Source: Deltaproteobacteria bacterium
GTDB taxonomy: Bacteria; Desulfobacterota; Binatia; UTPRO1
Reading direction: 5' to 3'
Length of the DNA stretch: 45,243 nucleotides
Assembly: GCA_029262315.1 (NCBI GenBank)
Contig: JAJCZP010000282.1
Span: forward strand, 1-45,243
The notes beneath the pieces are model-generated. The model saw nothing but the letters and a program-made list of their open reading frames with translations, was not told the DNA's origin and ran no database searches. Positions 1-45,243 of this stretch are shown here, in pieces; the first letter of the stretch is position 1, and the number at the start of each line of letters is the position of its first letter. Made by a program: the position numbers and the translations under genes.

Positions 1-340
1 AGTCGGCCCGGGCCGCGTTCTGCTGTGCGAGCTCGAGATCAACCGCCGCTTGAAAGTCCCGGGGATCGAGGATCGCCAGCACGGCTCCCTCGGTGACGTC
101 GTCCCCTTCATCGACGGGGAACTCGATGATTCGACCGGAGACCTCGAACGCCATCTCGGCGTTCTGCGTCGCCTGCACTTTCCCGGGATACTCGAACGTC
201 GTGCCGGCCGAGCGCGCGCCGAGGGTGACCATTTTGATCGGACGGGCACCAACCACGGGAGCCGGGGGCTCGGAAGCGCATCCGGTGACGAGCACCACGC
301 CGAGCAGGGCACGCGCCAGAACCGTACGGAGGTCATCCAT
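1..340 (-). CDS. RND efflux periplasmic adaptor lipoprotein (5' part, cut by window edge)
   Basis: Only the first 113 codons are present; the gene runs off the left edge. The protein starts with a short hydrophobic signal ending in a lipobox (V-T-G-C, Cys21), so it should be lipid-anchored in the periplasm. Residues from about 34 on (FEYPGKVQATQNAEMAFEVS) followed by GRIIEFPVDEGDDVTEGAVL match the beta-barrel and first lipoyl half of membrane-fusion proteins that link an inner-membrane RND pump to a TolC channel. The ATG at 338-340 is supported by a GAAGGAG ribosome site at 352-358. The pump gene, if present, would lie outside the window. The family call is firm; the substrate is unknown. Confidence 0.85.
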   Translation of the reverse strand, partial: MDDLRTVLARALLGVVLVTGCASEPPAPVVGARPIKMVTLGARSAGTTFEYPGKVQATQNAEMAFEVSGRIIEFPVDEGDDVTEGAVLAILDPRDFQAAVDLELAQQNAARAD

Positions 341-509
341 TCGTGCGTTCGCTCCTTCTCTCGCCCCCGAGCACCGGCGATGGCTCGGCAGGACCCGCGG
401 CGCTGTGTAACCCAATGTTTCGCAACGAGCAAAGCGGCACCGGGGTCCCTCGAGCACCCGAAGACCGTGAGTTGAGCTTCGGGCCCCCAGTACGATAGAG
501 ACCCGGTCC

Positions 510-869
510 ATGGGTCGTACCAGGATACTGACTGGATTGTGGACGGTAGGTTGCTGTGGCGTCGTACTGGTCGTGGCCGGGTGCAATCTGGCGCCGCCCG
601 TCAGAATTCCGCAAGTCGAGGGCGTTCAGCGCGCCGTCAACGAGCCCCGCCAGGAACGCACGCGCACGTACCAGCGTTGCCTGAACGAAGCCTTGCGCGA
701 GCCGGACGGAGATCCGGCGCGCGATCAGGACGAGTTGGTCTCGTGTATGAAGGAAGCCGGGTTCGGCTTCCTCGCCGTCGCGGCCGACCATCGACGGGCC
801 CACTGCGAGACGGCTTTCCAGACGGCGGAGATCTTCCCAGACGCTTACTGCTTTCAGAAGCTCGAGTAG
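510..869 (+). CDS. Small hypothetical lipoprotein
   Basis: This 119-residue protein has a hydrophobic signal (residues about 9-24) ending in a clear lipobox V-A-G-C with Cys25, so export and lipidation are likely. The mature part is charged and contains four further cysteines (in QRCLNEAL, VSCMKEAGFG, AHCETAF and AYCFQKLE), possibly forming two disulphides. I recognise no family. It is divergent from the RND adaptor gene (169 bp between the starts) and ends 13 bp before the 3' end of the convergent M48 protease gene. An overlapping minus-strand reading frame (333-881) has no signal or family features and is treated as a shadow. The function is unknown. Confidence 0.6.
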   Translation: MGRTRILTGLWTVGCCGVVLVVAGCNLAPPVRIPQVEGVQRAVNEPRQERTRTYQRCLNEALREPDGDPARDQDELVSCMKEAGFGFLAVAADHRRAHCETAFQTAEIFPDAYCFQKLE

Positions 870-882
870 GGCACCGGGCACG

Positions 883-2370
883 CTACTCGGCAGGCGCGTC
901 CGGATCGACCGGCGGCACGAACTCCTCGGGAATCGGCAACTTCAGCAGATCCCCGGGAGCGAGGTCGCCGGACGCCACCATCCCGTTGGCCAGGAGCGCC
1001 ATCTCCGCCTTCCACGCACTGTCGGACCGATCGATGAGCGCATCGAGCTTCTCGCCCGGGCGTGCCTCCACGACCCGGAGCCGCGCATCCTTGACCTTGC
1101 TGCGGTCGGCGGAGGACAAGGGGCCAAAGCTGTCCGCGATCTTCTCGAGGGCGGCCCGCATCTTCGGAAACTTGTCAGGCGGCGCCGCGCCGGTGATCCG
1201 ATAGATCAAATCTCCGTAGCTGATCCACGTGACATCCATCATCGCGTCACGGCGCTTCCCGATCCCCCGAAGGGCGGACAGGCCGTTGATCCGCGTCGAT
1301 GCGGGCTCGGTCTCGAACCGCACCCCGGCCTGCTTCTCAAAATCGGCAACCGCGGCCCGCATATCATCCGCCTCCGTCGCCAACTGCAAGACGGCCAGCG
1401 CCGCACCCGTCCGCGGCCGTGCGGCCACGGCCTGCGACGTGTTCTGCGTCTGCCAGTTCGGGGGAAACGTCAGACTGAAGTTCATGACGGGGTGCAAAAA
1501 TCGGCCATCGACGAACACCCCCTCGGCGGGATTCGGGCCGACGCGCAAACCCTCCAACTCCGCGAGGAACCCCGCGCGCCCGGGCGCAATGGGATCGGCG
1601 GGCACCGCCGTGAGCTTGGCGGCGTTCTTCGCCGTGGCCTTTACGCGCTCCGGCGTCGATGGATGCGAGTCGAGGAAGGTCGCTTCGCGAACGCGCCCGG
1701 TGTGAAACACCTCATCGCGTTGCAGGGTCTCCATGAAAACGGTCATCTCCGCCGGATCCCATCCGGCCGCCGCAGCCATCTTCTGGCCGATTTTGTCCGC
1801 CTCGCGCTCCTGGCTACGACTGTAGGGGGACAGCACGAGGCTGCCTGCGAACCCTCCAACCCCACCCACGAGATTCCCGAGGTGACTGCTCACGAGACCC
1901 GCGGCAAACTTCCCGACACCCGTCACCAAGGCGAACGGCGCGCTCCGCGTTGCCCGCTGCACGGAATGGCGGGCTGCGACATGGCCGATCTCATGACCGA
2001 TGACATTCGCCAACTCCGCCTCGGAGTTGGCAATCGCAAGCAAGCCACGAGAAACGAACACGTACCCACCAGGGAGCGCGAACGCATTCGGCTCGTTCAT
2101 CTCGACGATGTGAAAATGGTAGGCGATGTCCTGTCGTGGCGAGTGCTGCGCGAGACGGTTACCGATACTCCGCACGTACTCCGCCGCCGCAACGTCCTCG
2201 ACGAAGCCCATCTGCTCCCGAACCTTCTCGGTTTCCTCACGCCCGATGCGCTTCTCACCCTCGACGGTCGTAAGGACCGCCTCAGGGCGCTTGCTCACCG
2301 GATTGATGGCACAGCCGGCACAGAACGCGGCCATGACCAGCAATCCCGCCACCACATGCTTCTGAACCAT
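883..2370 (-). CDS. M48-family zinc metalloprotease lipoprotein (BepA/LoiP-like)
   Basis: A 495-residue exported protease. Residues 1-20 form a lipoprotein signal (C-A-G-C, Cys20). The zinc site is HEIGH at 126-130, with the third ligand in EREAD (Glu190), the standard M48 arrangement. The middle (about 285-410) looks like an extra mixed alpha/beta domain, and the last 70 residues (RVVEARPGEKLDALIDRS, ending in LAPGDLLKLPIPEE) resemble a LysM or lysM-like segment. Known relatives act in outer-membrane protein quality control in the periplasm. The ATG at 2368-2370 has an AGGAGG site 8 bases upstream. It lies 100 bp downstream of the sigma54 activator gene on the same strand, so co-transcription is possible. 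Confidence 0.92.
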   Translation of the reverse strand: MVQKHVVAGLLVMAAFCAGCAINPVSKRPEAVLTTVEGEKRIGREETEKVREQMGFVEDVAAAEYVRSIGNRLAQHSPRQDIAYHFHIVEMNEPNAFALPGGYVFVSRGLLAIANSEAELANVIGHEIGHVAARHSVQRATRSAPFALVTGVGKFAAGLVSSHLGNLVGGVGGFAGSLVLSPYSRSQEREADKIGQKMAAAAGWDPAEMTVFMETLQRDEVFHTGRVREATFLDSHPSTPERVKATAKNAAKLTAVPADPIAPGRAGFLAELEGLRVGPNPAEGVFVDGRFLHPVMNFSLTFPPNWQTQNTSQAVAARPRTGAALAVLQLATEADDMRAAVADFEKQAGVRFETEPASTRINGLSALRGIGKRRDAMMDVTWISYGDLIYRITGAAPPDKFPKMRAALEKIADSFGPLSSADRSKVKDARLRVVEARPGEKLDALIDRSDSAWKAEMALLANGMVASGDLAPGDLLKLPIPEEFVPPVDPDAPAE

Positions 2371-2399
2371 GCTCGAGCCTCCTCACCAAAAGACTGGGA

Positions 2400-2418
2400 G
2401 CCTTCTCTTAGCGAAGGC
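2400..2418 (-). terminator. Weak candidate hairpin terminator after the NtrC-type gene
   Basis: A 6-bp perfect stem (GCCTTC/GAAGGC) with a 7-nt loop lies about 50 bases after the stop of the NtrC-type regulator. A TCTTTT stretch follows six bases later on the minus strand. The stem is short and the T run is offset, so termination may be weak or the hairpin may have no role. Confidence 0.3.
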
Positions 2419-2470
2419 AGTCGTGGATTGCGATCACGCTCGGGGGCGGGGGGCGGGGAGATCGAGGGAA

Positions 2471-3826
2471 TTAGGTAAGGTTCTTGTACTTGTTGAGCTT
2501 GTTGTAGAGCGTCTTTAGGCTAATCCCGAGCAGCGACGCCGCCCGTTCCTTGTTGCCGTCGCAGGAACCGAGCGTTGCCAAAATGAGTCGCTGTTCGACC
2601 TGATCCACGGACGCACCGATCTCGATCTCGAGGCGGGCGCCATCGGCCATACCACCGCCTCCGCCAGGATCCGGACCAGGCACCGGCAACGCCGCGACAT
2701 CGATCTCACGGTCGGCGAGAATGAACGCCCGTTGCACGAGGTTCCGAAGCTCTCGGACGTTTCCCGGCCACGGGTGTGCGGCGAGCCGCTCCATGGCCGC
2801 CGCCGAGAAGCGCTTGCTCGTCCCCTCGCTGGCGTTCAGCTCCGCGAGGCGGGCCTCGGCGAGAATCTCGACGTCGCCACGACGCTCGCGGAGCGGCGGC
2901 AACGCGATCGGGAACACGCTGAGCCGATACAGCAGATCCTGTCGAAGCTTGCCTGCCGCCACCGCCTCTTCGGGATCGCGATTGGTCGCCGCCACGATCC
3001 GGACGTCGATCGCAAGCTCCTTCTCGCCGCCGATCCGCATCACGGTACCGGTCTCGAGCACGCGCAAGAGCTTCACCTGCAGCTCGAGCGGCATCTCCGT
3101 GAGCTCGTCCAGAAAGAGTGTGCCACCGCTGGCCCGCTCGAAGTACCCCTTGTGCGCACGATCCGCGCCGGTGAAGCTGCCGCGCTCGTGTCCGAAAATC
3201 TCGCTCTCAATGAGCTGTGGCGAAACCGCCCCGCAGTTGAGCGCCACGAAGGGCTGCCGCCGACGGCGGCTGAGCTCGTGCACCGTCTGTGCAACCAGCT
3301 CCTTCCCAGTACCGCTCTCGCCCTGCACAAAAACGCTAGCAGTCGTAGGCGCTACCCGCGCGATCAAGTCGTAGACGGCCGCCATCGCCGGCGAACGTCC
3401 GATCAACGGCCCGAAGCGCCCGAGCTCTCGCAGCTCGGAGCGAAGACTCGCAATTTCGTCGTGCAGCTCCTGCCGGCGCGCGACGTTCAAAAGCATGGCG
3501 CGGATGCGCTGCAGATCGACGGGCTTGGTCAGGTAGTCCGTCACGCCCAAGCGGAGCGCCGTAATCACCGATTCGACCGTCGCGTTGCCAGTAATGAGGA
3601 CGAAATCAACCGCGGGCGCCCCTTCGAACACCGGCAGAAGATCCACCCCGGTGCCATCGGGAAGACTGACGTCGACCAACGCAAGGTCGGGAACGCGCGC
3701 TCCGACCACCGCACGCGCCTCGGCGAGACTCCCCGCGGTCTCGAGCGAAAATCCCTCTTGGCGCACCACTTCGGCGAGTGCCTCGCGAAACGCGACGTCG
3801 TCATCGACGAGAAGTGCGTGCGGCAT
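2471..3826 (-). CDS. NtrC-family sigma54-dependent response regulator
   Basis: A 451-residue three-domain regulator. The receiver domain (1-120) carries the acidic pair D8/D9 and the phosphoacceptor D52. The AAA+ domain has Walker A GESGTGKE (169-176), the sigma54-contact loop as GSFTGA (216-221, a tolerated variant of GAFTGA), Walker B GTLFLDE (235-241) and the R-finger region LPPLRERRGDVE. The C-terminus (about 405-451) is a Fis-type helix-turn-helix (NKERAASLLGISLKTLYNKL). Such proteins activate sigma54 promoters on phosphorylation. The start lies 7 bp after the stop of the stand-alone receiver gene, so the two are co-transcribed, and a histidine kinase is divergent. I found no well-spaced -24/-12 site in the window. 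Confidence 0.95.
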   Translation of the reverse strand: MPHALLVDDDVAFREALAEVVRQEGFSLETAGSLAEARAVVGARVPDLALVDVSLPDGTGVDLLPVFEGAPAVDFVLITGNATVESVITALRLGVTDYLTKPVDLQRIRAMLLNVARRQELHDEIASLRSELRELGRFGPLIGRSPAMAAVYDLIARVAPTTASVFVQGESGTGKELVAQTVHELSRRRRQPFVALNCGAVSPQLIESEIFGHERGSFTGADRAHKGYFERASGGTLFLDELTEMPLELQVKLLRVLETGTVMRIGGEKELAIDVRIVAATNRDPEEAVAAGKLRQDLLYRLSVFPIALPPLRERRGDVEILAEARLAELNASEGTSKRFSAAAMERLAAHPWPGNVRELRNLVQRAFILADREIDVAALPVPGPDPGGGGGMADGARLEIEIGASVDQVEQRLILATLGSCDGNKERAASLLGISLKTLYNKLNKYKNLT

Positions 3827-3833
3827 TCGCCCG

Positions 3834-4211
3834 CTACCCGTGCTCCGGCAGCGCGCGGCGCAGCACCTCGATCAACAGCGGGAGGGCGATCGGCTTCAGG
3901 AGATAGGCGGCCGCACCCCCGACGAGCGCCCGATCGCGTCCACCGGGCTCATCGAAACCCGTCATCAGAATCACGGGCGGCGGAGCCTGCTGGCGGCGGA
4001 CGCATGCGAGCACCGTCGCACCTCCACCACCGGGAAGGCGCACATCACTCAGCACGACGTCGAAGCTCTCTTCCTCGACGGCCCGACACGCCTCCGTCGC
4101 ACTTTTCGTGGCGTGAACCTGGAACCCATGAAGGGCGATCGCCTCTCCCAACGCCTCACGCAGGGGCGCGTCATCTTCGACGAGGAGTAGACGTCGTGGC
4201 TGCTCACTCAC
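3834..4211 (-). CDS. Stand-alone response regulator receiver protein
   Basis: A 125-residue CheY-like receiver with no output domain. Acidic pocket D13/D14, phosphoacceptor D56 (VVLSDVRLPG), switch Thr in LMTGFD and the conserved Lys in LLKPI are all present. I place the start at GTG 4209-4211 because a very strong ribosome site (AAAGGAGGT, 4215-4223) precedes it; the longer frame to 4283 crosses the palindrome at 4227-4244 and adds non-homologous residues. It is the first gene of a two-gene unit with the NtrC-type activator and is divergent from the histidine kinase at 4378. It may act as a phosphate sink or as an intermediate with the kinase. Confidence 0.9.
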   Translation of the reverse strand: MSEQPRRLLLVEDDAPLREALGEAIALHGFQVHATKSATEACRAVEEESFDVVLSDVRLPGGGGATVLACVRRQQAPPPVILMTGFDEPGGRDRALVGGAAAYLLKPIALPLLIEVLRRALPEHG

Positions 4212-4226
4212 AGAACCTCCTTTGCC

Positions 4227-4244
4227 CGACGTTGGCCAACGTCG
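4227..4244. promoter_or_regulatory. 18-bp perfect palindrome between divergent two-component genes
   Basis: CGACGTTGGCCAACGTCG reads identically on both strands. It lies 15 bp from the receiver GTG start and 133 bp from the kinase ATG, in the only intergenic space shared by the two transcription units. Its position and perfect dyad symmetry fit a dimeric regulator's operator. Which protein binds it cannot be told from the sequence. Confidence 0.5.
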
Positions 4245-4377
4245 AGTTGAAAAGCAAGCCGGCCAGCACCGAATGCGCGGCACCGACTTGCACTGTACGG
4301 GCAGAATCCGTCACAACGGGAAGGCGACCCCAAGGCGGCGCACGAAATCCGTGAACGCGCAGGCTCAAAGAGGACCC

Positions 4378-6108
4378 ATGCCCTGGTGGGCACCCTACGG
4401 TGCGGGACTGTTGGCGCTGCTGCTCAGCGTCGGCGTCTGGCGCGCACTCGAGCGCGCCGAGCAAGCAAGCGTCGATCGAGCAGCCTCCATGTCGACCGGG
4501 ATGCTGGAGGCCGAGCTGGCGGGACGCATCACCTCGATCTCCAACGCACTCAGCAAACTGGCCGCCCATACCGAGCTGCTCCGAGGCATCGTCACGAAGC
4601 AAGACGGCGACCTCGAGGGCATTCGGCGACTCGCAATCGATGCCTGGATCTTCGACGCCCGCCGTATTGTGGAGACCTACCCCAGCACGCTGTCGATCGA
4701 GTTCCTCTGGGCCGACTTCACGTGGCGCGGCGCACTGCATGCGCCCGTCCCGACCAGCCGACCTCCCGACCCACTGACGGAGCGGCCGCTCGTACCGATC
4801 AAAGCGTCCCAGAACGCGTTCGACATGGCGCGCGAAGAACACGGCCCGGCGATTAGCGACCCCTTCGAGCTCGAGGGCGGGCACGTCGGCTTTCGCATCA
4901 TCGAACCGGTGTTTCGCGGGCAACAACTCGATGGCTACATCAGTGGAATCGTCCGCGCCGACGATCTCGTCGGCAGCGTGATCGGCGAGCAGGCGGATGA
5001 CTACTCTCTGCTCGTCACCGCTGATCCGTATGTGATCTACCCGACCGCCGCGCAGTCTCGCGACCGGAACGGTTGGCTGCACACCGGCCGTCTGGACCTG
5101 CCAGGCGGAACGACATGGACGCTCACCGTGGGCGCACGGGGCAAGCTGTTCACCCGCCTCAACACACTCCTGCCCGAGTTGTTCCTCGCGGGCGCGCTGG
5201 CGATCTCGCTCCTGATAATGCTCAGCCTGCGCTTCGCGCGAACAGCGAGCCTGCGGACGCGCGATCTCCATACGCTGACACGCGAGCTCGAAGATCGGGT
5301 GCGCGCCCGGACGACCGAGCTCGCCACTGCCAACAGCACGCTCCGAAGCGAGAACGAGCTTCGCCGACTGGCCCAACGACATCTCGCCCGCTCGAACGAC
5401 GATCTCCGGCAATTCGCGGCTCTGGTGTCGCACGAGCTTCGCCAGCCGCTGGCGACCATGCAGATCTGGTCGGACCTGCTGACCGCCAACTTCACCGAGG
5501 CCCTCGGCGACCAGGGACGCGGCTATCTCGACAAGCTGGCGGCGTCGGTCGCCCGCATGACACGCCTCATCGAGGGCGAGCTGAAGCTCGCGCACGTCGC
5601 GTATGCCGACGTGACCCACGAACGGGTGGACGTCGGCGAGCTCCTGGAACAACTTGCGGCCGACGTCGAGCCGGAACTCTCCGCGGTGCGCGGACGGATC
5701 GAAACGACCGAGCTTCCCGCCCTCGATGCCGACCCAGCACAGCTGCAACAGGTGTTCCGCAACCTCATCGAGAACGCAATCAAGTACCACCGCCCCGACG
5801 TCCCGCTCATCATCAGCATCGAGGGGCGTCTGGTCTCGGGCTCCGCGGGCGAATCCGTGTGCGAAATCGTCGTTCGCGACAATGGGCGAGGATTCGACAC
5901 GAGCGACGCCGATGCGATCTTCTCCATCTTTCGTCGCCTCGAAGAAGAGACGACGCCGGGCTCCGGAATAGGGCTCGCGATCTGTCGGCGCATCGTGGAG
6001 CGCCACGGCGGTTCGATCGCCGCCGAGGGTCATCCCGGCGCGGGCGCGACGTTCCGCATCCTGCTTCCCGCCGAACACGACAGCGTGCCGCGCGTCGCCC
6101 AGTCGTAG
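4378..6108 (+). CDS. Membrane sensor histidine kinase with CHASE-like extracytoplasmic domain
   Basis: A 576-residue kinase. One transmembrane helix near residues 7-21 and a second near 267-284 bracket a roughly 245-residue periplasmic sensor that resembles CHASE-type domains. A coiled coil (about 290-340) leads to HisKA with the phosphorylated His352 (SHELRQPL). The ATPase domain has the N box (NLIENAIKYH, Asn462/Asn466), G1 (DNGRGFD from 501) and G2 (GSGIGLAI from 528). The ATG at 4378 follows an AGAGG site; upstream in-frame starts lack one. It has no attached receiver, so the two response regulators on the other strand are its likely partners. The signal sensed is unknown. Confidence 0.92.
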   Translation: MPWWAPYGAGLLALLLSVGVWRALERAEQASVDRAASMSTGMLEAELAGRITSISNALSKLAAHTELLRGIVTKQDGDLEGIRRLAIDAWIFDARRIVETYPSTLSIEFLWADFTWRGALHAPVPTSRPPDPLTERPLVPIKASQNAFDMAREEHGPAISDPFELEGGHVGFRIIEPVFRGQQLDGYISGIVRADDLVGSVIGEQADDYSLLVTADPYVIYPTAAQSRDRNGWLHTGRLDLPGGTTWTLTVGARGKLFTRLNTLLPELFLAGALAISLLIMLSLRFARTASLRTRDLHTLTRELEDRVRARTTELATANSTLRSENELRRLAQRHLARSNDDLRQFAALVSHELRQPLATMQIWSDLLTANFTEALGDQGRGYLDKLAASVARMTRLIEGELKLAHVAYADVTHERVDVGELLEQLAADVEPELSAVRGRIETTELPALDADPAQLQQVFRNLIENAIKYHRPDVPLIISIEGRLVSGSAGESVCEIVVRDNGRGFDTSDADAIFSIFRRLEEETTPGSGIGLAICRRIVERHGGSIAAEGHPGAGATFRILLPAEHDSVPRVAQS

Positions 6109-6143
6109 CCGGGTCGCGGCAGCGAGGTTACCCACCGGCCGTC

Positions 6144-6548
6144 TCACGCTCGATGCGCCAACTTCCAGGTGTACAGGGCTCGACGAATGCGATCCGCTTT
6201 GAGGTCGAGTGTCTCGCAGATGGTCTCGAAGCTGCAGAGCCAGGTATGGTCGTGCGCCGCAATCCAATCACGGGTGCTGGCGTACAGCTGCCGGGACTTC
6301 GCGGATTTGGCGTGGACCGTTCGGATGTAGGAGCGGATGGCCTCCTCGAGAATGGCAAGCAGGAGACGCTCGGCAGGCGGCCGCTTGTCGCGCTCGTGCT
6401 CCAGCGCGACGAGAAGCAATTCTGGATGATAGGGATCACGGCCGCCAATCTCGTAGCGCTCGCGGCGGCGGCGCTTCCGTGAAGGGCGGGCACCGCCGAG
6501 GGGGGGGACCTCGGCGGTGCCTTCTGAGGCGCGTGGCAGCACGCGCAT
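6144..6548 (-). CDS. Hypothetical protein with C-terminal helix-turn-helix-like motif
   Basis: About 134 residues from ATG 6546-6548, which has AAAGGG just upstream; a GTG at 6657-6659 would give 171 residues but lacks a clear ribosome site. A basic run (RKRRRRER) is followed by an amphipathic helix rich in Leu/Ala (LLLVALEHERDKRPPAERLL) and a C-terminal stretch (FETICETLDLKADRIRRAL) that looks like a helix-turn-helix. I recall similar small unnamed proteins in deltaproteobacterial genomes with a conserved W-x-FSFENICE-like core, so a nucleic-acid-binding role is plausible but unproven. The gene runs convergent to the kinase, 35 bp away. A strong hairpin sits inside its 5' end. Confidence 0.6.
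   Translation of the reverse strand: MRVLPRASEGTAEVPPLGGARPSRKRRRRERYEIGGRDPYHPELLLVALEHERDKRPPAERLLLAILEEAIRSYIRTVHAKSAKSRQLYASTRDWIAAHDHTWLCSFETICETLDLKADRIRRALYTWKLAHRA
6489..6521. other. 13-bp perfect hairpin with G/C homopolymer loop
   Basis: Positions 6489-6501 pair perfectly with 6509-6521, leaving a 7-nt loop of six G and one A on the plus strand. GAA (6481-6483) and TTC (6522-6524) can add three more pairs after a bulge. It lies in the first 20 codons of the minus-strand hypothetical gene, far from any plus-strand stop, so a simple terminator role is not obvious. Confidence 0.6.
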
Positions 6549-6838
6549 GCGACCCTTTGCGTCGCGGCACTCACTCGACCGCGTCTTGGCAGGGACAAGT
6601 GGAGAAGCCGTCCTCGCGGCTTCCTCTCGGCTAGCTGCTACTGCGATCGAGTACGACACGTGAGCCTACATTGCAGCTGGCGTGCCAGAGAGCCTCGCCC
6701 CTGAAATCAAGGACTTCCGGTGGCCCGCATCGGGCTCGCCACCCGAACGTGTAAGATATTCAGCGACGAGCCGCCTCTCGTGTAAGTTCTGCCAACGCTC
6801 CCGGCCCGCACCCCGCCTTCGCCCAATCCCGCGTCGCG

Positions 6839-6867
6839 TTGACGGACCCCCCAGGCACGGCTAGCCT
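6839..6867 (+). promoter_or_regulatory. Candidate sigma70-type promoter of mlaA
   Basis: TTGACG at 6839-6844 and TAGCCT at 6862-6867 are separated by 17 bp, the optimal spacing, and lie about 115 bp upstream of the mlaA start. The -35 box matches 5 of 6 consensus bases and the -10 box 3 of 6. The rest of the stretch from 6660 to 6982 contains no gene that I can support; a short inverted repeat CTGGC-GT-GCCAG sits near 6676. Confidence 0.4.
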
Positions 6868-6982
6868 ACGAAACGGTACCGGTCCCAAGCCGAGCAGCGC
6901 GACGGCACCGACCGGGACCGACCTCGGCGGCTCTGACCCGAGCGAGCTGCGGTGTGCGGTGTGTGGTGGGGAAGGAGCAACC

Positions 6983-7831
6983 GTGAAGCCATTCTGTGTG
7001 AGCCCACACTCGAGACAACGTCTGGCCTTTGCCGTGGCCGTGCTGCTGGCCCTCGCTTGCGTCGAATCGTCCGCCGCGGCCGAGCGTGCCAACGCCGAGC
7101 CCAGCACCCAGGCGACGGAACCACTCGAGGATCCGCTGTTCGACGAGTTCGACGAGGAGTTCGAGGGGCCGACGGGCTTCCCCGACCCACTCGAACCACT
7201 GAACCGCGGCACCCTCCGTTTCAACCAGCGGGTCGACGCCTTGCTGATCGAGCCCGTCGCACGGTTGTACCGCTTCGTGGTTCCCAATCAGGTGCGCCAT
7301 GGCTTCCGACGGATCCTGGCCAACCTGAACTCCCCCGCGATCCTGGTCAACGACCTCCTGCAACGCGAATGGCGCGATGGCGGCGTCACCGCGACCCGTT
7401 TCATGCTCAACAGTACCCTCGGCGTTGGGGGCATCTTCGATCCAGCCCGCGACTTCGGCTACGAACCGCACAGCTCAGACTTCGGACAGACGATGGCCCT
7501 CGAGGGCGTGGCGAGCGGCCCGTTCCTCATGCTCCCCGTGGCAGGTCCGACGACCATGCGAGACGGCCTCGGCTACCTCGTCGACATCATGTTCCAACCG
7601 ACGACGTACCTCCTCGGGGGTGCCGACCAGATTCTGCATTCGGCTGTTCGCGGCGGCAGCGCGGGCTTGGCAACGCGAGACGCGAATGCGGAGGCGATCC
7701 GGGCGCTCGAGGAATCCTCCATCGACTACTATGCGGCGCTCCGGAGCGCCTACTACCAACACCGCACCGCGGAGATCTGGAAACGTCGCGGCCATCGCCG
7801 AGAGGCGGTCGAGCTTGCGGCGCCCGAGTGA
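6983..7831 (+). CDS. mlaA: MlaA (VacJ) family outer-membrane lipid-asymmetry protein
   Basis: A 282-residue exported protein. It has the family hallmark DPLEPLNR (68-75) followed by FNQRVD, then LNSPAILVNDLLQ, RFMLNSTLGVGGIFDPA and GPFLMLPVAGPTTMRDGLG, all typical of MlaA. MlaA removes misplaced phospholipids from the outer leaflet of the outer membrane and hands them to MlaC. The GTG at 6983 has a good AAGGAG site; longer readings to 6839 add a non-conserved stretch before the signal peptide. The signal (FAVAVLLALACVESSAAA) has a possible lipobox-like A-L-A-C, though the usual family lipobox is not clear. It ends 4 bp before the convergent MlaC-type gene. Confidence 0.92.
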   Translation: MKPFCVSPHSRQRLAFAVAVLLALACVESSAAAERANAEPSTQATEPLEDPLFDEFDEEFEGPTGFPDPLEPLNRGTLRFNQRVDALLIEPVARLYRFVVPNQVRHGFRRILANLNSPAILVNDLLQREWRDGGVTATRFMLNSTLGVGGIFDPARDFGYEPHSSDFGQTMALEGVASGPFLMLPVAGPTTMRDGLGYLVDIMFQPTTYLLGGADQILHSAVRGGSAGLATRDANAEAIRALEESSIDYYAALRSAYYQHRTAEIWKRRGHRREAVELAAPE

Positions 7832-7835
7832 CCGG

Positions 7836-8486
7836 TCAGCGCTTGGCGTCGGCGGCCGCGAGATCCGCGATCTTCTCGTCGAGCAACACCAGCAGCCGAT
7901 CGAACCCATCGCGCTTGAGCACCGAGGAGTACTCGGTCCGACGGAGCGCCAACTCACTCACCGTACCGTTCAGGTAGACGTCGATGATGCGCCAGGCATC
8001 CTGCACGCGCCGGAGTCGATACGTCAATTCGACGTCCTCGTCGCCCGGATTGAGGAGACGAGTACGGACCAGTGTGGTCTCGTTGGCCCCCGGGTCCTGG
8101 CCGAGCGTCTCGAACGATTGCCCGCCATCACCAATAAAGCGACCGGCGTAGTTGGCAACCGTGAAGCGTTCGAATGTCGCCACCCAACGAGCCTGGTCCT
8201 CCGATTCGAGCGTTCTCCACGCTCGGCCGACACACTTCTCGGCCATGAAGGGAAAATCGAACGTGGACTCCATGGCCGGCTTTAAGCGCGTGAAGCGCTC
8301 GCCGTATTCAACAGTCGCCGAGTCCTTCAGGGCGCCGAGCAACGCGGCATGCAGCTTCTCGACGACCGCCGGTGGTGTCACGGCGTCCCCCGGTGGTGTC
8401 ACAGCGTCCGGCGCAGCGCCTCCCGCGGACGCGAGAACGAGCAGCAGCACCTGGAACAGTCCCACAACCACACTCGGCCGCGTCAC
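7836..8486 (-). CDS. MlaC/Ttg2D family periplasmic lipid-binding protein (HpnM-like)
   Basis: A 216-residue exported protein with a signal peptide (VVVGLFQVLLLVLASAGGAA) and the MlaC fold signature: FDFPFMAEKCVGRAWRTL, then ARWVATFERFTVANYAGRF and a conserved C-terminal part WRIIDVYLNGTVSELALRR. MlaC carries phospholipid across the periplasm; the hopanoid-cluster homologue is HpnM. The GTG at 8484-8486 is preceded by GGGGAGT; the longer frame to 8870 runs antisense into the next gene. It is divergent from an HpnN-like MMPL permease (90 bp apart) and convergent with mlaA. Just after the signal is a duplicated DAVTPP unit. Whether its cargo is phospholipid or hopanoid cannot be told. Confidence 0.88.
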   Translation of the reverse strand: MTRPSVVVGLFQVLLLVLASAGGAAPDAVTPPGDAVTPPAVVEKLHAALLGALKDSATVEYGERFTRLKPAMESTFDFPFMAEKCVGRAWRTLESEDQARWVATFERFTVANYAGRFIGDGGQSFETLGQDPGANETTLVRTRLLNPGDEDVELTYRLRRVQDAWRIIDVYLNGTVSELALRRTEYSSVLKRDGFDRLLVLLDEKIADLAAADAKR

Positions 8487-8576
8487 GGCATACTCCCCAG
8501 CTCGACCGTCATCGGGCCCAGACTGTACCACCGACGGCAGCCGAGCGCACGTCGCCCGCGAACATGGGGGAGGCCG

Positions 8577-11228
8577 GTGAGCGCGCGCCTGACGGCGCTC
8601 CTCGTCGCCTGGCTCGCGCTCGTACAACGGCGGGCGCGCCTCGTCATCGGGATCGACCTCGCGGTGACGCTCGTGCTCGCACTCGTGGCCGCGCTCTTTC
8701 TCGGTGTCAACATGGACAACAAGGCGGTGATCGCCAATCACCTGCCGTTCGTCAAAGACACGGCCGCGTTCGAGGAGCATTTCCCTTCCCTCGAGTACGC
8801 CATCCTCATCGTCGTCGACGCCGAGACACCCGAGCTCGCTCGCGGCGCCACCACGTCGCTTCGGGCGCACCTGCGCAAACGGACCGATCTCTTCTCCGCG
8901 GTCTACTCACCAGCCAGCGGGCCGTTCTTCGAACGCCACGGACTCCTGTACCGCTCGGTCGACGAGCTCGACGATCTCGTCGACCAGCTTGCGCGTATGC
9001 AACCGATCATCGCCGACCTTTCGCGTGACGGCAGCATCGCGAACCTCGCACGCGTGATCCGTCTCGGCCTCGAACAGCAACGCGACGCGCCGATCGACCC
9101 CGAACAATGGGCGGCAGTACTCGACCGGGTCGGTGAAGCCACGGTCCGTGTGTACGACGAGTATCCGGTCTCGGTCTCGTGGGAGGATCTGATGCTTGCC
9201 GGCTCGGCCGTCGATCCCGGGACGCGCCAGCTGATCATCGCCGAACCAGTACTGACGTTCGACACCCTGCTCCCGGCGGATCGCGCCATCGCGGCCATCC
9301 GCGCGGCCACCCACGAGTTGGCGCTACTCCCAGACCACGGCGTGCGGGTCCGCATCACCGGCAACCCGGCGCTCAACCACGAGGAGATGATTGGCCTCGC
9401 CTGGGACATCGGCGTCGCCGGGGTGTTCTCTTTCGCACTGGTGACCGGCATCCTCTTCCTCGCCTTTCGCTCGCTTCGACTCGTCTCGTCGGCCGCGTTG
9501 ACGTTGCTGGTCGGCCTCATCTGGACGGCGGGACTCGCGACCTTCACGGTCGGCCATCTCAACATCGTGTCGATCTCGTTCGGCGTACTGTTCATCGGCC
9601 TCGGCGTCGATTTCGCGATCCACCTCGGCATGCACTACACGGAGGAAGTTCAACAGGGGGCCGATTCACCCGAGGCCTTCCGACGATCGATCGAGAGTAT
9701 CGGCACCGCGCTGCTCTTGTGCGCACTCACGACCGCCCTCGGTTTCTTCTCGTTCATCCCGACCGACTACTGGGGCGTGGCCGAACTCGGACTGATCGCG
9801 GGCTCGGGAATGTTCATCATCGTCCTACAGACGCTGACGTTGTTCCCCGCGCTCGTCAACGTCCGCCTCGGAGACGACCCCGCGCGCTGGGTCCATGCTC
9901 CCGTCTCGGTCGCGTTGACACCGCCGGCCATCGTCCAGCGCCATCCGGGAGCAGTGGTCGCGTGTGCCGTCGCCCTCGCGGCGGTAGGCCTATGGCTCGC
10001 GCCCGGCGCGCGGGTGGATGCGAACGTCATCGTCATGCGGGACGGCCGGACGGAATCGGTGCAGGCGTTCAACGACCTGCTCACGAACAGTCGCACCTCC
10101 CCGTGGCACGCGAACGTCCTTACCGACGACATCGCGGCGGCCGACGCGCTCGCCGCGCGGGTGCGGATGCTCCCCGAGGTCTCCCACACGCTCACGATCT
10201 CGACCTACGTCCCCGACGACCAAGACGAGAAGCTGGAGATCCTCGCGGACGCGGCCATGCTCTTCGACGCACCCCCCGCACCGACACGACCCACCGAACC
10301 CCCACCCGTCGACGAGCAGATCGCGGCGCTCCGCCAGCTCCGTACGGTGCTCGAGAGTCCGTGGCTGGAAGAGAACACGGGACCCCTGGCGGCCAGTGCG
10401 CGCAAGCTCCGCGCCGAGCTCGATCGATTTGTCTCGACCCTCGATCCCGCCAACGATCCCACGACCGCGCTCCGCAACCTCGATCGCGTATTGCTCGGGA
10501 ACTTCCCCGCCCAAGTCGAGCGCCTCGAGCGCGCGCTCGCCCCGGACCCGATCACTCAGGACGGACTGCCACCGGAGGTACGGTCGCGGATGCTCTCCGC
10601 CGATGGGCATGCGCGCGTCCAGATCTTCCCGAGCGCGAACCTGCGCGACACCAACGCCTTTACGACCTTCGTCGATGCGGTGCGGAGCGTGAACCCGCAC
10701 GCGATCGGCGTGGCAGTCAACCTCGTCGAATTCGCACGTGCCACTGAACGCTCCCTGCGAAAAGCCGTCGCCATCGCGCTGCTCGCCATCACGCTCCTCC
10801 TCCTCATCCTCTGGCGGCGTATCGACGACATGCTGCTCGCCCTGGCGCCCTTGCTCCTGGCAGGCCTCCTCACTGTTAGCGCCATGGTCGTCCTCGATCT
10901 GCCGTTCAACTTCGCCAACGTCACGGCGCTGCCACTCCTGCTGGGCATCGGGATCGACAGCGGGATCCACCTGGTGCACCAATCGCGCACTACGCGCGGC
11001 GGTGATGACAACCTCCTCGTATCGACCACGGCACGCGCCGTGTTCTTCAGCGCCGCCACCACTATCGCCAGCTTCGGGAGTCTTGGGTTCTCCAACCACA
11101 AGGGTATCGCCAGCCTGGGGATCCTGCTCGTCATCGGCACCCTGATGATGCTAGCAGCGAATCTGGTCGTGCTGCCGGCGCTGCTGGCGCTGCGCGACAA
11201 ATTCCACGCACGACACCGAAGCGCCTGA
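8577..11228 (+). CDS. MMPL/RND-family lipid transporter (HpnN-like)
   Basis: An 883-residue inner-membrane permease with the duplicated RND layout: one N-terminal helix (about 18-42), a large periplasmic loop, a five-helix bundle (about 275-430), then a second helix-loop-bundle copy ending near 880. Each bundle holds the MMPL signature G-x-G-x-D-x-x-I-H (GLGVDFAIHLGMHY near 342; GIGIDSGIHLVHQS near 790), whose Asp serves in proton relay. Length and layout match hopanoid transporter HpnN. The GTG at 8577 follows GGGGGAGG closely. The neighbouring MlaC/HpnM-like and MlaA proteins suggest a shared route moving a lipid to the outer membrane. No hopanoid biosynthesis gene is in the window. Confidence 0.88.
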   Translation: MSARLTALLVAWLALVQRRARLVIGIDLAVTLVLALVAALFLGVNMDNKAVIANHLPFVKDTAAFEEHFPSLEYAILIVVDAETPELARGATTSLRAHLRKRTDLFSAVYSPASGPFFERHGLLYRSVDELDDLVDQLARMQPIIADLSRDGSIANLARVIRLGLEQQRDAPIDPEQWAAVLDRVGEATVRVYDEYPVSVSWEDLMLAGSAVDPGTRQLIIAEPVLTFDTLLPADRAIAAIRAATHELALLPDHGVRVRITGNPALNHEEMIGLAWDIGVAGVFSFALVTGILFLAFRSLRLVSSAALTLLVGLIWTAGLATFTVGHLNIVSISFGVLFIGLGVDFAIHLGMHYTEEVQQGADSPEAFRRSIESIGTALLLCALTTALGFFSFIPTDYWGVAELGLIAGSGMFIIVLQTLTLFPALVNVRLGDDPARWVHAPVSVALTPPAIVQRHPGAVVACAVALAAVGLWLAPGARVDANVIVMRDGRTESVQAFNDLLTNSRTSPWHANVLTDDIAAADALAARVRMLPEVSHTLTISTYVPDDQDEKLEILADAAMLFDAPPAPTRPTEPPPVDEQIAALRQLRTVLESPWLEENTGPLAASARKLRAELDRFVSTLDPANDPTTALRNLDRVLLGNFPAQVERLERALAPDPITQDGLPPEVRSRMLSADGHARVQIFPSANLRDTNAFTTFVDAVRSVNPHAIGVAVNLVEFARATERSLRKAVAIALLAITLLLLILWRRIDDMLLALAPLLLAGLLTVSAMVVLDLPFNFANVTALPLLLGIGIDSGIHLVHQSRTTRGGDDNLLVSTTARAVFFSAATTIASFGSLGFSNHKGIASLGILLVIGTLMMLAANLVVLPALLALRDKFHARHRSA

Positions 11229-11331
11229 GCCCAGCCCCGGAGCGCTGCTCGCGCGGCATTCGCGCCGCACACAGAAACGAGCAAACCGCGCACTCTAGCG
11301 GCGGCGTTCGTAGCGGTGATACAGGACGCGC

Positions 11332-14300
11332 GTGAGCTGGCTGCGCCGGAGAGTTGGAATCGAGCCGGGCGAGGGGCGTCTGTTCGCCTGCTCGACGACC
11401 ATTCTCTTCCTTGCCGGCTGGGGCTCGGTCCAACTCACCAACGTCTCGGAGACACTCTTCCTCAAGCGGGTCGGGGTCGAGTATCTCCCGCTCGTCTTCC
11501 TCGGAAACTCTGCCCTCCTGGTCGCCACGACATGGATGATGGGTCGCATCGCCGCGCGCACCAAGCAGGTCCCGCTCCTCTCGTGGACGCTGCTCGGACT
11601 GGCCGGCGCCCTCCTCCTGCTCTGGTTCGCGGTCGTCGGCAATCCGCACGACTGGATCTTCACCGCCCTGCTGATGGCCGCGAAGCAGGCCGACTCGCTC
11701 GCGATGCTGGTGTTCTGGATCGCGCTCGGGGGTCTGCTGCACGGACGGCAGGCGAAGCGCCTGTACGCGCCCATCTGGGCCGGCGCAACGCTCGGTACGA
11801 TCCTCGGCAGCTTCGCCTCGGGTCCGCTGGGGCGCCTGCTCGGCATCACGACCCTCGTCCCAGTCGCGGCGGCGAGCCTCCTCGCGGCGGCGATCTTCAC
11901 GGTCCCGCTACGGCGGCTGGCCGCCGGCGCTCGATTGACGCGACGAGCCACCGTGACACGCGAGGCGCCGCCACCAAAAGCCTCGGTCCTCTGGCGCGAG
12001 AGCTTGCTGTTCCGAGTGCTGGTCTCCAGCGCGATCTTCAGCGGCGTGCTGGGTCCGATGCTCTACTTCCAATTTTCGTATGTCGCCGATCTCGCCACCC
12101 AGGGCTCGAACGGCGAGCAACGCCTGCTCGACCTCTACGGACAATTCCGTGGCTGGATCAACTTCGCGGTGCTCGTGCTGCAACTGGTAGGGACGTCCGC
12201 ACTCTACCGCCGGATCGGGCTGCCCCTCGCCTCCGCCTTGTCGCCGCTGGCCTACCTCCTCGGGTTCACCGGCCTGAGCGTGCGCTTGAGCCTGCCGGCC
12301 GGCGTCGCGGCGGTCGCCGCCACGAACCTGCAAGACCACGCCGTCTACGATCCCGCGCAGAAGGTGCTCCTCACCCTCTTCACCGAGCGGGTCCGTGGCT
12401 ACATCACGGGCTTGATCGACGGCCCCGTCAAGCGAGCCGGCGGGGTCGTCGGCAACCTGGTGGTTCTCGGTACCCTCGCGATCGGAACGCCCATCTGGGT
12501 TGGATGGACCGCGCTGCCGGTCGCCGCCGCCTGGGTCGCGGTCGCGCTTGCGCTCTGGCGGGCGTATCCGACGATCCTGCTCGAAGTCGTCGGCACACGC
12601 CGGCACGACGAGGATGAACTCCCCCTGGGGGACCTCATCGACCCGGGAACGCTCCGCGTGCTCGAGACCTCGCTCAGCGAGAGTGATCTCGAAAGCTGCC
12701 GCGCCGCATGCGGCCTGCTGCTCGAGGCGCCGCCCAACCGTGTCGCCGGCGTGCTCCTGCGTGCCCTGGCACGCGCACCCGACGACAATCTGCCGCTGAT
12801 CGTCCGAGCGCTCGACCGGCTCGTCCGGGACCACCGCGACAACCTCGTCGTACCGGCCGACGGCGTGGCTGGCGCTATCGCGGCGTACGGCGACGCCGCC
12901 GGCCTTACGCCACTCGACCGCGCCCGTCTCGTGCGAGCATACCTCATCCTCGCGGGGCCGCTCGCCGGCGACGACGTTCTGATCGAGATGGCCGAGGACC
13001 CGGAGGGCGCGGTTCGGTTGGCCGCCACCGCCGCGCTCCGTGTTCGGCGCGGCGAGGACGTGGACCCTCTACTCGCGGCGGCGGTCACAAGTACCGATGC
13101 CGCCGAGCGCGAGATCGCACGCGACGAACTCCGCGCACTCCTTCTGAACGCGGAGGTCGGGCACACACCCGATCAGCGATGGCGCGACCGCCTGACGCTC
13201 CTCACCGCGTCGTTGACGCGCCCCGAGGACCGCGCCAGCGCTGCCAGCGCCGTCGCCGATCTGGCCGAGCGCCACGGCTCGGTGCTCGCCGAGCATGCCG
13301 AGTCCCTCGTACTCCATGGCCAGGACGCCGACACCCGCGTCCGTGAGGCCGTGCTACGATTCGTCGGACACACCCGTCTGACGGATCAAGCGGGCTGGCT
13401 CGTCGAGCGCATTACGGCGCGTGATCGTGAGGAAGCGACAGCGGCGCGCGAGGCACTGCGCGCCATCGGTCCGCTCGCCATGGACCTCCTGCTCGATGCC
13501 CTCCACTTCGGGAAACGGAGCACTCGACTGGCCTTGCTGCCGATCCTCCGCGAAATGGCCGTCGACGGGCGCAGCCTCCGCGGCTTGGTCGACGCGGAGC
13601 TCGACTGCATGGAGCGAACGGCGATGCACCTGCACGCGTTGGCGGCTGGTGGCGTCTCGGATCTGGTCCTCCAACGCCTGCAAGAACGAGTCACCGAGTC
13701 GGCCCATACGTCGCTCCTCCTCCTCGCGACACTCCTGGACGAGGATCGCATTGCCCGGCTCTGCCGGCTGCTTGGGCGAACGTCACGCGACGGCCGCGAG
13801 CGCGCCGTACTACTCGAGGCGCTCGAGGCGCTTCTCCCACCCGACCACCGGGCACGCGTCATGCCCATCCTCGAGGAGCAGGATCCGGTTCGCGCGGCGG
13901 CCGCGGCCCGTACACTCGGCCACGAGATCCCCTCATTCGAGCAAGCGCTGCGGGAGATTCTCAGCGGCGATGACGCATTGACCCGCGACTTCCTCCGGGC
14001 GACCCTCGATCCGGCAACGCGCACGCGCTTCGGCCTCGACGCACTCGAGTTCGGAGATCCACCGACCGGCGCGCCCTATGCCGAGGCGCCTGGGAATGCT
14101 ACGGCGGTCAGAGCCGGTGGGCAGCCCGCGAACGGGCACCCGATACCGGCGCTGACCGATGCCGTCGACACCCAAGAGCAGCGGGACGAACAGGAGCAGC
14201 AGGTGCTGAGCAAAGTGGAGGTCGTCCTACACCTCCGGAGCCTCGATATCTTCAGCCGCTTGACGACGCGCCAGCTCACCGATCTGGCAACCGTCGTCAC

Positions 14301-14622
14301 CGAGGAGACCCATCCCGCCGGCACGACGATCGTACGCGAGGGCGCGTTCGAGGACTGCATGTATCTGATCGTTGCCGGGCAAGTGCGCATCTCGAAGGAT
14401 GACCGCACTCTCGCGGAACTCGGCCCGCGCGACTTCTTCGGTGAGATGGCGGTCTTCGACGGCGAGACTCGCTCGGCCACCGGCACGGCGGCCAGCCCAC
14501 TGCGCCTCTTGCGCCTCGAGCGTCACGACCTCTTCCTCGTCATGGAAGAGCAACCCGGTATCGCCATCACGATCTGCCAGACTCTCACCCGCCGCCTGCG
14601 CACCCTGAACCAGCGCTTGTAA
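11332..14622 (+). CDS. Nucleotide-transporter-like membrane protein fused to HEAT repeats and a cNMP-binding domain
   Basis: A 1096-residue protein. Residues 1 to about 420 hold roughly 12 hydrophobic helices in the MFS/ADP-ATP-translocase style (LTNVSETLFLKRVGVEYLPLVFLGNS, QDHAVYDPAQKVLLTL). Residues about 430-900 are Leu/Ala/Arg-rich helical pairs (EGAVRLAATAALRVRRGED; RVREAVLRFVGH) typical of HEAT repeats. The last 130 residues are a cyclic-nucleotide-binding domain with the cassette FFGEMAVFDGETRSAT. Known relatives of this layout are annotated as Npt1/Npt2-type carriers. The cytoplasmic sensor could gate transport, but ligand and substrate are unknown. The start is a GTG with only a weak AGGA site. 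It converges with a second carrier of the same superfamily. Confidence 0.85.
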   Translation: MSWLRRRVGIEPGEGRLFACSTTILFLAGWGSVQLTNVSETLFLKRVGVEYLPLVFLGNSALLVATTWMMGRIAARTKQVPLLSWTLLGLAGALLLLWFAVVGNPHDWIFTALLMAAKQADSLAMLVFWIALGGLLHGRQAKRLYAPIWAGATLGTILGSFASGPLGRLLGITTLVPVAAASLLAAAIFTVPLRRLAAGARLTRRATVTREAPPPKASVLWRESLLFRVLVSSAIFSGVLGPMLYFQFSYVADLATQGSNGEQRLLDLYGQFRGWINFAVLVLQLVGTSALYRRIGLPLASALSPLAYLLGFTGLSVRLSLPAGVAAVAATNLQDHAVYDPAQKVLLTLFTERVRGYITGLIDGPVKRAGGVVGNLVVLGTLAIGTPIWVGWTALPVAAAWVAVALALWRAYPTILLEVVGTRRHDEDELPLGDLIDPGTLRVLETSLSESDLESCRAACGLLLEAPPNRVAGVLLRALARAPDDNLPLIVRALDRLVRDHRDNLVVPADGVAGAIAAYGDAAGLTPLDRARLVRAYLILAGPLAGDDVLIEMAEDPEGAVRLAATAALRVRRGEDVDPLLAAAVTSTDAAEREIARDELRALLLNAEVGHTPDQRWRDRLTLLTASLTRPEDRASAASAVADLAERHGSVLAEHAESLVLHGQDADTRVREAVLRFVGHTRLTDQAGWLVERITARDREEATAAREALRAIGPLAMDLLLDALHFGKRSTRLALLPILREMAVDGRSLRGLVDAELDCMERTAMHLHALAAGGVSDLVLQRLQERVTESAHTSLLLLATLLDEDRIARLCRLLGRTSRDGRERAVLLEALEALLPPDHRARVMPILEEQDPVRAAAAARTLGHEIPSFEQALREILSGDDALTRDFLRATLDPATRTRFGLDALEFGDPPTGAPYAEAPGNATAVRAGGQPANGHPIPALTDAVDTQEQRDEQEQQVLSKVEVVLHLRSLDIFSRLTTRQLTDLATVVTEETHPAGTTIVREGAFEDCMYLIVAGQVRISKDDRTLAELGPRDFFGEMAVFDGETRSATGTAASPLRLLRLERHDLFLVMEEQPGIAITICQTLTRRLRTLNQRL

Positions 14623-14699
14623 CCTCGCGGCCGCCTGGGGCCGACCCGCTCCAGCCGCGACGCAACACCACCCGCCGGACATCGGGCCGCACGCGCAGC

Positions 14700-14732
14700 C
14701 GTCCTGACCTCGCTTCGTGATCGCTCAGGACG
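14700..14732. terminator. Candidate bidirectional hairpin between convergent carrier genes
   Basis: CGTCCTGA (14700-14707) pairs with TCAGGACG (14725-14732) across a 17-nt loop. The right arm overlaps the stop codon of the minus-strand carrier. There is no T run, so intrinsic termination is uncertain. The position between two convergent genes is the main support. Confidence 0.35.
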
Positions 14733-16113
14733 CCGGCGTGGAAGCGACACGCCCGTACTCTCTGACGACCAGCACGGCAACACCGAGCCAGATGACAACC
14801 AGCGCGACGTTGAACGCGAAGAAACTGGCCGTGCGAAGCGCCAGCACCTGCACCCCCACCATGACCGTCAGGGCCGCGAGCGCATCGCCCACTCTGACGA
14901 AAAAGGTGTCGATCACCGGCTTGCCCTTGTATTTCAGCTCGGCTGAGAGCGGCAGCCAGAGCACGCTTCGCGCGGTATTGTTCAGCGAATAGTCGGTCGC
15001 ATTCTCGGCGATCTTCATGAGGCGAACGACTGCGATGATCGGCACCAGGGCCATTGCCGTATACGACGCCAGGGCGACCACCGGCAGCACCAGAAAGAGC
15101 ACTCCGAAACCGCCGTACTTGAGGAGGCGTGACGCCACGAGCGACTGCAATAGCAACGCAACGGTGTTCACCCAGAAATAGAAACCGCCGTAGAACGCGG
15201 TCGTGCCGTCACGCGTGAACTCGAGTATCTGCCGATCGCCGGTCACCCCCTGCGCGAGCGCATCACTCTCGAGCACCTCCTGCACCACGCGAAACAACAG
15301 ATTCTCGCCGTTCGTATTGACCCAATTGATCAGCAGGGTCGTCAGCGCGACCAGCAACAGGTACCGGTGCGCGAACACGAGACGAAAGCCGCCTCCGGCC
15401 GGGGGTTCGGGGGCGTTGGCCGCACTCTCGTCGACACTCGCCGCTGGGACTTTGGACGTCGTCGTAGAGACGGGCATGCGGCGATCGGCGATCTGGGTCA
15501 ACACGACTGATGCGCCCAGCGGCACGATCGCCGCAAGAAGAAGGTACTCGGTCGGCAACAGGCCGGAATCGATGAGGGTCTGAGTAATCCACGCACCGAA
15601 GGCGGCTCCCGCCGTGGCGCCGATGGCGACCAGCGGAATGAGCCGCGCGCCCTGCTCCTGCGTGTAGAGATCGGCGGCAAACGCCCAGAACTGCGCGACG
15701 ACGAACACCCCGAACATGCCGACCCACAGGTAGAAGACGACGCCTGTCCCGGGCAGGCCCTGCAGAAAGAACTCCGGCTGCAACACCCAGAAGATCACGA
15801 GATTGGACATGCAGAACAGCGTCGCCCGCTTGATGACTATCGCCCGGGGAAAGCGGTCGACCAAGCGCGCGTACTGCGCGACAACGACGATCAGGAGGAG
15901 GCTCTGTGCGAGACTCGAGTAGGCCTTCACCTCCATCTTGCTGAGCGATGGCACCCCTGAGATCGCGATCCAGCCCTCGCGTAGTGGCTTGACGAGGTAG
16001 TAGGCGCAGAGAATCAGAAAGACGTTCGCGAACATCAGGAGCGCGGTCGACCCTTCACCGGGTCGCACGTCCGTGAACACGCGCAGCAATCGCTCAGTCC
16101 GAGTAAGTTGCAT
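14725..16113 (-). CDS. Npt1/Npt2 (ADP/ATP translocase) family nucleotide transporter-like protein
   Basis: A 462-residue inner-membrane protein with about 11-12 hydrophobic helices. The N-terminal YYLVKPLREGWIA, the FWAFAADLYTQEQGARLIPLVAIGATAGAAFG segment and RLMKIAENATDYSLNNTARSVLWLPLS are typical of the bacterial Npt1/Npt2 family, best known from energy parasites and plastids, where members exchange ATP and ADP or import nucleotides. Free-living bacteria have relatives of unproven substrate. A GAAGGG site precedes the ATG at 16111-16113. It begins 47 bp after the stop of the kinase-like gene on the same strand, so it probably ends a three-gene unit with the lipoprotein hydrolase and kinase-like protein. 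Confidence 0.87.
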   Translation of the reverse strand: MQLTRTERLLRVFTDVRPGEGSTALLMFANVFLILCAYYLVKPLREGWIAISGVPSLSKMEVKAYSSLAQSLLLIVVVAQYARLVDRFPRAIVIKRATLFCMSNLVIFWVLQPEFFLQGLPGTGVVFYLWVGMFGVFVVAQFWAFAADLYTQEQGARLIPLVAIGATAGAAFGAWITQTLIDSGLLPTEYLLLAAIVPLGASVVLTQIADRRMPVSTTTSKVPAASVDESAANAPEPPAGGGFRLVFAHRYLLLVALTTLLINWVNTNGENLLFRVVQEVLESDALAQGVTGDRQILEFTRDGTTAFYGGFYFWVNTVALLLQSLVASRLLKYGGFGVLFLVLPVVALASYTAMALVPIIAVVRLMKIAENATDYSLNNTARSVLWLPLSAELKYKGKPVIDTFFVRVGDALAALTVMVGVQVLALRTASFFAFNVALVVIWLGVAVLVVREYGRVASTPAS

Positions 16114-16160
16114 GATAACCCTTCATCGGAGACATCCACGCCTCCGACCGGGAGCGAGCC

Positions 16161-17261
16161 TCAGTACACTGCCATCGTGCCCGCGTCTACGGCAGCGAGG
16201 AGTGCCGCGAGCCGCGCGGAGACACCGCGCCGCTCGCGCTGTGTCAGACCGAGCTGGACGCGTCCGGGACGGACACGCGCACCACGGGCCGGATCGAGGT
16301 TGGTGCCCGGCGTCCGGTAGCGCAGAATACCGTCGGCATCCGCAACCAAATCGGCGACGACTCCGAGCGCCTCAATGTCGGCGGCCGTGACCTGGCGCAA
16401 CCGTGCAATCGCCTCGCGGCGCACCGCTGGAACCCAAAGCCGATGCCAATTGGATACGAAGTAATTGTAGATCACCGGATCGAACGCGATACCGTTGTCG
16501 ACCGAAAATACCCGTCGATTCGCCGCGTCGTTCGACACCAGAAAATTGCCGGCGCGGCCGTCCCGATGGTCGATCAGGTATGTCAGAAGATTGAAATTCC
16601 CGAGATGAAACGCGTACGCGGGATCGGCGAGAAAACGCTCGCGCTCGTAGAGCCGCTTCGGCACCGTCACGTGTTCCAGCCACACCATCACCCAGCCGAG
16701 CACGCACCGCACCCCTGGAATGGTGGGTTCGGCGTCCGGATCGAGTAGCCGATAGCGCTCGAGGGGCGAGCAACGCAGTGCCGAGGTCGGCACGACGTAG
16801 TCATCCGGGTCGAGGAACCACTTCTGGACCTCGTACGCAGCAAGCTCACGGCGGGGAGAATTGTTCCACCCATCAGCGTCTGCCGCTGGCACCGGCTTCC
16901 ACTTGAGGGCGAACGCATCGCCACGCGCAGCGATGTAGACTTTCTCCTTGGCGGCGCCCGTCACGCCGCGCCCGATGGACTCGTGAGAACGAACCTCCAA
17001 CGCCTCGTGCATGAGCACGTGCTCGAGATCAGCGGGCGGCAACGGCCACGCGCGTCCTGGCCCGGGACGCCTCGCCTCCCTATAGGCGGTGGGCACACCG
17101 GGGCCACCGGGGGGAACCGCCATCGCACACCCGACGGTCAGCCCGAGCGCCATGGCACAGAGCCCGAGCCACCCCCCACGGAGCGATTCGCGGGCACGGT
17201 CAGATCGGGACCGCCCCGAAACACCCCCGCTCACGCCACGGCCACGATCGGCGGCGGTCAC
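16161..17261 (-). CDS. Lipoprotein with PI3/4K-HipA-FAM20-like kinase motifs
   Basis: A 366-residue protein from GTG 17259-17261, preceded by AGGAG; two later GTGs (17234, 17222) are possible. The signal ends in lipobox T-V-G-C (Cys45), so the domain should sit outside the cytoplasm. Kinase-like features: a Lys in FALKWK (Lys120), a Glu in RRELAAYEVQKWF (Glu139), DHRDGRAGNFLV (catalytic-type Asp231/Asp234 and Asn239) and VDNGIAF (metal-binding-type Asp255 followed by NG). This spacing matches the atypical kinases of the PI3/4K, HipA and FAM20 groups. Its substrate is unknown, and a pseudokinase cannot be excluded. It starts 7 bp after the hydrolase gene and is followed by a nucleotide carrier. 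Confidence 0.68.
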   Translation of the reverse strand: MTAADRGRGVSGGVSGRSRSDRARESLRGGWLGLCAMALGLTVGCAMAVPPGGPGVPTAYREARRPGPGRAWPLPPADLEHVLMHEALEVRSHESIGRGVTGAAKEKVYIAARGDAFALKWKPVPAADADGWNNSPRRELAAYEVQKWFLDPDDYVVPTSALRCSPLERYRLLDPDAEPTIPGVRCVLGWVMVWLEHVTVPKRLYERERFLADPAYAFHLGNFNLLTYLIDHRDGRAGNFLVSNDAANRRVFSVDNGIAFDPVIYNYFVSNWHRLWVPAVRREAIARLRQVTAADIEALGVVADLVADADGILRYRTPGTNLDPARGARVRPGRVQLGLTQRERRGVSARLAALLAAVDAGTMAVY

Positions 17262-17268
17262 CGTGCTC

Positions 17269-19176
17269 CTATTCCCGAACCGCTGGGGTTCGGCGCGCGT
17301 CAGGTGGAACCATCCCGTCCGTCGCCCCACACGTGGTCTGTTGCTCGTGCAAAGTGAGAATACGCCGCATCTCCTCGATCGTGTGCGGGTTGGACTGTGT
17401 CGAGTGCCCGGAGCGGACGATGAGCTCGGACTCCGCCTCGTCGATGTGGGCACTCATGTACTTCACGACACCATCGTCCGCATCCTCGAGCGGCGTGTCG
17501 TCCTTGACCGGGATGATCGAATTGGCGGTCACGCTGGGTGAGACGGGAATAGAGGCCAAAGCCTGGATGAAGTCGTTGCTCGGAGACATGTTGTCGATGC
17601 TGGTGGCACCACGCGTGAAGCGGAAATGCGCCGCGTCACGCGGATTCAAGCCGCCTAGCTCGGCACCAAACGTGAGCAGCGACGATGGCATCTTGATCAG
17701 GCGGGAAGCCAATCGGCGCGCGAGAGCCGAACTCGCGAGAAAGCTCCCTCGCTGCGGGGTCGAGATGAAAACCGTCCGGGCGACAAACGGCAACGGCTCG
17801 ACGAACATCGCGTCCCGCACCAACGCGCGAGTCTCATCCGAGAAGGGCGCTTCCTCGATCGGACGATCGCTGAGCGTGTCCCAGAGCTTGGAGCCCGAAT
17901 CGATGGCGGTCATCTTGGTGAGCAGACCGCCCTGGCTGTGGCCGACGACGACCATCTGTCGCAGGCAGGCGCCCTCCCCGTCCGGATCGAAGGCATCAAC
18001 CGTCTCGACCAAGGCGCGCCGGAGCAGCATCGCCGAATAGGGAATCGGACTTCCCGAGTTGTAGCGGAAGAACCAGAATTCGTAGCGACGATCGATGCCC
18101 GGAATGCTCGCAAGATCGTTCACCATATCCGCCCAGCGGGCGGGGCTCGAGTGCGTGCCATGCACGAAAACAATCGGGATCCGACCGTGCCGATGCGGCT
18201 CCATCCCAAACAGAACGCTCGGCGACTCGGCGCCAACAAGGTCGCCGAGAAATCCCCGCAGCTCTCGCTTCCAGTACGCGGACTCGATGAGGGCCGACGC
18301 GAGCGCCACCGAGGGCTCCGCCTCCAGCGGCAACGTGCGATCGTCGACTTCGATCGTCGGCTCTTCCGTGGTGGCGTACAGCTCCAGCGTGCCATGAAGC
18401 TGCGAGGTCCGGAGCTGAGCGCGTGGGTCGTCGATGCGGAGCAGCAGTGTCGTTGCCACCCGGACCTCTGGCGGGACGAAGTCGACGAGTCGATGCTCCG
18501 CATCGCGCGGCTCCGTCGCCGCTGCCAGAGGCGCACCGATGCCGGCACGCCGATAGCGATTGCGCAGACCGCGAACGGCATAGCCCGAGGATGCCCGGAG
18601 ATCGATGAGTCGCAGATACCCCCAATCGAGGCTCGCTGGATCGAACTCGACCGCAAGCGAGCCGAACGGGAGTGCGAAGTTACCCGACGCCGGCACCACG
18701 GCACCGCCGTCGGCGTCAGCGAAGGCGTGCGCAACCGCCCGGTTGTACATGTCGCACGCGACCCGGATCCGCGGATCGATGGGACTCAGCTCCGGCTCCG
18801 CGCCCGCAGGAAACAGAAATGCGTAGGCATAGACAGCGGCCGCAAGATAGTGCCCCCGCGAGCCTACGTCCGCGGCGTGCTGTACGGAAAGCTCCGCGAG
18901 GGCAAAGAGCTGATCGTAGCCAGCACCACCCTGTATCAACGTCGCGTGCAGTTCCTCGATCACACTCTCCGGGTCCGCCTGCGCCTGGGCGAGTAGACCG
19001 TAGCGTCGAAGGACGATCTCGGTGTCGATACTGAGCGCGTCGCTGTCGAGAACGCTACGCGTGTTTTCCCGATGCGCCATCTGAGGACTCAACTTCGTCA
19101 CACCCACGGGGGCCCGACAGGCGCCGAGCGTCAGCGTGCACGCAATGGCAACCGCGAGCCACCGCGCCGCCCCCAT
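17269..19176 (-). CDS. Alpha/beta-hydrolase lipoprotein
   Basis: A 635-residue protein from ATG 19174-19176; longer readings to 19347 precede the obvious signal. The signal ends in L-G-A-C (Cys20). Residues about 60-330 form an unrecognised all-helical plus beta region, after which a lipase-type domain begins: IPIVFVHGTHSSPARW (oxyanion loop, about 333-348) and the nucleophile elbow GHSQGG with Ser414. FISTPQRGSFLASS is typical of esterases acting on large or lipid-like substrates. The acid and His of the triad probably lie near DDGVVKY and the SGHS/HT motifs close to the C-terminus. It leads a unit with the kinase-like lipoprotein. The substrate is unknown. Confidence 0.82.
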   Translation of the reverse strand: MGAARWLAVAIACTLTLGACRAPVGVTKLSPQMAHRENTRSVLDSDALSIDTEIVLRRYGLLAQAQADPESVIEELHATLIQGGAGYDQLFALAELSVQHAADVGSRGHYLAAAVYAYAFLFPAGAEPELSPIDPRIRVACDMYNRAVAHAFADADGGAVVPASGNFALPFGSLAVEFDPASLDWGYLRLIDLRASSGYAVRGLRNRYRRAGIGAPLAAATEPRDAEHRLVDFVPPEVRVATTLLLRIDDPRAQLRTSQLHGTLELYATTEEPTIEVDDRTLPLEAEPSVALASALIESAYWKRELRGFLGDLVGAESPSVLFGMEPHRHGRIPIVFVHGTHSSPARWADMVNDLASIPGIDRRYEFWFFRYNSGSPIPYSAMLLRRALVETVDAFDPDGEGACLRQMVVVGHSQGGLLTKMTAIDSGSKLWDTLSDRPIEEAPFSDETRALVRDAMFVEPLPFVARTVFISTPQRGSFLASSALARRLASRLIKMPSSLLTFGAELGGLNPRDAAHFRFTRGATSIDNMSPSNDFIQALASIPVSPSVTANSIIPVKDDTPLEDADDGVVKYMSAHIDEAESELIVRSGHSTQSNPHTIEEMRRILTLHEQQTTCGATDGMVPPDARRTPAVRE

Positions 19177-19260
19177 CCCCCGCCGCCCCTCCGGCGGCGA
19201 ACACCTGGCGGTCAGCATCGGCAAGAGCGCGAACGGGACTCTTCCTTGGTCACCTTGCAT

Positions 19261-19269
19261 CCCCCCCCC
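19261..19269. repeat. Run of nine C upstream of the hydrolase start
   Basis: A C9 homopolymer (G9 on the coding strand) lies about 85 bp upstream of the chosen hydrolase start and directly before an in-frame ATG at 19258-19260. Such tracts are slippage-prone. The region from 19177 to 19398 otherwise holds no gene or clear promoter. Confidence 0.7.
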
Positions 19270-19398
19270 GAACTCACACGCCGGCTGGCCTGCACCAGGT
19301 GCGCACGGTACTCGGCGCATACCGCACAACCGCCTGCAAACCAACACTTCGAGGACGCGTGATCGGCATGAGCGACCGAATCGCGGGTGACGAATCCG

Positions 19399-21570
19399 TC
19401 AATCGACCCAGTGCAGCACGTCACGAATCACCGACCAACGCGGCATCGCGGGCTCGGCATCGCGGCCGAGGATCCAGTGGGCATGGAGGTCGGCAACGGT
19501 ACCGTCCTTCTGCTTGAGCTCGATCCAGTGATCGAGGAACTCGGCGAAGGCCTCGGTGCCGGCGCTACCGCCGATCGGATAGACGAGCGGGACGGCAATC
19601 TCCACGTCCCGCGGTTTCACGACCTTGTAGTGCGGATAGCGCAGCGTCCACACCGATCCCGCCTCGGCACTGCACGCCAGCGCATCGAGATCGAGGTCGG
19701 GATTGTCGAAAAAGACGCCGTGCGATGCCAATTCCACGACCTCCAGCTCGGGAAAGCGGAGGCGCACCGCCTCCGCGAAGTACCCGTTGGCAAGCGCACC
19801 GATACGTAGGCGCCGACGCCCTACGACCGCACCGCTCTCGAACTCGTGACGGCGATGATCGCGGACGACCAAGGCCGCGTGCACGTCGAGATACGAACGT
19901 GACAACAGCATGTGCCCGGACCGGGCGCTCGTACCCGCCACGCCGGACATGGCCAGATCGAAATGATCGGCCGCAAGCTGCTCCTGCAAGGTTCGCGACG
20001 TAAACGGAACGAACTCCAGCGTGAGTTCGAGTTCACGGGCGAGACGATGGGCCATGTCGACGTCGAAGCCGACCAGGGCACCCGCATCGTTGAAGTACAC
20101 GAAGGGCAGCGAGTCTGGCTCGAAACCCACCCGCAACACCCCACGAGCACGAGCCCGCTCGAAACGCGATTGCCCCGGCGCAAGCGACACTGGGTTCGGC
20201 GCCGCAACCTCGAGCACGACGGTCGCGACCGACCCCTCGACCAACTGCATGCCCGCGAGGACCCGATCCTTGTCGTACTGGCCCCGCAGCACCTCCTTGA
20301 GCCCCGCGCGCGTGCCCACGACGGCTCCCGCGACGAGCAGCGCCCAGACCCCGAAGAAAACGACGAGAGCGCGCAAGCGAGGCCGAAAACGCGAGCGAAT
20401 GACGGCCACACTCAAGAGCGTCAGCGCCAGCAGATGCATGGTGCCGGCGAGATCCCCCATTCGCATAGTGATCACACCGGAGAGCAGGAAGAGCGGAAAC
20501 GTATCCTCGGGCAGATGCATCAAGTCGAGCAGGAAAGGAATCCCGATGGTCGGACTCCCGAACATGACGAGTAGTCCCGCCCCGAGGAAGGTCGGGTACT
20601 GCCCGGCAGCCAGCACCGCGCCGCTGAACCATGCCGCAAACGGCACGAAAATCAGGGCCAGGAGCTTGCCGACGTTCGGAAAGGGATACGTGAGGGGGAT
20701 GACCACCTCAGGCGCCGACTCCACTTCCTCGCCCTCGATCTCGTAGTCGCGCAGGAGCTGTGCGGTACGATCGATCAGCAGCGGGAGCACGACGAACGTC
20801 TTCCCCACGGCGAAGGCCGTCACCATCGCATCCTTGCCGGCCGCGAGCACGTCGCGATAGCGAAACGGGGTGCAGGCGCTGACAAGGGCCGGCAGCACCC
20901 AGAAAGTGAGGATGAGGGCCGCAAGCGAATACGTAATCAGATAGCCTTGCAAGCTCCCCAACTCGCGCACGCTCATCGTACCCGCCGCATTGGCGGCGAT
21001 GGCGAACACCCCCACGGGAGTGAGGCGAACGAAGAACCCGTTCACCCGCATCAGCACTTCGGCGAGAATGTCGAGTTGCGCGATCAGCCCCTCCTTGCCC
21101 GCCACCCCGATGAGCCCGATCCCAAGACAGATACAGAACAACACGACGGCCGGAACGAGATTGTTGGCAAGCGAGTAGAACGGATTCGACGGCACATACA
21201 GCGCGAGCATGTCGACCGGTGGTCGCGCCTCCACGAAGGTCGCGTTGAAGAACGATGCCGTCTCGACGCCCGGCCACGACCACGGCATCACCGCGATGGT
21301 CACGAGCCCGACCGCCCAGAGGAGCAGGACGACGAGCCCGGCCGAACGCGCCAGACTCCACGCCCCGGCAACCGACAAGCGGCCGATATTCGCCACCAGC
21401 GCAACGACCACGTAGGGCAACACGGCCATCTGCAAGAGCGCGATGAATACGTCCCCTACGATCCCGAGCGGTGCGCAGTATTCGCCGAAGAACACGCCGC
21501 ACCCAACGCCGGCGATAGCCCCGATCAGGATCCACGAACTCAGACCGAGCCGATGACGTCGCGCCGTCAC
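19399..21570 (-). CDS. Dicarboxylate/amino-acid:cation symporter fused to a family-3 solute-binding domain
   Basis: A 723-residue protein from GTG 21568-21570, with GGGAGG six bases upstream. Residues 1 to about 400 are a DAACS-family symporter: NPFYSLANNLVPAVVLF, VKLTP-type FVRLTPVGVFAIAANAAGT, and a C-terminal hairpin GSPTIGIPFLLDLMHLPEDTF. A further helix (ALVVFFGVWALLVAGAVVGT, about 410-430) leads out of the membrane to a binding domain at 468-723 with the SBP_bac_3 start RGVLRVGFEPDSLPFVYFND and GFDVDMAHRLA. The usual symporter tip motif (TNVxGD-like) is replaced by RMGDLAGTMH. A tethered receptor feeding a secondary carrier is the simple reading. The substrate is probably an amino or dicarboxylic acid. 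Confidence 0.85.
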   Translation of the reverse strand: MTARRHRLGLSSWILIGAIAGVGCGVFFGEYCAPLGIVGDVFIALLQMAVLPYVVVALVANIGRLSVAGAWSLARSAGLVVLLLWAVGLVTIAVMPWSWPGVETASFFNATFVEARPPVDMLALYVPSNPFYSLANNLVPAVVLFCICLGIGLIGVAGKEGLIAQLDILAEVLMRVNGFFVRLTPVGVFAIAANAAGTMSVRELGSLQGYLITYSLAALILTFWVLPALVSACTPFRYRDVLAAGKDAMVTAFAVGKTFVVLPLLIDRTAQLLRDYEIEGEEVESAPEVVIPLTYPFPNVGKLLALIFVPFAAWFSGAVLAAGQYPTFLGAGLLVMFGSPTIGIPFLLDLMHLPEDTFPLFLLSGVITMRMGDLAGTMHLLALTLLSVAVIRSRFRPRLRALVVFFGVWALLVAGAVVGTRAGLKEVLRGQYDKDRVLAGMQLVEGSVATVVLEVAAPNPVSLAPGQSRFERARARGVLRVGFEPDSLPFVYFNDAGALVGFDVDMAHRLARELELTLEFVPFTSRTLQEQLAADHFDLAMSGVAGTSARSGHMLLSRSYLDVHAALVVRDHRRHEFESGAVVGRRRLRIGALANGYFAEAVRLRFPELEVVELASHGVFFDNPDLDLDALACSAEAGSVWTLRYPHYKVVKPRDVEIAVPLVYPIGGSAGTEAFAEFLDHWIELKQKDGTVADLHAHWILGRDAEPAMPRWSVIRDVLHWVD

Positions 21571-21698
21571 TGATCGCCTCCCATCCCCTCCTCCTCTACC
21601 ATTCCAGGCGAGCGATCTCGACAACGTGGGCGCTGTTCGCTTGCGGACACCGCCCCCGGCCTGGTATCGACGCGCGATCTCAATTTGTGGAGGGTCCA

Positions 21699-22283
21699 TT
21701 GAACATCAACAGAACATTCGGAACCACAGTCGCTGCGGCATGCATGCTCTCGCTCACCGCCTGCAGCACGGCGCGCATGGGCAAGGGGCCGGTCGTAAGC
21801 GGCACGGTCGGCGAGAACGTCGTCCAGGCCACGGCGAAGGTGGAAGCCATCGATTACGACACACGCGAGGTCACGCTGCGTGGATCGGACGGCGAGAAGT
21901 TCAGCTTCGTAGCGGGCGAGGCCGTCAAGAATCTTGCACAGGTCGACGTCGGCGACACCGTTGCCGCGACGTACTATGAGTCGGTAGCTTTCGAGGTCCA
22001 CAAGCCGGGGGAAGTGACCCCGGGCGTCTCCATTGCCGAAGGTACGGGCACGGCCGAATTGGGCAGCAAGCCGGGAGCCCTCGACGCGCAAAGCATCACC
22101 GTCACGAGCACGATCGTAGCCATCGACCGTGATACCCCGACGGTCACGCTCGAAGCACCCGACGGCGAGCGCCGCACGATCAAAGTGCGGCATCCCGAGC
22201 ACCTGAAGAACGTCAAGGCAGGCGATCAGGTCGAGATTACCTTCACCCGAGCGCTGGCGATCGCGGTGGAGGAACTTCCGTAG
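21699..22283 (+). CDS. Small hypothetical lipoprotein with two beta-rich repeats
   Basis: A 194-residue protein read from TTG 21699, chosen because GGAGGG lies 4 bases before it; a GTG at 21687 would bury that site. The signal ends in L-T-A-C (Cys22). The mature part contains two related units: KVEAIDYDTREVTLRGSDGE followed by KNLAQVDVGDTVAATYYESVAFEV, and TIVAIDRDTPTVTLEAPDGE followed by KNVKAGDQVEITFTRALAIAV. Each looks like a small beta barrel, and the fold may be OB-like. I know no function. It is divergent from the symporter fusion (128 bp between the starts) and ends 9 bp from the convergent operon end. Confidence 0.75.
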   Translation: MNINRTFGTTVAAACMLSLTACSTARMGKGPVVSGTVGENVVQATAKVEAIDYDTREVTLRGSDGEKFSFVAGEAVKNLAQVDVGDTVAATYYESVAFEVHKPGEVTPGVSIAEGTGTAELGSKPGALDAQSITVTSTIVAIDRDTPTVTLEAPDGERRTIKVRHPEHLKNVKAGDQVEITFTRALAIAVEELP

Positions 22284-22292
22284 GAACCACGA

Positions 22293-23579
22293 TCAACGGG
22301 CGGTACGACGCGTGATCAGACGGTAGAGACCGAAGAGCACGAACGCCGCCAGCAGAAGCTCGAGAACACGCCACGCGGCCAGATCGACTATGGCGCGTGC
22401 ACGCGCCTCGGCGTCATCGATCGTGGCAGTGATCGCGCCGAGCGCCTGACCCAGGTGCTCGGCGTTGCTCGCCGTCTGAAGCTCCCGCGTCAGGGCACGC
22501 AGATCGGTGGCGGCCGTCGCCAACTCGCCGAACGTGCGTTCCCATTCGCGCACGTCGAACGGACGCGCCTCTGGACCGGGAGCGGTATCGGTCACGAGAA
22601 TCTCCTGCCAGCTCGCACTGGCGAGCCGAAGCTGCTCCGCCGTCGTCCTGAGGGGGCCGAGCAGCTCACGGATCGTCGCCAGGACCTCGTTCGCAGCGGT
22701 GAGCGCTGGCTCGGTCTCTCCGAGCACCATGCGGACGTCGTCAGGCAGCCGGTCGGCCGCCCCCGCCACTCGATCGGCACTCGCGGCGGCGCTCTCCACG
22801 GCGGCCAACGCCTGCACGACCGTATCGCGGTCCTCGATGTCGTAGAGCAGAAGCTGCGTCTCCCATCGGAGCTGCCGAGGCAGCGAAGACACGATCTGCG
22901 CGAACTCCTCGGCCGTACGATTGAACTCGCGGATCGCGGTGGCGCCCGAACTCACCCCCTCGAGCGCCCGGAACGGCGCCAGGGGCGCGTTCAGCACGGT
23001 CCCGAGGCTCCCGCTTTGGTCCAACTCCGAGACCGCGCGCTGGAGACGCTGCGCACTGAAGTCGACGCCGCGCACAGGGTTCTCACGAGCGATCTCGTCG
23101 AGCTCCGTGGCAATACGAGCCAACTTCTCGGGCTCGATGAAGTTCCGGCCGATCGATATCGCCTCCTCTTCCAACTCGCGCAAGGCCTTCACAGCGATGT
23201 GCTGGTGCTCGCCAAATATCGACGCGCCCTCGCCCGTCTCCAGATAGCGTCGGGTGGCAATAGCTAGCGTAAGCACACTGGCGAACGCCTCTTGCGGGTC
23301 ATCCAGGAACGCCAGTTCCTGCATCACTGGCAAGAGCCGCAGCTTCCACAGCACCGTGGCCTTCCGTATCTCGCGGTCGGTGGATACCCGCGCGATGCGA
23401 TCGGCGGCAACGATGATCGCCGAGTTGTACCGATCGGCGAAGAAGTCGAGATCCGCGCGAAGCTCGCCCTCGGTGTACTGCGAAGGCGCCGCCTGGCGCA
23501 TGCCGGGCCACGGCAGCCTGAGGCTCGCGCAGCCGGTGATCGTCGCGAGCGTCAACCCGACTGCCACCAGCCGACGCAT
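22293..23579 (-). CDS. Coiled-coil lipoprotein with C-terminal membrane helix
   Basis: A 428-residue protein if it starts at ATG 23577-23579, giving a short signal MRRLVAVGLTLATITGC with Cys17 lipidated; an ATG at 23640-23642, 4 bp after the permease stop, would add 21 residues and may be the coupled start. The body (about 40-390) is almost wholly alpha-helical, charged and Ala/Leu/Glu-rich, suggesting long coiled coils. The C-terminus has one strong hydrophobic helix (RVLELLLAAFVLFGLYRL) and a basic tail. I recognise no family. It is the last gene of the TolC/MacA/MacB-type operon, so a structural role in that machine is the best guess. Confidence 0.75.
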   Translation of the reverse strand: MRRLVAVGLTLATITGCASLRLPWPGMRQAAPSQYTEGELRADLDFFADRYNSAIIVAADRIARVSTDREIRKATVLWKLRLLPVMQELAFLDDPQEAFASVLTLAIATRRYLETGEGASIFGEHQHIAVKALRELEEEAISIGRNFIEPEKLARIATELDEIARENPVRGVDFSAQRLQRAVSELDQSGSLGTVLNAPLAPFRALEGVSSGATAIREFNRTAEEFAQIVSSLPRQLRWETQLLLYDIEDRDTVVQALAAVESAAASADRVAGAADRLPDDVRMVLGETEPALTAANEVLATIRELLGPLRTTAEQLRLASASWQEILVTDTAPGPEARPFDVREWERTFGELATAATDLRALTRELQTASNAEHLGQALGAITATIDDAEARARAIVDLAAWRVLELLLAAFVLFGLYRLITRRTAR

Positions 23580-23646
23580 GGCTCGAAACACGGCCGTCGA
23601 AACGGGCGCGACCCCCAGACCATGGATCATTGATGGACGCATCCGC

Positions 23647-24855
23647 TCACGCATAGCCCAACGCGTCGACAATGTTCATGCTGGCCGCCTTGCGTGCCGG
23701 ATAGAAACCGAAGAAGAGCCCCACCGCGACCGAAACCGTGAACGCAACGGTAACACTCAAGCCAGACACTGGCACGGCGACGCCGTACAGCCATCCCACG
23801 TAGAACGGAACGCCCGCGCCGAGAATCACGCCAAGGACTCCACCGACGAGACTCAGAATCGCCGCCTCGAGAAGAAACTGCACCATGATCGCGCGCTGGC
23901 CCGCGCCGAGCGCTAGACGGATACCAATGTCCGAGGTTCGCTCGGTCACGGTCACCAGCATGATGTTCATAATGCCGATGCCACCCACGAGCAGCGACAC
24001 CGCCGAGATGGCGATCAGCCCGAGCGTCACTGCCCGCGAGACGCGCTGCGCCAGAACGAGGTACTGATCGAGCGACTCGATCTTGAAGTTGGAGATCTCA
24101 CGATGACGCGCGGTGATAATATCGGTGACGCCGCGCACGACTCCGGGTACCGCCTGCGGCGTTGCCGACTGAATGTAGACGACATCGACATACCGAAGAT
24201 CGGAAAGGTTGCGAAACGTCGCGAAGGGAATCAGCGCCGCCAGGCCAGCCGCCTCGCTCTTCTGCACGGCCGCTGCGCTCTCGACCCCCTCCCGAAAGAC
24301 TCCGACGATCCGAAACCGCAAGCCGAACAGCCTGAGCGATGCATCGGGCGGATACGTACTGCCGAACAACTCGATCGCCAGATCCTCCGACAGCACGCAG
24401 ACCTTCGCTCCTTGAGCATCCTCGCGCTCGCTGAAGAAGCGCCCGGACTCGACGACCATGTTCCGCACCTGCTCGTACGCCGGCGTCACGCCGAGAATCG
24501 CGACCTGCTGCGTCTCGCCCTTGATGGGTACGAGCTCACTCGTGCGTAACACGGGCGCGATCGCCTGGATCCCCGGCACGGCGGCAACGAACGCAGGCAC
24601 GTCATCGAAGTCGATCTCCTCGGGATTGACGCCACGCCCGGTGCCATACGCGAACACCAGGTTCGACCCGACGCCCTCGATCAGGCCAACCACATATTCC
24701 CGACCGAGGAGACCGATCGAAACGACACCGACCACACTCGCCGTTCCGATCGCCATGCCGAGGATCGTCAACAGAGACCGCCCGCGCTGCGCTACGATCG
24801 CGTCAACCGCGAAGCGCAGGAGCAGCCTAAACCATGCCGTTGCTCGTCTGGCCAT
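23647..24855 (-). CDS. MacB-type ABC transporter permease (FtsX domain)
   Basis: A 402-residue inner-membrane protein. One N-terminal helix (about 25-50) precedes a periplasmic MacB-type core domain (about 52-260; GVGSNLVFAYGTGRGVNPEE, VPIKGETQQVAILGVTP) and three C-terminal helices of the FtsX domain (about 275-400; GGIGIMNIMLVTVTERTSDIGIRLALGA). In MacAB-TolC systems this subunit transmits ATPase motion to the adaptor rather than forming a classical channel. Its start overlaps the end of the ATPase gene by 29 bp, so the two are translated together. MacB itself is one chain; here permease and ATPase are separate genes, as in the LolCDE/YknYZ layout. Confidence 0.93.
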   Translation of the reverse strand: MARRATAWFRLLLRFAVDAIVAQRGRSLLTILGMAIGTASVVGVVSIGLLGREYVVGLIEGVGSNLVFAYGTGRGVNPEEIDFDDVPAFVAAVPGIQAIAPVLRTSELVPIKGETQQVAILGVTPAYEQVRNMVVESGRFFSEREDAQGAKVCVLSEDLAIELFGSTYPPDASLRLFGLRFRIVGVFREGVESAAAVQKSEAAGLAALIPFATFRNLSDLRYVDVVYIQSATPQAVPGVVRGVTDIITARHREISNFKIESLDQYLVLAQRVSRAVTLGLIAISAVSLLVGGIGIMNIMLVTVTERTSDIGIRLALGAGQRAIMVQFLLEAAILSLVGGVLGVILGAGVPFYVGWLYGVAVPVSGLSVTVAFTVSVAVGLFFGFYPARKAASMNIVDALGYA

Positions 24856-25522
24856 CGAGTATATGAATCGTCCGCTCGGCCACTTCCGCGACCTCGCGAT
24901 CGTGCGTTACCATGATCAGCGTCGCCCCGCCACGATGCAGCTCGAGCATGATCTCGAGGATCTCGTCCGCGGTCTTGCTATCGAGCGCGCCGGTAGGCTC
25001 GTCGGCGAGCAGGAGCCGCGGGGCATTCACGAGGGCACGCGCGATCGCGGCGCGCTGCCGCTGGCCGTTCGAGAGTTCCATTGGCTTGTGATCGAGACGC
25101 GCCAGCAGGCCCATCTCGCGCAAGCGTTCGCGCGCGACCTCGCGGCACTCGTCGGCACTCCGATCGCCAGCGTAGAGCGCGGGCAACGCGGCGTTCTCGA
25201 GAATGGTGAGCTGCGGCAACAAGTGGAACGACTGAAAGACGAAGCCGATGTCGCGATTCCGCCGCTGCGCCAAGGCGTCCGGCGAACGATCCTCAACCGG
25301 TGTGCCGTTAAAGCGATAGGAGCCTTGGTATTCGGCGTCGAGCAGCCCGATGATGTGGAGAAGCGTCGACTTGCCCGATCCCGATCGACCCATGATCGCG
25401 GTGAACTCGCCGGCTTTGATCGTGAGATCGATCCCCCGAAGCGCGTGCACAATGGCAGCGTCCTTGGTGTACGTCTTGCGGATCGCCGAGAGCTCGATGA
25501 CTGGCTCGGGCGCGCCGGTCAT
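24827..25522 (-). CDS. MacB/LolD-type ABC transporter ATPase
   Basis: A 231-residue ATPase. Walker A is GRSGSGKST (46-54), the Q loop is in FVFQSFHLLPQLTI, Walker B is LLLADEP with Glu176, and the switch His is in VTHD. The signature motif reads LSNGQ (151-155) where most relatives have LSGGQ, a substitution in a position that contacts ATP in the closed dimer. The ATG at 25520-25522 lies 4 bp after the adaptor stop; a frame open to 25648 overlaps the adaptor and is not used. It powers the tripartite pump encoded by this operon. Confidence 0.93.
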   Translation of the reverse strand: MTGAPEPVIELSAIRKTYTKDAAIVHALRGIDLTIKAGEFTAIMGRSGSGKSTLLHIIGLLDAEYQGSYRFNGTPVEDRSPDALAQRRNRDIGFVFQSFHLLPQLTILENAALPALYAGDRSADECREVARERLREMGLLARLDHKPMELSNGQRQRAAIARALVNAPRLLLADEPTGALDSKTADEILEIMLELHRGGATLIMVTHDREVAEVAERTIHILDGQTSNGMV

Positions 25523-25526
25523 GCGC

Positions 25527-26648
25527 TCACGAACCTTCGACGCGTGTGTGCACACGCATCCCATCGACCAGCCCGCGCGCCGTCCCGACGACGACCACGT
25601 CGCCGACTTCGAGACCGGCGGTAACCTCGGTATCGGCCACGCTCGCAAGCCCCACGGTCACCGGCGTCGCACGCACCCGCCCGCGCTCGATCCGGTACAC
25701 GATCGACTCGCCGTCTCGCGTGTGCACCGCGCCCGACGGGACTTGGAGCGCCTCCTCCGTCTCTGCCACGACGATGTCGACATCGACGCTCATCCCGGGC
25801 ACCAGCCCGTTGGTGGGTGGCGTGAGCTCGGCCAGCCCTTCCGCGATGAGCCGATTGTCCCGCTCGACAACGTGCGGCACGACCTCGGTCACTTTGCCGA
25901 GCCAGGCGTCATCGGGAAACGCGTTTGCCGCGACCACGACCGTCTGACCGACCCGCACACGTCCGAGATCGACCTGATCGATGTTCGCCCGCACCCGCAA
26001 GCGCTCGAGATCGGCGATGCGCAGCAGCGGATCGCCGACCCGCACCATTGCCCCCTCCTCCACGTCCGTCCGGTAGACCGTCCCCGCAAACGATGCCCGT
26101 ATGATCGCCGACTCGCGCTGCGACTCCAGCTCCGCGACACGGAGTTCGAGGGCCGTAGTGCGAAGCGGGACCTCGTGCTCGAGCGCACGCGCATGCGCGT
26201 CCGCGTCTCGATGCGCGGCCTGGCTTTCGGCATAGCGCTCACGCGAGAGCGCCTGTTGACCAAAAAGCTTCTTGTCGATGGCGAGTCGATCCCGGGCAAC
26301 GGCAAGCGCGTGGCCTGCCACACGCAGCGATTCCTCGGCGGCAAGGAGATCCGAGCGCGCACGCGCCAGCTCCACCGCCACCGGGCCGCCATCGATCCGC
26401 GCGATCTCCTCGCCAGCATCGACGAACTTCCCAGGGTCGGGCATCGCCACGATGCGGCCATCCAATCGAGCCCGCACCTCGGTGTCGTCGACAGGCTCGA
26501 TGACGCCATTGGTGCTGACGAGGACGCGCAAGGCACCGGCCCGTGCCTCGACCACTTCGACCGTCAGAGGCGGCGTGCGTGAGCACAAGCCCGCCACCAT
26601 CAGCAACCCCAGTCCGCCACCGAGGAGGGCGATCCACGTCCGGGTCAC
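25527..26648 (-). CDS. MacA/HlyD-type periplasmic adaptor subunit
   Basis: A 373-residue membrane-fusion protein with an N-terminal hydrophobic anchor (WIALLGGGLGLLMVAGL). The lipoyl halves are GRIVAMPDPGKFVDAGEEIARI and FAGTVYRTDVEEGAMVRVGDPLL, separated by a helical hairpin (about 85-180) that would contact TolC, followed by beta-barrel and membrane-proximal domains (VVGTARGLVDGMRVHT at the end). The GTG start at 26646-26648 overlaps the TolC-type stop (GTGA), so translation is coupled. It bridges the MacB-like ATPase/permease to the outer-membrane channel. A C-L-C near residue 22 is not a convincing lipobox. Confidence 0.92.
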   Translation of the reverse strand: MTRTWIALLGGGLGLLMVAGLCSRTPPLTVEVVEARAGALRVLVSTNGVIEPVDDTEVRARLDGRIVAMPDPGKFVDAGEEIARIDGGPVAVELARARSDLLAAEESLRVAGHALAVARDRLAIDKKLFGQQALSRERYAESQAAHRDADAHARALEHEVPLRTTALELRVAELESQRESAIIRASFAGTVYRTDVEEGAMVRVGDPLLRIADLERLRVRANIDQVDLGRVRVGQTVVVAANAFPDDAWLGKVTEVVPHVVERDNRLIAEGLAELTPPTNGLVPGMSVDVDIVVAETEEALQVPSGAVHTRDGESIVYRIERGRVRATPVTVGLASVADTEVTAGLEVGDVVVVGTARGLVDGMRVHTRVEGS

Positions 26649-28066
26649 GGGCGGTCACCGTCCTCGCGCGGCGCCTCGGCCGCTGGTGCATGCGCATCGC
26701 CCTGCAACGCGCCCCCGGTCACGTCCTCGGGCGTGCCGACGATCACCGCCGACAAGCGGCCAAGCTCACGCTGCAACGTCGCCCACATCACGACCGCATC
26801 GAAGCGCGCGTCCACCGCGGCGCGCGCTTCCCGTCCCCACCCGATGCTGGCCGCCACGACATCACTCAACGTTCCCCGATCGCTCTGCAAACGCACCTCC
26901 GCGAGACGCAATCGTTCCTCGGCGACGGCCGCCTGCCGTGCGGCCAAAGAGGGCCGCTGCATCCCCACGGCCAACTCCCGCTCGAGTTCTCGGACGCGGT
27001 CCCGTTTGCGCTCCAGCATCGAGGCATACCGCAGACGGGCGATCTCCGCCCCCTTCAACGCCCCCTCGATCGCATTCCGAGCTTTGAAGCCGTCGAACAA
27101 CGGCACCGTCAGATCGACTCCCACGCTCAACTCATCCGGAAAATTGTCGTAGCGGCGTGCTCCATAGTTCGAATAGCCGGCGCGCAAGCCCACTGTTGGA
27201 TAGCGTCCCGCGCGCGCGGCCGCAACGTTCACATCTTCCATACGCTTGCGGAGACTCAGAAGTTGCAGCTCCGGCGCCGTCGCGAGTTCTGCGTCAGCGT
27301 CGGTCGCGACATGGGCGACCACGGGCAGGCTCTCCGGCTCCAGATGCCAGGTGTCGCCCGGGGTTCCCCCGATCGCATTGGCCAACGCGCGACGAGCACC
27401 GGCCCGCGCGCCCGCGCGCTCCGAAGCGCGCATCCGCAGGGTCTCGAGCGCGAGGGCGGCCTCCTCACGGTCCGACGCAACGATCCGACCGGCAGTCAGG
27501 AGACTGGCCGCGCGCGCATCGAGCCGTTCCGCGGCAGCGAGACGACGTTCGTCGAGCGTCACGATCTCGTCGAAACGCAGCGCCTCGACATAGCGGCGAA
27601 GCACGTCGAGCGTAATCGCCTCGCGCTTCTCGGCCTCGGCCACCCGACCGGCCTCGGCCGACAGCTCGGCCCGCTCCATGCCTCGCCAGGTCTGGAGGTC
27701 GAATAGAAGCTGATCGATGTAGAAATTGAACCACCCCTGGTCGGAACCGAGAGAGGACAATCCGTACGTGCGCTCACGCCCGTCCCGGTCGACCGTGCGC
27801 AACCGCTCGTCGAGTCGATTCGAGTACCCCGCCTGACTCGAGATCGAGGCACGGGGCAAGTAGGCGCTCCGCGCCTCGGCGAGCGCGTCTTCCGCCTGCC
27901 CGGCCTCGAGACTGGCGATGCGGGCATCCGGCCCATCGGCCAGCGCCCGCGACGCGGCCTCAGCGAGCGAAAGCAATTGCTCGCTCGCGCTCGCGCTCGC
28001 ACTGGCGTGCACGCCGAGACTGAGCACGAACGCGACGCCCCACGCCATCTGGCGGCACGATCTCAT
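26645..28066 (-). CDS. TolC-family outer-membrane efflux protein
   Basis: A 473-residue exported channel subunit. I use ATG 28064-28066, giving a normal signal peptide (MAWGVAFVLSLGVHASASAS); an upstream ATG at 28123 adds a non-hydrophobic leader. The mature protein shows the duplicated OEP layout: long helices with LSLAEAASRAL near the start, strands SISSQAGYSNR and VGLRAGYSNYG, and the second repeat DLTVPLFDGFKARNAIEGA. The SASASAS tail of the signal comes from a short GC-rich repeat. It is the first gene of the five-gene tripartite-pump operon and lies 74 bp after the methyltransferase-like gene on the same strand. Confidence 0.9.
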   Translation of the reverse strand: MRSCRQMAWGVAFVLSLGVHASASASASEQLLSLAEAASRALADGPDARIASLEAGQAEDALAEARSAYLPRASISSQAGYSNRLDERLRTVDRDGRERTYGLSSLGSDQGWFNFYIDQLLFDLQTWRGMERAELSAEAGRVAEAEKREAITLDVLRRYVEALRFDEIVTLDERRLAAAERLDARAASLLTAGRIVASDREEAALALETLRMRASERAGARAGARRALANAIGGTPGDTWHLEPESLPVVAHVATDADAELATAPELQLLSLRKRMEDVNVAAARAGRYPTVGLRAGYSNYGARRYDNFPDELSVGVDLTVPLFDGFKARNAIEGALKGAEIARLRYASMLERKRDRVRELERELAVGMQRPSLAARQAAVAEERLRLAEVRLQSDRGTLSDVVAASIGWGREARAAVDARFDAVVMWATLQRELGRLSAVIVGTPEDVTGGALQGDAHAPAAEAPREDGDRP

Positions 28067-28140
28067 GCTGCCATCGCCCTCACAACGCACCCATCCTAGT
28101 TCATGGAATGGGCGCAAGGCCAACGGACGCGACGACGACG

Positions 28141-28941
28141 CTAGACCCGAAGCTCGGAGACGGGTGCGCCCCCGGACAGGGTCGCATCCGAAATATCGAA
28201 ACGCTTACGCCCGACGATCGCGACGTAGTTCAGCGCCTCCCCGTCGATGGACATCCGATGCCGATAGGATTGCGACTCGACGATTTCGAGCGAGCCCTCG
28301 TCAGTCACGCGTTTGATGAGACGCGCGAAGCCTGTCGAATCCGCCGCGTCCACGAAATCCTCTTTGATGTTGAACGCAACCCATCCATCGTTCCCGACGA
28401 TGTTGTACGCCCGCGCGAACGCCTCCGGCGGAATGTCGCCAAAGCCGAGAGCCGCGACGCACACGAGACAGTTCAGCTCGAGTCCTTCGAGATCGTCGCG
28501 CACGTCGGCGCCGAGCGTGCAGAAATCTTCGACATAGTACCGATCGTAGAGATCGGGGCGATCACGCTTCGCGGCCTCGGCCGCCTCCTCGATGATGTCG
28601 GCACCAACGATCGTCTCCACTCCTCGCTCCGCCAACGCTTCCCCGACCAATCCGTTTCCGGCACCAAGCTCCAATATCGCAAGATCGGAAACCACAGTGT
28701 CATCGTCGTTGACGGCATCGACAGCGTCGACGAGGAGCGAAGACACCCGCTCATGCGACGTGCACTTGAGACGCTCGTAGAAGAGGTACTCGTAGAGACC
28801 AGGAATGCGGTAGATCTCGTCGTAGTCGTGAAAACGAATCCGCCGGGCCTCACCGTCGCGGACGACCGTGCAATACTCCTCGTCCTGCGACAACCCGCGG
28901 ATGGATTCCGGAACTTTGACCTCGAAATCACCTATCATCAT
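28141..28941 (-). CDS. SAM-dependent methyltransferase-like protein
   Basis: A 266-residue cytoplasmic protein from the first of two adjacent ATGs (28939-28941), preceded by GGAGGG. Motif I is LELGAGNGLVGEAL (from residue 90), followed by an acidic strand end TIVGADI, as expected for class I Rossmann methyltransferases. Then come YDRYYVEDFCTL and a motif-IV-like LELNCLVCVAALGFGDIP. An N-terminal segment of about 80 residues (YDEIYRIPGLYEYLFYERL) resembles the lid region of small-molecule methyltransferases. The substrate cannot be assigned. It lies upstream of the TolC-type operon on the same strand and may be co-transcribed with it. Confidence 0.8.
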   Translation of the reverse strand: MMIGDFEVKVPESIRGLSQDEEYCTVVRDGEARRIRFHDYDEIYRIPGLYEYLFYERLKCTSHERVSSLLVDAVDAVNDDDTVVSDLAILELGAGNGLVGEALAERGVETIVGADIIEEAAEAAKRDRPDLYDRYYVEDFCTLGADVRDDLEGLELNCLVCVAALGFGDIPPEAFARAYNIVGNDGWVAFNIKEDFVDAADSTGFARLIKRVTDEGSLEIVESQSYRHRMSIDGEALNYVAIVGRKRFDISDATLSGGAPVSELRV

Positions 28942-29197
28942 TGGCTCTACCCTCCGTCGCGCTCGTTCGCGCACGTAGCAATGACAACGACAAAATCTAC
29001 GTGCATGAAACAGGTTTTCGCAAAGCAACGTCTGTCGCTTGCGGGCACGCCAAAAGAAAGGGCAATCAGGTGAATATGCCCTCTTCTACCGGGGGTTTGG
29101 CAGGACTGCGCGCCCCTGAATGGCTTGAAGAGCGGTATCTATACCAACTGGTTCGCACGCTGACAAGCCGCGCGGGATTCGGTCACAATGCGCCCAT

Positions 29198-29216
29198 TGA
29201 GCACGTCTGAGCACGT
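29198..29216. repeat. Tandem 9-bp direct repeat beside the DUF2007 gene stop
   Basis: TGAGCACGT occurs twice with one base between copies, a 10-bp period of about one helical turn. It abuts the stop codon of the DUF2007 gene, in the 275-bp space before the methyltransferase-like gene. The rest of that space (28942-29197) is less GC-rich and shows no supported gene. Confidence 0.45.
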
Positions 29217-29731
29217 TACGCCCTCCACGAATTCCCGCAGTGCTCGCACTCGCGCCGAACTCCGAACACCCGCCCAACCCATCCCACGTGTGCGCGCCGC
29301 GTCGCACTCGTCGCGCCACAACGCGGACAGGCCGGGGGAGCGGTTGCGAGCGCCGTAGACCCCGCATCGTGCACTTCGTCATCGTTAAACTCGCAGGGCT
29401 CGTCGGCCGCGCCCTGCATGATCGCTAGCGCTGCCTCGACCTGATCACGACGCACGCGCAACTTCACACCACCGTCGCCGGCGATGGCGGTCATCGACGC
29501 TAGATGTTCGTCCGAGAGCGTCGCGACGATGCCGTCCGCCTCCAAACGCGAACGCACGAGATGCGCCAGATACGGCTCGGGAAAGCTCGCGATCATCACC
29601 AGCGGCACGAACTCGGAGCCGTCCGTCCCGCAGTGCGGGCACACGTCGACCTCGGGCGGGAGCTCGACTGGAGCACCTGCCCGCACGCGATAGCTGCAGT
29701 CCGGGTTCGGACACAGCCACGGATCGGTCAC
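29216..29731 (-). CDS. Zinc-ribbon protein with DUF2007 domain
   Basis: A 171-residue protein. An N-terminal ribbon (Cys7, Cys12, Cys31, Cys34) and a C-terminal ribbon (Cys135, Cys138, Cys162, Cys165) flank a DUF2007-like domain (about 40-105: PEPYLAHLVRSRLEADGIVA and LRVRRDQVEAALAIM), described as a putative signal-transducing domain. The GTG start at 29729-29731 overlaps the antiporter stop as GTGA, so it is translationally coupled to the MscS and antiporter genes. A role in sensing or regulating ion or osmotic stress is inferred only from this context. Readings extending to 29830 overlap the antiporter and are not used. Confidence 0.82.
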   Translation of the reverse strand: MTDPWLCPNPDCSYRVRAGAPVELPPEVDVCPHCGTDGSEFVPLVMIASFPEPYLAHLVRSRLEADGIVATLSDEHLASMTAIAGDGGVKLRVRRDQVEAALAIMQGAADEPCEFNDDEVHDAGSTALATAPPACPRCGATSATRRAHVGWVGRVFGVRRECEHCGNSWRA

Positions 29732-31566
29732 GACTTCCCCACCTCGACGAGGCTTTGCGCATCGCGCTCGCATTTGAAGTGTAGCAACACGCCGAGCGGG
29801 CTGTCCGATTTCGGGGGCCGTACAGACCACACGCGATCGCCCGCCGCCAACGTCTGTTCGCCCGTCGCAACGAGCACCTTGTCACCGCGCGCGACGAGCA
29901 AGAGAAACTCCGACGCCCCCAGCGAGAGGTCACATAGCTTCCGCCCGGCGACCTCCCCGTCGGGCACTTCATACTCCGCGACACGGAGTTGCCTGAGGCG
30001 CAGCAATCGATTCACATCGTCGAGCCCTGGAAACTCGCCGGGAAACACATCGGCATCGCCCGGCGTGCCGTCGACCTCCGGATCAGTCGCAACCGCCAGT
30101 GCGCGCTCGATCCGGAAACTTCCACGCGCACGCTCCACCACCATGCTGTTCAGCTCCTGATTGCTGGTGACAGCGATGATCGTGTCCGCGTAGCGCGCCC
30201 CCGCCTCCTCCAACACGTCAACCGAGAGCGCATCGCCCTCGTACACGGTCAGGGCCTCCTGACGAGCCCGCCGTGCCAACATCGGGCTCCGATCGATCAC
30301 CACCACTTGTCGATCGAGCGCAACGAGAAGGCGCGCCAGGAGCCGACCGAACTGATCGGCGCCAATCACGAGCATCCCTCGCACGGACGGCTCGGCAACT
30401 CCGAGCCACTGCGCCACGGGACCCACGGTGAACCCCTGGACGGCGATCGGCAACGCGATCATGACGAACGCCAGAGCCTCGAGTGCGTCGCCACCAGGCA
30501 TACCCGCATCGTCCAGCTTGATCCGGAAAAGCGCGGCGACGGCCGCCGCCACGATGCCCCGGGGACAGATCCATGCGATGAACATCCGCTGGCGCGCGCT
30601 GAACTCGCTACCGATCGTCGACAACGACACGGCGAGCGGACGCGCCACCCATATCAAGATGGCGACGACGCCAAACGCCCCCCAGCCGAGCGCGACGATG
30701 TTGTCGAGGCGGAGATCAGCCGCCAGCACGACGAACATGAACGAGAGCAGAATGAGCGTGAGCGTCTCCTTGAACTCGCGCAAACGTGCCAGAGATCGCA
30801 GACGCGCATTGGCCATCGTGACCCCCTGGGCCACCGCCGCCATGAGACCTGCGTCGGCGGCAATCTCACTCGAGAGCGCCGCCACCAATAGGACCGATGC
30901 GAGGACACACGCATTGATGAGATCCTCGGCGATCCACTGCCGACGCAGCGCATGCACCATACCGAGTCCGGCCAGCACACCGGTCACGCCGCCAACGACC
31001 AGAGGAACCAGCACGGCCACCGGAACACCACCGCCGTGGTGCCCTACGACGTACTCGAGCGCGGCGATCGCCACCACGGCTCCGATCGGATCGATGACGA
31101 CGCCCTCACTGATCAGCAGCTCGCGCACATCACGATCGATCGTCAGGCGGGAGAGGAGCGGCGTCACGACGGTGGGTCCCGTCACGATCATCAACGCACC
31201 AAACAACAGGGCCGTCGACCACGAGAAGCCGAGCACGAACCGAGCCGCGAGGAAACCGCCGAGCATCGAAATCGCGGCACCGACGGTGAGCAGCAACACG
31301 AGTGTACGTTGATGTCGTCGAAGCCGGGCGAGATCCAGCGCCAGCCCACCCTCGAACAGGATGACGGTGACCGCAAGGTTCACGAGATCGGCACGTCCGG
31401 CACCGAACACCGATGGCTGCACCACACCGAGCAGGTCCGGCCCGAGAATGACCCCGACGGCCAGCAGCAACACGATACCGGGAACAGCGAGCTGCACGGC
31501 AACCGCTTGCGCGATGAGCCCCGCCGCAATCGCGATGGCCCCGTGGTAGAAAGCGCTGTCGGTCAC
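29728..31566 (-). CDS. Cation/proton antiporter (CPA type) with C-terminal RCK/TrkA domain
   Basis: A 612-residue inner-membrane protein. Residues 1 to about 390 hold about 12 helices with the antiporter motifs VTVILFEGGLALDL, VTGPTVVTPLLSRL and ISEGVVIDPIGAVVAIAAL; the usual Asn of the ND(P) ion site appears as Ile before the Asp. From about 395 a Rossmann-like RCK_N domain starts (MLVIGADQFGRLLARLLVAL; VVIDRSP; VYEGDA; TIIAVTSNQELN), with the first glycine-rich loop degenerate, followed by a TrkA_C-like end (GASEFLLLVARGDKVLVATG). The GTG start overlaps the MscS stop (GTGA). It probably exchanges Na+ or K+ for H+ under nucleotide or ligand control. Confidence 0.9.
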   Translation of the reverse strand: MTDSAFYHGAIAIAAGLIAQAVAVQLAVPGIVLLLAVGVILGPDLLGVVQPSVFGAGRADLVNLAVTVILFEGGLALDLARLRRHQRTLVLLLTVGAAISMLGGFLAARFVLGFSWSTALLFGALMIVTGPTVVTPLLSRLTIDRDVRELLISEGVVIDPIGAVVAIAALEYVVGHHGGGVPVAVLVPLVVGGVTGVLAGLGMVHALRRQWIAEDLINACVLASVLLVAALSSEIAADAGLMAAVAQGVTMANARLRSLARLREFKETLTLILLSFMFVVLAADLRLDNIVALGWGAFGVVAILIWVARPLAVSLSTIGSEFSARQRMFIAWICPRGIVAAAVAALFRIKLDDAGMPGGDALEALAFVMIALPIAVQGFTVGPVAQWLGVAEPSVRGMLVIGADQFGRLLARLLVALDRQVVVIDRSPMLARRARQEALTVYEGDALSVDVLEEAGARYADTIIAVTSNQELNSMVVERARGSFRIERALAVATDPEVDGTPGDADVFPGEFPGLDDVNRLLRLRQLRVAEYEVPDGEVAGRKLCDLSLGASEFLLLVARGDKVLVATGEQTLAAGDRVWSVRPPKSDSPLGVLLHFKCERDAQSLVEVGKS

Positions 31567-32864
31567 GCGGCGGTTGATGACCCCTTGGGAGGATACGGCA
31601 ACGTGTCATCGATCTCGGCCGCGGCGTCCGCGGGCACGTCGGGAAGATGGAGTCGGCCGGTGGCACGCCAGTCCGCCACCTCCGCCTCCACCGCACGCGC
31701 ACGCGCCGCATCGAGGCCGCCATCGACTCCGGCGTAGATCGTTTGCGACGGAAAGGCGAAACCGGTGCCGCTCGCCTGCACGGCATCCATGAAGTGGAGG
31801 AACACGTCTTCCCGCACGGCAAGAAACTCGTCCCAGTCGGTCGTGCGCACGTACGCGAAAATCTCGAGGTCGAGCGAATACGCGCCGAAGCCAACAAAGC
31901 GTACGCGTGCCGGATCCGCATCGACCATCGGATGCGCCATCAGCACTCGCTTCAACCCGACCAGCACATGACGGAGCTGGTCCGGCGTCGTCTCGTAGCG
32001 AAGCCCGAGAATCGTCTTCAACCAAATGCGATCGCGGCGTGTAAAGTTCTCGAGCTGCAGACTGGAGAAATCGGCGTTCGGCACCGAAACGACGGTGCGG
32101 TCGAGCGTGCGGACGCGCGTTGCGCGAAGACCAATGTCCTCGATCGTGCCGACCCTGTCACCGAAACGGCAGAAGTCGCCGACCTGCACCGGACGATCGG
32201 CGATGAGCGTGATGCCGCCAAAGAAGTTCTCGAGCGTCTTCTGCGCCGCCAGCGCCGTCGCCAAGCCGACGACCCCGAGACCGGCAAGGAATCCAGTCAC
32301 GTTGAAGCCGAAGTTCTGGAGCGCAACGACGACCGTCAGGATGGCGACGACGACCTTCCCGGTCCGGCGCGCAAGCGGGACAACAGAGACGGCCGCCGCG
32401 TTACCACGCCCGGCAAAGCGCGCGCGCGTCTCCTGGGCTACCATGTCGATGATCCGCAGCACCAGCCATGCGACGCCCGCGAGTGTCACCGCCTGCGCTG
32501 TCGCGACGAGCACGCGCTGCGCTGGCTCGGGCAGCTCGAGCAGACCGATGCCATCTCGCAGGATCAGCGCCAGCAGCACTGCACGGAGCGGGCCCGCACC
32601 GAGCTCGAGCAGGGTGTCGTCAAACGTGGTCTCGGACCGGCGCGCCAACGAGCGCCCAACGCGAACGAGCAGGGCCGTGCCTGCCCACGAACCCAGCAGG
32701 CTCGCACCGACGAGAGCGACAATGCTAGCCCACTGCCAGAGCTGCATGCCGAACAGCACGACGTCGAGATACGCGCTCGCGTTCGGCGTGTCCGCAGCCG
32801 CCGTCAGGTTGGGGAGGACGAGTCCCGCCATGAGCAGGCCGGCCATCCATGCACTCGTTCTCAT
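31563..32864 (-). CDS. MscS-family mechanosensitive channel
   Basis: A 433-residue protein from ATG 32862-32864, with AGAGGGGGCGG just upstream. A likely signal or first helix (LLMAGLVLPNLTAAA) is followed by three or four helices. The pore helix and beta domain are clear: FLAGLGVVGLATALAAQKTL, ENFFGGITLIADRPVQVGDF, then GTIEDIGLRATRVRTLD and VSVPNADFSSLQLENF. MscS channels release solutes on hypo-osmotic shock. It heads a three-gene coupled unit with a cation antiporter and a DUF2007 protein, which fits turgor and ion control. Confidence 0.92.
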   Translation of the reverse strand: MRTSAWMAGLLMAGLVLPNLTAAADTPNASAYLDVVLFGMQLWQWASIVALVGASLLGSWAGTALLVRVGRSLARRSETTFDDTLLELGAGPLRAVLLALILRDGIGLLELPEPAQRVLVATAQAVTLAGVAWLVLRIIDMVAQETRARFAGRGNAAAVSVVPLARRTGKVVVAILTVVVALQNFGFNVTGFLAGLGVVGLATALAAQKTLENFFGGITLIADRPVQVGDFCRFGDRVGTIEDIGLRATRVRTLDRTVVSVPNADFSSLQLENFTRRDRIWLKTILGLRYETTPDQLRHVLVGLKRVLMAHPMVDADPARVRFVGFGAYSLDLEIFAYVRTTDWDEFLAVREDVFLHFMDAVQASGTGFAFPSQTIYAGVDGGLDAARARAVEAEVADWRATGRLHLPDVPADAAAEIDDTLPYPPKGSSTAA

Positions 32865-32941
32865 CCGCCCCCTCTGTCCCACAATGTCCACCCCCACGTG
32901 CCCTAGCATGCACCGACGGGTTGACCCAAGAGTAGCGCCGG

Positions 32942-33008
32942 ATTCCCGCGCCACCGGGGCGTCGACATGCTGACGCGCCGCTGGCGCACCATGCCCTGGC
33001 GCGGGAAT
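32942..33008. repeat. Structured inverted repeat (12-bp perfect outer arms)
   Basis: ATTCCCGCGCCA (32942-32953) pairs perfectly with TGGCGCGGGAAT (32997-33008). The 43-nt interior contains two overlapping smaller hairpins: GCGTC/GACGC (32959-32963 with 32972-32976) and GCGCC/GGCGC (32975-32979 with 32983-32987). It lies between the stop of the PAS kinase and the start of the MscS operon. It could be a terminator, a REP-like palindromic element or an operator; the sequence alone does not decide. Confidence 0.6.
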
Positions 33009-33009
33009 T

Positions 33010-33036
33010 CCTGCGGCGAGTAGGTGAACCCGCAGG
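33010..33036 (-). terminator. Hairpin directly after the PAS histidine kinase stop
   Basis: CCTGCGG (33010-33016) pairs with CCGCAGG (33030-33036) across a 13-nt loop, starting 5 bases after the kinase stop codon and followed at once by the larger inverted repeat. There is no T run, so Rho-independent activity is doubtful. Confidence 0.4.
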
Positions 33037-33040
33037 GCCC

Positions 33041-34756
33041 CTAGTCGAGCCCCGCGGGCGCAACCGAACCGGGCCGCATCGTCGGCGCCGCGGCAGCCGC
33101 CGCGTCCAACGACCGCTCGGCGCGCACCGTGAACCAGAACGTACTGCCCTGACCGGGCACGCTCTCGAGGCCGATGGCGCCACCCATCAACGACACGAGC
33201 CGCTTGGAGATCGCAAGTCCGAGCCCCGTCCCTCCGTACTGACTGGTCGTACTGGCATCAGCTTGAGTGAACGAATCGAAGATCGCGGACTGCTTGGCGT
33301 GCGCGATCCCGATGCCGGTATCGCGCACGGTCCCGCGCAGCATCCGGGAGTCCACCTCGTCGACCACCAACTCGATCGACACCGCGCCGCGCTCGGTGAA
33401 CTTGAGTGCGTTGTTGCCGAGATTGATCAGCACTTGGCGAATCCTATCGGGCGCGCCGACCATGCGAGCGGGAAGTCGTTCGGCCGCACGACAATGGAAC
33501 TCCAGCCCACGACGGTCGGCCTCGAGCGCAAGCGTGTCGTACACGCCTGCAAGGACCGCGCGCGGGTCGTATTCGACACACTGCAGCTCCAACTTCCCGG
33601 CCTCGATACGTGAGAAGTCGAGAATGTCGTTGATGACCGTCATCAGCGACTCGGCGCATGCGCGTGCCCGGTGCAGGCATCGGTTGCGCTCGATCGCGTC
33701 CTCGGTATCGAGCGCCAGCTCGGTCATGCCGAAGATGCCGTGAATGGGCGTCCGAATCTCGTGACTCATGTTCGCAAGAAACTCGCTCTTCGTACGCGCA
33801 GCCGCCTCGGCCACCTCCTTGGCGTGGCGCAGCGCCCCCTCCGCTTGTCGGCGCTCCGTGATGTCCCGAACGAACGCCGTAAAGATGTACCGGCGGCCCT
33901 GCTGTGCGGGGACGATCGCCATCTCGACCGGGAATGCGCGCTCGCTCCGATCAATCGCGCTCACCTCGAACCGCCGCCCGAACAACGAGCGTTCACCCTG
34001 CTCGAGAAACCGATGAAGAATCCCTCGAAACTCGTCACGATGCTGTTTGGGGATGACGGTCGTCTCGAGTGAACGCCCGATCGCCTCCGCCGCGCTCCAC
34101 CCGAAGATCGATCCGGCGTGAGGATTCCAGCCAACGATCTCGCCCGTGTCGTCAAAGGTAATTACAGCATCCAGAGCACTTTCGACGACGAGCCTGTGAC
34201 GCTCCTCACTTTCACGTAGCCCTTCCTCGACGAGTGCGCGTCCCCGCACCGCTCGAGCCCGCGCCGAGGAGACAATGACCGCCAGGACTCCCGTCGAGCC
34301 GATGTTCAGTCCCCAGTGGGTCAAGGCCGCTTGCGGATAGTCCCACGCGAGGACGAACCACGCGCCGACGCCAACCGCCACGGTCACAACCGTCGTCCAA
34401 ACGAAGAGGAGGCAGTAGGCCGACCCGAGCAACGTAATGATCAACACCACCGTTTGCGGTGGATCGCCGGTGATCGAGAGGAAGGAGCTTGCCACGCCGA
34501 CACCGACGATCGCGCCGGTGAGCACGATCGGCTGCACCATCTCGTCCCGAGCGACGGAAAGACTGATCCCGAGGAGAGCGAATCCGACGGCGGCCGCCCC
34601 CGTCACGATGACCAGCGGCAACGCGGGTTGGAGCGGGGGGACCACCGTGTAGACCAGAGCAAGAACCCCGTAGAGGAGCGCGACCGCTGGCAGTACGACC
34701 ACCCCGGTCGCACGCGACTGGTCGAGGAAATACTGCCGAAGTACGGGCGCACCCAT
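33041..34756 (-). CDS. PAS-domain membrane histidine kinase
   Basis: A 571-residue sensor kinase. Five or six hydrophobic helices (about 18-162) are followed by a PAS domain (about 183-300; LDAVITFDDTGEIVGWNPHAG and FVRDITERRQAEG), a coiled coil, HisKA with His332 (NMSHEIRTPIHG) and an ATPase domain with Asn448/Asn449, DTGIGI (479-484) and GGTGLGL (508-514). The Ala-rich tail after 550 has no receiver domain. No response regulator lies beside it, so it is an orphan here. GGAGG precedes the ATG at 34754-34756. The membrane region may itself sense the signal. Confidence 0.93.
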   Translation of the reverse strand: MGAPVLRQYFLDQSRATGVVVLPAVALLYGVLALVYTVVPPLQPALPLVIVTGAAAVGFALLGISLSVARDEMVQPIVLTGAIVGVGVASSFLSITGDPPQTVVLIITLLGSAYCLLFVWTTVVTVAVGVGAWFVLAWDYPQAALTHWGLNIGSTGVLAVIVSSARARAVRGRALVEEGLRESEERHRLVVESALDAVITFDDTGEIVGWNPHAGSIFGWSAAEAIGRSLETTVIPKQHRDEFRGILHRFLEQGERSLFGRRFEVSAIDRSERAFPVEMAIVPAQQGRRYIFTAFVRDITERRQAEGALRHAKEVAEAAARTKSEFLANMSHEIRTPIHGIFGMTELALDTEDAIERNRCLHRARACAESLMTVINDILDFSRIEAGKLELQCVEYDPRAVLAGVYDTLALEADRRGLEFHCRAAERLPARMVGAPDRIRQVLINLGNNALKFTERGAVSIELVVDEVDSRMLRGTVRDTGIGIAHAKQSAIFDSFTQADASTTSQYGGTGLGLAISKRLVSLMGGAIGLESVPGQGSTFWFTVRAERSLDAAAAAAPTMRPGSVAPAGLD

Positions 34757-34823
34757 CCGCCTCCGTTATCGGCAGTTTGGGAGCCCAAGTGTAACGTAAG
34801 CGATTTCGGGTGGTTGGAACGGC

Positions 34824-35828
34824 CTAGCGAGGCGCCATCGTCTGCAGGAAGTGTTCGGTCATTTCTGGCGGGACGCCCGTCGGCAGGTTGAGGAGCGCCG
34901 TGCCAACCCCGTACCGGCGCCATTCGGCCAGCTGCTCGTGACAGTGCTCCGGCGCACCGCAGATGGCGATCGCGTCGACGAGCGCGTCGCTCACCTCGAC
35001 GGCGGCGCGCTTCCGGTCGCCGGCCCCGTACAGCTCACGCACGAGGTCGGCGTTCTCCTGAAAGCCGTAGCGGCAGAACATCGCGTGATAGTAGGTACCC
35101 ATCCCGCCGATGTAGAACGAGACGAGTGGCTTGATCAGCGACCGGGCCGCCACGACATCGTCGAACGGGAGCACGGCCATGAACGGCGCCAGCTCGAGCG
35201 CGTCGGGATCGCGCCCCGCCTCCTCGGCGCCAGCACGCATCCACGCCAGGCCGTCTTCGAAATGCTCGTAGGGCCAAAACGTGGGAATCCAGCCGTCGGC
35301 GACGCAACCGATGTCGGTAATCGCCTTCTCCTGAAGCGAGGCGAACAAGATCGGAATGTCGGCACGCACGGGAGTCATCTCGAGCTTGAAGTGACGAAGC
35401 TCAGCGAGCGAGCTGAGCTCGGGAGAAAGACGCTCCCCCTTCCACAGCGTACGCAGAATGGCGACGGTCTCGCGGAGACGTGTCAGCGGCTTCCGGTAGG
35501 GCACACCGTGGAAATTCTCGACCACGTTCTTGCCACTGGTCCCAAGCCCGAGAATGACGCGTCCTTCGGAGATCTCGTCGAGCGTGGCCGCCGCCATCGC
35601 CAGGAGTCCGGGACTGCGGCTGAAGACGTTCGCGATGCCGGTCGCCAGCTTGAGCCGCTTGGTCACGGTGGCGATCTCGGTGAGTAGCGAGAACTGATCA
35701 TAGGCCCAGGCTTCGGGAACCCAGATCGAATCGTATCCGAGATCTTCCGCCATCTGCGCGAATCGCAGGACGGCCTTCCGGTCGTACCCCTTCCAGAATG
35801 GGACAATGCCGGTTCTGGCTGCCATCAT
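34824..35828 (-). CDS. LLM-class (luciferase-like) flavin-dependent oxidoreductase
   Basis: A 334-residue cytoplasmic TIM-barrel enzyme. Family features are LRFAQMAEDLGYDSIWVPEAW, KLATGIANVFSRSPGLLAMAAATLDEIS, GRVILGLGTSGKNVVENFHG and PILFASLQEKAITDIGCVADG. Members use FMN or coenzyme F420 with many substrates; F420 use is common in this subgroup but is not shown here. Two ATGs in tandem (35826-35828 and 35823-35825) follow AGGAGG, the second at the better distance. It is divergent from the SnoaL-like gene, 139 bp apart. The substrate is unknown. Confidence 0.92.
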   Translation of the reverse strand: MMAARTGIVPFWKGYDRKAVLRFAQMAEDLGYDSIWVPEAWAYDQFSLLTEIATVTKRLKLATGIANVFSRSPGLLAMAAATLDEISEGRVILGLGTSGKNVVENFHGVPYRKPLTRLRETVAILRTLWKGERLSPELSSLAELRHFKLEMTPVRADIPILFASLQEKAITDIGCVADGWIPTFWPYEHFEDGLAWMRAGAEEAGRDPDALELAPFMAVLPFDDVVAARSLIKPLVSFYIGGMGTYYHAMFCRYGFQENADLVRELYGAGDRKRAAVEVSDALVDAIAICGAPEHCHEQLAEWRRYGVGTALLNLPTGVPPEMTEHFLQTMAPR

Positions 35829-35967
35829 GAGCCTCCTGGCGGCTGGCTGCCGCGTGGCCGAACCCTAACAGTTGCGCCAGGCACAGGCGAAGGCGGCGAC
35901 ACCGCAGAGGCTTGCTTTGCGCGGGGCGCGTGCGAAGATCCGCGTGCGACTCGGAAGGAGACCCGTG

Positions 35968-36372
35968 ATGTCGTCGGCGCACGAAGACGTCCTCGCGGCG
36001 AATGCCGCATTCTACGCTGCCTTTGCCGAACGAAACGTCAAGGCGATGGCGCAGCTGTGGTCGGACCATGCGCCGATCGCGTGCATTCACCCTGGCTGGC
36101 ACGCACTCGACGGGCGCGACGCGGTCATGGCCAGCTGGCGCGGCATTCTCCAGGGACCGGGCTCGCCCGACATCGTCTGCACGGACGTGACTGTCCATGT
36201 TTGCGGCGATGCCGCGTTCGTCCTCTGCACGGAGCAGCTCTCCGGCGGCATGCTGGTGGCCACGAACATGTTCGTTCGCGAAGACGATGGGTGGAAGCTC
36301 GTCCATCACCACGCGGGACCCGTAGCCGACGATGACGACGACGAACGGCCGCCGTCGACCGAACTTCACTGA
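35968..36372 (+). CDS. SnoaL-like/NTF2-fold protein
   Basis: A 134-residue protein from ATG 35968, with AAGGAG upstream; an adjacent GTG at 35965 is also possible. The sequence VLAANAAFYAAFAERNVKAMAQLWSD, then CIHPGWHALDGRDAVMASW, VTVHVCGDAAFVLCTEQL and WKLVHHHAGP is typical of SnoaL_3/DUF4440 cone-shaped NTF2 folds, which include isomerases, cyclases and ligand-binding proteins. The acidic tail (DDDDDERPP) is unusual. No catalytic assignment is possible. It is convergent with the FAH-family gene, 8 bp apart. Confidence 0.88.
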   Translation: MSSAHEDVLAANAAFYAAFAERNVKAMAQLWSDHAPIACIHPGWHALDGRDAVMASWRGILQGPGSPDIVCTDVTVHVCGDAAFVLCTEQLSGGMLVATNMFVREDDGWKLVHHHAGPVADDDDDERPPSTELH

Positions 36373-36380
36373 CGCTGGGC

Positions 36381-37799
36381 TCAGCTCCCTTCTGAAACGC
36401 GCGCCGCGCACGGATCCGGGGGCGTCGATACCCCCTGGCCCCATTGGACGTTCCACCACTGTGTCCCGAGCCCGTCGATACGGGCCACGACGACATCCCC
36501 TTCGCTCAGATAGCCCTCGGTGTCACGATTCGCGAGCTGCTCATCAAGGAAGCGGGTGACGGGGCGCTGAAATCTGATCAAGGAGCGTCCGAGGAGGGGT
36601 AGTGCCGATGGCGCATGGACGGCGGTTCCTCCCGGCGTGCCGCCGAGGACGATGCTGCCCTTCGGCAACACCGGATGGCCGTCTGCGATCAACGCCATCG
36701 GATAGTAGCGCTCGCGCCCACCCACCGACACGCTCATGTGTGTCCGCGTACCGCCGGGATCGTCGGGGTCGATGAGCGCGCCGAGTGACTCGAGGATCCC
36801 GCGAGGATCTAGGACCATGAGCCCGGTCTCGGAGTCTTGGCGAAGAGTGGTGCCCCGCTGTTCGCGCACCGAGAGGCGCATCCGGAGGGAGCGCGCACAA
36901 TCGCCACGGAGCAGGCCCACATCCTCGCCCAGCACCATCCACGGACCGATGGGCAGAAATCCAGGTTGCGATTTCGCCTCGACGAAGCCGGTACTCGGCC
37001 CGAACAGACCTTTCCGACGAATGATCGGCTCGCGATCGGAGACATCGTTCGCGTTGAAGTAGGCCACCATACCTTCGAGCTCGGCGGCCGAGGGAATCGT
37101 CGCGAGATCGATATCGGCGAGCACGACGAAACCGAGCTCGATCTCGTAGTCGAGCAAGCGCACATCGCGTGCCGGACGCACCGTCCGATAGGCACCCGTC
37201 GGGCGGACCGGCTTCGGAAACAGCATCGGACGGCCGCCGCCAGCATCCTCGGCGTGATCACGAAAGTTCAATCCTGCCGCCACGATGATCCGGCTCTCGC
37301 CATCGAGCTCGCCCTGCGTCATGGCCACTGGTGCGCAGATCCTCGCCGCCAGCTCCTCGGGCGGAATCACATCCGTATAGCGGCGCCAGCGGGAGTCGCC
37401 CTGAACCATCTCCTTCTCATGGGCGCGGCGATACTCGGCCCAGCGCTCCCGTGCGAGCGCGAACTGGCGGGTGTAGAGCTGCGACTTTACGCCGCCGATC
37501 GTTGCCGTCGCCCGACCGGTGTCACGACTCCACGCGGTCAAATTGAAGATACGCGTCGGAATCCCGTCTATATCCTCGAGGACGAGGCCAAACGCCGGCG
37601 GTGCCCCCGCGTCGCGACCCGGTGGAAGGTACCGGACGAGCCGCGCCGGCTCGGTCGGCGCGTTGCACACCGGCGTCTGCCGTGGATCGTGCGCATGCGG
37701 CGGGCACGCGACGGACATCGCTGCGATTGCGCCGAGCACGACCGCACACGCGCTCCGCTGGTATCCTCCGACCCCGACCTGCCCTCCCATCATTCGCAT
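36381..37799 (-). CDS. Exported fumarylacetoacetate hydrolase (FAH)-family lipoprotein
   Basis: A 472-residue protein. The C-terminal two thirds carry the FAH fold: NFRDHAEDAG, DYEIELGFVVLADID (metal-binding acidic residues, near residue 220), YFNANDVSDREP near 253, KSQPGFLPIGPWMVLGED and the end PKGSIVLGGTPGG followed by LSEGDVVVARIDGLG. FAH enzymes cleave or decarboxylate beta-diketo acids in the cytoplasm. Here a signal (CAVVLGAIAAMSVAC) with a lipobox-like S-V-A-C (Cys32) and a roughly 150-residue N-terminal extension suggest export. Several ATGs occur at 37790-37799; GGCGGGGG precedes the first. It is 87 bp downstream of the sodium symporter on the same strand. Confidence 0.85.
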   Translation of the reverse strand: MRMMGGQVGVGGYQRSACAVVLGAIAAMSVACPPHAHDPRQTPVCNAPTEPARLVRYLPPGRDAGAPPAFGLVLEDIDGIPTRIFNLTAWSRDTGRATATIGGVKSQLYTRQFALARERWAEYRRAHEKEMVQGDSRWRRYTDVIPPEELAARICAPVAMTQGELDGESRIIVAAGLNFRDHAEDAGGGRPMLFPKPVRPTGAYRTVRPARDVRLLDYEIELGFVVLADIDLATIPSAAELEGMVAYFNANDVSDREPIIRRKGLFGPSTGFVEAKSQPGFLPIGPWMVLGEDVGLLRGDCARSLRMRLSVREQRGTTLRQDSETGLMVLDPRGILESLGALIDPDDPGGTRTHMSVSVGGRERYYPMALIADGHPVLPKGSIVLGGTPGGTAVHAPSALPLLGRSLIRFQRPVTRFLDEQLANRDTEGYLSEGDVVVARIDGLGTQWWNVQWGQGVSTPPDPCAARVSEGS

Positions 37800-37886
37800 G
37801 CCCCCGCCTAGCACACCCGGGGACACGGGGTCACGGCCGGCTTCGCGCCGCGTCGCGGGCGTCACGAACGTCCTCCCAGCCCTCGC

Positions 37887-39317
37887 TCAAGGACGCCGAC
37901 CGGAACCGAGCACGGCGATGGCGACGTTGGCGACCAAACCGAGCACGCCGACGTGGATGCCCTGGATACGCGCGACGCCGGTGAGCACACCCGCCGAAGC
38001 AATCGCGGTCCCGACGATGACGCCGACGAGCACCGGCAGCGCGCGCAGACGCGAGACGTGCAACCCGAGCAGGAAGACCGGCGCGCACTGCACCAGGAGC
38101 TCCATCTTGAGCTCGGTAAGGCGCCAGAGGGTGAAACGCGGCGCGAGCGCCATGGCCGTCATGCCAAGCAGGATCGCGGCCGCAATCTGCTTGCCCATCC
38201 GCGTCGTCCGCGGATCCGAGCCGGAACGCCCAAGCACATCCCCGGCTACCACCGACCCCAGGGACAGCAAGACGGAATCGGCGGTCGACATGATCGCGGC
38301 AAGGGCGCCAACGAAAACGAGGGTCGCAGATACAGCGCCAAACGGCCCTGAGACTGCCCACGCCGCAAGTAACCGTGGCAACACTGCATCGGCCTCGATC
38401 ACGCCGAGATGCGCGAAACGGGGAATCGCGGCTACGCCCACCAAGGTCACAATGGCGATCGTCACCACTGGCATGAGCGTGAGGAGCGCGAGCGCACGAC
38501 TGAGCGTCCGCCCGCTCCGCGCCGCGTACACGCGCTGAATCGCCTGCGGATAAACCGCCGCGCCAATGCCGACCAGGACGATCGTGCTCGCCCAGTTCAG
38601 ACAGGCCTGGCGGTCGGGCACCATCACGGCCGACGGACGTACCGTGGCCACCGCCCGCGTGACGGCCGCCAGCCCGCCCGCCTCACCCAACACCCACGAG
38701 AGCATTGCCCCGAGCCCGACGAACATCAGCAGGCCCTGCAGAACGTCGGTCCAGGCGACTGCGCGCATGCCTCCGAGTGTTTCGTATCCGAGGACGACGG
38801 CGGCGAGCCCGACCACACCCGCCCAGTACGGAAGCAGGCCGCCGCTCACCTGACCCGCGACGTGGCCCATCGCCACGAGCTGCGCCAGGAGAAAGTTCGC
38901 CAACGCTACCGTCATGACGGCACCGACCACGACGGTCGTGGCCTGACAACCGTACTCGCCGCGAAAACGATGGCGGATCCAATCGCCCGGCGTCACGAAC
39001 GCGTGCGTTACCGCCAGCGGGCGAAGCCTCGGCACGAGGACATGGCTCACGACCGAGATCGCCAGCATGAATGCGGTCGCCATGATCCACGCATACCCGC
39101 GCCGATAGGCTTCGGCAGGATAGCCGACGAGCGAGTTCCCGCTGAAGGCCGTCGCGTAGAGCGTCAGAAAGAGGACGAGGACGCCAAGTTGGCGGCCAGC
39201 CAGGAAATGGTCCGCGGGCGACAGATCGCGGCGCGCCCGACGCGCGGCTACCGCCAGGCACGCGAGCACGGCGAGATACAACCCAAGGCCGAGCACACCA
39301 AGCGTCCCCGGGCTCAT
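37887..39317 (-). CDS. Sodium:solute symporter (SSS) family transporter
   Basis: A 476-residue inner-membrane protein with about 13 helices. Family features are DHFLAGRQLGVLVLFLTLYATAFSGNSLVGYPAEAYRRG, the GGMRAVAWTDVLQGLLMFVG motif and AAIMSTADSVLLSLGSVVAGDV. The Ser/Thr of the Na2 site is in the STADS segment. The ATG at 39315-39317 overlaps the stop of the preceding small membrane gene (ATGA), a pairing seen with pantothenate- and organic-acid-type SSS carriers. The substrate is unknown; the downstream FAH-family lipoprotein hints at an organic acid. Confidence 0.93.
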   Translation of the reverse strand: MSPGTLGVLGLGLYLAVLACLAVAARRARRDLSPADHFLAGRQLGVLVLFLTLYATAFSGNSLVGYPAEAYRRGYAWIMATAFMLAISVVSHVLVPRLRPLAVTHAFVTPGDWIRHRFRGEYGCQATTVVVGAVMTVALANFLLAQLVAMGHVAGQVSGGLLPYWAGVVGLAAVVLGYETLGGMRAVAWTDVLQGLLMFVGLGAMLSWVLGEAGGLAAVTRAVATVRPSAVMVPDRQACLNWASTIVLVGIGAAVYPQAIQRVYAARSGRTLSRALALLTLMPVVTIAIVTLVGVAAIPRFAHLGVIEADAVLPRLLAAWAVSGPFGAVSATLVFVGALAAIMSTADSVLLSLGSVVAGDVLGRSGSDPRTTRMGKQIAAAILLGMTAMALAPRFTLWRLTELKMELLVQCAPVFLLGLHVSRLRALPVLVGVIVGTAIASAGVLTGVARIQGIHVGVLGLVANVAIAVLGSGRRP

Positions 39318-39568
39318 CGAGCGTCTTCTTCCTCGCTGTCACGAACGTCGGTGAGTAACCACGCCGCCGCGTTCATCACCGCGACACCCACGTAGCAGAC
39401 GAACGCCACGAGCACCCAGTCTGGAAGACCGAGTACGACGACCGGCGGTGCGCCGGACGCGCGGTACCACGGCACCGAAACGGCGTATAGCACGCCGATG
39501 CCGGCCAACAGGAAACAGCGCACGCGGCGGCGGCGCACGTGTCGAGCACTCTGGTCGCTTGATCTCAC
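39314..39568 (-). CDS. Small membrane subunit of the SSS transporter (DUF3311-like)
   Basis: An 84-residue protein with two hydrophobic helices (about 18-34 and 48-70) around VPWYRASGAPPVVVLGLPDW. Small proteins of this type (YhdT or DUF3311 style) are often encoded directly before SSS symporters and are thought to be accessory subunits. The GTG start at 39566-39568 has GGGGAG upstream, and the stop overlaps the symporter ATG, so the two are translationally coupled. The family match is by layout and context rather than a strong motif. Confidence 0.8.
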   Translation of the reverse strand: MRSSDQSARHVRRRRVRCFLLAGIGVLYAVSVPWYRASGAPPVVVLGLPDWVLVAFVCYVGVAVMNAAAWLLTDVRDSEEEDAR

Positions 39569-39673
39569 TCGTCTCCCCGCCGCGGACGCACCAGGCGCCG
39601 CAGCCCGCCTACCTCGCAGGGTGGGGGGGACTCAAGAGACGCGGGTCCCGGGGCGCATGGCTCGCCAGGCGCC

Positions 39674-40876
39674 TCAGCGAGCGGGAGTGAGCCCGAGGCG
39701 CGCGCGCGGGCCGTCGATGACGACGCGGTCGAACGCCGAGGCGTGCGTCTTCGCGAAGCCGGTCAGCGTCAGGCCGCTCCCGGATCCCGACAGGACGTTC
39801 ATCCCGAGGATGCCGTCCAGACGGTGTTCCCGCCCGTCATCCGTCTTCGTCGTCACGTCGTGCACCAGCACAGCGGGATGCTCCACCACGATGGTCGTCC
39901 CGTCGTCAGCGTCGATCTCGATGCGATCGACATAGAATCCGGGCAGATTCTTCTGCGTGCCCGAGATGCCTCCGATCGGCAGCGCGAAGTCGGCAGGCCG
40001 GGCCGGACGCCCCGCGCCATCGACCAGGCCGATCTCACGCGCGAGACGGCTGGAGAGCACCGTCACGATCGACCCTGTATCGAGCAACCAATCCCCGCGC
40101 GCCTCGCGAGCGCCAGCGTGCACGCGGACATCCGGCACCATGGGGTTCACCGCCAGGCTCGGCAACGGTCCGCGATTCTTCGGGTGGCGGCGCCGGTTGA
40201 AGTCGACCATATCGAGCGTGATCCAATGATCGGCCGACACCCGCGCGCCGCGAGGGTGGATCTCGACCGCGAGCGGCGCGGCTCCTTGGGTTGCACTTCG
40301 AAGCTCGACGACCGCCTCGCCAATGGCCGGCATACCAATCACGTTGGTTGCCTGACCAGGTGACGCGAGCAGCGCCATCAGATCGCCCCCGGAAGCGCTC
40401 GCGACACCACCCGCCGGCGCGTTCAACAGAAAACGCTGCGAGCGCAGTACGAGAGATTCCTGACACCTCGACGGCTGACTCGGCTCGCAGAGCGCCAGCG
40501 CGTATGGCCGCGAAACCGCCATCGTGTGCTCGCCGTTCATGCCGACCTCGACGTAGCGCGCACCGCGTTCGGGGGCGATGTCGTACCGCGCCGCCGTCGG
40601 CCCCGAAAGCACCGTCCCACTGGCCCCGGTATCGAGCACGGCGGCGCCAGTCAGCACCCCCAGCAGGTCCCCGAGCAGCTCATCGTCGTCGGCGGCGAGC
40701 GCCCGTCCGTTGGTGTGACGCAGCTCGAAACTCACCATGGGAGGCGCGAGGGCGGCCTCGCCTCCCGCGCGGACGACGACTCGCCTCCCCGCGTGTGCCG
40801 GATCCGGCGCGGCGGCCAGCCCGGCGATCAACGCGACCGCGGCAATGCCTCCAACTACGCTCGACCAATACCCCAT
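39674..40876 (-). CDS. Exported two-lobed aspartic protease-like protein
   Basis: A 400-residue protein from ATG 40874-40876 (a GTG at 40894 is the alternative). It has a signal peptide (VVGGIAAVALIAGLAAAPDPAHA). Two active-site-type motifs occur in one chain: AVLDTGASGTVL (Asp82) and WLLDTGSIVTVL (Asp266). Each is followed about 90-110 residues later by a hydrophobic-hydrophobic-Gly segment (TNVIGMPAI; DGILGMNVL), the pattern of pepsin-like lobes and of retropepsin halves. Both Asp, Thr and Gly residues are intact, so activity is plausible. It should act in the periplasm or outside the cell. The substrate is unknown. Confidence 0.83.
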   Translation of the reverse strand: MGYWSSVVGGIAAVALIAGLAAAPDPAHAGRRVVVRAGGEAALAPPMVSFELRHTNGRALAADDDELLGDLLGVLTGAAVLDTGASGTVLSGPTAARYDIAPERGARYVEVGMNGEHTMAVSRPYALALCEPSQPSRCQESLVLRSQRFLLNAPAGGVASASGGDLMALLASPGQATNVIGMPAIGEAVVELRSATQGAAPLAVEIHPRGARVSADHWITLDMVDFNRRRHPKNRGPLPSLAVNPMVPDVRVHAGAREARGDWLLDTGSIVTVLSSRLAREIGLVDGAGRPARPADFALPIGGISGTQKNLPGFYVDRIEIDADDGTTIVVEHPAVLVHDVTTKTDDGREHRLDGILGMNVLSGSGSGLTLTGFAKTHASAFDRVVIDGPRARLGLTPAR

Positions 40877-40940
40877 CGACTGCGCCCCCAGCACTTGGGC
40901 TACACTGCCGTGGACACCTCTATCGGGCTAGCGGTGAAAT

Positions 40941-40987
40941 CAGGCGCCGGAGGCCATGCGACTTGCGTGCGCGACCTCCGACGCCTG
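40941..40987 (-). terminator. Candidate terminator of the Cys-rich hydrolase gene
   Basis: A 13-bp stem (40941-40953 with 40975-40987, one G-U pair on the minus strand) starts 8 bases after the stop codon at 40995 and is followed by ATTTCACC. The stem is strong and GC-rich, the loop is 21 nt and the T tract is short. Confidence 0.5.
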
Positions 40988-40994
40988 TCTCGCC

Positions 40995-43796
40995 CTAGGG
41001 GATGACGTTGCGCGCGATAAAGTCCGACAGCGGAGCAAGCACGTTGTTGGTCGCATCGTCTTCGGCAACGGTCACATCTTGATGGGCGTAGCCCTCGCTG
41101 ATGTGCACCTCATAGCCACCGTCGACGTCGCCGAACGTCGGAAAGGCCGGACTCGGGGCGTTGGGATCGACCACGCGGGCCGTCCCGGTGCAGCTCGGCG
41201 CCGCGCAGGTCGCGATGCTCTCGCCGAAGGCCGTCATGCGTCCCGGCACCGGCACGAGCCCGTTGCTGCCGCCGAAGGAGATCACCGGGATGTCGATGTT
41301 CCCCGCCTGCGTCAAGTTGACGATGTCGCGACGACCACGCCCGACCGACAAGGCCGTCGAGTCGAGACTGATGAACTGGGCGCAATCGACGTCCGCTGCG
41401 CATACCGCGCCAACGTTCCCCGCCGTACAGAGCAGAGTGCCGCCCGTGTCGCAGACACCTGGGGAATTGGTCATCCCGAGGCCTGCCGTCCCGAAGTACC
41501 AGTCGGCCGCATTCGTCCCGGCATGAAGGAACGTCGTGGAGTAACGGTCGATCCGCACAGACTCCGCCTCCACGCCCCACGGCGCGCTCGAAATCGTCGT
41601 CGGCGGCGGACCGTTGTCGGTAAAGATGCCGCCGCCTTCGTTGATGTCGAGCCAGGTATTGATGCCGCCGACCACCGGGCCGGGCTGACCGAACGACGTC
41701 GAGATCGCCGGCGACAAGCCCGCACCAAGGCCGTCGTCGTCCAGAAAGGCACCGACCAGACCCGACGCGGTCGCGGGGAAGGTATTGGGATTGAACAGGA
41801 GGTTCAGCAGCGCGAGCGCCGGAACCGACTCGATGGCGCTCGTGTCAGGCCCCGACTGGTCGACTTGGAGAATCAAGAGGCCAGTATCGGGATCGCCGCT
41901 CGCTCCTTGGATTGCGCCAGGTTCCGACGAGGCCACCACCCCCGGGCTGAGGCCGAAGACGGCACCGTACGCCGTTTCTGGCAACGTGCACTTCGGCGGC
42001 ACCTGGGCGACACAGTCGACGGCCTCGGTCGCGACCGTACACGGCGTCGTGCCGTCGACGCAGCGCGCGGCGTTGTCGCGTACGGCGCCGAACAGACCGC
42101 CGTCGAACTTCGCCTCCATGCGGTCCATCGAATCGGCGGTAAGGGGATCGGTAGCCGTGCTGCCGGCGCCGCCCTCGAGCATGATGAGACCGCGCAGCTT
42201 GGCATACCCCGCCTCAACCGGGCCGCCGCCGGTCAGATCGAAATCGGTCGCCGCGTACCGCGCCGTGAAGCCCGTGCCGGCGGAGTGACCGCCGAGGAAG
42301 ACGTTGTCGTTGTTGACGATCGCCCTCGCCGCCTCGACCACCATATCGATGTCGATGCTGTGGGTCTGGCCGGTGAAGTTGGCGATGAAGGGGATGTCGT
42401 CAGACGTGTTGTAGATGAACGCACGCCGGTTGGGACCGGCGACCAACGCCGGATTCAACGGGATGCCGAGATCGTCGCCGTAGTACCAATCGAGCGCGAC
42501 CTGTGCGTCGTTCAGATTCTGTCCGATGAGCGCGCCCTCGCGATCCTCGAGCTGATTGGTTCGGCGACTGAAACCCCAGACCTCGATCTCGAGTCCATGA
42601 TCGGCGCGTACGCGAGGAATCAGATCCTCGGCCATCACTTTGAAGTTGTTCGCACCGCCACCGAACCCGGCGACGAGAATCACAATCGCCTCGGGAGTGT
42701 CGGGGCCACCGCGTGCACGCCAACGCGTGTACGTCGCGGTGTTCAGGTCGAAGCCTGCACCCCCGAACTGGGTAATGAGATTGGGATTGGTCACGACGAC
42801 ACCCGAGGTTCCGGGCGTCTCGGCCGGCTCGGCCGTGCTCGGAATGGTGACGACGGTCGCCGTCAGGAGATTGCAGCTGTCGTCGGGCAGACCGTTGTCG
42901 ATGATGTCGCAGTGATCGCCGACGAGGTTCGCGCTGCCAAGGGCGTCGGTAGCCTCGAGCGCCAGGCAGGTCGCGCACTCGAGCTGTGTCTCGATGCACG
43001 TGTGTAGCTCTTCGCCGTCATCGGTGCCGCAGCCGGGGAAGGTGTCGGACAGATCGACCGCCTTCTCGACGCACTTCTTGGTGATCGTCTTGCGGATGCC
43101 GTCGACCTTGCCGAGCGCGTCGAGATTGCACTTCTTGGCGACTTTCTGCTTCTCGTCGACGACCCAGGCCGTGTTGATACACGAGGCGATCTCTTCGGTG
43201 GTCATGGCACCCGTGAGAAAGGGCTCCTTGCCGGCCTTCATCGCGTCCTTCTTGCATTTGACGAACGCATTGATCTTCGTGTCCTGACACTTCTTCATGG
43301 CCTTCGCGACGGAGAGCTGACACTTTGAAGGGTCTTTCCCAGCATCGACGATGCGGGCTACCCCCGTGTCGACGTCGGGGCCGAACATCGCCTCGAATAC
43401 CGACTTCTCTTTCTGGATCGCTTGCGTAATCAGCGTCGCCGCATCGGTCACGGCGACCCCGGGGTCGGCCGGACCCGCACACGCGGCTGCGATCTTCTCG
43501 GTAGCCTTGGTCGACGTCTTGGCGACCTTTTCCTTACGATCGGCGTCGAAACACTCCGTCACGGACAAGCCCGCGAGCTTGTCGTCGGTGTCGGTCGACT
43601 TGCTGCGATCTTTGATGCAGCCGCAGAAATCTTTCCCGACCGTGCTGGCGACCTTCCGGAACTGCTTGTTGAACGTCGTCACACACTTCTGCTGATCCGA
43701 GGTGAAGGCGGCGTGGGTGACGGTCGGCAGGACAAGTCCGATCAGGGCGACGAGACACAGGCCCCGAATCAGCGCGGCGGCACGGCGAGCGAACAT
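40995..43796 (-). CDS. Large secreted Cys-rich alpha/beta-hydrolase
   Basis: A 933-residue protein from ATG 43794-43796, with AAGGAGGAT upstream. After a signal peptide (LIRGLCLVALIGLVLPTVTHA) comes a Lys- and Cys-rich region of about 260 residues with repeated C-x(n)-K-K-C units (QKCVTTFNKQF, KDFCGCIKD, MKKCQDTKINAFVKCKK, AKKCNLDALGKVDG, TKKCVEKAV), then a CDIIDNGLPDDSCN motif. From about 370 a lipase/esterase fold starts (AIVILVAGFGGGANNFK) with nucleophile elbow GGHSAG (Ser505). Later Cys-rich inserts (CVDGTTPCTV; CDTGGTLLCTAGNVGAVC) interrupt the domain. The candidate His is in the C-terminal SEGYAHQDV. I infer disulphide-rich packing. The substrate is unknown. Confidence 0.78.
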   Translation of the reverse strand: MFARRAAALIRGLCLVALIGLVLPTVTHAAFTSDQQKCVTTFNKQFRKVASTVGKDFCGCIKDRSKSTDTDDKLAGLSVTECFDADRKEKVAKTSTKATEKIAAACAGPADPGVAVTDAATLITQAIQKEKSVFEAMFGPDVDTGVARIVDAGKDPSKCQLSVAKAMKKCQDTKINAFVKCKKDAMKAGKEPFLTGAMTTEEIASCINTAWVVDEKQKVAKKCNLDALGKVDGIRKTITKKCVEKAVDLSDTFPGCGTDDGEELHTCIETQLECATCLALEATDALGSANLVGDHCDIIDNGLPDDSCNLLTATVVTIPSTAEPAETPGTSGVVVTNPNLITQFGGAGFDLNTATYTRWRARGGPDTPEAIVILVAGFGGGANNFKVMAEDLIPRVRADHGLEIEVWGFSRRTNQLEDREGALIGQNLNDAQVALDWYYGDDLGIPLNPALVAGPNRRAFIYNTSDDIPFIANFTGQTHSIDIDMVVEAARAIVNNDNVFLGGHSAGTGFTARYAATDFDLTGGGPVEAGYAKLRGLIMLEGGAGSTATDPLTADSMDRMEAKFDGGLFGAVRDNAARCVDGTTPCTVATEAVDCVAQVPPKCTLPETAYGAVFGLSPGVVASSEPGAIQGASGDPDTGLLILQVDQSGPDTSAIESVPALALLNLLFNPNTFPATASGLVGAFLDDDGLGAGLSPAISTSFGQPGPVVGGINTWLDINEGGGIFTDNGPPPTTISSAPWGVEAESVRIDRYSTTFLHAGTNAADWYFGTAGLGMTNSPGVCDTGGTLLCTAGNVGAVCAADVDCAQFISLDSTALSVGRGRRDIVNLTQAGNIDIPVISFGGSNGLVPVPGRMTAFGESIATCAAPSCTGTARVVDPNAPSPAFPTFGDVDGGYEVHISEGYAHQDVTVAEDDATNNVLAPLSDFIARNVIP

Positions 43797-43818
43797 GGGA
43801 GATCCTCCTTGGCTGGGC

Positions 43819-43892
43819 GAACGTCCAAGATTCCGGCAGGACGTTCCGATAGTCCGTGGAACTACCACGGTCCCGTACGGTGATACAATCAC
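43819..43892. promoter_or_regulatory. Cluster of inverted repeats between divergent genes
   Basis: Within 75 bp of the 176-bp space between the Cys-rich hydrolase and MoxR lie GAACGTCC-N12-GGACGTTC (43819-43846), CCGTGG-N5-CCACGG (43854-43870), the 8-bp palindrome CCGTACGG (43873-43880) and GTGAT-N3-ATCAC (43880-43892). The third and fourth share one base. The position suits operators for one or both genes. The last resembles CRP/FNR-type dyads but its spacing does not fit either consensus. Confidence 0.45.
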
Positions 43893-43972
43893 TATCTGCG
43901 CCCACGCCCGCGGCGGGGCGGGCTGCCTAACCCCTCTTTACGTCTGCTCAAATTTTGGTATCGACACCGCCC

Positions 43973-44962
43973 ATGGATGCTGCAGTGAGTGCGGTCAACG
44001 ACCAGATAAAGGAAGCGTCGGGTTTCGCCTACCGGCTGCGCGAGGAAATCGGCTCGGTCATCGTCGGACAACGGTACCTGGTCGATCGGCTGCTGATCGG
44101 TCTACTGGCGAACGGTCACGTCCTACTCGAGGGGGTACCCGGGCTGGCCAAGACCCTCTCGGTGAAAACACTGGCCAAAACCATCAGCGCGCATTTTCAG
44201 CGAATTCAGTTCACCCCGGACCTGCTGCCCGCGGACCTGATCGGCACCATGATCTACAATCCGCGGGAGGGGACCTTCACGACCAAGAAGGGACCGATCT
44301 TCGCGCAACTGATCCTTGCCGACGAGATCAACCGCGCCCCGGCCAAGGTCCAGAGCGCGCTCCTCGAAGCTATGCAGGAGCACCAGGTGACCATCGGCGA
44401 CGAAACGCACCCACTGCCCGATCCGTTCCTCGTCCTCGCGACGCAGAATCCGATCGAGCAGGAAGGCACCTACCCACTCCCGGAGGCGCAGGTCGATCGT
44501 TTCATGCTGAAACTCCGCATCGGCTACCCCACGCGCGAGGAAGAACGTCAGATCCTCGATCGCATGGCCGTCACCCGTGAACAGCCATCAGTTCGCACGA
44601 TCGCGTCGCCGGCCGAAATCCTCAGCGCCCGGAACTTGATCGATCAGATCTACGTCGACGACAAGATCAAAGAGTACATCGTGAGTCTGGTGTTCGCGAC
44701 GCGCGATCCGGCCGCGGCCGGCCTCGATCTCGGCCCACTCATCGAATACGGCGCGTCCCCGCGCGCAACGCTGTATTTGACGCTCGCGGCACGCGCGCAC
44801 GCCTTTCTCGAAGGACGGGGTTACGTCACACCGCAGGACGTCAAATCGATCGGTCCGGACGTGCTCCGCCATCGCGTCATCGTCACGTACGAAGCGGAGG
44901 CCGAGGAAATCGATGCCGACGAGGTCGTACGTCGAGTCTTCGACGGGGTACCCGTCCCCTGA
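43973..44962 (+). CDS. MoxR-family AAA+ ATPase
   Basis: A 329-residue cytoplasmic ATPase. Walker A is GVPGLAKT (54-61, Lys60), Walker B is ADEINR (Asp117, Glu118), and the family-specific ATQNPIEQEGTYPLPEAQVDRF segment contains sensor 1. A C-terminal lid domain ends the protein. I use ATG 43973; a TTG at 43955 is possible, and neither has a clear ribosome site. MoxR proteins act as chaperones for maturation of protein complexes, usually with DUF58 and VWA-domain partners. A DUF58 gene follows 16 bp later, as in typical moxR clusters. Confidence 0.95.
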   Translation: MDAAVSAVNDQIKEASGFAYRLREEIGSVIVGQRYLVDRLLIGLLANGHVLLEGVPGLAKTLSVKTLAKTISAHFQRIQFTPDLLPADLIGTMIYNPREGTFTTKKGPIFAQLILADEINRAPAKVQSALLEAMQEHQVTIGDETHPLPDPFLVLATQNPIEQEGTYPLPEAQVDRFMLKLRIGYPTREEERQILDRMAVTREQPSVRTIASPAEILSARNLIDQIYVDDKIKEYIVSLVFATRDPAAAGLDLGPLIEYGASPRATLYLTLAARAHAFLEGRGYVTPQDVKSIGPDVLRHRVIVTYEAEAEEIDADEVVRRVFDGVPVP

Positions 44963-44978
44963 TCCGACGTCGCGAATC

Positions 44979-45243
44979 GTGCTGACACGAGAGCAGTTGA
45001 AGGCCGTGCGGAAGATCCAAATCCGCACGAGCCATCTGGTGAGCGATGTCTTCGCCGGCCAGTATCAGAGCGCTTTCAAGGGCCGCGGCATGGAGTTCGC
45101 CGAGGTACGGCTCTATCAGCCGGGCGACGACATCCGGACGATCGACTGGAACGTCACCGCCCGGACGGGCGTCCCGCACGTCAAGCGCTTCGCCGAAGAA
45201 CGTGAGTTGACGGTCATGCTGCTCGTGGACGCCAGCGCATCGA
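44979..45243 (+). CDS. DUF58-domain protein (5' part, cut by window edge)
   Basis: The first 88 codons are present from GTG 44979. The sequence has the DUF58 hallmark FKGRGMEFAEVRLYQPGDD, then IRTIDWNVTARTG and HVKRFAEERELTVMLLVDAS, the last being the start of a VWA-like strand with a DxSxS metal-site motif (DASAS). Such proteins are partners of MoxR ATPases. It lies 16 bp after the moxR-type stop, so the two form an operon that continues to the right. Confidence 0.93.
   Translation, partial: MLTREQLKAVRKIQIRTSHLVSDVFAGQYQSAFKGRGMEFAEVRLYQPGDDIRTIDWNVTARTGVPHVKRFAEERELTVMLLVDASAS

Follow-up and report, generated by a model that had tools for sequence, protein, structure and literature searches.

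A predicted exported kinase with a Fam20/PI4KII-type fold and its conserved linkage to NTT-type carriers in bacterial genomes

Gene organization of the locus

The window (the whole stretch of DNA analyzed, 45,243 nucleotides of contig JAJCZP010000282.1 from a deltaproteobacterial genome) contains three successive genes on the minus strand, the last of which (14725-16113) is convergent with a plus-strand gene (11332-14622). In the order in which the minus strand is read, the features are as follows.

17269..19176, minus strand: alpha/beta-hydrolase lipoprotein; 635 aa; start ATG 19176, stop 17269; lipobox LTLGA↓C
16161..17261, minus strand: kinase-like lipoprotein, predicted extracytoplasmic; 366 aa; start GTG 17261; lipobox LTVG↓C, Cys45
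14725..16113, minus strand: relative of NTT-type (TLC) nucleotide carriers, the short carrier; 462 aa; start ATG 16113
11332..14622, plus strand: second NTT-type carrier, with HEAT repeats and a C-terminal cNMP-binding domain; 1096 aa

The three minus-strand genes were present as given in a preliminary description of this DNA, with 7 bp between hydrolase and kinase and 47 bp between kinase and downstream carrier. The lipobox is canonical in the hydrolase and acceptable in the kinase. An AGGAG ribosome-binding-like site preceding the kinase GTG at 17261 overlaps the hydrolase stop, and the 7-bp spacing of these two genes may reflect co-transcription. A scan of 14500-19700 detected no promoter of sigma-70-like type, and the number of terminator-like sites in this interval did not exceed chance expectation. 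The convergent gene 11332-14622 had been overlooked as a second NTT-type carrier.

The hydrolase, assigned to Abhydrolase_6 by Pfam (E=4e-7), had been proposed as a functional partner of the kinase. Relatives occur in 47 of the 148 genomes of the class, often in several copies, and none of the matches listed from these genomes adjoins a kinase gene, the window's own excepted. Because the family is widespread, multi-copy and not found beside the kinase elsewhere, the hydrolase was rejected as a component of the system and is probably an incidental operon neighbor.

Other genes of the window were recorded. Just upstream of 11332-14622 lie lipid transport genes, encoding an MlaA lipoprotein (7034-7831, plus strand) and the hopanoid transporter HpnN (8349-11228, plus strand), together with an MlaC-like open reading frame (7836-8870, minus strand). 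The product of 19399-21699 (minus strand) combines a sodium:dicarboxylate symporter (SDF, E=4.6e-42) with a family 3 extracellular solute-binding domain (E=1.6e-21) and is, judged by these domains, a secondary transporter that carries its own binding protein. Finally, 40995-43796 (minus strand) encodes a 933-aa protein that matched no Pfam family.

The NTT-type carriers

The short carrier was recognized by the Pfam model of TLC ATP/ADP transporters at E=8e-5, its 22.1 bits lying narrowly over the curated cut-off of 21. Compared with all PDB chains, a profile of this carrier hit the solved ADP,ATP carriers of the plastid/parasite type (E=1e-16 and 1e-14) and nothing else. On these sequence comparisons the short carrier belongs to the NTT (TLC) superfamily. 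The product of 11332-14622 matched the NTT profile (E=3.6e-10), the cNMP-binding domain (E=4.5e-18) and, under that model's own cut-off, HEAT_2 (E=0.0055). Its predicted domains fit the NTT-HEAT-cNBD architecture, fusions of which were described by Major et al. (2017), along with NTT genes, in free-living bacteria, their role being left open (PMC5381601). According to the NTT profile, these two genes are the only ones of NTT type in the 5.9-Mb genome.

Four charged residues of AtNTT1 (K155, E245, E385 and K527) are required for ATP/ADP exchange (PMC3306366, PMC10654386); K155R abolishes ADP binding and leaves weak ATP binding, and E245K blocks exchange (PMC3306366). The corresponding residues of the short carrier are R45, G132, E270 and K398. 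Nearly all carriers examined have Arg at K155 and Gly or Ser at E245, while E385 is conserved as E or D and the ATP-site lysine K527 is retained in every one. The short carrier also falls far under the cut-off of NCBIfam TIGR00769, which covers NTP/NDP exchangers (19.4 vs 387.2 bits). Lacking E245 and with K155 changed to Arg, it is therefore not, as far as sequence can tell, a canonical exchanger of the Npt1/AtNTT1 type. Its earlier naming as an Npt1/Npt2-type carrier thus holds for the NTT homology and, by sequence, fails for the canonical exchanger type. With NTT/Tlc/Npt1 carriers it shares sequence homology and the positions E385 and K527, and it differs from them in the K155 to Arg and E245 to Gly replacements and in its occurrence in free-living hosts.

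Since the carriers are NTT relatives with altered K155 and E245 positions, another anion is possible as their substrate. They would then move a phosphorylated product or some other organic anion, and periplasmic ATP would arise by leakage or another route. The missed exchanger cut-off agrees with such a function, as does the fact that tests have so far reached only a small fraction of NTT diversity (PMC5381601). Retention of K527 in all carriers examined, PDB matches confined to ADP,ATP carriers and the presence of two kinds of secreted ATP-dependent enzyme in the neighborhood (see below) argue against it, and we consider a substrate other than ATP unlikely, though deserving of weight.

The kinase-like protein

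The kinase catalytic set is complete in the 16161-17261 product: a glycine loop at about 97-103, K120, E139, an HRD-like D234, N239, and D255 in a DNG motif. Relatives were drawn from genomes of the same class and from GTDB contigs; their hosts belong to Myxococcota/"Deltaproteobacteria", Gemmatimonadota (and Palauibacter) and Gammaproteobacteria, including Steroidobacteraceae. Plasmids and phages were also searched and yielded none. Across 32 divergent relatives K120, D234, N239 and D255 do not vary and position 139 is always E or D, which confirms the atypical-kinase motifs reported earlier and extends them to the whole family.

Sequence searches placed the protein poorly. Pfam assigned the window kinase to no family, single-sequence searches found nothing, and the PDB, searched with both the single sequence and a profile, returned nothing useful. 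The PI3_PI4_kinase model weakly matched 22 of the 32 relatives (best E=2.5e-4) and did not match the window protein; the Fam20C model gave no significant match, its best value being E=0.08, in 2 of 32 family members. The AlphaFold model was confident (pLDDT about 90 or more across most of the core) and has a Fam20/PI4KII-type kinase fold, as expected from the preliminary description. In VIA-align, hydra Fam20 scored highest (Z=16.6), followed by Fam20C with Mn/ADP and PI4KII-beta (both 15.7), so that Fam20 and type II PI4-kinase are tied within one Z unit; CtkA (11.5), CotH (11.2) and the PI3K group (about 10) scored much lower. PI4KII-alpha was the first match in Foldseek (E=3.5e-7), and all matches listed by the two programs were kinases. 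By modeled fold and catalytic residues, the protein is a member of the protein-kinase-like superfamily. Since its predicted structure is nearest to Fam20 and PI4KII and Pfam matches are absent or weak, it is best placed in an undescribed family of its own with a Fam20/PI4KII-type fold.

CotH spore-coat kinases are bacterial, Fam20C-related atypical kinases (PMC12189002) and have a fold related to that of the window kinase; according to a review, they lack a DFG-type metal motif (PMC12189002). By contrast, Asp255 of the DNG motif is invariant in the window kinase family. We know of no NTT partner for CotH. Type II phosphatidylinositol 4-kinases are cytosolic lipid kinases, whereas the window kinase is predicted to be exported. 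Fam20C and Fam20B, the secretory-pathway kinases of the animal Golgi, offer the closest parallel: they too act outside the cytoplasm, with ATP having to be brought across a membrane. The window kinase differs from them in being bacterial, a lipoprotein or Sec-exported protein of a separate sequence family, and genetically linked to an NTT-type carrier.

Export was assessed from the N-termini. A signal-peptide-like N-terminus or lipobox was found in 33 of 35 relatives by N-terminal scan; when called genes were judged by a single common rule, 15 of the 18 kinase genes qualified, vs 28% of 259 other genes at the same loci. Moreover, three genomes of the window's family encode the kinase domain as part of a fusion, preceded by a secreted Beta-lactamase2 domain of penicillin-binding type with SxxK, SxN and KSG/KTG motifs. 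A location outside the cytoplasm is accordingly predicted, and the extracytoplasmic placement proposed earlier gains from the enrichment over control genes.

Kinase-like folds with other chemistry exist, SelO and SidJ among them, and the exported protein could be a pseudokinase or a different transferase (an AMPylase or glutamylase), its NTT link serving another use of nucleotides. DNG in place of DFG and the failure of every Pfam model to score the window protein are in keeping with this; the catalytic set that is complete in all 32 divergent members, closest folds that belong to active Fam20 and PI4KII enzymes, and a secreted metallophosphatase encoded beside several family members make it improbable.

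Linkage of kinase and carrier genes

At 24 of the 35 distinct loci, the kinase gene has an NTT-type gene no more than about 3 kb away. Where at least 5 kb was available on both sides, the count was 18 of 21, the three well-sequenced exceptions being L021, L022 and L031. Linked loci span Myxococcota/"Deltaproteobacteria", Gemmatimonadota and Gammaproteobacteria, and each of the two deep branches of the kinase tree shows the link. The conserved adjacency anticipated in the preliminary description was thus found across phyla. Gene order varies. Kinase and carrier are on the same strand in the window and at L017; the kinase is convergent with an NTT-HEAT-cNBD gene at L014-L016 and L020, divergent from a short carrier at L024, L025 and L028, and convergent with the carrier in Steroidobacteraceae (L045-L051). 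In Gemmatimonadota it follows an NTT-HEAT-type gene and a two-component pair (L037, likewise L040), and at L078 two genes separate it from the NTT gene. Orthologs of 11332-14622 adjoin the kinase or the carrier in relatives. Beside the kinase-NTT pair at L045-L051, a conserved trio was seen upstream of the kinase, encoding proteins of about 1125 aa (beginning FRIFLSSPGDVAEERL), 568 aa and 169 aa.

Kinase-bearing genomes hold 1-4 NTT genes (NTT profile), so that chance alone would put an NTT gene within 10 kb at no more than about 2% of loci. Although the loci are not independent, chance linkage across several lineages is not credible. Within the class, an NTT relative was found in 9/9 kinase-bearing genomes vs 39/148 genomes overall. 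An ordinary neighborhood without functional link, with NTTs that work in the salvage or uptake of nucleotides, fits the NTT genes of unknown role in free-living bacteria (PMC5381601) and the seemingly incidental hydrolase next door, but is very improbable given a proximity that is conserved through differing gene orders and in both halves of the kinase tree, in genomes where NTT genes are rare.

Secreted dikinase and cell-wall-type enzymes

In many deltaproteobacterial clusters the NTT carriers also adjoin a gene for a secreted dikinase, in which a PEP-utilizers phospho-His domain is followed by a PPDK_N ATP domain. Its catalytic motifs are intact and conserved (the invariant His in SHxQLL, an RSDTNVEDL stretch and the QxRP end), and signal peptides were detected in 6/7 by a scan of called genes. 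It resembles glucan water dikinase and PEP synthase in these two domains, and their order (His, then ATP domain) we take to be that of glucan water dikinase; it differs in its signal peptides and in an N-terminal half without a Pfam family. The same clusters encode secreted penicillin-binding-type enzymes with intact catalytic motifs and a secreted family (p520/p575) with an invariant SHGCT motif like that of L,D-transpeptidases. Pfam YkuD matched 4/15 members of the latter (best E=0.027), and AlphaFold modeled this family poorly (mean pLDDT 59).

NTT-dikinase clusters exist both with and without the kinase. At L060, L061, L062, L063, L073 and L080 an NTT carrier (short or HEAT-fused) occurs with a secreted serine enzyme and a secreted dikinase and no kinase; these carriers may be tied more constantly to the dikinase than to the kinase. 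The window's genome has a second locus (contig C297, L056:6103-13932) encoding a secreted dikinase, a penicillin-binding-type enzyme and two secreted proteins that have the SHGC motif, with no NTT or kinase gene nearby.

Proposed mechanism and significance

The common view is that the bacterial periplasm contains no ATP. Export signals, the kinase fold with its catalytic residues, NTT homology and a conserved neighborhood emerge from sequence and prediction, and two unrelated types of secreted ATP-dependent enzyme neighbor the NTT carriers; ATP export with return of ADP or AMP is for the latter reason the simplest account. We therefore propose, with a probability of roughly 0.6, that the NTT carriers export ATP and return ADP/AMP, fueling an exported, envelope-anchored kinase of the Fam20/PI4KII type and a companion dikinase. 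Both the substrate and the direction of transport are inferred, and the characterized parasite and plastid NTTs function as importers (PMC5381601), in contrast to the export suggested here.

In short, the kinase-like protein would be an exported phosphotransferase anchored in the envelope, and adjoining NTT-type carriers would move ATP from cytoplasm to periplasm in exchange for spent nucleotide: ADP from the kinase and AMP from the secreted dikinase. In relatives the module would comprise two NTT carriers, the kinase, the PPDK-type dikinase, and the secreted penicillin-binding-type and L,D-transpeptidase-like proteins. The HEAT and cNMP domains of the one carrier presumably face the cytoplasm. 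The cell-wall-type enzymes suggest an acceptor in the envelope, and the likely task would be phosphorylation of one of its components, for example a glycan, a sugar linked to peptidoglycan or a protein of the envelope. Supply of ATP by a neighboring translocase, as put forward in the preliminary description, is strengthened by the conserved adjacency and, independently, by the secreted ATP-using dikinase of the same clusters; it is weakened by the loss of one of the four AtNTT1 exchange residues and the Lys-to-Arg change at another, by the missed exchanger cut-off, by the three well-sequenced kinase loci that lack an NTT neighbor, and by the NTT-dikinase clusters from which the kinase is absent.

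No described system linking bacterial NTT carriers to secreted kinases or dikinases was found in the open-access literature, in agreement with the earlier statement that none of this form was known. The role of NTTs in free-living bacteria is a stated open question (PMC5381601). Through a conserved module in which these carriers are paired with secreted kinases and dikinases, both that role and periplasmic ATP become testable. The broader proposition, to which we give even odds, is that free-living bacteria run a periplasmic ATP economy, in which NTT carriers export ATP, retrieve ADP/AMP and power secreted Fam20-like kinases and dikinases that phosphorylate the envelope. If true, it would give the secretory-pathway kinases of animals a bacterial parallel and assign a function to orphan NTT and NTT-HEAT-cNBD carriers, and the module would make the bacterial envelope a site of regulated or structural phosphorylation.
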